DNA from: Promethearchaeota archaeon
GTDB lineage: Archaea; Asgardarchaeota; Lokiarchaeia; Sigyniarchaeales; SOKP01
DNA: 38,368 nucleotides
Direction of reading: 5' to 3'
Assembly: GCA_004375715.1 (NCBI GenBank)
Contig: SOKP01000022.1
Coordinates: forward strand, 1 to 38,368
Under the pieces are notes generated by a model, which was not told the origin of the DNA, did not search any database, and worked only from the letters and a program-made list of their open reading frames with translations. The first letter of the stretch is position 1. The number at the start of each line of letters is the position of its first letter. Of the stretch, positions 1 through 38,368 are shown one piece after another. Both the position numbers and the translations under genes were made by a program.

Positions 1-731
1 TCGCATGGACTTACTCGCAAATAATATTTTTTTCGATAATTCCTGGATTAATTGCTATTGCTCTTATTCTCCCCGTTAAGGATATTTCTTCCCGTGAATT
101 AGTTAAAAAGTCAGAAAAGAAAAGCAAAAAAGAAAAAATGGAAAAGATAGATAAAAATTTTATAAAGCTGATTGTTGTTCTAGGAGTAATTGAATTCGCA
201 AGTTTAGATGTCGTGTTTTTAATACTTAGAGCGGCAGATTATATTCCCGTAGATTTAATTTTTCTTATACCCCTTTTTTATCTAATTTTAAACTTAGTCT
301 ATACCATTTTTTCCCCTATAAACGGTTCTCTCTCGGATAAGGTTGGAAGAAAACCTATAATTGTTGTGGGATTGTTGATCTTACTAGTATCGTGTGTAAT
401 ATTAGCGTTTCCCATTCAAGTTTCGCCATTTTCACTAGTGTTAATTATTATAATATATATCATGCACGGTTTTTATCTTGCCTCAGTAGATCCAATTTCT
501 AGAGCATATATCGCAGATTTAGCAGGTAAAGAAAAAAGGGGACGCGCCTATGGATATTATTATTTTTCGGTCGGATTTATAAGCATGGTGGAAGCCTTAG
601 TTTTTGGATATATCTATAGTGTGTTTTCGTATACTTGGGCCTTTATTTATATCTCAATTCTATTAGCTGTATGTATTGTGATTTTTACGATAACAGATTT
701 TTCTAAAATAATAAAAAAAGCTGAAAAATGA
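1..731 (+). CDS. MFS transporter, 5'-truncated by the window edge
   Basis: This is the C-terminal part of a major facilitator superfamily permease. The frame is open from base 3 to the TGA at 729-731, so the ATG at 138 is internal: the codons before it encode a hydrophobic helix (about bases 3-90) and a charged KK/EK-rich loop typical of the central loop between the two six-helix halves. After the loop come about six more membrane segments. The loop GSLSDKVGRKP (about bases 321-354) is the MFS motif A, here in its second-half copy. The helix pair around ADLAGKEKRGRAYG matches the usual 10-11 region. The substrate cannot be told from sequence. It converges with the peptidase T gene, leaving 25 bp between stop codons. 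Confidence 0.85.
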   Translation, partial: AWTYSQIIFFSIIPGLIAIALILPVKDISSRELVKKSEKKSKKEKMEKIDKNFIKLIVVLGVIEFASLDVVFLILRAADYIPVDLIFLIPLFYLILNLVYTIFSPINGSLSDKVGRKPIIVVGLLILLVSCVILAFPIQVSPFSLVLIIIIYIMHGFYLASVDPISRAYIADLAGKEKRGRAYGYYYFSVGFISMVEALVFGYIYSVFSYTWAFIYISILLAVCIVIFTITDFSKIIKKAEK

Positions 732-756
732 AGCAAATTTTTCTGTTAGAATGTAC

Positions 757-1986
757 TTAGGCAGATATCCATACTTCCGCTAGGTAAATTAAAACTTCTG
801 AAGCTTTCTGCAATGCTAGCGTTGGAATATGTTCTTTCCTTGAGTGAAAAAGTGATCCTCCAGAAAAGATATTAGGTGTTGGCTTCCCCATTTCGCTTAA
901 TTTAGAACCGTCGGTCCCTCCCCTAATCGCATGAATTTTAATCTCCAATCCGGCCATCTCTATAGCCTTTTTTGCCATATCCACAACTTCTGGTTTAGTT
1001 TCAATAAATCGACGCATGTTCTTGTATTGATGAAGAAATTCTATATTAACCTTTAAACCAGGATTTTTAAATTCGTACAATTCTCCTAACTTTTGTAAGT
1101 ATTCCATTCTCGTCTGGTTATTTTTTTCTTCATAATCCCTAATTATCAGTATAGCATTTGCTTCTTCTACGGTCCCACTCAATTCTGATAGATAATAGAA
1201 ACCTTCTCTATCTTCTGTGTGTTCTGGTGACTCAAAATCAGGTATATCACTGAGATATCGACTCGCTATGTGTATTGCGTTAATTAGAAGGTTTTTGGCG
1301 TAACCGGGATGTACACTAAGTCCTGTAAATTTGATTTTCGCTTTCCACGCATCAAAGCATTCAAATTCTAATTCTCCCATTTCTGAACCATCTAATGTAT
1401 AACAGAAATCAGGTAACCTTCCTTTGTTTATTTTTGAAGTTCCTCTCCCAACTTCTTCATCAGGCGTAAAACATATTATAATAGGACCGTGTTTTAATTC
1501 AGAATATTTTTTCCACGCTGCACAGGTAGCCATAATTTCTGCGATTCCAGCTTTATCATCCGCGCCAAGCAAAGTATCTCCTTCAGATGTAACTATATCT
1601 AACCCAATATACTCCGTTAATATTGGAGAATCTTCCGTTGTGAGCTTAATATCTGGATTACTTGCAAACTCTATTGGACTACCATTATAATTTTTGTGAA
1701 TAACGGGTTTTACATTTTTGCCGCTAACTGCTGGTGAAGTATCGATATGAGCTATCAAACCAATTGTTTTAACATCTTCCAATCCGGTACTCGCAGGCAA
1801 ATTGCCGTAGACATAACCATACTCATCGTGTATTACATCTTCTAAGTTCAATTCCATTAATTCAGATGCTAAAACCTTTCCTAATGCTAATTGATTTTGC
1901 GTTGATGGGTTTGAGTTGGAATGCTCGTCTGATGTAGTCCATATTTGAACATACCTAAGAAACCTATCTAATGCTTCTTTTTGCAA
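757..1986 (-). CDS. pepT: Peptidase T (M20B tripeptide aminopeptidase)
   Basis: A cytosolic di-zinc aminopeptidase that removes the N-terminal residue from tripeptides. At 409 residues it has the usual PepT length. Metal and catalytic residues are all in place: H80-x-D82 in the AHIDTSP motif, D143 in GADDKAG, E177/E178 in PDEEVGRG, D199 in LDGSEMGE and H381 in LFHSRKEH, spaced as in Salmonella PepT (H78, D140, E173/E174, D196, H379). Residues 205-310 form the lid/dimerisation domain. The start is TTG at 1986: no ATG or GTG lies between it and the upstream in-frame stop, and the N-terminus MQKEALDRFLRYV aligns with known PepT starts. It lies 92 bp downstream of the crotonase gene and is probably cotranscribed or separately promoted. 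Confidence 0.93.
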   Translation of the reverse strand: MQKEALDRFLRYVQIWTTSDEHSNSNPSTQNQLALGKVLASELMELNLEDVIHDEYGYVYGNLPASTGLEDVKTIGLIAHIDTSPAVSGKNVKPVIHKNYNGSPIEFASNPDIKLTTEDSPILTEYIGLDIVTSEGDTLLGADDKAGIAEIMATCAAWKKYSELKHGPIIICFTPDEEVGRGTSKINKGRLPDFCYTLDGSEMGELEFECFDAWKAKIKFTGLSVHPGYAKNLLINAIHIASRYLSDIPDFESPEHTEDREGFYYLSELSGTVEEANAILIIRDYEEKNNQTRMEYLQKLGELYEFKNPGLKVNIEFLHQYKNMRRFIETKPEVVDMAKKAIEMAGLEIKIHAIRGGTDGSKLSEMGKPTPNIFSGGSLFHSRKEHIPTLALQKASEVLIYLAEVWISA

Positions 1987-2078
1987 AAATTCTTTTATTT
2001 CTTCTGATAATATATTAATCCCGTCTTCTATTGTAATTATACCTTTTAGAATTTTTTTTAATATTATAATTTATTTAT

Positions 2079-2876
2079 TCATTTCCCCCTAAATTTTGGC
2101 TCTCTTTTTTCTTTAAACGACTTCAAACCTTCACCAAAATCGTATGAAGCAATGTTTTTACAATACAATCTAAACTCGTGGTTCAAAGATGAAGGTAGTT
2201 TGTTATACTGAGAAAAATTCAGCATATTTTTATTGTAACCTAAACACTTAGTTGGTAGTTTTGCTATAGATTCTATAAATTCTGTAGATTTTGTCTTAAA
2301 TTCTGAAAGGGGATAAACTTTGTTAACCAAACCAATTTTTTCTGCTTCAAATGCATCCAGTTGGCGCCCGGTTAAAATTATTTCTGTTGCTCTAGCGAAA
2401 CCTATTAACCTAGGGAGTAACCAACTTGCTCCGCTCATTACACAATGAGCTCGTTTCACTCTTTGATCCCCAATTTTTAAATTATCTGCCGCTATACGGA
2501 AATCACAGGACAAAGCCAATTCAAACCCCGCACCTAAACAATAACCTTGAAGTAATGCGATAACAGGTTTTTGAACTTCTCTAATTAAATGAATTACACG
2601 GTGATGCGGGAGTTTTGAACCGTCATCTAATGGTTTAAACTTCACACCTTCAGGTCCCATACTTTTCAGATCGTCACCAGAACTAAAAGATTGATTATTA
2701 CCCTCAATAACAAAAGTACGAATCGATTTATTCTTAAAATTTGTTTCCAAAATTTCTATTATTTCCATCATTAAGGGATAATTTAGAGCGTTTAGTCGTT
2801 TTGGGCGATTTAAAGTAATAGTACCAATTCCTTCTTCGATTTTAAAAATTACATGCTCAAATTTTTGTTGTCCCAT
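2079..2876 (-). CDS. Enoyl-CoA hydratase/isomerase (crotonase) family protein
   Basis: A 265-residue crotonase-fold protein, predicted to bind an acyl-CoA thioester. Oxyanion-hole segments are present: SFSSGDDLK (63-71) and GYCLGAGFELALSCDF (111-126). E119 corresponds to the first catalytic Glu of rat crotonase (E144). At the second catalytic Glu (E164, in FGQPEI) this protein has IGDQRV, so R139 replaces it. A simple hydratase reaction is therefore doubtful; isomerase, hydrolase or decarboxylase activity on another acyl-CoA is possible. The ATG at 2876 has a good Shine-Dalgarno (GAGGTAA, 7 nt away). The two acyl-CoA synthetases at 20455-24087 could supply substrates, but they are not linked to this gene. 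Confidence 0.87.
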   Translation of the reverse strand: MGQQKFEHVIFKIEEGIGTITLNRPKRLNALNYPLMMEIIEILETNFKNKSIRTFVIEGNNQSFSSGDDLKSMGPEGVKFKPLDDGSKLPHHRVIHLIREVQKPVIALLQGYCLGAGFELALSCDFRIAADNLKIGDQRVKRAHCVMSGASWLLPRLIGFARATEIILTGRQLDAFEAEKIGLVNKVYPLSEFKTKSTEFIESIAKLPTKCLGYNKNMLNFSQYNKLPSSLNHEFRLYCKNIASYDFGEGLKSFKEKREPKFRGK

Positions 2877-2992
2877 AATTATTACCTCTTTGAAAACAAT
2901 TTCAACTTATTTCTGTTTAAAATAATTTGTATTTTATAACTATAAATATCATTCTATCTGCCAAGAAATCTTAAAACTTCAATAATTTAAAC

Positions 2993-3003
2993 AAAAAAAA
3001 AAA
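2993..3003 (-). terminator. Poly-T terminator after the ECF-S-like gene
   Basis: On the minus strand an uninterrupted run of 11 T follows the stop codon at 3022 by about 20 nt. A U-rich tract alone is enough for archaeal intrinsic termination. Confidence 0.6.
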
Positions 3004-3021
3004 GAAATGTGATTAAATTGG

Positions 3022-3621
3022 TTACCAAATTTCAAAGATAGCGTCTAATTTAGTCCCAAAAACGATTAAATAAGGAATTAATAGGTCCCAAAGGCTAGTT
3101 AAAGCATTTAAAAGGATTACTACTACTATCCAGATTTCTAAACCTGAAGCGCCAAACATACTTAGATATACCATAATATTGAGAATAACCATTACAATTA
3201 TCCTAAAAACTGTACCAAACAAACCATAAATTACATAATTCTTGACCTTCTTAAACTTTTGACTTTTTCGAATGCTTTCTTTGCGTTTAGTTAATCTAAG
3301 TAATAAAATGGGAATTATTATTAACGAAAATGTAGCTGAAAATTTCATAAATGGTCCAATTGGAAATGGATCAAAGGGCATCAGCATTAATGAGCCAATT
3401 CCGCAGCATAATACTCCAGCTAAGGGACCAAATATTAGGAAACAGGTTACCCAAATGATTGATACTGGGTCGAAATAAGCAAATCCTTCTGGAGTTCGTG
3501 GTAAGAATGGAACTACAAAAATTGATAGTACTAAGGAAAGAGCGCTGAATAATGCTGCTCCTGAAATTTGTAAAACGAATTGAGACGATTTTGACATATG
3601 AGATTCTTTTTCTTCTGACAT
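3022..3621 (-). CDS. ECF transporter S component-like membrane protein
   Basis: A 199-residue integral membrane protein with about six hydrophobic segments (roughly 15-38, 52-70, 70-82, 95-110, 130-155 and 160-188). The first helix with small residues (ISGAALFSALSLVLSIF), the aromatic DP element FAYFDPVSIIW, and the GPLAG...GSLMLMPFDPFPIGPFMKF stretch resemble substrate-binding S components of energy-coupling factor vitamin transporters. Its ligand cannot be deduced, and no EcfA or EcfT gene lies nearby, so it would use a shared energising module encoded elsewhere. The start is the first ATG (3621); a second ATG at 3597 would remove only the polar MSEEKESH leader. Neither has a clear Shine-Dalgarno. 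The family call is by pattern only. Confidence 0.55.
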   Translation of the reverse strand: MSEEKESHMSKSSQFVLQISGAALFSALSLVLSIFVVPFLPRTPEGFAYFDPVSIIWVTCFLIFGPLAGVLCCGIGSLMLMPFDPFPIGPFMKFSATFSLIIIPILLLRLTKRKESIRKSQKFKKVKNYVIYGLFGTVFRIIVMVILNIMVYLSMFGASGLEIWIVVVILLNALTSLWDLLIPYLIVFGTKLDAIFEIW

Positions 3622-3886
3622 CTGCTTGCTCGTTTATTATTAATTCAAATAGAACTTGTTGAAAAAGTAAATATAAAATTAAATTTAAACAAATGGTTAA
3701 ATGTCTTTCTTCTTATCGTGAGATATATTCCCGAATTAAAATAAAATTAACTTGTTTTTAAAGAATTATGAATTGTAATTCTTGGAATTATATGTGTACT
3801 TTACTATCCTTAATATAATGAGTTAGAAGTTCCATTTAATTATAGAATACATCTACTCACAAATGGAGAGTACTCAATTATCAATT
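3622..3886. other. Intergenic gap with one short dyad
   Basis: An AT-rich gap between the ECF-S-like gene (start side) and the end of rfcL. It holds an 8-bp perfect inverted repeat, AAGAATTA (3761-3768) and TAATTCTT (3776-3783), with a 7-nt loop. No T-run follows on either strand, so it is not an obvious terminator. I saw no convincing gene. Confidence 0.4.
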
Positions 3887-5248
3887 TTATTTCAATAGTT
3901 TTTTCTCGTTCGCATCAAATTCAAACCAATCGCTTAATTCTTTTAGTTGTTTTCTTGAAGTTCCGCTTAATAATTTTAAAAAAGGAATAAAATCTTGGAC
4001 AACTTCAATATCTGAAACTTTGTACTTTTTTTGAATTTTTTCTACTACTAACCTTTCGTTTGCTGATAATGAAAAAAAACCAGTTGAAGTGAATCTTGGA
4101 AACGAAATTCTATGGAAATATTCATCGTGAGTTCTATGTTTTCTAGATAAAACAACACCTCCAGCAAAAAGATCGTAGAAATATGGTAATAACGACCAAT
4201 ATTGATTTTTGCGGATTCTTCCAAAAATCTCGTCAGCTAACGATAGATTTTCATAAGCGTTTGCGATTTCACTGTTTAGTCTAATATAAGAAGTTAGGTT
4301 TTCGTTAACCCACTTATACAAAAAATTGTAATCTACATCTGATTTATTGGTTACATTTCGAGCTTCCTTTAATGTATTTACATTTTGAAACAAGTTCTTG
4401 ATCAGAGAAAAGATTTCCTCCTTGCTATCTCTGTTCAAATTTAAAATTAGCTCTTTATTGTTTTTATTTAATGAGCCTTGGCTAATTCCTTGTAAATCGT
4501 TAATAACCCCTCGTAAGTCTCCTTTATTTTTTCCGATAATTAATTCTAATTCTTTTTCGCTTATACCCGAAATATGTTCTTTAACAATTATCTTTCGGGT
4601 AATCTTCATTACTTCGTCATCTGGTAAAGAGTTTACTTCATATTTTTTAATTTTGCTGTAAAGCGATTTAAGAGATGTTTTGTATTCATTAGAACACATT
4701 ATAACTGGAAATTGAGTGTTTTCTATTAGGCTTAATATCGTAGGGACGGCTCCTTTATCAGTAACCCCATATAATCCATCAATTTCATCAATCAAAATTA
4801 ATTTCTTTTTGCTTTGAACAACAAAATCCATTATTCCGCGAGATTTGGTAGTCTCTCTCAATTTAGCCTCTAATGCGCCCTTAGTTCGAGTATCTGAAGC
4901 GTTCGTTTCTATTACATCCATATTTAAATCGTTAGCCAAAGCATACGCTATAGTTGTTTTACCAATCCCTGGAGGGCCCTCAAGTAAAACTGCTGCCTTA
5001 TCAAGAGGTAGTTTCTTCTCATCTTGATGTTCCTTTTCTTCGTGGGTTCGATTGTGTGCTCTAATTTGTCGGTTTACTTCATTTATTTTTTCTTTTTCTT
5101 TAAAAAATGAGATTACAAATTTTCTTAAATCCTCAATTAGATCGACTTTCTGACGACCCACTTTTGCAGTTGGAAAGGCCATATCTTTGGTGAATTTGGG
5201 CCTGTATTTTTCTACCCATGGTATTTTCTCTGTATTTTGTGTATCCAT
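3887..5248 (-). CDS. rfcL: Replication factor C large subunit
   Basis: The large subunit of the clamp loader that opens PCNA and loads it on primer-template DNA. It is an AAA+ ATPase of 453 residues. The RFC box WVEKYRPK is at 11-18, Walker A GPPGIGKTT at 91-99 and Walker B LILIDEIDG at 150-158, followed by the sensor region and the C-terminal collar helices. A charged insert (about 50-80) separates the RFC box from Walker A. The frame opens at a GTG (5257) directly after the TAG of the upstream RFC gene. That GTG is part of the Shine-Dalgarno TAGGTGAG (5253-5260), which sits 4 nt before the ATG at 5248, so I start at 5248. It is the last gene of the acetyltransferase-rfcS-rfcS2-rfcL cluster. 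Confidence 0.95.
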   Translation of the reverse strand: MDTQNTEKIPWVEKYRPKFTKDMAFPTAKVGRQKVDLIEDLRKFVISFFKEKEKINEVNRQIRAHNRTHEEKEHQDEKKLPLDKAAVLLEGPPGIGKTTIAYALANDLNMDVIETNASDTRTKGALEAKLRETTKSRGIMDFVVQSKKKLILIDEIDGLYGVTDKGAVPTILSLIENTQFPVIMCSNEYKTSLKSLYSKIKKYEVNSLPDDEVMKITRKIIVKEHISGISEKELELIIGKNKGDLRGVINDLQGISQGSLNKNNKELILNLNRDSKEEIFSLIKNLFQNVNTLKEARNVTNKSDVDYNFLYKWVNENLTSYIRLNSEIANAYENLSLADEIFGRIRKNQYWSLLPYFYDLFAGGVVLSRKHRTHDEYFHRISFPRFTSTGFFSLSANERLVVEKIQKKYKVSDIEVVQDFIPFLKLLSGTSRKQLKELSDWFEFDANEKKLLK

Positions 5249-5252
5249 ATAA

Positions 5253-5260
5253 CTCACCTA
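5253..5260 (-). promoter_or_regulatory. Shine-Dalgarno of rfcL overlapping the stop of the upstream RFC gene
   Basis: TAGGTGAG on the minus strand contains the TAG stop of the degenerate RFC small subunit and the spurious GTG start. It lies 4 nt before the ATG at 5248, indicating translational coupling. Confidence 0.7.
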
Positions 5261-6304
5261 CATTACTTCTGAAAATTGACAAATTTTTGCCAACAAATGT
5301 GAAACCTGAATGTCAGTATCCCTCCCGTCAATAGCTCTAAAATCTGCTTCAGCTATAAAATTTATCAATGTTATTCTTGAGTAAGTGCTAAATGGTAGTC
5401 TCGCTACCTCAGTTAACATTATTTGAAACATTTCTTGTGAAGAGAATTTATAACTTGATTGAATTTTACGTGATAATTCTCTTGCTTTGCGAAAATCTCC
5501 TTTAAAACACATTATTAGAAGACTTTTAACCATATCATTTTTAGAATTTGACAAATTCTCATACAATTTGTCAACATCAATATCATTTCCACTGATGGAA
5601 CAGATTTGTAACAAATCTATAGCATTTGATAATTTGCCTGCTGTTATTCTATAAAGAGTGCTAATTGTTTCTTTATCGATTTTTAACGCTTCTTTCTCGG
5701 CTATAGTTGATATTAGCTCCTCAAACGAGAGGAAGTCAACTTGCGATATAAAGAAAACTTGACATCTACTCAGTATAGGATCTATTATCTTTGACACCTT
5801 CGTAGTTATCAAAATCATTCTACAATTCGTTCCATAAATTTCCATTAATCTACGAAAGGCTTGCTGATTCGAACCTAATGAGTCGAAATCTTTAACTATT
5901 AAAATTTTAAAGGGGACATCTCCTAAAACTTTTAACTGTATAAAAGGTTTAATCTTAATCCGAATAAAAGGTGGAGTAGTAATCTTTTTCCCTGCTATGC
6001 TTCCTATTTTGCTTGTGGACACATAAGCTTCAGATCGAGCCTGTTTCATCTCTTCTTTTGTTAAAGGGACATTAGCGTATGTTACTTTTGAATTAGCGTC
6101 ATAAAATCTACCCAAAAATTCTTTCGAAAACAAATCTGCTATAATCGTCTTACCAATGCCCTTTGAACCCACGAATAGTAAGTGAGGAAAGTTCTTATCT
6201 TTAATAAACTCCATTAACCTTTCTTTGATGTCACTTCGGCCACAAATCTCGTTTAAGGTTTTAGGCAGATATTTTATACGCCAGATGGGGCTTTCTGTAA
6301 ACAA
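5258..6304 (-). CDS. Divergent RFC small subunit with degenerate Walker B
   Basis: A 348-residue AAA+ clamp-loader paralogue. The RFC box is altered (WRIKYLPKT at 9-15 instead of WVEKYRP). Walker A GSKGIGKT (46-53) is intact. At Walker B the expected LDEAD reads VKDFD (137-141), losing the D-E pair. Sensor 1 Asn is replaced by Thr (LITTKVSK). The SRC arginine-finger motif is kept (179-181). About 26 extra residues lie between Walker A and B compared with the neighbouring canonical subunit. It probably occupies a structural or arginine-finger position in a hetero-oligomeric clamp loader. The start is TTG at 6304 with Shine-Dalgarno GAGGATGAG at 6311-6319, 6 nt away; no ATG or GTG lies further upstream in frame. 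It is 25 bp after rfcS and directly abuts rfcL. Confidence 0.88.
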   Translation of the reverse strand: MFTESPIWRIKYLPKTLNEICGRSDIKERLMEFIKDKNFPHLLFVGSKGIGKTIIADLFSKEFLGRFYDANSKVTYANVPLTKEEMKQARSEAYVSTSKIGSIAGKKITTPPFIRIKIKPFIQLKVLGDVPFKILIVKDFDSLGSNQQAFRRLMEIYGTNCRMILITTKVSKIIDPILSRCQVFFISQVDFLSFEELISTIAEKEALKIDKETISTLYRITAGKLSNAIDLLQICSISGNDIDVDKLYENLSNSKNDMVKSLLIMCFKGDFRKARELSRKIQSSYKFSSQEMFQIMLTEVARLPFSTYSRITLINFIAEADFRAIDGRDTDIQVSHLLAKICQFSEVM

Positions 6305-6329
6305 ACTCTTCTCATCCTCGTTTAAACTA

Positions 6330-7313
6330 TTATTTTTCTTTGATACTACTTTTTATCAAATGACCGATTAACGACATTAATTGGATTCTTTCATCTGCTC
6401 CCTGACTTATTCTATAGTCAACATCTCCAATGTACGATAATGTCTTACTTAGATGTCTTGGTTGAATATCCAGATCATTTAATCTTCCAACAATTTGTCT
6501 TAAAAAATTCCTCGCATCTAAGTTTTCAACTGTTTCTAGCGTCTCTCTCGAACTAATCAAGTCTTTAGATTTAATGTTTTCCAATAATTCGGTTAAAGTT
6601 GAATTGTCTAAAAACCCCGAAACCTTTAATATTTCGTTAGAATCTAGATTTTTTAATAATTTTAAAGCAACTGACATCTGCAAAGTGTTAATTGCTTTTC
6701 TTAAATCGCCACCTGATATAAAAAAAAGAGTCTCATAAAAAACATTTTCCTGTGTTTGAGGGATATTAAGATTCTCTTTTTTTGAGATAAATCTTAACCG
6801 TTCAATGACTTTATCCTTAGATAGGTTCGTAAATCTAAATACTGCGCATCTTGATATAATAGGATCAATAATTCTATTGATATAATTGCACATTAATATA
6901 AATTTAACATTTAAAGATGCTTTCTCAATAATTCGTCGTAACGCTTGCTGAACTTGATTCGGGATATTATCCGCTTCGTCTAAAATAATTATTTTCAATG
7001 CGTTTTTTTCAAGCGTCAAATTCTGTGAGACAAAATTTTTTATAACGCTTCGAACATAGTCCATTCTCACTGTATCTGAAGCATTTAACTCTAAAATGTT
7101 AGAGAAATAGTTTTCCTTTTTGATCGCATGTCTAGCAATTATTAAGGCTGTGCTCGTCTTACCGGTTCCGGCGGGACCCGTAAAAATCATATGGGGCATG
7201 TTACCCTTTAACACAAACTTCTTTAAGTTTTCGACAGCAAGGTTTTGACTTACAATTTCCTCAAATGCTTGAGGGCGATACTTCTCAACCCATGGTGATT
7301 CTAAATCAATCAA
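6330..7313 (-). CDS. rfcS: Replication factor C small subunit (canonical)
   Basis: The catalytic small subunit of the archaeal clamp loader, 327 residues, the normal length. The RFC box WVEKYRPQ is at 8-15, Walker A GPAGTGKT at 46-53, the NASD element at 77-80, Walker B IILDEADN at 109-116, sensor 1 Asn in LMCNY (about 143) and the SRC arginine finger at 154-156. All ATPase features are present, unlike its downstream neighbour. The start is TTG at 7313 (IDLESPWVEKY follows), because no ATG or GTG lies between it and the end of the acetyltransferase gene. The Shine-Dalgarno is weak, so coupling to the upstream gene (27 bp away) is likely. Confidence 0.95.
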   Translation of the reverse strand: MIDLESPWVEKYRPQAFEEIVSQNLAVENLKKFVLKGNMPHMIFTGPAGTGKTSTALIIARHAIKKENYFSNILELNASDTVRMDYVRSVIKNFVSQNLTLEKNALKIIILDEADNIPNQVQQALRRIIEKASLNVKFILMCNYINRIIDPIISRCAVFRFTNLSKDKVIERLRFISKKENLNIPQTQENVFYETLFFISGGDLRKAINTLQMSVALKLLKNLDSNEILKVSGFLDNSTLTELLENIKSKDLISSRETLETVENLDARNFLRQIVGRLNDLDIQPRHLSKTLSYIGDVDYRISQGADERIQLMSLIGHLIKSSIKEK

Positions 7314-7340
7314 AATGTTACTCGTTATTCTATTATGTTT

Positions 7341-7817
7341 TTAATCATCAAGGCTTCCTTTAGATATATCGAGTTCTAAAACTTCATATACTTTCTTAAA
7401 ATGCATCTTAGCGTAAAGATTAGCTGCTTCTTTTGCTTTTTCTTTGATATTTACCTTAATTTTTTCTACTTTTATTTTTTGTAAGTGTTCAATCGCTTTT
7501 TTAACCAGTAATTCGCCAATCCCTTTCCCTCGATATTCTTCCATTAAATATACTTGCTTAATATAACCCTCAGAAGTGCCAAATGGGTCAATTCTCAACT
7601 CTGCGATAATCATACCGATGACTTCATTGTCTTTATCTTCATCTATCGCTATTAATATACCGTGTCGCTGCAAAGGGTCGTATATACGTCTTCGAATTCC
7701 CCAGTCAAATCTTTTCATATCGAATACATCGCCAAATCTTGATATTAATAATTTCATCAATTTCTCAAGGGAATCTATATCATCTGGAGTAGCGTTTTCT
7801 ATTCTAATATTGTTCAA
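7341..7817 (-). CDS. GNAT family N-acetyltransferase
   Basis: A 158-residue Gcn5-related acetyltransferase that would transfer acetyl from acetyl-CoA to an unknown amine. The acetyl-CoA pyrophosphate-binding loop is YRGKGIG (95-101) after the beta-strand YIKQVYLMEE, followed by the helix GELLVKKAIEHL and the motif B region NLYAKMHFKKVYE. This order resembles RimI-type and similar small GNATs. The start is TTG at 7817, with a GAGGAAG Shine-Dalgarno about 10 nt upstream; an in-frame TGA lies just before that. It is the first gene of the RFC cluster, so it may be cotranscribed with rfcS, but a functional link to the clamp loader is only a guess. Confidence 0.88.
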   Translation of the reverse strand: MNNIRIENATPDDIDSLEKLMKLLISRFGDVFDMKRFDWGIRRRIYDPLQRHGILIAIDEDKDNEVIGMIIAELRIDPFGTSEGYIKQVYLMEEYRGKGIGELLVKKAIEHLQKIKVEKIKVNIKEKAKEAANLYAKMHFKKVYEVLELDISKGSLDD

Positions 7818-7968
7818 TTCTTCAATTCTTCCTCATAATTGTTCTATTAATATAACTTAAAAAACCACATGTCTAATAATAAATAATAAATTAATTTCTC
7901 AAAATTTATATTTACTTGATTGACAAATTTCTAAAAAGTTCAAGAATTAAAATTAAATCGTAATAAAC

Positions 7969-8250
7969 TTAACGAGCTGAAACTCCATCCCACGCTTTGA
8001 CTTCTGGGTCTTCATATCCACAGACGACACATTTCTGATTTACTTCCCATGCTTCTAAAGCGGGATGTACCCGAGTAAAAAGTGATCCACACTTACTACA
8101 TACTAAATATTTAGCTCCACAGCCATCGCACATCTTTAATTGCCCATGCTCAACGAATCGAAATGTCCTCGACATCCAGTCGTCGTTAACTAATCGAAAA
8201 GACTCTCCGTCACATTGAATACAGCGTTTTCCATCAAATTCTTCAACCAT
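7969..8250 (-). CDS. Small double zinc-ribbon protein
   Basis: A 93-residue protein with four CxxC pairs: C10-C13, C41-C44, C51-C54 and C74-C77. This fits two zinc ribbons or rubredoxin-like knuckles, probably with pairs 1+2 and 3+4 or an interleaved arrangement. The sequence between pairs is polar with aromatic residues and has no membrane segment. Such proteins often bind nucleic acid or a protein partner; I do not recognise the exact family. The ATG at 8250 follows an AGTGAT Shine-Dalgarno. It is a separate unit between the RFC cluster and the 107-residue gene, in the same direction as both. Confidence 0.75.
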   Translation of the reverse strand: MVEEFDGKRCIQCDGESFRLVNDDWMSRTFRFVEHGQLKMCDGCGAKYLVCSKCGSLFTRVHPALEAWEVNQKCVVCGYEDPEVKAWDGVSAR

Positions 8251-8356
8251 ATAATCACTTCAAATGTTTTTTAAGAATTTTAACTTCAAATATTTTAAAT
8301 AATAAATAGACTGAATATTTAAAAAAATAAAGTATTCTACATTTAAAAAATGATTT

Positions 8357-8364
8357 AAAAAAAA
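8357..8364 (-). terminator. Poly-T terminator after the 107-residue gene
   Basis: A run of eight T on the minus strand, about 20 nt beyond the stop at 8382, with more T-rich sequence after it. Confidence 0.5.
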
Positions 8365-8381
8365 GAAAGGAACCAAGAAAT

Positions 8382-8705
8382 TTACATTTCTAATTTTTTA
8401 ACTGTTCCCGTTGTAGCCCCTTTTGGATTAATTTTTTCTAATTCAACGATTAATTGATAAACTTTATCGTCCTGCAAAGCTTCTGCAAATTTTACCAGCA
8501 TTTCTTTGGAACCAACAAATAAGCCTTTCCTTTTCATTGGTTTACCGTCCTCTTTTAATGGATTAATTTCAAGAAATAACAATGATGGTCTAGTTTTAGT
8601 CGCAGGGACCTTTACTATAAAAACTCCAGGTATAGGAGCTTCCATTTTTTCCCAATCGTTTGCGTTTTTTAAATGGGCTCTTAATTGAGCTTCAATATCA
8701 GCCAT
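8382..8705 (-). CDS. Conserved-looking 107-residue protein, possibly PC4-like
   Basis: A small soluble protein I do not firmly recognise. It has an N-terminal helix (MADIEAQLRAHLKNA), then a beta-rich core (PGVFIVKVPATKTRPSLLFLEINPL, given here only as the span of residues 26-50), a basic KPMKRKGLFVGS turn, then a helix (KEMLVKFAEALQD) and a charged tail. Strands plus a lysine-rich turn and a following helix recall the PC4/YdbC single-strand nucleic-acid-binding fold, but this is weak. The frame also opens at a TTG (8711) two codons earlier; the TGTGATTG before the ATG at 8705 looks like the ribosome site, so I start there. It is divergent from the RHH regulator, which may control it. Confidence 0.65.
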   Translation of the reverse strand: MADIEAQLRAHLKNANDWEKMEAPIPGVFIVKVPATKTRPSLLFLEINPLKEDGKPMKRKGLFVGSKEMLVKFAEALQDDKVYQLIVELEKINPKGATTGTVKKLEM

Positions 8706-8740
8706 ATTCAATCACACTTCTAATTTATATTTTTATTAAT

Positions 8741-8800
8741 TATTATGTGTTACATATAAGACATAACATATATACTATATGGCATATATAAAGTTTTTGG
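8741..8800. promoter_or_regulatory. Promoter/operator region with overlapping AT palindromes
   Basis: Between the divergent 107-residue gene and the RHH gene is a dense set of TATATA-type elements and an imperfect dyad, TATGTGTTA (about 8743-8751) against TAACATATA (about 8764-8772). It would hold the minus-strand promoter and is a natural candidate for binding by the neighbouring RHH protein. No experimental or comparative support is visible. Confidence 0.35.
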
Positions 8801-8921
8801 TAGTGAAATATTGGTAGATAATCGTAAAAGCGAGCAGACAAAAATCTAAAATAGCACCAAAGTCGTGATTTGATGTCTAATTTTAATTCGTCGGATTACT
8901 TGGGGTCGATTTCCACTAAAT

Positions 8922-8933
8922 GCTTATATATAT
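8922..8933 (+). promoter_or_regulatory. TATA box of the RHH regulator gene
   Basis: GCTTATATATAT lies 60-70 nt before the GTG start at 8994. Transcription would begin near 8955-8960, which excludes the earlier TTG at 8949 as the true start. Confidence 0.55.
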
Positions 8934-8993
8934 GGACGTGATATATAATTGTATAGAAAAAACAAGAGTTTTTCTAAATGTTTCAGATATGTG

Positions 8994-9206
8994 GTGATTA
9001 AAATAAAATTAATTTCAGTAAATTTACCAGAATCTTATCTAAAGGTCCTTGAGATCCTTGTTGTAGAGGGCAAATTCCCAAATCGTAGTGAAGCTATTCG
9101 GGTCGGAATTAGGGATTTAATTCGCACAGAATATCTTATAGAAGAATCAGTTAAGCGAAATATGAGTCATAATTTAATTCAACCTGAAATTCAGGAAATT
9201 ATTTAA
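8994..9206 (+). CDS. Ribbon-helix-helix (CopG/NikR-type) transcription regulator
   Basis: A 70-residue DNA-binding protein. It has the RHH order: a beta-strand KLISVNLPE, helix 1 SYLKVLEILVVEGKFPN, and helix 2 RSEAIRVGIRDLIRTEYL with the conserved N/SRSEAIR turn. It would bind DNA as a dimer through the strand. A short polar C-terminal tail follows (EESVKRNMSHN...). The open frame extends back to a TTG at 8949, but the family begins just before the strand and a TATA box at 8922-8933 places the transcript start after 8949; GTG at 8994 (or the adjacent one at 8991) is preferred. It is divergent from the 107-residue gene and convergent with the large repeat protein. Confidence 0.82.
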   Translation: MIKIKLISVNLPESYLKVLEILVVEGKFPNRSEAIRVGIRDLIRTEYLIEESVKRNMSHNLIQPEIQEII

Positions 9207-9217
9207 TCTTCATCTTC

Positions 9218-9231
9218 TTTTTTTTATTTTT
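9218..9231 (+). terminator. Poly-T terminator of the RHH gene
   Basis: T8-A-T5 directly after the TAA at 9204-9206, ending 3 bp before the stop of the convergent repeat-protein gene. Confidence 0.55.
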
Positions 9232-9233
9232 AA

Positions 9234-12200
9234 CTACAAATCTTTTATTCTCTTTCTTCTTTCTTCGCGTCTTTTAGCAATTTTAGCTCGAAGATCCTCC
9301 TCGTCTAATTTTGGAGAAACTTTTTTTACTTCCGGTTCTTTTTTAATGTCTAATTCTTTTTTATAAATGTTAATCTTGTCTTCAATTTCAAGGATGAATC
9401 TTTTTCCTATCTTCGTTTCAGTCAAATTAAATATAGCTTCGTTTAATTCTGTGATAGCTTTCATAAATAAATTATTTGACAATGAGATTTGAGCTTTATC
9501 TAACGCCTGATATGCTAACCTAAATTTAGCGAAGTTCTCGTCTCTATCGAGTTCGACATTAGTGATAATTGGAACCTGACTAGCGTTTTCCAACATTTCA
9601 ATTTGTTTTTTCATTTCTTTGATCATTTTGTCTTGATCTGTGTGTTCTATTTTCTTGATGACTTTCCTTAGAGCTAATATTCCCTCGTTGTATTTAAGAT
9701 TCTTAATAATTTCATGGGCTTTGTCGCGCTCTTTTTGGATTAATTTTTCCCGCTGTTTCTTCTTTTCCTCTTTTCTTATTTGATCAAGTTCTTTTTGCTT
9801 TTCTTCGGCTTCCTTTAACAACTCTTCCAGCTCTTCTTTCTCCTCTTCTTTCTTCTCCTGGTACGCTTTTAGTTTTTCTGTTTGTTTCATTTCTTTTTTA
9901 AGTGTAATCATAAGGTCGTTATTGATCCGGCTAACCTCATGCTCCCATCCAACTTTTTTGAACAAATCTCGCCCCATTATGTACTTCTCATAGGCTTCTT
10001 CGAACTTCTTATCGTCTTTCAATTTAGTTCCTGTTTCTAACAGTAGATATGCTTTATCAGAAATTTCTCTCTCTCTTTCTTTACCCTCTTGAATTGCAGA
10101 TAGTTCTCGTCTTCTTTGTTCTTGTTGCAAATCATGTAAATCTTTAGCTTTAGTGATCTGTTCTTCAAGTTGAGCTTCAATTCTTATTTTTTCACGCTTC
10201 TTCTGGGCTAGTAATTTTTCCTCCCGCTCAAGTCTTTGCTTTTTCAGCTTAATGGCGTTAATGGACTCTTTAGTCATTTTTCTGCCTTCAGGCCAATTTA
10301 TTTCATCAAATATTTGTAGACTTTCTTTGTAAAACTTAATAGCTTTGTCAAAATTGTTTTGTTTCAACTCTCTTTTAGCGAGATCCATAAAATTAAAAGC
10401 TCGTTCTTTTTTAGATTCGTATTTCACTGTTCTTTTTCTTTTTTCTTCAAGTTCTTTTATTCTTAACAGTGAAAGTTCTTCTTTAGCTTTTTGTGCTTCT
10501 TGTACTTTATTTTCAAAACGTTTAGTTTCTTCTTCTTGTTTAGCGACCCGTTCTAATTCTAAAGCTCTTAATCGCTTAAATTCATCAAATTTTTTTTGAT
10601 AGTAATTAATTGAGTTTACCAATTGATCTGCTTGTTCAACCCAACCAATTTTTTCAAAATCGAGTTTTGCAGTTTTGTATATCTGGATAATTTCTTTAAA
10701 TGGGGATATTGCTATCGAAGTTCCTTCCTTCTTCTTAATATCGTAATCTTTAGCCATCTTCTCAGCTTGAGATAATTTGTTAAAAATTTCTTCAGATTCT
10801 TTAGATTTTGCTTCTCTTGATTTCTTTAATTCATCAATTCGCATTTCTTGAATAAGGTGGTCATCTTTAGCGACCAAAACGGGTCTAATTTTAGATTTTT
10901 CTATTTTTTGTAATTCAAAAGCTCGTAGGTTCTCATCTTTTAGTTTTTTGCTTTCGTAAAAACTTATTGTATTGTTCAATTTTTGTGCTTCTTCATTCCA
11001 TCCAATTTTCTGTAGCATTTTACTTGCCGTTGCATACATATTGATTACTTCTTCGTATGGGCTCTCGTAGGAAAGAATATCTCTTTTAAGACTTACTTCA
11101 TAATTTCTAACTGCTTTTTCGGCTTCGTCAATTAAGTTTAATGCTTGCGTCATAATTTCATCATTTTCTCTATTTTTACTATTAAGAGCATCTAATTCTT
11201 CTAGTCTCAGTGGTTTAATTTCAGTGGGTGCTTTGAGAGATTCTTCAAATTCTTGCTGTTTTTTGGCTTTTTGAATCTCTAATTTGCGTAATCGTTCATC
11301 TTTCTGAAATTTCGCTTGGTACAAAATAATTTGGTTTGTATATATCTCCGCCTCTTCTTTCCAACCTCTAGCATACACTTTTTTCCTTAAGTTTTGATAA
11401 ATCTCAGCAATTTTTAAAAACGGACATGTTTTATCAAATTGCCCTTTCATAATCGCCAGTTCGTACTCTCGGGCTTCTTTTTCAGCATTCTCTATTATCT
11501 TATCTATTTCTTTCTCGAATATTTCTTCTTCCTGTTCTTGCTTAGTTAATTCTTCAATCTTTCTTAATTTTTTTCCATCGTACACCGTTGGTGCTTTTTG
11601 AGCTTCAATAAATTCTTGTTGTTTTTTAACTTTCTCAGATTCAATTTTCCTCAATTTTTTATCTTTTTCTAGTTTATCTTGATATATTTTTATTTGATTG
11701 GTATAGATGAGTCCCTGATCAGTCCAACCTTTTTCCAAGATTCTTTTTCTTAAACGAGTATAAATTTCGATTATTTCGAGATAAGGTGAATTTTCGAGCA
11801 GTTTTCCTTCTTTTAACGCTTTTTTCATTTCCATTTCGTAATTCCTTGCCATTTTCTCTGCCTTTTCGACAAGTTCTGTGATTTCTTTTTGAAAGTCTTG
11901 CTCTTCACTCTCTAATTTTCTTTTAAACTCTAAATCTTTAAGTCTTTGGGGTGTTATTGCACTATCCGTTCTTACTTTTAAAGAATCATCGAATTCTTTT
12001 TGCTTTTGAATCTTCTGAAGCTCAAGCTCACGCAATTTTTTATCTTTTTCCCATTTTTCTTGATATATCTTAACTTGGTTAGTGTAAATTGCGATTTGGT
12101 CTTTCCATCCTTTCGATATAACGCTATCTCGTATTTGATTGTACATTCCAATAATTTTACTAAAAGGTGATTCCTCTATTAACTTACCCTTCTTAAGTCC

Positions 12201-14084
12201 CTTTCTTAGGGCTATTTCGTAATCTCTTGCCATTTTTTCTGCCCTTTCGACAAGTTCAATAAGTTCCAATTGAAATTTCTTATCATCAGTACCCGTTATC
12301 CTTTGTTTTTCTAATTGGGTTAACTTTTCAATGTCAACGCTTTCTTTCTGAACTTTGCGGTATTCTTCAAATGTTTTTTGATCTTGATTTTTCTTAGCTT
12401 CAATTTCTCTTATTTTAGTATCTCTTTCAGCTAATTCAGTGTATTTCCTAATCTGGCTTGAATACATGGCTGCATCCTCGTTCCATCCTTTTTCTAACGC
12501 TTTATCTTTTGCATCAGTATACATTTTTAAGATTTCTGGATATTTTGAAGCGATATTCAAATTACCACTTTTAGCAGCTTTTTTAAATGCTACCTCATAC
12601 TCTCGCGCCATTTTTTCTGCCATTTTTACAGAATCAGTAAGAGTTCCTTTAAGTTTTTCAATTTCAATCTCTTTTCTCTTCTGTTCTTTTAGAGTTTTGA
12701 GTTTTTCGGGATCAATTTCGGCAACCATAGTATCTTTTGTGATTTTTTGGCTTTCATCGAATAATTTTTGTTTTTGAATCTTTTGAGCTTCCATGTGACG
12801 TAATTTTTTATCTTTCTCTAAAAGAATCTGATAGTGTTGTATTTGATCTTCGTATAATTTTACCTGATCTTTCCATCCTTTTTCCTTTGTTTTATCCCTA
12901 ACTTCCTCGTAAATTTTAATTACACTAGGATAAGCACATTCTTTAACTATATTACCTTTATTGATGGCTTTTTTTAAGTCTAGTTCGTATTCTCGCGCTA
13001 ACTTTTCTGCGTAATCTATCATATCGGCAAGATTGTTTTGAAAAATTTCCTCTTCTTGTTTTATCTCAATTTGTTTTCTTATTTTAACTGCTTGAGCTTT
13101 TTGTTTTAAATTTTCTTCGATGGTTGAGCGTTCAATTAATTGAGCTTCTTGCTTTTTTTTTTCTTCAAGTTCTTGTTCTTCCCTTGCTCGGATTTGTTGA
13201 AGTTCTAGTTTATATTTTTCTTTATCTCTTTCTACATGCTCCTTCATATTTTCGATTTTTTTAACTTCATCTAACCAATTTATTTCTTTAAATAACAAAA
13301 TACTTTTTTCAAATAAACCTATTGCTTCATCAAATTGGCGTATCCTTCTCATTTCTGTGGCTTTTCCAATAAGTTCATATGCTTGGTTAGACAATTCATT
13401 TTCCTTCTTTTTCGCATCTTCATATGCTTTTAATTTTTTTGCTTTTAGATCTAATTCAGATGTAAAATTTCCCGAAGCTTCCATGCCTTTATTATCTTCT
13501 TCAATAGGCGAAGATTTTTGTTTTCTTAAGTAATCTGCTTTCCTATTGTAGCAATCTTCAATCAATTCATTTATTTTTTCTATTTCTAACCTTTTATTTA
13601 ATTTTTTAAGTATGCTAATGGCATCGTCATAAGTATCAAGGGCTTGATCAAAGTTTCTGTTGTTAACAAACTCTATTGCTTCAACTATTAGCGAATCTGC
13701 TTGGTTATACAAACTTTGCTCGTCTTGTTCCGATATTTCTTCTCCTTGAATGCTTTCAAATTCGTCTTTAGTCTCTAATTCGCGTTTTTTAAAGCTTTCT
13801 TCTCTCAGTAAGTAAATCTCTGAAATTTTCCCTTTTATTGCCTCGACTTCTGATTCTCTGTTAATTTGGGAATATAACCCAATTGCTTGACGCAAAATTT
13901 CGATACTATCGTCAAAGAATTGTGACTCTACTAACGATAACGCGTGTTTAACTAGTTCAAACGCTTCAGAAGCTATTTCCTTCTCAATATCCCCCATATC
14001 TGAGAAGAATGCTTCTTTTGTTGGATCGGGATCGTTTTCATTAAAATTTGGGTTATCCCCCTTTTCCCCATTACGGTTTACCAT
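9234..14084 (-). CDS. Giant TPR/coiled-coil protein with seven ~125-residue repeats
   Basis: A 1616-residue, highly charged, all-helical cytosolic protein without a signal peptide or membrane segment. Three TPR-like helical hairpins lie near residues 35-90, 120-180 and 230-290 (pattern FDxAIxxYxxAIxxxxxxN). Then come seven repeats that begin at AEKMAR-YE near residues 359, 489, 615, 742, 867, 988 and 1107, each with SP-x(3)-II-x-(I/M)Y, a KGW-x-(D/E)QA turn, Y-x-NQI-x-YQ and a long KLR-x-(L)E-xQK-xKQ-xEF coiled-coil tail. Two or more further TPR-like hairpins (near 1240-1290 and 1370-1420) and a Lys/Glu-rich coiled coil follow, ending in a basic RREERRKR tail. It is probably an extended scaffold. 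The ATG at 14084 has Shine-Dalgarno AAGGATGATG. No enzyme motif was seen. Confidence 0.85.
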   Translation of the reverse strand: MVNRNGEKGDNPNFNENDPDPTKEAFFSDMGDIEKEIASEAFELVKHALSLVESQFFDDSIEILRQAIGLYSQINRESEVEAIKGKISEIYLLREESFKKRELETKDEFESIQGEEISEQDEQSLYNQADSLIVEAIEFVNNRNFDQALDTYDDAISILKKLNKRLEIEKINELIEDCYNRKADYLRKQKSSPIEEDNKGMEASGNFTSELDLKAKKLKAYEDAKKKENELSNQAYELIGKATEMRRIRQFDEAIGLFEKSILLFKEINWLDEVKKIENMKEHVERDKEKYKLELQQIRAREEQELEEKKKQEAQLIERSTIEENLKQKAQAVKIRKQIEIKQEEEIFQNNLADMIDYAEKLAREYELDLKKAINKGNIVKECAYPSVIKIYEEVRDKTKEKGWKDQVKLYEDQIQHYQILLEKDKKLRHMEAQKIQKQKLFDESQKITKDTMVAEIDPEKLKTLKEQKRKEIEIEKLKGTLTDSVKMAEKMAREYEVAFKKAAKSGNLNIASKYPEILKMYTDAKDKALEKGWNEDAAMYSSQIRKYTELAERDTKIREIEAKKNQDQKTFEEYRKVQKESVDIEKLTQLEKQRITGTDDKKFQLELIELVERAEKMARDYEIALRKGLKKGKLIEESPFSKIIGMYNQIRDSVISKGWKDQIAIYTNQVKIYQEKWEKDKKLRELELQKIQKQKEFDDSLKVRTDSAITPQRLKDLEFKRKLESEEQDFQKEITELVEKAEKMARNYEMEMKKALKEGKLLENSPYLEIIEIYTRLRKRILEKGWTDQGLIYTNQIKIYQDKLEKDKKLRKIESEKVKKQQEFIEAQKAPTVYDGKKLRKIEELTKQEQEEEIFEKEIDKIIENAEKEAREYELAIMKGQFDKTCPFLKIAEIYQNLRKKVYARGWKEEAEIYTNQIILYQAKFQKDERLRKLEIQKAKKQQEFEESLKAPTEIKPLRLEELDALNSKNRENDEIMTQALNLIDEAEKAVRNYEVSLKRDILSYESPYEEVINMYATASKMLQKIGWNEEAQKLNNTISFYESKKLKDENLRAFELQKIEKSKIRPVLVAKDDHLIQEMRIDELKKSREAKSKESEEIFNKLSQAEKMAKDYDIKKKEGTSIAISPFKEIIQIYKTAKLDFEKIGWVEQADQLVNSINYYQKKFDEFKRLRALELERVAKQEEETKRFENKVQEAQKAKEELSLLRIKELEEKRKRTVKYESKKERAFNFMDLAKRELKQNNFDKAIKFYKESLQIFDEINWPEGRKMTKESINAIKLKKQRLEREEKLLAQKKREKIRIEAQLEEQITKAKDLHDLQQEQRRRELSAIQEGKEREREISDKAYLLLETGTKLKDDKKFEEAYEKYIMGRDLFKKVGWEHEVSRINNDLMITLKKEMKQTEKLKAYQEKKEEEKEELEELLKEAEEKQKELDQIRKEEKKKQREKLIQKERDKAHEIIKNLKYNEGILALRKVIKKIEHTDQDKMIKEMKKQIEMLENASQVPIITNVELDRDENFAKFRLAYQALDKAQISLSNNLFMKAITELNEAIFNLTETKIGKRFILEIEDKINIYKKELDIKKEPEVKKVSPKLDEEDLRAKIAKRREERRKRIKDL
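10400..13013 (-). repeat. Seven tandem protein-coding repeats, period 119-130 codons
   Basis: The AEK start codons of the seven units lie at 13010, 12620, 12242, 11861, 11486, 11123 and 10766, giving spacings of 390, 378, 381, 375, 363 and 357 bp. Units 3 and 4 are the most alike. The units have diverged at DNA level, so duplication is old. Confidence 0.8.
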
Positions 14085-14229
14085 TTTTCATCATCCTTAA
14101 AAAAATCCTTTTTCTTCTAATTCAAATAATAAATTTGTAAAATTTAATATAATATTTAGCGATAAATTTTATTAGTATTTATAAACAAAAACAACTCTTT
14201 AAAGCCATAATTGGATTGACTAAAGCTTT

Positions 14230-14625
14230 TCACAGTTCAATCTTACCAAGACTTTTGTTCAAATAATCGTCACAGACTTTTTCTCCCTCTACTGTTAAAG
14301 TCCACCCATTTGAATCTTTTTTAACCAGGCGTAGATCCTCTGAACTTCTCAAAACTTCGTGAACTTCTTCTTCACTTTTACGTATGTTGAAATCAATTCT
14401 TAAACTGAAAAGAATTTCATCCAAAGGAACTGGGCGCCCTAGTTCATCTTCCATTACTCCCAGAGCTGCAATTACTTGTTGTTGTTCTCCTATAGCACCC
14501 TCAAGTTCACCCGAAACTTCTGTAAGTAACCAAGAAAACTTGTCCAGCATCTTTTTAATTCCTTTTTCATTACCACTTGCGAACATTTCCTCAAATTCTT
14601 CCCGAATTTTTTTTTTGTTTACCAT
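14230..14625 (-). CDS. Small helical protein, possible winged-helix domain
   Basis: A 131-residue soluble protein of unknown function. The N-terminal half is helical and charged (MVNKKKIREEFEEMF...). The C-terminal half (about 65-125) has helix PLDEILFSLRID, helix SEEEVHEVLRSSEDL, then RLVKKDSNGWTLTVEGEKVCDDYL, which reads like a winged helix with its beta-hairpin wing (LVKKD..GWTLT). It may therefore bind DNA or a protein partner. The frame opens at GTG 14634, but AGGTG (14632-14636) is the Shine-Dalgarno, 6 nt before the ATG at 14625, so I start at the ATG. It is upstream of the giant repeat protein (145 bp gap) in the same direction and divergent from the UPF0182 gene. Confidence 0.7.
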   Translation of the reverse strand: MVNKKKIREEFEEMFASGNEKGIKKMLDKFSWLLTEVSGELEGAIGEQQQVIAALGVMEDELGRPVPLDEILFSLRIDFNIRKSEEEVHEVLRSSEDLRLVKKDSNGWTLTVEGEKVCDDYLNKSLGKIEL

Positions 14626-14655
14626 AGAGAGCACCTATATTTCTAAAAAGAAAAT

Positions 14656-14667
14656 CCTTTATATAAG
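14656..14667 (-). promoter_or_regulatory. TATA box of the 131-residue gene
   Basis: CTTATATAAAGG on the minus strand, centred about 37 nt before the ATG at 14625. The transcript would start near 14636, giving a leader barely long enough for the AGGTG site. Confidence 0.6.
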
Positions 14668-14689
14668 TGATTATCTTTTATATTAAAGC

Positions 14690-14699
14690 ATTATATATC
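14690..14699 (+). promoter_or_regulatory. TATA box of the UPF0182-family gene
   Basis: ATTATATATC about 65 nt before the ATG at 14760. It is back to back with the minus-strand promoter at 14656-14667. Confidence 0.5.
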
Positions 14700-14759
14700 T
14701 AAAAAAAAATTAATCTTTTTAATCTTAAGCATAAAAAAGCAAACTGATGATTTTAGTAT

Positions 14760-17700
14760 ATGGCAAAAAAATCTTGTGATAAACATAAAAATTTTAACTA
14801 TTATTGTGAAGATTGTCAAAGAATAAATCAATTTACTGAGGAGCGATTCCAATACAGCCGTTTTAAAGGTAAAGTTAGCTACCGTAGATACATTCTTATT
14901 GCAATTGTAGTTGTTGCGATAATTGCTGCGGTAGGAGTGTTCTGGTTGTGGCCTGCATGGTTTGGGGATATGAGTCTTAACGCACAATTGTATAACGATA
15001 AAGCAGGTGGATTAGATTACTTTAAGTTCTTTTTCTTAAACGGTTGGTCTACAAAATTCATATTTAACTGGACTGCCTTAATCGGAGCTATTATAGGAAG
15101 CGTAATAATGAGTATACCTCCCGAGAGAAACTTATTAACTCTAATAGGGACAAAACTACGATTTGGAAAACCAACTAGAGCGAAATCTTTACTATTTTGG
15201 TGGACAATTGGATTTGTAATGTTCTACTTTTTAGGTTTACTCTTAAATGTTAATAACGGTGGTTTTTCTTGGACACTTTATTTAATTGAAAATGGAGAAA
15301 TAGTTTTATCGCCCAATCTAATCCTTGATGCATTCAACGTAATTTTCAACCAAAACAGCGTAGATTTCGTTACTATTTACATCTACTCTAACCTACTTGT
15401 GCCAATAATAAGCTTCATAATGGGAATTATCATATTTCGATTAATTCTTAATGTTGCCAAGTATGTGTATCTACGGAGAAACGATTATTTAGTAATGGGA
15501 AATGTTTTAGTTATTATCGGCCTAGTATGTGGATTAGCGTTCGTATATATACCTACGCTTTCTTTGGACGGTATAAATGTAATTCAAATCCTTTCGCTCA
15601 TTTTCGGATTTTTCTCGATTACGGCTTTAGGTACTATTATTTGTATATTTGGAAAAAGTAAATATAAAAAAGACTCTAGAAACTATATATTTGCGCCATA
15701 CTCCCAAAAAAAACTGATTTTTGTAATAGTAATCATAATCGTCTTTACAATTTCACCATTGATATTCAGTATTGGACCGTTGTTAAACTTAAATAACACG
15801 GCGGTGTGGACAGAACAACAATGGGTAAAAAAATATAAAAGAGAAGTTGAATGGACGAGACTTGCTGCGGGATTAGATATGTTTGAAGAACGACCAATTC
15901 AAAACTTTACAGAGTCATCCACAACTTTAGATGCGGAAATGGTCTCTAAGGTTAGGCAATTCGATCAAAATTTTGCTGTCCAATACCTAGCTGCTTCAAT
16001 AGGTTCCACTTTTGAAGGACTCGCTGATTCTGACATAATCTATATTAATAACAAAGAATACTGGGTTGCACCAAAAACGGTTAGATTTTCTGAAATTACT
16101 GGTGATGCTGTCCAGACTAATACAGAATTGTATGATCATGTGGAAGGATTTCTCGCTATGGATACCTTTACTGGCGATTTAGTGAATGTTACAGAAGCTT
16201 TTAATATCGCCGAGAATTACCCGATATTTTTTGGGGAAAGTGAAAGTCAAAGGTATCTTGAACAGACATTAGGATTCTTCGAAGAAGGATCGCTGGGAGC
16301 ATACGATTCTGACATAATACTTGGTACAGAATGGTCACTTGGTATTCCTAATAACGAATTTCGATATGAAGGAGATCCAGACGGGACCCTAACTGGCCTA
16401 GAGGGCTTTTGGAAAACATTAAATATAGGATTGTTCGCATATGCATTTCAAACTGAACATCAATACTTAATCAATAGAAATGTAAAAAATAGAGTAAGTG
16501 AGATACTTCTTCCTCAATTAAGAATTGATAACGATCCATATTTAGTTTTTAATATGGCTCAAGGCAAAATGTATTACGCTATTTCGATATATACCTACAT
16601 TAATGTTGGCTCCTATGCTCAGTTTCCAATATTAAGGTTCTTAGGTATCAGCTTGGTAGATGTGGTAAGCGGAGAAATGACTTTTTATCAAAATCCAACT
16701 TTAGACACTTCAAACGATCCAACATATCCTCTCTGGAAAATTTATGTAGATCAATATAATTGGCAGGATATTAATTTACCTGCCAACGAATGGCTTAAAG
16801 AACAATTGAGATATCCTGAAGACTTGTTTGAATTACAATTAGAAGCAAATTATATATATCATGTGCAAAATTCAGTATCTTGGAGAAGAGCTGACGATTT
16901 CCACGAAAGACCCGAAGACGGTGATTTATTCTACATAGAGACTGATTTAGGAGATGGAATTGAGTATATTGGTTTAGATTTAGTAGAATACAAAGGTCTA
17001 ACAGCAACCCTTCTCGCAGGAATGTACGTAATAAGACACGGCACTCATTTTGGTGAAGCTATTTTTTACTATACCAGAGACTCAGGGGAAAATCTTATAG
17101 GCCCGAAAACTGCCAGAGAAACATATGGATCAGAAGCAACTCAAGAAATTTCGTTGATTTCAGGAGCTCGTAATGGAAATACATTGCTTTATCCAATTGG
17201 TGGTTCTATCTACTATTATATTCCAACATATAGCACCGCAGGTAGTCTGCAGCAGTTGAAACTCGCTGGATTCGTTGAGGCTTTTAGTCGCGATGTAGGA
17301 TACGGAGATAACGCTCTAGAGGCTTATATTAACTTAAACTTGACAGGAATTGAAGCTCCATCTAATCTATCTTTATCCTATAATTTTGAGATGGAATCCA
17401 CAATGACTTACCCCGAAGATCCAGCTAATTTCGTAATAAATTTACAGAATTTAGATACTAATTTCTCTGCCCCGGGTTTGAACGTAAAAGTAAACCTTTC
17501 TATCTATACTTCTACAGATTTAAACGTCAATTACACTCTAATTTTACCACCATATCTCTATCCAATCCAAAATACAACTTACATAGACGGAGATTATACC
17601 AGAGTTAATTTCACAGTCGTAGACACAACCCTCTATTTTGGAGAGGGATTAGTTCTGAATGGATTTCTGAATACCACAAGAGGAAATGTGATAATTTACT

Positions 17701-17774
17701 ATCAATGGAATCTACTCGTAAACGGTGTAATGATCTACGAATCTTCTGAAAATCTAATAAATGTACGTACATAA
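14760..17774 (+). CDS. UPF0182-family membrane protein with N-terminal B-box-like zinc motif
   Basis: A 1004-residue protein. Residues 6-19 form C-x2-H-x6-C-x2-C (CDKHKNFNYYCEDC), like the first half of a B-box zinc finger. About seven membrane helices follow (near 45-67, 98-115, 145-163, 200-228, 245-262, 275-297 and 318-338), then a large extracytoplasmic region. Family marks of UPF0182 (PF03699, function unknown) are visible there: IDNDPYLVF (about 590-597), the EQLRYPEDLF box (681-690) followed by YHVQNSVSWRRADDF, and the late GARNGNTLLYPIGGSIYYYIPTY region. The last 140 residues are rich in NxT/NxS sequons and look like a beta-sandwich not typical of the family. The ATG at 14760 lacks a strong Shine-Dalgarno. 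The zinc motif would face the cytosol if the usual topology holds. Confidence 0.82.
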   Translation: MAKKSCDKHKNFNYYCEDCQRINQFTEERFQYSRFKGKVSYRRYILIAIVVVAIIAAVGVFWLWPAWFGDMSLNAQLYNDKAGGLDYFKFFFLNGWSTKFIFNWTALIGAIIGSVIMSIPPERNLLTLIGTKLRFGKPTRAKSLLFWWTIGFVMFYFLGLLLNVNNGGFSWTLYLIENGEIVLSPNLILDAFNVIFNQNSVDFVTIYIYSNLLVPIISFIMGIIIFRLILNVAKYVYLRRNDYLVMGNVLVIIGLVCGLAFVYIPTLSLDGINVIQILSLIFGFFSITALGTIICIFGKSKYKKDSRNYIFAPYSQKKLIFVIVIIIVFTISPLIFSIGPLLNLNNTAVWTEQQWVKKYKREVEWTRLAAGLDMFEERPIQNFTESSTTLDAEMVSKVRQFDQNFAVQYLAASIGSTFEGLADSDIIYINNKEYWVAPKTVRFSEITGDAVQTNTELYDHVEGFLAMDTFTGDLVNVTEAFNIAENYPIFFGESESQRYLEQTLGFFEEGSLGAYDSDIILGTEWSLGIPNNEFRYEGDPDGTLTGLEGFWKTLNIGLFAYAFQTEHQYLINRNVKNRVSEILLPQLRIDNDPYLVFNMAQGKMYYAISIYTYINVGSYAQFPILRFLGISLVDVVSGEMTFYQNPTLDTSNDPTYPLWKIYVDQYNWQDINLPANEWLKEQLRYPEDLFELQLEANYIYHVQNSVSWRRADDFHERPEDGDLFYIETDLGDGIEYIGLDLVEYKGLTATLLAGMYVIRHGTHFGEAIFYYTRDSGENLIGPKTARETYGSEATQEISLISGARNGNTLLYPIGGSIYYYIPTYSTAGSLQQLKLAGFVEAFSRDVGYGDNALEAYINLNLTGIEAPSNLSLSYNFEMESTMTYPEDPANFVINLQNLDTNFSAPGLNVKVNLSIYTSTDLNVNYTLILPPYLYPIQNTTYIDGDYTRVNFTVVDTTLYFGEGLVLNGFLNTTRGNVIIYYQWNLLVNGVMIYESSENLINVRT

Positions 17775-17775
17775 C

Positions 17776-17795
17776 TTTTTTTTTTTTCTTTTTTT
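17776..17795 (+). terminator. Strong poly-T terminator of the UPF0182-family gene
   Basis: T12-C-T7 begins one base after the TAA at 17772-17774. Confidence 0.7.
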
Positions 17796-18006
17796 ATGAT
17801 TTGAAATCGATTTTTACCTTTAATATTTGTTTTCCCTTATTCCAATCTTAAAGATAAATGATTTTAATCCGAATTTCAGAAATCCTTGAATTAAAGAAGG
17901 GTTTTTAGTATTATAAAGAGTTAGAATAATTATATAAAGTAATACCAGTTTTATGAGGGGGAAATTAAAAATTTCGAAATAGAATCATTTTATAAAAAGT
18001 TTTAAT

Positions 18007-18741
18007 CTAGGTTTTAGGTTCTTCCTTTATTAGATTCAAGAATTTCTCTATTTCGTCCTTCGAGCACATGTGGAATTTCTTATCTTCAGCTTTTATATAA
18101 GCTAAGCGTGTGTTTTCTTTGGTTGGGGTCTCATTAATGGATTCTTTAAGCGTTTTCAAAGTAAATTTTACTGTCTCATCAAATGTCATGTTTTCCTTGA
18201 AATTTTCTTTCAAGTAGTCTCTCGCTGTAGCTTCTCCACTACCCAAAGCATAAGCTTTAAACGATCGATAAATTCCACTTGGAGATGTGGTGTAAATCTG
18301 AGGTCCTGAGGGATCAACAGCAATAAAGAACAAAGCACATCCAAAAGGTCTAATACCTCCAAACTGGGTATATTGCTGGCAAATATCTGCCAAGGTTTTA
18401 ACCAACATGTTTAATCTGACTTGTTCATCGTAAGTTAAACGAAAAGATTGAGCTTGAACTCGCGCCAAATTAATTAAAGTTCTTGAATCTGCGTGCAATC
18501 CAGAAATTGCTACACCAATATGTTCATCCACTTGAAACAATTTATCAATTGTGTCTGCATCAATTAACTTCGAAGGGATTTTAATTTGAGCAGCTAAGCA
18601 AACTGTATCTTTTGATTTTACCGCTACTGCTAAAGTACCCCGTCTTACAGCTTCTAAGGCATACTCTACTTGAAATAAACGCCCCTCAGGGCTGAAAACC
18701 GTTAAAGCTCGATCGTAAGTGCGACCTCCTCCACCAAACAT
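18007..18741 (-). CDS. psmA: 20S proteasome alpha subunit
   Basis: Structural outer-ring subunit of the archaeal 20S proteasome, 244 residues. The gate element Y9-D10-R11 is followed by the alpha-type signature ALTVFSPEGRLFQVEYALEA (12-31). K67 in IDKLFQVDEHIGVAISG sits where the lysine that receives the HbYX tail of PAN/Cdc48-type activators is expected. YTQFGGIRPFGCALFF and ALGSGEATARDYL are also typical. It has no N-terminal catalytic Thr, as expected for an alpha subunit. The beta subunit gene is not in this window. The ATG at 18741 has no obvious Shine-Dalgarno. It is 80 bp downstream of the Rab-like GTPase gene in the same direction. Confidence 0.96.
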   Translation of the reverse strand: MFGGGGRTYDRALTVFSPEGRLFQVEYALEAVRRGTLAVAVKSKDTVCLAAQIKIPSKLIDADTIDKLFQVDEHIGVAISGLHADSRTLINLARVQAQSFRLTYDEQVRLNMLVKTLADICQQYTQFGGIRPFGCALFFIAVDPSGPQIYTTSPSGIYRSFKAYALGSGEATARDYLKENFKENMTFDETVKFTLKTLKESINETPTKENTRLAYIKAEDKKFHMCSKDEIEKFLNLIKEEPKT

Positions 18742-18821
18742 AATTTTAACCAGATTTTATTTGATATTTGTACTTAAAAAATTAAATAAGCAATTTTAAT
18801 TTATTGTTTATACCTTAAAAA

Positions 18822-19433
18822 TTAAATTTTTCCGGAAGCTTTAAGGATTTCAAGCGTCAACATCTCAAAAATTTCGCTTACTGAATTGCCTTCTTTAGCA
18901 CTTGTTTCGAAATATTTCATAGCATGCATTTCATATTTTACAGCTTCTCCATCCTGTTCTGCTACTTCTCTTTGTCCTCGTTGTGCCAAATCAAGTTTAT
19001 TACCAACAACTAAACACGGTTTCTGTCCAATAACTTTTTCAACTTCTTCTCGCCATTCTAGTAAATCTGCGAACGAAGAACGTCGAGTTAGATCAAACAC
19101 ATAAATTATACCAGTTGCTCCTCGATAAAATGGTGGTCTGACAAAGGAAAAATGCTTTTGCCCCGCTAAATCCCACAACTGTAGTTTAACTTGTAATTCA
19201 GGGTGGTTAGGTAATTCCACAGTTTTTGTGCTGAAATTCGACCCTATTGTCATTAAATAGCTTTCTTTAAAAGAGTTATCGCAATATCTTAAAACCATTG
19301 AGGTTTTCCCTACTCCACCGTTTCCGACAACGCAAATCTTATATATAAAAGATTTCGCGTAATTTCGCGGCCGATAATCTGGTTTTGGGTGATCTGGTTT
19401 CTGAAAATGTGATTTCGGGTAATATGACGCCAT
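18822..19433 (-). CDS. Rab/Ras-like small GTPase
   Basis: A 203-residue eukaryote-type small GTPase. G1 GNGGVGKTS (37-45), G2 T62 in MTIGSNFSTKTVEL (Rab-like switch I), G3 WDLAGQ (87-92, catalytic Gln kept), a Rab-like PPFYRGATGIIYVFDLT stretch, G4 NKLD (145-148) and G5 ETSAK (176-180) are all present, so GTP binding and hydrolysis are expected. There is no C-terminal cysteine, so no prenyl anchor. An unusual 27-residue N-terminal extension rich in Pro, Lys and Tyr (YYPKSH..KPDHPKPDYRPRNY) precedes the G domain. Proteins of this kind are a hallmark of Asgard archaea. It is divergent from the sirtuin gene and upstream of psmA. Confidence 0.95.
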   Translation of the reverse strand: MASYYPKSHFQKPDHPKPDYRPRNYAKSFIYKICVVGNGGVGKTSMVLRYCDNSFKESYLMTIGSNFSTKTVELPNHPELQVKLQLWDLAGQKHFSFVRPPFYRGATGIIYVFDLTRRSSFADLLEWREEVEKVIGQKPCLVVGNKLDLAQRGQREVAEQDGEAVKYEMHAMKYFETSAKEGNSVSEIFEMLTLEILKASGKI

Positions 19434-19574
19434 AATGTTTCAATTATTTGAATTTAAAAATCAAATCAAAATATAATTAGATAATTATAACTATTTAAAT
19501 TATAAAAATAATCATATTAAATATTTTAGCTATTTTCATTGTGATTTTAAAATAAATTAGGAGAATTTTGCGAC

Positions 19575-20354
19575 ATGAACGAGTTGAATACTAAAATTAA
19601 AAAATTCGCTCAAATAATCTTAGACGCTCAAAATGTTGTAGCCTTAACTGGGGCAGGCATGGGAATTGAGAGCGGAATTGCTGATTTTAGAAGTCCGGGT
19701 ACGGGTTTATGGGAAAAAGTTAATCCCGACGAGTTTGCTAGCATTCATTCTTATGTATCAGACCCTAAGAAAAACTTGGACTTTATGCTTGAATTGGGTA
19801 TGGCTATATTTAAAGCTAAACCTAATAAAGGTCATAAAGCATTGACTAAATTGCAAAAACTCGATAAATTAAATGGAATTCTCACTCAAAATATTGATGG
19901 TTTGCATCAAAAAGCACATAGCAAGGATGTTGTAGAGTTACACGGAACTGCATATGAAGCGATATGTATGAGTTGTGGGCACATCTACTCCATTACAATT
20001 ATGATCGATCAGGTTAGAAACGGAAAATATAGTCCTTCATGTGAAGCGTGCACCGGTTTATTGAAACCTAATGCCATTTTCTTTGGAGAGCCCTTGCGTT
20101 CGGAAACATTAAGTCAGGCAGATAGATTAATAGAGGAATGCGATTTGTTGATTGTTTTAGGTAGTTCATTGTTAGTATATCCAGTTGCGTTTTATCCAAG
20201 AAAAGCACTTTCTTTAGGTGCGAAATTAGCTATTATTAACATTCAAGAAACTGATATAGATGCTTCAGCGGATGTGGTTATTCACGATAAGATTGGAGAT
20301 GTATTCCCTCTTATCGTTAACATTGTAAAAAATGAAATTGAAGAAGGACATTAA
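19575..20354 (+). CDS. Sir2-family NAD-dependent protein deacylase
   Basis: A 259-residue sirtuin that would remove acyl groups from lysines using NAD. NAD-binding motifs are GAGMGIESGIADFRS (26-40; the usual Pro of GIPDFRS is Ala) and TQNIDGLH (104-111). The catalytic His is H123 in ELHGT. The structural zinc is held by C131, C134, C156 and C159. GSSLLVYPVAFYP and the late NIQETDID segment complete the Rossmann part. Single-domain length fits class III/U-type prokaryotic sirtuins. The ATG at 19575 has TAGGAG about 11 nt upstream. In archaea a typical substrate is the chromatin protein Alba; a target here is unknown. It converges with the acyl-CoA synthetases, some of which are lysine-acylation controlled elsewhere. 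Confidence 0.94.
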   Translation: MNELNTKIKKFAQIILDAQNVVALTGAGMGIESGIADFRSPGTGLWEKVNPDEFASIHSYVSDPKKNLDFMLELGMAIFKAKPNKGHKALTKLQKLDKLNGILTQNIDGLHQKAHSKDVVELHGTAYEAICMSCGHIYSITIMIDQVRNGKYSPSCEACTGLLKPNAIFFGEPLRSETLSQADRLIEECDLLIVLGSSLLVYPVAFYPRKALSLGAKLAIINIQETDIDASADVVIHDKIGDVFPLIVNIVKNEIEEGH

Positions 20355-20412
20355 TTACATATAATTGTACTTTTATCTCCTCAATAATAATACCGAAAAA
20401 GAGTAATAAATT

Positions 20413-20421
20413 AAAAAAAAA
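20413..20421 (-). terminator. Poly-T terminator of the first acyl-CoA synthetase
   Basis: T9 on the minus strand about 35 nt beyond the stop at 20455, between convergent genes. Confidence 0.5.
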
Positions 20422-20454
20422 TTAGTATTTTAGCTCTGGAAATCATCCAGAAAT

Positions 20455-22161
20455 TTATTTTCTCAGGCTTTTTTTATCAACTTTACCTACAGCAGTAAGT
20501 GGTAATTCTTCTATTATTTCTATCAACTTAGGTACTTCGTACGGAGAACAGTTCTCTTTGGCAAAAGCAGTAATATCCTTCTTTAAAGCTTCCTCGTTTC
20601 CATCGTATTTATAGTCAGCGTCTAATTGGATAATTGCTTTAACGATTTCAGAACCTGGTCTTTCTGGGTTATCAACGCCTATAGTAGCAACCATTCCGAT
20701 AGCTGGATGTTTAACTAAAGTATCTTCTAATTTTGCGGAAAATACCTTAAATCCTCCAACGATTATCATATCTTTCGTTCTATCTACGATTTTCATATAC
20801 CCATCTTCGTCCATTACTCCTACGTCCCCAGTGTGCATAAACCCGTCTTTATCTATTGCATTTTTAGTTTCTTCGGGTTTATTGAAGTATCCTTTCATAA
20901 CCATGGGACCTTTGACGCAAATCTCTCCCGGTTCTCCTATGGGCACTTCCTTACCTGTATTAGGATCCACCAGCTTAAACTCCGTGTTGTTAAGTGGTAG
21001 ACCGATACTACCAAGTTTTTTAACTCCTACAGATGGATTACTCGCTGAAAGCGGGGATGTCTCTGTCATACCATACGCTTCGATTAATTTACCTTTGCCT
21101 ACAATAGCTTCGAATTCTCTTTGAGATTCCTCTGGAAAAGGTGCTGCTGCAGAAACGGCATACAATAGTTTCGAATGGTCCAGTTCTTTGAATTTTGGAT
21201 TTTTCATCAAAATTTGATACAGTGAAGGCACATTTGCTAAAACTGATGGTTCATATTTAGCCATTGCTTTAATTATATGCCCTGAATCACGGGGATTAGG
21301 TATTAAAATTTGACTCCAACCGAGGTAGATTACATTCAAAGTTGTAAATGTTCCTGCGATGTGGAAGAATGGAAACCCTGAAAGAGCTACTCCTTTCCCT
21401 GCTTCCCAATTAAGCCATTTCTGAAATATAACTATATCAGAAACTATGTTTTTATGGGTTAACATTGCTCCTTTTGGAGGTCCTGTGGTTCCACCAGTGT
21501 ATTGAATGAATGCTAAATCATCAGGTTTAGTAGTTGTTTTTGGCAACTCTTTAGAATAGGTAACGATAAGATCGGTATGAAAGTCCACGATTGTAACCCC
21601 TTCTAAAGGAGTAACCTTTCCTTTAGGAATCTTACCAATTAATTTTCCCAACACCTGTTTTATTTTTGGAAGGTACCCTCCTACACTAGTAGTTATTACT
21701 AATTTTAACTGCGGTAATTTTGAAGCGATTTTTGTCAATCTACCAGCAAAAATAGCATCTAAAGTCAGTAGTGCGACTTTATTCCCTCCAGTTCCCAAAT
21801 CGTTCAGTTGATATTGCATTTGAATATCTGAAAGTAGAGGTGAGACACCTGAAACAATACAGCCTGCTTTTAGAGTACCAATGATTCCCATTAAATATTC
21901 TGGCATATTTGGTAAATTAATACCCACAACATCACCAGTTTTAAACCCGTTTTCAATTAGCATGTTGGCAAACTGATTCGAAGCCTCGTCTAAATCCTTG
22001 TATGTAAGAGTTATCCCAAGATAATCAAAAGCCATTTTATCTGGAAATTCTTCCATAGTTCGTCGAATAGCTTGGGGGTAGGTCATATCAAACTCTTTAG
22101 GGTCTAGATCTTTGACATAACTATCCCAAGATTTTGTCCATATTTTATCTTTATACGACAT
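20455..22161 (-). CDS. Acyl-CoA synthetase (AMP-forming), paralogue 1
   Basis: A 568-residue adenylate-forming enzyme that would activate a fatty or aryl acid with ATP and join it to CoA. The P-loop-like motif TGGTTGPPKG is at 222-231, the A5-type EAYGMTETSP element follows near 360, and the A7/A8 core reads TGDVGVMDEDGYMKIVDRTKD and IVGGFKVFSAKLED. The C-terminal catalytic Lys is K560 in GKVDKKSLRK. No signal peptide or membrane helix is seen. The downstream copy of a tandem pair: it matches the upstream gene along the entire length. The ATG at 22161 is used; the Shine-Dalgarno is weak. Chain-length preference cannot be read from sequence. Confidence 0.92.
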   Translation of the reverse strand: MSYKDKIWTKSWDSYVKDLDPKEFDMTYPQAIRRTMEEFPDKMAFDYLGITLTYKDLDEASNQFANMLIENGFKTGDVVGINLPNMPEYLMGIIGTLKAGCIVSGVSPLLSDIQMQYQLNDLGTGGNKVALLTLDAIFAGRLTKIASKLPQLKLVITTSVGGYLPKIKQVLGKLIGKIPKGKVTPLEGVTIVDFHTDLIVTYSKELPKTTTKPDDLAFIQYTGGTTGPPKGAMLTHKNIVSDIVIFQKWLNWEAGKGVALSGFPFFHIAGTFTTLNVIYLGWSQILIPNPRDSGHIIKAMAKYEPSVLANVPSLYQILMKNPKFKELDHSKLLYAVSAAAPFPEESQREFEAIVGKGKLIEAYGMTETSPLSASNPSVGVKKLGSIGLPLNNTEFKLVDPNTGKEVPIGEPGEICVKGPMVMKGYFNKPEETKNAIDKDGFMHTGDVGVMDEDGYMKIVDRTKDMIIVGGFKVFSAKLEDTLVKHPAIGMVATIGVDNPERPGSEIVKAIIQLDADYKYDGNEEALKKDITAFAKENCSPYEVPKLIEIIEELPLTAVGKVDKKSLRK

Positions 22162-22352
22162 TTTTTAACATCGATTTCTTATTATTTGTTTTTTATTGTA
22201 AAAAAAGTGCTAAAAAATATGAATGATTCTTTTCGATATAAAGTTTTAAGTTACACTTTGAGTTTACGCGAATTTACGGGAATAAGATTTTGGAAATTAA
22301 ATAAATCTATAAATAGGAGAATGGGTATTCAAAATATAAAAAACAGGGAAAT

Positions 22353-22373
22353 AAAAAAAAAAATTTTTTTTTT
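22353..22373 (-). terminator. A11T10 palindrome between the two synthetase genes
   Basis: A perfect A/T palindrome ends 2 bp before the stop region of paralogue 2. Read on the minus strand it gives a U11 tract that would terminate paralogue 2 and make paralogue 1 separately transcribed, from a promoter in 22162-22350. Confidence 0.5.
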
Positions 22374-24087
22374 AACTCTTTCTTAAAACTTTCTTATCGA
22401 TCTTTCCTATAACCGTAAGTGGGAGCTCTTCAGCAATTTCAATAATTTTGGGAACTTCATATGGCGCACATTTCTCTTTCGCAAATTTGATGATATCCTC
22501 TTTTAATGCTTCCTCGTTTCCATCGTATTCAAAATCAGGATTTAATTGGATGTGTGCCTTGACAATTTCCGAACCGGGACGATCAGGATTAGGCAATCCA
22601 ATTAAGGCAATCATTCCAATTGCAGGATGCTTGGCTAATACATCTTCTATTTTTGCTGAGAATACTTTAAATCCACCGACAATGATCATATCTTTTGTAC
22701 GATCGACAATTCGAATATATCCATCTTCGTCCATTATTCCTACATCGCCGCTGTGCATATACCCGTCTGAATCTATTGCTTTTTTGGTTTCTTCAGGTTT
22801 ATTGTAATAACCCTGCATGACAAGTGGTCCCTTTACACAGATTTCCCCTGGTTCCCCTAATGGCACTTCTTTACCGGTTTCAGGATCGACTAGCTTTAAT
22901 TCAACATTTAGAAATGGCAATCCTACAGTACCCAATTTTTTAATCCCTAAAGAGGGGTTCATTGATGCTACAGGCGATAACTCCGTCATACCGTAAAGTT
23001 CTAACAATTTCCCTTCACCGACTATGGCTTCCAATGCTTCTTGAGATTCTTTTGGAAATGGGGCTGCTGCTGAAATACAGGATACTATAGCGGAGTGATC
23101 TAATCTTTTAAACTTTTTAAAATTAATCAGAATCTGATATAAACTAGGCACATTAACTAAGCATGTTGGTTTATATTTTTTCATCTCGTTACAAATACCT
23201 AAAGCATCTCTTGGGTTAGCTATAAGTATTTGGCTCCAACCCAAACCGAGCGCGCTTTCACTAACAGTTAAACCGGCTATATGAAACATTGGAAACCCTG
23301 AACATAGCACTCCATCATTTTCTTTCCATTGAAGCCAAGCTTTAACACTTAACATGTTTGAAACACAGTTTCGGTGGCTTAGCATCGCTCCTTTGGGTGG
23401 TCCTGTAGTTCCGCCTGTGTATTGGATCCAACCGATATCATCCGGAGATACATCGACCTTAGGTAGATCAGTAGAATATTTCGCCAAGACATCATCTTGA
23501 AAATGAAGAACGGTTTTTCCTTCCAAAGGCGTAATTTCACCTGAAGGAATCTCTCTAACCGCTTTAATTTTAGCTTGATCTTCCTTAGAGAACGATCCAA
23601 TTACGCTTGTTCCTATAACTAGCTTAAGTTTTGGTAGTTTATCAGCAATTTTAGTCAAACGATGCTCAAAAATCGCATCAAGAGTTACTAACGCAACATT
23701 ATTCCCTCCTTTTCCAAGATCTTCTATTTGATAATGCATTTGGACATCGGACATTAGAGGGCTAACGCCTGAAACTATACACCCCGCTTTAAGCGTACCA
23801 ATAACTGAATATATATATTCCGGAGTATTCGGTAAGTTAATTCCCACTGCGTCCCCTTTCTTAAATCCATTATCAATTAACATGTTAGCAAATTGATTAG
23901 AACGTTGATCTACCTCACGGAAACTAATTTCTAAACCCTGGAACATCAGAGCTGGTTTATCGGAGTATTTTTCGAATATAGGTCTTAACATTTCGGGATA
24001 TGTAGTATCAAACTCTTTCGGGTCAAGATCTGTGAGACCTGGGTCCCAATTCTTTCGCCAAAATCTACTTTCGTACGGACTCGACAT
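22372..24087 (-). CDS. Acyl-CoA synthetase (AMP-forming), paralogue 2
   Basis: A 571-residue adenylate-forming acid:CoA ligase, close paralogue of the downstream gene. TGGTTGPPKG is at 224-233, then ELYGMTELSP, SGDVGIMDEDGYIRIVDRTKD, IVGGFKVFSAKIED and the terminal GKIDKKVLRKS with the catalytic Lys. The frame also opens at a GTG (24099) four codons earlier; alignment with paralogue 1 (MSYKDKIW against MSSPYESRFW) and a GTGA ribosome site in that GTG favour the ATG at 24087. A TATA box lies at 24155-24165. Differences in the acid pocket (for example YLGWSQILIP against GLGWSQILIA) suggest the two may handle different acids, but this is inference. Confidence 0.92.
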   Translation of the reverse strand: MSSPYESRFWRKNWDPGLTDLDPKEFDTTYPEMLRPIFEKYSDKPALMFQGLEISFREVDQRSNQFANMLIDNGFKKGDAVGINLPNTPEYIYSVIGTLKAGCIVSGVSPLMSDVQMHYQIEDLGKGGNNVALVTLDAIFEHRLTKIADKLPKLKLVIGTSVIGSFSKEDQAKIKAVREIPSGEITPLEGKTVLHFQDDVLAKYSTDLPKVDVSPDDIGWIQYTGGTTGPPKGAMLSHRNCVSNMLSVKAWLQWKENDGVLCSGFPMFHIAGLTVSESALGLGWSQILIANPRDALGICNEMKKYKPTCLVNVPSLYQILINFKKFKRLDHSAIVSCISAAAPFPKESQEALEAIVGEGKLLELYGMTELSPVASMNPSLGIKKLGTVGLPFLNVELKLVDPETGKEVPLGEPGEICVKGPLVMQGYYNKPEETKKAIDSDGYMHSGDVGIMDEDGYIRIVDRTKDMIIVGGFKVFSAKIEDVLAKHPAIGMIALIGLPNPDRPGSEIVKAHIQLNPDFEYDGNEEALKEDIIKFAKEKCAPYEVPKIIEIAEELPLTVIGKIDKKVLRKS

Positions 24088-24154
24088 TTTTTTATTCACA
24101 TTTTTTCCGTTTTTGATTAAATAAAATTTGTTAATATTAATTATTGATAGAATT

Positions 24155-24165
24155 AGTTATAAAGT
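24155..24165 (-). promoter_or_regulatory. TATA box of acyl-CoA synthetase paralogue 2
   Basis: ACTTTATAACT on the minus strand, about 70 nt before the ATG at 24087. Confidence 0.4.
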
Positions 24166-24346
24166 TTTGAATTATTGATCATTAATTTCGAATGTTTGTT
24201 TGAAAAAGGTAAATTTCGATAATTTTAAATTCTACTAATTGCTGCAATGATTTTTGTCGGTACATTAAAAGCTCGAAATTACAAATCTTATTTTATTTTT
24301 ACTTCTACTTTCCTCCCTCCGTCTCCATGGAATGCTAATATTTTTA

Positions 24347-24381
24347 AAGAGAATTACTCTTCTAGCTTGAGTAATTATCTT
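24347..24381. promoter_or_regulatory. Inverted repeat directly upstream of the PolB2-module promoter
   Basis: Left arm 24347-24359 and right arm 24369-24381 pair at 12 of 13 positions (core AATTACTC/GAGTAATT; one G-A mismatch), with a 9-nt spacer. The right arm ends immediately before the BRE. It is a candidate operator for a dimeric regulator; a hairpin is also possible but it is upstream of the expected transcript start. Confidence 0.55.
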
Positions 24382-24397
24382 ACGAAATTTATATATG
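24382..24397 (+). promoter_or_regulatory. BRE/TATA promoter of the PolB2 module
   Basis: ACGAAATTTATATATG combines a purine-rich BRE (ACGAAA) with TTTATATA, a close match to the archaeal consensus. Transcription would start near 24418, leaving a leader of about 48 nt before the ATG at 24466. Confidence 0.65.
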
Positions 24398-24465
24398 CTT
24401 CCAGCAAATTTTAGAAAATTGTCGGAGTTACACGATTTTAGTTTGAAGTATCCTTCACTTAGATA

Positions 24466-25221
24466 ATGTCTTTCAGATCGGGGTTAAAAGTGTATCGGAA
24501 AAACAAGAGTGTTCCTTTAGTTTCGAGCGGTGATTCAACGCTGGACGAGCTATTGGGAGGGAGTGGTTTTCATAAAGACTTGGTTTATCTTCTTTATGGA
24601 GATAAAAAAAAAACTTCGAACATTTTATTGACCACTTCTGTTATTGCTCAGAAATCTTTCGCTAATGGCGGTCTTGGAGAGAAAATTAAGGTTGCGTATA
24701 TTGACGCAAATAATCGCTTTAATCCATATAATGTAAGTAAATTTGCGGTTTCCCAAAATTTATCACCTCAAAAAGTGCTATCAAATATAAGCATAGCTAG
24801 AGCGTTTACATGGGATCAGATGGTAGAGCTTTTAGAAAATAAGCTCTCTAAACTTGAACAAGTAAAAGTTGTTCTAATTTCTGGTATTACTACGCTGTTT
24901 CAGAGTTACGAAAAACAGACGTTTGAGGATTTATTAAGAGCTATTAACGGGATTAAAACGATTCTCTCTAAAACAAAACCGCTAATCGTCATAACTGCTC
25001 CTCTAAACGAATATTCTCTTTATAGGCCTAATGGCGGGAAAATACTTTCCCACTTCGGAAGTGTATTAGTAATGATAAACGAAGACGAGCGATACTGCGA
25101 ATATGTTCTTGTTCAACATCCTTTTCTGCCGGAAAATCGCCTTCTAAAATGGAAGCCGCGCCTTCCTAAAAGAAATTTGGCAAATACTACGAAAAACATG
25201 ACTTTAGATTGCTGGTTTTAG
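24466..25221 (+). CDS. Inactivated RecA/RadA-like protein of the PolB2 module
   Basis: A 251-residue protein with the layout of a RecA-fold ATPase core (RadA/RadB type): STLDELLGGSGFHKDLVYLLYG at the entry, a nucleotide-loop position, VAYIDANNRF, SNISIARAFTWDQMVELLE and VVLISGITTLF. The Walker A position reads GDKKKTS (45-51) rather than GxxxxGKT, and the Walker B strand ends in SGI rather than an Asp, so ATP hydrolysis is unlikely. KPLIVITAPLNEYSLYRPNGGKILSHFGSVLVMI resembles the RadA core end. It has no helix-hairpin-helix domain. Position before a small MGRTVP protein and PolB2 indicates a structural partner of that polymerase. The ATG at 24466 has no strong Shine-Dalgarno. Confidence 0.8.
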   Translation: MSFRSGLKVYRKNKSVPLVSSGDSTLDELLGGSGFHKDLVYLLYGDKKKTSNILLTTSVIAQKSFANGGLGEKIKVAYIDANNRFNPYNVSKFAVSQNLSPQKVLSNISIARAFTWDQMVELLENKLSKLEQVKVVLISGITTLFQSYEKQTFEDLLRAINGIKTILSKTKPLIVITAPLNEYSLYRPNGGKILSHFGSVLVMINEDERYCEYVLVQHPFLPENRLLKWKPRLPKRNLANTTKNMTLDCWF

Positions 25222-25341
25222 CTTATTAGAAACGATTATTGAGTTATACCAAAAAAATTAGTAAATTTCAAAGGTATTTTTCTTTAAATTTCCATAAAGA
25301 CTTTCTAACGAGATACTCAAAATAATACGAATGTGTATAAT

Positions 25342-25614
25342 ATGGGAAGAACAGTACCTGCTTTTAGACCCGCTTTAGAGCACGAAATAGAGAGTTGGAA
25401 AGACTTCAAAAGAGCACTTAGGCCAGAGGATCGAACACTTTTTAATAAATTGATGAATTACGCAAGAATCCATGCTGATGCTGGTAGCTTAGGAGCGCGC
25501 CCAATGCTCTCCGAAGTTCTATTTATTTCGTTTGCAATTGAACAAGAAAGGAAAATTGGGCAATTGGAGAAGAAAATCGAAGAATTAGAGGAAAGTATAA
25601 GGGGAAAAGAATAA
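25342..25614 (+). CDS. Small conserved MGRTVP protein of the PolB2 module
   Basis: A 90-residue, helical, charged protein. The N-terminus MGRTVPAFRPALEHEIESW, the RALRPEDR segment, the NYARIHADAGSLGARP loop and a C-terminal coiled coil (EQERKIGQLEKKIEELEES) match a small archaeal family known to me only as a domain of unknown function (I recall similar MGRT-starting haloarchaeal proteins). The frame opens at GTG 25333, three codons before the conserved MGRT; I start at the ATG 25342. It ends 2 bp before the PolB2 start, so the two are almost certainly translated together. The likely role is an adaptor in the PolB2 complex; this is inference from context. Confidence 0.75.
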   Translation: MGRTVPAFRPALEHEIESWKDFKRALRPEDRTLFNKLMNYARIHADAGSLGARPMLSEVLFISFAIEQERKIGQLEKKIEELEESIRGKE

Positions 25615-25616
25615 AA

Positions 25617-28025
25617 TTGGATTCGCAAACGGCTTTTAATGGGTGGCTTCTGGATGTATCAACATATAGCGAAGGAGTTATCCTCTGGGTAAAAACCGCA
25701 AAAGAACAGAAAGTAATAAGAATATACCGCCAGTTCAATCCCGAATTTTTCGCTGTTCCTAAAGATGGTGTTGGTAATGACCTAAAGAGAATGCAATTTA
25801 TTCTTACTCAAAATGAGAATGTAAAGAAAGTCCGTATCTGCGAAAAATATGTGAAACTAGAGAACCCTGAAAAATCGAAAGTTCTTGGCGTCACCGTCGA
25901 TAAACCGTCAGTGTTCAAGAAAACTATCAAAGAAATCAACAAAATAGGATTATTTACGCTGTATAATACTGACCTCCCAATTACTCAGATGTACTTCTAC
26001 GTCAACGACCTTTTCCCTATGTCTTTTTGCCGCTTCAAGATTAAGGTAGAAAATGGCAACGGGAAGAACAGTAGATTTTTACGTCTTGTTTCTATAGTCT
26101 TACAGGACGATAATGAAGAACTTTTCTACGATTTACCCCCACTAAGAGCCGTCTGGTTAGATGTAAAGATTAACTACCAAGGAATTAAGCCGTACTACAA
26201 CGATCCTATTTCTTATGCCGAAATCAGTATTGTTCAGAACGACGAAGACAATGTTCCTCGCGCAGATGGCTACAAAAAACGGAAAATAGTAATTGACAAG
26301 AGAAATGAAGCCGAAATTTTAAGGACTATCAGTAAAGTAATAGAACGCCTTAATCCCGATATTATTCTTACGCAAAATGGGGATGAATTCCTCTTCCCTT
26401 ACTTGGTTGCCCGGGCTTCAGAGAACCGAGTAACAAAGGACCTCTACTTATCCCGAGATAAGAAACCATTGGCAAAGTGTATCTTCGATCTTTCGGGGGG
26501 TTCAGACCACTATATGTCCTATGGTGTTATTAGACGGCGTTCAAGAACTCAAGTGTATCTAAGTGGTAGATTTCACTTAGACACAACCACATACGCCAGT
26601 CTTCACTTTTCTGAAGGCAATATTCCCGGAGTTATTGAAGTTGCCCGTATATCGAGAATTACGCTCCAAAGATTAAGTCGTATCACCATCGGGGGAGCGC
26701 TCCAATCAATACAATATTATTACGCTTACAAACTTGATCATCTGATTCCTCCATTCAAGAAAAATCCTGAAGGTTTCAGCACTGGAATGGATTTAATAAA
26801 AAGCGACCGTGGTGGTCACATCTTCGAACCAATAATTGGAGTTTTTGACCAAGTAGTAGAACTAGATTTTTCCTCGATGTATCCTTCTTTAATGGCAACC
26901 TTTAACATCTCATCAGAAACTATAAATTGTAAGTGCTGTAAAGACGATGGCACTGGTATAAAGGTTCCGGGATTGGACTTTCATATCTGCACAAAAAGGG
27001 AAGGTATTATATCAAAATCTATTAGCTTACCACTAAAAAAAAGATTGAAATACAAAGCATATGTGCGCAAAACTGGAAGCGTTCGCTATAACTTCGTTGA
27101 CATCGCTCTTAAATGGGTGCTTGTAGTAAGTTTTGGATATTTAGGCTTTAAAAATGCTCGTTTTGGAAAGATAGAAGCACATCAGACAGTTTGTGCTTTT
27201 GCTCGCGAGTTTCTCATGCGTTCTGCTGAGATCGCTGAAGAACACGGATGTAAAATTATACATGGAATTGTCGATTCGATATGGTTGAAAGACACAAAAA
27301 ATCGGAGCCCCGAAGAATTCGAAGAAATAACGAAAGACATAGCTGAAGAAATAACTAAAAGCGTAGGTATTCCCATGAGCTGGGATGGACGCTATAACGT
27401 AATTGTTTTTCTTCCCTCGAAAGCAGAACCTGATATCCCGGCGCTAAGCCATTATTGGGGGATTAAAAGCAATGGAGAAGCAAAGGTACGAGGGATTGAA
27501 GTTCGGCGTAGGGATATACCGAAGATAATTAAAGACGCTCAATATGCCTTTATAGATGTGTTTCAAGGAGCAACTACCACTGAAGAATTTAAACAAAGAA
27601 TTCCAAAAGCCAAGAGCGTGCTCTACCATTACATAGACAAGATAGAGACAGGTAAAGTTTCACGGGACGAGCTGACAATTCGCCAAAGAATCTCAAAAAA
27701 ACCTTCACAATATAAGATAAACTCCTATCAAGCTGTTGCAGCAAGACAATTAGAAAGATCGGGCGTTGTGGTGACCCCTGGTAAAAATGTTCGTTATATT
27801 ATACTCAATGCCGATGCTGATCCAGAATTCCCCGAAAAAAAAGTTATTCTATCAGATATTTATGACGAAAAAAAGCATCAGTATGATCAAAAGAAATATG
27901 TAGAACTGCTCAAAAGAGCTTTTGAGAGCATTTTTCCTTTCGAATTTCCGGAGCTTGAAGAATTAGTAAAGTCAGATCTCATGAGGAAATCTAATCAAAT
28001 GGATTTATATAGCTTTATTGATTAA
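25617..28025 (+). CDS. Family B DNA polymerase of the PolB2 (inactivated/Dpo2) type
   Basis: An 802-residue B-family polymerase with altered catalytic motifs. Exonuclease I reads LDVKI: D182 is kept but the partner Glu is K184. The exonuclease II region is NGDEFLFPYL with D256. Polymerase motif A DFSSMYPS keeps D417. Motif B reads K499-WVLVVSFGYLG, lacking the Asn-Ser and Tyr of KxxxNSxYG. Motif C, normally YGDTDS, is HGIVDS, keeping only D553. A CKCCK...HIC cysteine cluster lies near 437-461. This is the pattern of the archaeal PolB2 clade described as inactivated; in Sulfolobales the homologue Dpo2 has been linked to the DNA-damage response. The start is TTG at 25617, 2 bp after the previous stop, with AGGGGAAAA upstream. 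Codon use looks richer in C-ending codons than in neighbours. Confidence 0.92.
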   Translation: MDSQTAFNGWLLDVSTYSEGVILWVKTAKEQKVIRIYRQFNPEFFAVPKDGVGNDLKRMQFILTQNENVKKVRICEKYVKLENPEKSKVLGVTVDKPSVFKKTIKEINKIGLFTLYNTDLPITQMYFYVNDLFPMSFCRFKIKVENGNGKNSRFLRLVSIVLQDDNEELFYDLPPLRAVWLDVKINYQGIKPYYNDPISYAEISIVQNDEDNVPRADGYKKRKIVIDKRNEAEILRTISKVIERLNPDIILTQNGDEFLFPYLVARASENRVTKDLYLSRDKKPLAKCIFDLSGGSDHYMSYGVIRRRSRTQVYLSGRFHLDTTTYASLHFSEGNIPGVIEVARISRITLQRLSRITIGGALQSIQYYYAYKLDHLIPPFKKNPEGFSTGMDLIKSDRGGHIFEPIIGVFDQVVELDFSSMYPSLMATFNISSETINCKCCKDDGTGIKVPGLDFHICTKREGIISKSISLPLKKRLKYKAYVRKTGSVRYNFVDIALKWVLVVSFGYLGFKNARFGKIEAHQTVCAFAREFLMRSAEIAEEHGCKIIHGIVDSIWLKDTKNRSPEEFEEITKDIAEEITKSVGIPMSWDGRYNVIVFLPSKAEPDIPALSHYWGIKSNGEAKVRGIEVRRRDIPKIIKDAQYAFIDVFQGATTTEEFKQRIPKAKSVLYHYIDKIETGKVSRDELTIRQRISKKPSQYKINSYQAVAARQLERSGVVVTPGKNVRYIILNADADPEFPEKKVILSDIYDEKKHQYDQKKYVELLKRAFESIFPFEFPELEELVKSDLMRKSNQMDLYSFID

Positions 28026-28031
28026 AAAAAG

Positions 28032-28655
28032 TTATTTAAAGGGTTGTCTTATAACAGTTTTCATAGTAGCAGGATTAGCTTTTCTTGGATCACTTAGATA
28101 GATTTCATGATGTTTAGTTTCCAAACCATCAAATATACCTCCTTCTTTCTGAATGAAATCGTGCACTTTTTGAACGGTATGTCCTTCTTCCGAATAAGGA
28201 CCTACATGCATAATTTGAGCCGCCTTACCTTCTTTATATTTTTCTAGTCTGAGCTTAGGAAGTAATTCTGAAAGTTCAGGTTTCTTCTCTTTAGTTATTG
28301 ATATTGCTTCATTTATCATAGCATGAGTAATCCAATCAGGTTGCATAATCATCATCGTCCATTTCCACTTATCGCGATTTCCTTCTATAAAATCGTTCAT
28401 ATTATCAGACCACCATAATCCTTCTAAGGGAGGGACGACGTAATCTTTCCCCTTTGCCTTACTTAAGAATTTCGTTTTGAAAGCGATTGGGTATAATGCT
28501 GCAAGAGCGTCTTGATACTCTTTCGAATCGCCTGGTGATCCCATTCCATCAATCATTAAGAACTGCATTTCTGGGACATCTACTAAGACAACTTCCTTTG
28601 GACTTGGTTGGTAAAATTCCTTCATAGTTTTCTTGAAATCTATTTTCGCCGGCAT
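28032..28655 (-). CDS. GyrI-like small-molecule-binding domain protein
   Basis: A 207-residue stand-alone GyrI-like (SHS2-type) domain protein. Visible marks are VPEMQFLMIDGMGSPGDSKEYQDALAAL (residues 28-55, named here by span), PPLEGLWWSD, KWKWTMMIMQPDWIT, and the C-terminal half with KEGKAAQIMHVGPYSEEG, HHEIYLSDPRKANP and TVIRQPF. The family binds hydrophobic small molecules, and some members are hydrolases. No DNA-binding domain is attached, so it is not a regulator by itself. The ATG at 28655 has AAGTGA 8 nt upstream. It is tail to tail with PolB2, 6 bp apart. Confidence 0.83.
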   Translation of the reverse strand: MPAKIDFKKTMKEFYQPSPKEVVLVDVPEMQFLMIDGMGSPGDSKEYQDALAALYPIAFKTKFLSKAKGKDYVVPPLEGLWWSDNMNDFIEGNRDKWKWTMMIMQPDWITHAMINEAISITKEKKPELSELLPKLRLEKYKEGKAAQIMHVGPYSEEGHTVQKVHDFIQKEGGIFDGLETKHHEIYLSDPRKANPATMKTVIRQPFK

Positions 28656-28682
28656 GATATTTTCACTTTCTTATTTAACTAT

Positions 28683-28693
28683 AAAAAAAAAAA
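28683..28693 (-). terminator. Poly-T terminator of the five-helix membrane protein gene
   Basis: T11 on the minus strand about 20 nt past the stop at 28714. Confidence 0.6.
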
Positions 28694-28713
28694 GAAATTA
28701 GTTTTTCGATAAA

Positions 28714-29259
28714 TTAGATAATAAAAGGAATCATAAAGAAGTCAATAAAGATCGCGACTAAACATAAAAATTCCATTATAACCCATAAATTTCTTTTTAT
28801 GCTCCTTAAACCTTTGAAGGATTTCCCTGAATAACTAATTGTATTATAGATTATAATCAATATCCATGTAACTACCAAGAAGACGCTAGGGACTAATAGA
28901 GCGTATAATACCTGTCCAACAAAATCTAATAAGTACACATATGTTAAAATTGAGAAACCGATTATAACTAAAGTAAAACCCATCCCAAAAGTATATTCTA
29001 CGAAGCTCACGAATCGATTCACTTTTACTTCATCAAAGTCTTCTAATTTTAACTCAAAGGATGCCCTAGAATTTGAAGAAACAGAATTTACAAACAATAT
29101 AAAAGCTAACATTAGCAAAAAAGTAGCTGTAACGATTCCTCTTGTTGGAGGTATCTGCCAAATTAAAGCGAGAATCGTTAAAACTGCTGCAATCATGGTA
29201 GTGCTAAGAATAATCCAATCCCTTACGTTCAAAATTGTGTTTTGGCTATTTTCTTCCAT
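28714..29259 (-). CDS. Small membrane protein, about five helices, unknown function
   Basis: A 181-residue protein I do not recognise. Hydrophobic segments lie near 14-34, 41-58, 88-112, 118-140 and 158-178. A polar, acidic linker (SSNSRASFELKLEDFDEVKVNRF) separates the first pair from the rest. No enzymatic motif was seen. The frame opens at a GTG (29268); GTGAG there is a Shine-Dalgarno 4 nt before the ATG at 29259, which I choose. It is a separate unit between the GyrI-like gene and the tiny paralogue genes. Confidence 0.65.
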   Translation of the reverse strand: MEENSQNTILNVRDWIILSTTMIAAVLTILALIWQIPPTRGIVTATFLLMLAFILFVNSVSSNSRASFELKLEDFDEVKVNRFVSFVEYTFGMGFTLVIIGFSILTYVYLLDFVGQVLYALLVPSVFLVVTWILIIIYNTISYSGKSFKGLRSIKRNLWVIMEFLCLVAIFIDFFMIPFII

Positions 29260-29519
29260 CTTACTCACAATAAATGTTGTTTTTGATTAAATTATTTTTT
29301 GATATAATTATTATAAAATTTCTCTTTTTCATCATAAATTGTTGATAATTGTAGTTTTCTTAACTGTTTTGTAAAATTTAAGAATTCAACATCTTTTTTT
29401 CTCACTATCGTCAAAAGTTAAATTATGATTTCACGCTTTCTACTATCATTTTTAGGATTATCTTTTAGAAAACTAACAGCCCGTATTACTTTATTATTGT
29501 TTCGCGTTAAAATTAAATT
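29260..29519. other. AT-rich gap upstream of the tiny genes
   Basis: No gene is supported. A 36-codon frame starts at 29425 but runs into the first tiny gene and lacks a ribosome site. TTACTTTATTATTG (about 29486-29499) could be a TATA box giving a near-leaderless transcript for the gene at 29520. Confidence 0.35.
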
Positions 29520-29690
29520 ATGTCATCAAAAGTAGTTTCTTATTTCGATTGGTCATTAGGTTTTAAAAGTAACTCAACTGAAAACACTTTAAAGATAAAT
29601 GGTACGAAAAAAACCAATTTAAATTCAATTGGAATGAGTGATGATGACTTTAAACAACACCTAAAGAATTGGAAGAATAGAAACTTTTAA
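29520..29690 (+). CDS. Tiny protein of the SYFDW family, copy 1 (56 residues)
   Basis: A 56-codon reading frame supported by its paralogue at 29850. The protein has SYFDW at 7-11 followed by LGF, a polar Lys/Asn/Thr-rich middle, LNSIG at 34-38 and a basic amphipathic end, FKQHLKNWKNRNF (44-56). It is soluble, with no cysteine, signal or membrane segment. Shared positions with copy 2 are SYFDW-x-L-x-F, NSIG, and (F/Y)K-x2-LK-x-WK-x2-N, in the same order and spacing within a few residues, which is far beyond chance for two adjacent frames. Function is unknown. A peptide that binds a larger partner through the aromatic N-terminal motif is a possibility only. Confidence 0.7.
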   Translation: MSSKVVSYFDWSLGFKSNSTENTLKINGTKKTNLNSIGMSDDDFKQHLKNWKNRNF

Positions 29691-29793
29691 AAATTCCTTT
29701 AAATTAGCGATTTTTGCAAATATACATTTAACTTCGACTTTTTTAGGCAATTTCGTTCTATAGGTACGAATTATTCTTAACATTCTAAAGGGA

Positions 29794-29803
29794 TTTAAAT
29801 ATA
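29794..29803 (+). promoter_or_regulatory. TATA box of tiny gene copy 2
   Basis: TTTAAATATA with purines AAAGGGA before it (BRE-like), about 50 nt before the ATG at 29850; the transcript would start near 29828. Confidence 0.55.
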
Positions 29804-29849
29804 TTCTTTTATACCCTTTACAAATAAGTACAATTATAATAAATTTAAA

Positions 29850-30014
29850 ATGTCAAGATCAAGTTCTTATTTTGATTGGGAATTAACATTTCGTCAGGCT
29901 CACCATTCCAATAAAAAAGTGAAGCGGGAGCTAAATACAATAAACTCAATTGGAATACCAATAAGTCAATACAAGAAATTCCTAAAAGAATGGAAAGAGA
30001 AAAATTTATCCTGA
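29850..30014 (+). CDS. Tiny protein of the SYFDW family, copy 2 (54 residues)
   Basis: A 54-codon frame ending in TGA at 30012-30014. SYFDW is at 6-10, then ELTF, a basic middle (HHSNKKVKRE), INSIG at 31-35, and the basic amphipathic end YKKFLKEWKEKNL (41-53). It has its own TATA box, so it may be transcribed independently of copy 1. Its stop is only 7 bp from the stop of the convergent giant membrane protein gene and no poly-T tract lies between, so the two transcripts could overlap as antisense RNA. It is too short for most gene finders. Function is unknown. Confidence 0.72.
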   Translation: MSRSSSYFDWELTFRQAHHSNKKVKRELNTINSIGIPISQYKKFLKEWKEKNLS

Positions 30015-30021
30015 AATAGTC

Positions 30022-33000
30022 TTATATAATAATCTCAGTGAAGTATAAAACAACAACTAATAGCACCCAAATAATCGTGAGGGTAATTAACAATATTGTA
30101 GTATAAAACCTCCATTTTATTGAAATCTTCTGTTTCTTTTCAATTCTGTAAATATATACCGCAAGGATTGCTCCTAATATAATTATTGAGGACAATATCA
30201 GAATTATCCCAAAAATAATTGAGGTTAGATACGGTAATAATAAAGCAAATACGAATATAGTAAAACTGATCCAAATCGTTATAAAACGCTGCATTCTTTG
30301 TCTAAACACTTGATCTAAATCATCTGTTTTCTTGGCAGGGAGAAAAGAGATTAAAATTCCTGAAGTCGCGAGACCTGAAAGAGATGCGTGATCCCATCTT
30401 AACAAACCTAAAACAATGTAGGAAAAGAGTACTCCTACTATTACACCTGCAAACAGGCACAAAATAATCCCTATCGCTTTAAAGTGCTTCTTTAAGAAAT
30501 TAAGAGTGGAATAATAGAAACTCAGAAGGTAATTTTTAACCTTAATTAGAGCAAATCGTAAATTATCTATAATATTATCTATGAATCTTTTCAATTCTTC
30601 TAACATAAAAATAAACAAATACAACATTGTCCCTATTAATATCCAGGAGAAACTCCAACTATTTGAAGTTAGATTAAAAGTAATTAAGCTTAATAGCAAG
30701 AACATTATTACGGAATATAAGAAGGAAAGTAATTTGCTGCGTTTAAAGGGTTTGAATAGAACTAAATTTATTATCATAAAAATGAGTAATGATACACACA
30801 GGTTAAAAACTAGATTCGGATTTATAATAAATTCTAAGGTTATAAAAATATCTAACGATAGAAGTGTTTCAATAAAGATAAAACTGGAAATCCGGAGTAA
30901 ATTCCTTGTCTTTTCACTTACCACCTTAATATATTTGTCGACAAAGGTTAAGATTAGTAAGATAATAAACGATATTATCACTAAGTTAAACGAAATATGA
31001 TAATCTAGATTAATATAATATAAAGGCCATGTGATTAAATCGAAGTAAACGATTAGAACTAGACCTTTATATATCCTTGATATGTTGGAACTGATAAAAT
31101 CCCATTCTGATATTAACCGAGATAAATATGCGATTTGTATTATGAAAAGTATTATCGTGATAGGGATAAGGTGTGGGAAAAACAATGAAATCCAATCAAT
31201 GTAGAATAAGATCGAGAAACCTATCATAACGATCCATGAAGTGACGATAAAAAACTTCGAGGTTTTCTTTAAGAACTTTAACAAAAACTTATCTAACAAA
31301 CCAATCAAATGTGTTAGAATACTTAAAATAAAGATAGCTATATGAAATTCTATACCAAATGCAGTCAACACATTATAGATGCTGATTATTAGAAATATGT
31401 ATAAACCTATTCCTAAGAAATTCTGCCTATTAGTTTTCCATTTTTCAAATCTCTCTAGCTTTTCGGAATTAAATTTACTCCTAATATTGAAATACGAGAT
31501 GTTAGTGTAAAATTGCATTGATAAAAATATCAAAAATATATAGAAAAGTGAATCAAAACCATATAAATTGAATAAAATCAGTGAAAGAGCCCATGAGATA
31601 TTTATGAAACTTAAACAGTGGACAATATCCATATACCCTGCTTTTAAACGCTTTATGCCGTAAATTTCTAATATGCTGATTAAGAATAGAATAATCTGAG
31701 AAAATAGCAGACTCTCAAAAAACCCAAAAAATAAGCCAAAGAGTCCGAGAAATACGATTGAAGTCTCTAAGTAAATGGTAAATACTAAACCTGAATAGAT
31801 TTTCTTTGTCTTTATTATCCATTCCTCGCTTTTTATAACACTTTTCGATAAGCGTATTGTGTAAGCGGTTAGTATAGTTTCAGATAATATAACTAAAGTG
31901 ATTCCTAAAAAGTCGAGCATTGCGAATGTGGTAAGAAGAGAGAACCAGAAAATGCCAAAAAAGATTTGGAACGCTATGAAAGTAGAGAAAAGAATAATAT
32001 TCTTATATTTAACCTCGATTGTGCGATTTAAAAATCCATTTAATAGAAACATCAGAAACGAAAAAACAGCAAGATTGAAACTCACTGAAGGAATTCCTAA
32101 TAATAGTGGGTTATAGGCTAAGAGTAAGTCACTCAATAATAGAGAAATGTATATACTGATTACAAGAAAAATACTATTCAATAGAATTGCTTGAGATTGC
32201 TTTCTAATTTCTTTTATTCTACTAGCATCATATTTTGTAATTATTTCGATATAATAAGAGAGGTAATGTAATGTATAGAACTGTAATATCAAAAATATTA
32301 CTAAATTTAAAATGAATAATGTTGGATCAAATCCTGTGACTTTAACAAAGTAAATTGTTCCACCGATCGTAATTATTAGAAATGCTATGATATTTAACAA
32401 ATAGGTGATTTTTTCTATGACTCTCTTTAAAACATGGATATCTAATAGAGTGGAGAGGAAAAATATAAGAACAGATAACAAAATAGCTTCATATAAGCTA
32501 ATAATTATTAACTCCTGAATCAATCCAAAACTCAACAGACCAAGTGCAAAAGGTGATAGTAGTGACAGAATGGAATCAAATTTCGGCATACCATAATCCT
32601 TTTCGGGCATTTGTTCTTCGATTTTCTTCATAAATAAATATCTTGATACCGAAAAATAAGCAGAATAAATCAATAGTGAAAGTAAAACTATATAATAGGG
32701 AGATTGAAATAATGCTATCAATACTATAAATTGTAAAGTTAAGAATGTTAATGCTAAAGGAGAAATATACCATAAAATAAAACGGTATTCATATAATGCT
32801 TTCCCAATAAAAATTAAATTAACAAATATGAATATCGCACACAATAAAAAGATAGATCCTGGATAGATAGATACAGGCAACAAAACATAAACCAAAGATG
32901 ATAATGTAAGCGATGTTCCAATCGATAAAATCAATAGCGGAAATATTTTTTTAATGGGCAAAATCATTCGAAATTTGTTAAATACAAGAAGTGAGCCGCC

Positions 33001-36000
33001 AAAAACAGTAATTGCCATAGATAAAGCGATAATTTCGATATTTGGAATTAATATAAACGTGAAGAAGGTGAAAAAGGAGAAATTCACAACTAAAATTGTC
33101 GAGATTATGTTGTTAAAAAAAGTTCTGTTGAGTTTAAGGAGTCTTGAAGAAAAGAGACTGAAAGCGAGTATTATAAAAGAGAGGTTAATTGATATAAAGA
33201 AATTTAGAATTATTGAATTAATGATCAAGAAAATTGTTAAAAAGATACCTGTCAGAGAAAGAAAATAGGAACTTACAAGTAAAAGATTTTTCAAATTTTT
33301 TAAATTGGGGAAAAATGATAAAATGACGAAAAAGAATCCCAATACAATTAAATTAATTGATAAGTTAATCTCCAAAGGTAACAAAATTACTTGGAATAAT
33401 ATAACGAGGAAGCTTACATTTATAAAAATGTAAAATAACCATAACAGAGTAATGATTTTCCACATTTTCATTCTATAAAACACCGGCATAAGAAGAGATA
33501 CTGCAAAAACAAAAAACACTATATTAGTAATCACTAGATTTTCAGTAAAAACATTTTGACTAAACCAGTATAAGAAGAACAAACTAAAACTCCAAACTAT
33601 TAATAGAATCCTGGAGAAATGTTTTTTTATCCATGAGTACCAAAAGGGTAGAGATAGCAAAACACAAATTGTAAAAGATATTATAAATGAACCACTAATT
33701 TGAATCCCAAAGAACTCTAATGCGTTCGTATAAATATTAATATCGGTAAAACTCTCGTTGATGATATAAAAATTTACAAAGGGAACTATAATCCATAACC
33801 TCCACCCTGTTTTCCATATCACCCAAGAGAATTTCCAGTAGTAAAAGCCTACTGATAAGTAGAAAAGAAGGACGCCAATATTGATGGTTATAATAAACAG
33901 GAAAGGATCCCATATAGGTAAATTAAAAAAGACATTTAAGAAAAAATACATAAAAGTTGGAATAGAAAGAATATAGGATGAAAAAGCAATATAAAAAGAA
34001 AGGCGTCTGAAATTCTCAGGCGCTTTGTTATAAGTCCATACATAACAAATACTGGTAACGCTTAAAGTTAGTGTAAATGTCAGTATTGGATTAAATTCTA
34101 TAAAAAATGGATTATTAAATAGAATATAATAAGACAAGAAACTAATGAGGTTAAATACCATAAGTAAAACACCAGGTCGGATGAACCACTTGTAAATATC
34201 ATTTTTTTGCTTGTAGTAGAAATTACCTGTTAATACCAAAAATAAGAACAGAGAGAAAGTAATAATATATATTAAAGGAATTTTGGTATTGTAGAGTAGT
34301 AAAAGAAAGGTTATAATCGAAATTAAAGTATATAAAGTGAATTTTTCAATTACATTTACATTCCGTATGTTTAACACAATAGAAAAGAATAAGACAATCA
34401 TTAACGAAAAACTGAAATAAAAAAGATAAAAAGTGAAGTCGAGTAGATCGAATGAAGGAATTAACATATAAAAGTTTAGTGTTGTAATCAATTTTACTAA
34501 AATTAACAAGGTAAGTGAGAAGTAGCTAATAGTTCGAAAAACAAAATTGCGATTCCTATTGGAAATAAAGAGATAAATCATAATAATAAAAAATACATAA
34601 GCAAAATATTCGAAAACACTCGGAAATATAGAAAAGAACGTAAATAGCAGTAGTGATGGACCTAGTAATATTCTTATTAGTTTGAATTCAGACACATTCT
34701 CAATTCTATCGTTGTATTTAACCAGATAATAATTAATTAACGAATAAATACCACAGAATAAAATTAAAAGTCGTAATGGTTGATTTGAGCTGTAAAATGG
34801 AAAAATTTGACTGGAATTCCAATATAATTCACTGAATATAATAATTAAAATAAAATAGAACGAATAATAGATGAGTCTTTTGAAAAGTGTTAGGGAATCA
34901 TCAGAAATAAAAAAGTTATTTCTCAGATAATAAATAGTAATAGGACTGAGGAAGACTACAATTAGAAAAGGTAAACCAATCCTTTGTATAAGAGATAATT
35001 GGGCAGGGAATATCAAAATATAGAAACACAATAGAAATTTAATTATTAACCATGCGGATATATCAAAAACCCATCTGAGTCTTGAAAATTCAATTTCGAA
35101 TAAGTTCCGACTGACAGTTGATACTATTAGGTAAGTTAACAGAAAGATTCCAACATATGTAGTTAATGTTAATAGTAAGGACTCTTGAAGCTGAAGAAGT
35201 GAATAAATGCTATTAAATGGAACCAGAAAAATAGTAAGCGAAGCTATCGTAAATTCGATGAAAAAATAAGATATGTTTTTAGTGTATTCGTATATTTTGT
35301 AGATTCTGTAATAATCATATTTACTTAGATCGTTTTCAAATATCCTCTGCTTGAGATTTTCAAGCGGAATTAAGATAACCAGATTCAATACTAGAAATAC
35401 TAATGAAGAACAACTGATATTGAATCCAAAATTAAGAGTGAAAGAGTTTAGAACCGTAAAAATCTTCATGGATATAACACAAGATAAAACAACCCAGGTG
35501 ATAATCTGGCAAGTTTTAATAGAAACGAAATAGGATTCTTTAAGTTTAGATTTATCAAAAAGAAATTCTAGAAAAACTAAAAATCCAAAAAATAAAGCAA
35601 TAACGGAACTATTTATTATATAATAATCTACAGCTATGCCTAACCTAATAAAATCTAATCCTATTAAATAAGGAAGCGAAATAATTAATCCCGATATGAC
35701 TAAACTGTCTATTGTTAACAATTTCTGTACAAAGCTGGTGAAAACATTCTTATTTAAGGAATGAAGCAGAGGTAATAACAGTGTTATACCCAAAATCAGC
35801 AGAGGAATAATATATTTGTAAACCGAAGTAGGTATAAACAAATATAGATAAAAAGAGATGAGGATACTAGTGAAAAACAAAGTTACTATATTAAATCCAT
35901 TCGAAATTTTTTCTGAAAATAGAATTCTCTTTTTGGTAAAAAAATTAATAATTAAGCAAATAAGACCGATGGATATGTATGCTGAAAAAATTAGGTCCAA

Positions 36001-38181
36001 TTGAAGTTGTTGGTTAAAGAATGCGAACATTATGAAGAAGGTTTCTGATATTATTAAATAACTAATATATTTTTGAATTACACTGATTTTTTCATGAGAA
36101 ATTATATTTATCTTATCTCCCAATTTCAAGATGTAGAAACTCGCGATAGATATGTAAAGTATATTAAGCACGATTAACGAATTTAAGATTGTTAAAAATA
36201 AGGCTTCAATTAAATAGAAGTTAAATATGAAGACTGTAAGAGCAATGATGCTGGAGCAAAGGAAATGATAGATTAAAAAGGATTTTAGATTCATAACATT
36301 TTTTTTGTGGAGATAATAAATGGGAATATATGAGAGAACGCTAATTAAAATAAGAGGTATAAAAAATCCGAAGAACGAGCCCCAAGTGTAAAACGCACTA
36401 TAATATCCCGCCATAAATAAACCTAAATATAACGTAAATGAATTTAATATCAAGGTCAGGACCTTAGGAAATAGTTTATTTTCCTTTGAATCCGAATATA
36501 CTATTAAGCTCATTACCGTTACAGATAAAAACAAGGATATTAGTAAGTCTAATTTCAAATAAGTCAGGAAAATCGTAATAAGTACGGCAAAAACTTCGAA
36601 TACAACGGGATAAGATAGGATGTGTAAAAGAGACTTAGATCGTGATTCTTTGAGCATTCTTATTTTCTTCCCATAGAAAATAAGGATTATTAAACAAGTG
36701 GTTATAAACAACAGGTTTAGGATCGTACCAATAATTAGATGTGTGCTAAAGTATATTACAATTATAAAAAAATTCAAAGCAAAAAACAAAAACATGAGCA
36801 ACCATGAGGAACCATAAGTGTAAATTGCGATAAATTTGGGTTTTAATACTTTTTCGCCATACAAATAATAAATTGGAGCAAATATCAAGAAACAAAAAAT
36901 AATCGGTGTAATTAAATAAACAATGAATTCACTTATATTTGCGTTTAAGAAGTAAAATCCAGTGATCACTATACTAATAATCAGGATAAGTAATGTCCAA
37001 GTTATTATTACTTTTCTAGGAATAAATTTTACATTCGGAGGAAAAAGATTAAAAATGATGCCAATAACGCAGCAAGAAAGGAATAAAGCAAGAACTTCGT
37101 CCAAAATAAATACTATTCTGAATACCGCATAAAATAATAAGAATACTTCAATTAAAAGAGCAAAACTATCGACTCTAATTATAAAATTGAAAGTAGAATC
37201 TTTAACTTTTTTTAGATACTGTCCAAATTTAAGGTTTGCTAAACTAAAAATTGACAAATAAGCCAGATCTAAAAGCAGAATCACAAAATTATTCCAAAAA
37301 ATTATGAATACTGTAAAAAAAATCGAGAAAAGTAAAAACCAAAAAGCATAATAGCTATAATTCAAGCTGATTTCTCGAGAGAATATGCGAATACTATAGT
37401 TGAGAAGCACGAATAGTAGGAAAACTATTGGAACTATAATTGCAGATAAAATTAATCCTCCTTGAAATACCTCAAGAATTCCAGATGCTAGATTTTTAAT
37501 GTTAACTAATGCAAACCAAGTTATTTCTAATAGTAAAAAAACGATCACGATACAATAGTTAAAAAACTTCCAAGGTTTTTCGTATAACCGAATCCGAGCA
37601 AACGAAAAATAAAACGACAATAATGTTATTGTTAAAATGATAAAAGTGTGAATTAATATATTGGAGATAAAAAGTACACTTGGATCTATAATGAACTGTA
37701 GATATACGAGTTCGATTACAGGGAAGAAAAGATATAAAATCAATGTAAAACTCGCAACAACAAGCAGATTTTGAATAACTAGTACCGTTTTTTCTTGAAA
37801 ATACTTAAGCTTCTCAAAAACTTGAAATATTATATATGCAGATAGTGAAAGTAAAAGAAATTGAATTAAAAGAAACTGAACGTTAAAAAACTCTATGCTC
37901 GGAAATGGTAAGATCCAAAAGATTACGATTATTGCCATTCCTAGGCTATTAATTAGATATATAAATCTGCCGTAACGAATAGTGATAAAGTTCGATTTTT
38001 CTTCGTAATAGGTAAGAATAGAAATTATAGGTAATACTATAATGCTGATTAAAGAAATATCATTTAGCATTGAAATTGAGAGGAATAGAAGTATTAAACT
38101 GACTGAGACAATAAAATTTAGCTTTACATAAGTTTGAATATCACCAGCATCGACCTCTTCAGCATTGTTAGGGCTTTTCAA
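30022..38181 (-). CDS. Giant polytopic membrane protein, 2719 residues
   Basis: Almost the entire protein consists of hydrophobic helices of 18-25 residues separated by short charged turns; my rough count is about 80 helices. The C-terminal third reads as a loose repeat of about 58 residues with two helices each, with Lys/Arg-rich turns such as DKYIKVVSEKTRN and FKPFKRSK. No enzymatic motif, large soluble domain, signal peptide or cysteine pattern is visible. The longest polar stretch (PAKKTDDLDQVFRQRMQRF) is about 150 residues from the end. The start is TTG at 38181: a perfect AAGGAGGT lies 6 nt upstream. It overlaps the preceding membrane gene by 14 bp. I do not recognise the family. Its length and continuity argue against a chance frame: no in-frame stop in 8 kb of AT-rich DNA. 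Confidence 0.85.
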   Translation of the reverse strand: MKSPNNAEEVDAGDIQTYVKLNFIVSVSLILLFLSISMLNDISLISIIVLPIISILTYYEEKSNFITIRYGRFIYLINSLGMAIIVIFWILPFPSIEFFNVQFLLIQFLLLSLSAYIIFQVFEKLKYFQEKTVLVIQNLLVVASFTLILYLFFPVIELVYLQFIIDPSVLFISNILIHTFIILTITLLSFYFSFARIRLYEKPWKFFNYCIVIVFLLLEITWFALVNIKNLASGILEVFQGGLILSAIIVPIVFLLFVLLNYSIRIFSREISLNYSYYAFWFLLFSIFFTVFIIFWNNFVILLLDLAYLSIFSLANLKFGQYLKKVKDSTFNFIIRVDSFALLIEVFLLFYAVFRIVFILDEVLALFLSCCVIGIIFNLFPPNVKFIPRKVIITWTLLILIISIVITGFYFLNANISEFIVYLITPIIFCFLIFAPIYYLYGEKVLKPKFIAIYTYGSSWLLMFLFFALNFFIIVIYFSTHLIIGTILNLLFITTCLIILIFYGKKIRMLKESRSKSLLHILSYPVVFEVFAVLITIFLTYLKLDLLISLFLSVTVMSLIVYSDSKENKLFPKVLTLILNSFTLYLGLFMAGYYSAFYTWGSFFGFFIPLILISVLSYIPIYYLHKKNVMNLKSFLIYHFLCSSIIALTVFIFNFYLIEALFLTILNSLIVLNILYISIASFYILKLGDKINIISHEKISVIQKYISYLIISETFFIMFAFFNQQLQLDLIFSAYISIGLICLIINFFTKKRILFSEKISNGFNIVTLFFTSILISFYLYLFIPTSVYKYIIPLLILGITLLLPLLHSLNKNVFTSFVQKLLTIDSLVISGLIISLPYLIGLDFIRLGIAVDYYIINSSVIALFFGFLVFLEFLFDKSKLKESYFVSIKTCQIITWVVLSCVISMKIFTVLNSFTLNFGFNISCSSLVFLVLNLVILIPLENLKQRIFENDLSKYDYYRIYKIYEYTKNISYFFIEFTIASLTIFLVPFNSIYSLLQLQESLLLTLTTYVGIFLLTYLIVSTVSRNLFEIEFSRLRWVFDISAWLIIKFLLCFYILIFPAQLSLIQRIGLPFLIVVFLSPITIYYLRNNFFISDDSLTLFKRLIYYSFYFILIIIFSELYWNSSQIFPFYSSNQPLRLLILFCGIYSLINYYLVKYNDRIENVSEFKLIRILLGPSLLLFTFFSIFPSVFEYFAYVFFIIMIYLFISNRNRNFVFRTISYFSLTLLILVKLITTLNFYMLIPSFDLLDFTFYLFYFSFSLMIVLFFSIVLNIRNVNVIEKFTLYTLISIITFLLLLYNTKIPLIYIITFSLFLFLVLTGNFYYKQKNDIYKWFIRPGVLLMVFNLISFLSYYILFNNPFFIEFNPILTFTLTLSVTSICYVWTYNKAPENFRRLSFYIAFSSYILSIPTFMYFFLNVFFNLPIWDPFLFIITINIGVLLFYLSVGFYYWKFSWVIWKTGWRLWIIVPFVNFYIINESFTDINIYTNALEFFGIQISGSFIISFTICVLLSLPFWYSWIKKHFSRILLIVWSFSLFFLYWFSQNVFTENLVITNIVFFVFAVSLLMPVFYRMKMWKIITLLWLFYIFINVSFLVILFQVILLPLEINLSINLIVLGFFFVILSFFPNLKNLKNLLLVSSYFLSLTGIFLTIFLIINSIILNFFISINLSFIILAFSLFSSRLLKLNRTFFNNIISTILVVNFSFFTFFTFILIPNIEIIALSMAITVFGGSLLVFNKFRMILPIKKIFPLLILSIGTSLTLSSLVYVLLPVSIYPGSIFLLCAIFIFVNLIFIGKALYEYRFILWYISPLALTFLTLQFIVLIALFQSPYYIVLLSLLIYSAYFSVSRYLFMKKIEEQMPEKDYGMPKFDSILSLLSPFALGLLSFGLIQELIIISLYEAILLSVLIFFLSTLLDIHVLKRVIEKITYLLNIIAFLIITIGGTIYFVKVTGFDPTLFILNLVIFLILQFYTLHYLSYYIEIITKYDASRIKEIRKQSQAILLNSIFLVISIYISLLLSDLLLAYNPLLLGIPSVSFNLAVFSFLMFLLNGFLNRTIEVKYKNIILFSTFIAFQIFFGIFWFSLLTTFAMLDFLGITLVILSETILTAYTIRLSKSVIKSEEWIIKTKKIYSGLVFTIYLETSIVFLGLFGLFFGFFESLLFSQIILFLISILEIYGIKRLKAGYMDIVHCLSFINISWALSLILFNLYGFDSLFYIFLIFLSMQFYTNISYFNIRSKFNSEKLERFEKWKTNRQNFLGIGLYIFLIISIYNVLTAFGIEFHIAIFILSILTHLIGLLDKFLLKFLKKTSKFFIVTSWIVMIGFSILFYIDWISLFFPHLIPITIILFIIQIAYLSRLISEWDFISSNISRIYKGLVLIVYFDLITWPLYYINLDYHISFNLVIISFIILLILTFVDKYIKVVSEKTRNLLRISSFIFIETLLSLDIFITLEFIINPNLVFNLCVSLLIFMIINLVLFKPFKRSKLLSFLYSVIMFLLLSLITFNLTSNSWSFSWILIGTMLYLFIFMLEELKRFIDNIIDNLRFALIKVKNYLLSFYYSTLNFLKKHFKAIGIILCLFAGVIVGVLFSYIVLGLLRWDHASLSGLATSGILISFLPAKKTDDLDQVFRQRMQRFITIWISFTIFVFALLLPYLTSIIFGIILILSSIIILGAILAVYIYRIEKKQKISIKWRFYTTILLITLTIIWVLLVVVLYFTEIII

Positions 38182-38368
38182 TTTTAAACCTCCTTAGTAA
38201 TTTGCTGTAGAAGGTACTTATGTATAATCTGAATTTAAAGTAAAACGCTAAGAAAATGAAAGATAATACCGTTATTTTTACGATTTCTAAAAAATCGTAA
38301 TTTTGAGGAATGTCAATATAAAAATAAACGATAACTATAACGAAGGGCATTTGAATTAGCAACACGAA
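38168..38368 (-). CDS. Membrane protein, C-terminal end, cut by the window edge
   Basis: The frame is open to the edge of the window (a TTC codon precedes the apparent GTG at 38365), so this is the tail of a longer gene. It encodes two hydrophobic segments (LIQMPFVIVIVYFYI and VKITVLSFIFLAFYF) with a short polar link and a basic end, KLLRRFKIEKP. It stops with TAA at 38168-38170, overlapping the start of the giant membrane gene by 14 bp, which indicates one operon and translational coupling. The family cannot be told from this fragment. Confidence 0.65.
   Translation of the reverse strand, partial: FVLLIQMPFVIVIVYFYIDIPQNYDFLEIVKITVLSFIFLAFYFKFRLYISTFYSKLLRRFKIEKP
38188..38195 (-). promoter_or_regulatory. 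Perfect Shine-Dalgarno of the giant membrane protein
   Basis: AAGGAGGT on the minus strand, 6 nt before the TTG at 38181 and inside the preceding gene. It fixes TTG as the start codon. Confidence 0.8.

Follow-up and report, generated by a model that had tools for sequence, protein, structure and literature searches.

This locus raises the question of what a protein of 2719 residues, made almost entirely of predicted membrane helices, could do in an Asgard archaeon. The window, that is, the whole stretch of 38,368 nucleotides that was analyzed, comes from a Promethearchaeota archaeon (contig SOKP01000022.1 of assembly GCA_004375715.1). The gene of the giant protein is one open frame on the minus strand, read from 38181 to 30022, and the stop codon of the upstream gene is located inside its first 14 nt, giving a 14-nt overlap. 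A search of the same genome found no second copy of the giant gene. The features around its start are as follows:

30022..38181, minus strand: gene of the giant all-transmembrane (TM) protein, 2719 aa, TTG start, 87 predicted TM helices (43 hairpins plus one), N-terminus inside, C-terminus outside
38189..38193, minus strand: Shine-Dalgarno sequence GGAGG, identified from the sequence, with a 7-nt gap to the TTG of the giant gene
38168..38368, minus strand: 3' end of the upstream gene, a detached N-terminal module (about 312 aa); the window ends inside this gene

The overlap with an upstream membrane gene had been pointed out in the original prediction and is real, but the upstream gene is not an independent one: it encodes the giant's own N-terminal module, which is fused to it in many relatives. 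The 5' part of this gene was found on another contig of the genome, C84; the two contigs share exactly 55 nt at the window end, and C84 also carries, before the module gene, a GH4-like gene (labeled by likeness to that of locus L032). The order of GH4-like gene, N-terminal module, and giant is also present in near relatives, e.g., L032. The module comprises about 312 residues with 6-8 predicted helices. A separate gene immediately before the giant gene encodes it in part of genus g1, in g5, and in one of the two g3 genomes, and it is fused to the giant in L037, L042, L045, L047-L050, L053, L054, L126-L129, and others. Both forms, fused and separate, are found in each of g1 and g3, so that the module has probably been split off or joined on more than one occasion. 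An N-terminal cap module, fused or directly upstream, is a property of the family, and the window protein has it.

Membrane topology was predicted with a self-written, simple inside/outside helix HMM with hand-set emission values. In the window protein it found 87 TM helices comprising 66% of the residues, a longest inter-helix loop of 42 residues, and 163 Lys and Arg residues in inside loops versus 9 in outside loops. The check set consisted of 12 other proteins of these loci, labeled by sequence reading for L132 and L049 and from Pfam for the others. The model predicted 8 and 9 helices for LivH-type proteins, 10 for a LivM-like, 2 for a CorA, 11 for an MFS-like, and 7 for an UPF0182 protein, and 0 or 1 for the remaining six (four enzymes, a histidine kinase, and a TPR protein). 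For residues 1290-2400, 35 helices of at least 15 residues were counted manually in an AlphaFold2 model versus 36 given by the HMM. As a prediction, the helix count may err by a few, while fewer than 40 is not credible; the earlier estimate of about 80 hydrophobic helices, far outside the usual range and well clear of a lower limit of about 40, agrees with the 87 predicted here. Pro, Gly, Asn, Gln, and a few acidic residues are conserved within the helices, and 10 of the 87 helices have an acidic residue with a conservation of at least 60% (poorly covered columns were skipped). All 43 complete proteins of the family (three sets of 21, 13, and 9) were predicted to have the N-terminus inside, the C-terminus outside, and an odd number of helices, although they are not independent observations because homologues share one topology by descent. 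Among 40 Loki-type sequences, fragments included, 16 had no predicted loop of at least 45 aa, and the longest predicted loop, 160 aa, was found in a fragment.

The helices form a tandem array in which hairpin starts are spaced by 62 residues on average over the whole protein. A loose two-helix unit of about 58 residues had been noted in the C-terminal third; the unit is real but not confined to this third, and the repeat spans the whole protein with a median of 60 residues. Comparison of the family profile with itself yielded an off-diagonal alignment of 2262 columns with a score of 441.5 (E 9e-45), versus a best score of 60.0 in the reversed-profile control. Because hydrophobic profiles alone reach 60 in this control, self-matches near this score were not used. 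Mean likeness of hairpins was 15.6 at offset 1, 12.1 at offset 2, 13.5 at offset 3, 12.6 at offset 4, and 11.3 for all pairs, that is, the most alike hairpins are direct neighbors. A four-helix super-unit, looked for by the same offset scores, was not found. The array and its duplicated blocks are located as follows:

30040..38121, minus strand: tandem array of TM hairpins, residues 21-2714, median unit 60 aa
36640..37206, minus strand: three-hairpin block copy 1, residues 326-514, 48/189 identical to copy 2
36088..36654, minus strand: three-hairpin block copy 2, residues 510-698
35641..36111, minus strand: three-hairpin block copy 3, residues 691-847, 37/157 identical to copy 2
31867..32544, minus strand: C-terminal duplicated block copy 1, residues 1880-2105
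31120..31749, minus strand: C-terminal duplicated block copy 2, residues 2145-2354

Judged by sequence alignment, a 184-residue block of three hairpins is present in triplicate in the window protein. Residues 326-514 and 510-698 align with an offset of 184 residues at both ends and a score of 201 (control maximum 109), and residues 507-665 align with 691-847 with a score of 148 (control maximum 89). In L034 the first block pair is even better preserved (64/186 identical, score 311 versus 137 in the control). Most of residues 361-550 are missing in L038, L042, L044, L045, and L054 and present in L034 and L037; since five of the seven compared relatives lack much of this stretch and two keep it, blocks are both gained and lost. 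The C-terminal pair, 1880-2105 and 2145-2354, shares 69 of 203 residues with a score of 175 (control maximum 107); the corresponding pair reached 142 versus 100 in L033 and was less clear in L034 (154 versus 149). The negative pair, 1-180 against 900-1100, remained below the control maximum in three of three proteins. Growth by internal duplication, proposed in the original prediction, is borne out by the self-alignment and the block copies: the giant apparently expanded through tandem copying of one to four hairpins at a time. It was extended by whole hairpins with its topology kept, and the copies are still recognizable.

A search with the whole protein gave matches in 35 of 58 genomes, own genome counted. 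The core profile A1 (residues 1300-1850) was built from 19 sequences, the window protein and 18 relatives, which match by construction; with up to six candidates scored per genome, it matched in 59 of 227 genomes of the phylum, own included. All A1 matches fell into four families (f1-f4) of one order, and all 31 named loci are assigned to Lokiarchaeota/Lokiarchaeia, consistent with the predicted Asgard origin. With the same limit of six candidates per genome, A1 found no match in all five genomes of g4 (64%-99% complete), nor in G029 (96% complete), G163 (92%), and G023 (92%). Open frames were at least 2500 aa long in 42 of the 59 matching genomes, so that equally long Asgard homologues do exist, and were shorter in 17, most of the inspected ones running off a contig end. 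The L052 frame contains a single in-frame TGA and is open on both sides of it, and the G154 frame abuts masked sequence. The longest relative, of 4296 aa and 121 predicted helices, is encoded in the one-contig genome G042 of 4,361,485 bases. The homologues are not split into several ordinary genes, apart from the separate N-terminal module in some lineages and the in-frame TGA of L052. One frame, L158:9320-12454 (G153), was rejected as a short relative, being part of a chimeric scaffold with 100 N in the stretch and an end that looks reductase-like by sequence reading. A second, short N-terminal copy was observed in G046 (L155:123-3248, 1041 aa, 28 predicted helices, 43% identical to the L127 giant); with a stop at its end and a predicted inside C-terminus, it is perhaps a truncated paralogue.

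The predicted proteins vary in length by whole hairpins. Complete ones have 79-105 helices in f1 and f4, 95-121 in f2, and 61-75 in f8, a family described below. The f1/f4 profile (17 sequences) is colinear with the f2 profile (5 sequences) over nearly the whole length (score 577, E 3e-62; 31.6 when reversed), and relatives diverge to about 20% identity. Conserved caps and core contrast with a variable middle; the C-terminal cap is located as follows:

30025..30324, minus strand: C-terminal cap, residues 2620-2719, ending ...ISIKWRFYTT..., conserved columns 2637-2691

The dN/dS ratio was 0.24-0.27 among the window protein, L032, and L033, and two further pairs, from another group, gave 0.31-0.32. 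Between the window protein and L032, it ranged from 0.11 (residues 1401-1600) to 0.33 in 14 windows of 200 residues, indicating purifying selection along the whole length of the giant. The claim that this is a real gene is upheld by the core matches in 59 of 227 genomes, the 42 of 59 frames of at least 2500 aa, and dN/dS values of 0.24-0.32 in five pairs. The chance that the frame is an artefact of fused contigs, a wrong strand, or chance is practically negligible: the source genome is a fragmented draft of 320 contigs and the frame of one relative (G153) is a chimeric scaffold, but frames of at least 2500 aa are present in 41 other genomes, including the single-contig genome with 4296 aa, and the 55-nt contig overlap backs the upstream join.

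A second clade was reached through the N-terminal module. Its profile, A5, matched in 59 of 227 genomes at E<=0.001, including weak matches (E 2e-4 to 7e-4) in three genomes of f8, an Asgard family of another class, where they are located at the N-terminus of all-TM open frames of 2033, 2295, and 2118 aa. A profile of these three proteins found 15 f8 genomes and one weak f1 match (G007, E 5.7e-5), which was taken as chance. For comparison with the f8 profile, the Loki profile was cut into 47 segments of 75 columns. The first segment matched f8 residues 1-58 with a score of 45.3 (next best 27.5, median 16.7), and two of the last segments had weak matches (24.7 and 21.1) close to the C-terminus of f8; as one query, the last 130 Loki columns scored 25.4 at another place and 25.2 near the C-terminus. 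Whole profiles gave an off-diagonal best of 55 for Loki versus f8 (30 reversed) and 37.6 for f2 versus f8 (29.6 reversed). By these profile comparisons the two bodies are not clearly alignable, and only the N-terminal cap is clearly shared. The combined N-cap profile had E values below 1e-9 only in the order and f8, the next matches being at 5e-4 or worse. Common descent of the Loki-type and f8 giants, with a replaced or rebuilt body, is therefore probable.

Conservation is concentrated in a module in the middle of the chain:

33262..33864, minus strand: most conserved module, residues 1440-1640; Trp/Pro-rich helix, short helix, and beta-hairpin predicted outside

Of the 20 invariant columns of A1, 15 fall within this module, and invariant residues include W1456, W1463, P1467, N1470, G1497, P1512, W1530, W1539, P1566, W1574, and W1581. 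Conservation per 50 residues of the whole protein peaks at 1451-1550. The conserved Trp/Pro core, a further property of the family, is present in the window protein, which matches by construction, being one of the sequences in the profile. An AlphaFold2 model of residues 1325-1740 based on 30 sequences (pLDDT 81, pTM 0.67) consists of ordinary hairpins except for a helix (1453-1469), a short helix (1471-1479), and a beta-hairpin (1487-1496). The helix HMM places the beta-hairpin outside, and the confidence of the structural model falls to 58-73 there. The longer model, of residues 1290-2400, has a pLDDT of 71 and a pTM of 0.50. In Foldseek searches of PDB and of viral models, the 1325-1740 model had 84 and 51 matches at E<=10, respectively, and none at E<=0.001. 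Nothing significant was found in PDB for the 1290-2400 model either (best E 0.0066, TM-score about 0.1), and its top non-significant neighbors are mostly soluble helical-repeat proteins.

Sequence searches gave the same result. The window protein had no match in Pfam and NCBIfam (both at E<=1), PHROGs, PADLOC, or PDB sequences (E<=10), the core profile had none among PDB sequences, and three relatives matched no Pfam family at E<=1. With 30 core members, Pfam at E<=1 returned Syndecan (two members, best E 0.042), DUF2976 (one, E 0.11), and DUF7470 (one, E 0.83), all taken as chance. These searches bear out the statement of the original prediction that there is no recognizable catalytic domain, no transporter family repeated along the chain was matched, and the suggested structure prediction, performed for 1290-2400 and 1325-1740, revealed no significant fold. 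In these searches the giant hairpin-array family matched no known family model, solved relative, or significant fold neighbor, and since the protein is missed by Pfam, NCBIfam, PHROGs, and PADLOC, annotation by these libraries would pass it over. No description of such a giant protein was found in the literature, bioRxiv preprints and many subscription papers lying outside the search, and the accessible part of a paper on proteins of at least 5000 aa (PMC11573180) contains nothing on this family.

The known proteins closest in appearance differ in important respects. Bacterial multi-TM proteins such as DUF2339/DUF2157 have many hydrophobic hairpins with short turns and far fewer helices than the giant, and no Pfam match to them was obtained for the window protein at E<=1. 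Rotor c/K subunits of ATP synthase carry an ion-binding carboxylate in their hairpins, while a conserved acid is present in 10 of 87 helices of the giant, and neither the window protein nor the three relatives matched a c-subunit family in Pfam. An archaeal protein of fused tandem TM hairpins, with 26 TM segments in 13 hairpins and 1021 aa, is the largest archaeal hairpin fusion among the publications consulted (PMC2359735). According to the same source, each of its 13 hairpins keeps a full set of Na+-binding residues, in contrast to the scattered conserved acids of the giant. Secondary transporters matched neither by family, nor by PDB sequence, nor by fold (Foldseek, 0 at E<=0.001). Soluble solenoids such as Ctr9 and Ski complex subunits, which are among the top non-significant Foldseek neighbors of the 1290-2400 model, also consist of helical hairpins stacked in a row, but they are soluble, with TM-scores about 0.1 and no sequence relation found. 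Piezo1/2 resemble the giant as very long single chains of repeated TM units. Piezo is a homotrimer with a stretch-gated current and a central pore located at the C-terminal end of the chain, and the protein has a four-helix repeat and beam, cap, and pore domains, whereas the repeat of the giant is two helices, with no four-helix period in the offset scores, and no Pfam, NCBIfam, or PDB sequence was matched. The giant is not assigned to the Piezo family here. Piezo1 is given as 2547 aa with 38 TM helices (PMC5880808), and Piezo is said to have the most TM passes among membrane proteins found so far, 38 per chain and 114 per trimer (PMC9256749), compared with 87 predicted for the giant and 121 for its longest relative.

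Gene neighborhoods were compared by clustering in 46 Loki-type loci of twelve genera, clusters being named via Pfam-tested members. An aminotransferase-type gene has 24 members, all upstream on the same strand, and a GH4-type glycosidase gene has 24 members, 21 upstream on the same strand and 3 downstream, each in five genera; the GH4 gene of the window genome on C84 is outside this count. No neighbor common to all lineages was found among the 46 loci, and no cluster occurred in more than 5 of 12 genera. The GH4/aminotransferase neighborhood thus belongs to some genera, not to the whole family. By sequence reading, some loci have an MFS-like gene beyond these genes, and next come ABC transport genes of the branched-chain type in g8 loci, e.g., L132 (with Pfam for the L133 copies). 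In genus g15 of f2, the giant is immediately preceded on its own strand by a flotillin/SPFH gene (L127:17266-18489, by Pfam; L128:12961-14202, by sequence). A gene for a small membrane-type protein lies before the flotillin/SPFH gene. In the window, the gene at 28714-29268 (minus strand) encodes 184 aa of membrane type by reading, without a Pfam match; it recurs in g1 and g5 (14 members), downstream of the giant and in the same orientation, and in the window it is followed by a GyrI-like gene. Elsewhere in the window, the following genes were recorded:

14760-17774, plus strand: 1004 aa, UPF0182 match (E 1.8e-12), 7 predicted helices
20455-22161 and 22372-24099, minus strand: two neighboring genes of AMP-binding enzymes
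9234-14084, minus strand: 1616 aa, weak tetratricopeptide-repeat matches

A CxxC...CxxC (zinc-ribbon) protein adjoins the giant in 9 of 9 f8 loci, 3 of 3 g6 loci, and in L053 and L054 of g12. The f8 proteins are 164-177 aa long, and their genes are oriented divergently to that of the giant (L152:5160-5693, L180:12406-12906, L181:1864-2364, and six more loci); two of them matched (double) zinc-ribbon models of Pfam, one only weakly. In g3, a zinc-ribbon gene is located 393 bp (L050) or 1452 bp (L051) upstream of the giant, and L049 holds one in its own N-terminal region. The zinc-ribbon-like motif of L049, CSKCGELIKGDHYFCPNC, lies in the giant frame 5648-13675 at residues 169-186, in a predicted inside loop of the N-module. 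In L064 (g12), the largest frame encodes such a CxxC...CxxC protein and is probably the neighbor, not the giant itself. The motif occurred in 16 of 96 near ORFs (<600 bp) versus 37 of 372 far ORFs, counts in which lineages are not independent; a zinc-ribbon protein as a partner of the giant is a lead only, without statistical weight.

The array, its orientation, its duplications, its conservation, and the selection acting on it are supported by computation. An oriented, nearly all-membrane array of variable length, with no repeated catalytic or ion-binding residue and with fixed ends and module, is most economically read as a structural array with one working site. The most likely role, which we propose tentatively, is that of an in-membrane scaffold of side-by-side hairpins with caps and one conserved Trp/Pro-rich working module. 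The chain is a predicted linear array of about 43 TM hairpins (about 60 in the longest relative), all inserted in the same orientation and arranged as an N-terminal cap module, a strongly conserved central module, and a C-terminal cap. The hairpins would lie next to one another as a rigid slab or solenoid embedded in the cell membrane, which they would organize or bend; the central module would bind a partner, lipid, or substrate, and the length of the array would set the size of the membrane patch. This role is favored by the hairpin periodicity of the whole protein, the same orientation and odd helix number in 43 of 43 proteins, the little protein outside the membrane, and the absence of a catalytic or ion-binding residue in each hairpin. 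Conserved caps and core around a variable middle, purifying selection throughout, and the lack of an enzyme or transporter family match point the same way, as do the mostly soluble helical repeats among the non-significant Foldseek neighbors of the 1290-2400 model. Since this model is only moderate (pLDDT 71, pTM 0.50), the slab or solenoid shape is not established. A purely passive scaffold would hardly be expected to have so strongly conserved a core, and the absence of a neighbor found in all lineages and of A1 matches (among up to six candidates per genome) in g4 and some near-complete relatives also argues against this role.

The conserved polar residues within helices (Pro, Gly, Asn, Gln, and a few acids) would suit a very large transporter, or a lipid conduit or scramblase, in which polar grooves between hairpins pass solutes or lipids and the Trp-rich core binds them. 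The GH4-type (21 members) and aminotransferase (24) genes upstream on the same strand in the 46 loci, together with the MFS-like and branched-chain-type ABC genes of some loci, fit this reading, but no such neighbors were recognized in f2, f3, or f8 loci and no transporter family or solved transporter was matched, making it rather unlikely. An analogy with Piezo, where the hairpin array would be a tension-sensing blade and the central module a gate or pore, draws on the same size class, the all-helical repeated array, and a localized, highly conserved module with a helix end, a short helix, and an outside beta-hairpin, at which dN/dS is 0.11. It is improbable: the repeat unit is one hairpin and not four helices (15.6 at offset 1, 12.1 at offset 2), there is no Pfam match, and the core is mid-chain versus the C-terminal Piezo pore. 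Wide variation of helix number among relatives (79-105 in complete f1 proteins) and divergence to about 20% identity could also be expected of a slowly decaying or neutrally expanding membrane anchor in which the additional hairpins serve no function themselves. Such expansion is very improbable in view of dN/dS of 0.11-0.33 in 14 of 14 windows against L032, the strict topology with a Lys/Arg ratio of 163:9, and frames of at least 2500 aa kept open in 42 of 59 genomes.

The giant might represent a new architectural class, a membrane hairpin solenoid acting as an intramembrane skeleton or ruler that sculpts Asgard membranes, older than the split of two Asgard classes and exceeding, in its longest members, even the Piezo trimer in membrane passes; this is possible, although doubtful. 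The predicted passes are more than twice the 38 of a Piezo chain, reaching 121 in the relative from the single-contig genome. Piezo blades illustrate that TM units in an array can adopt a highly curved arrangement (PMC9256749), and one Asgard cell makes blebs and long branching protrusions (PMC7015854). If it is a structural membrane protein, the giant would be a candidate for how Asgard cells shape their membranes.
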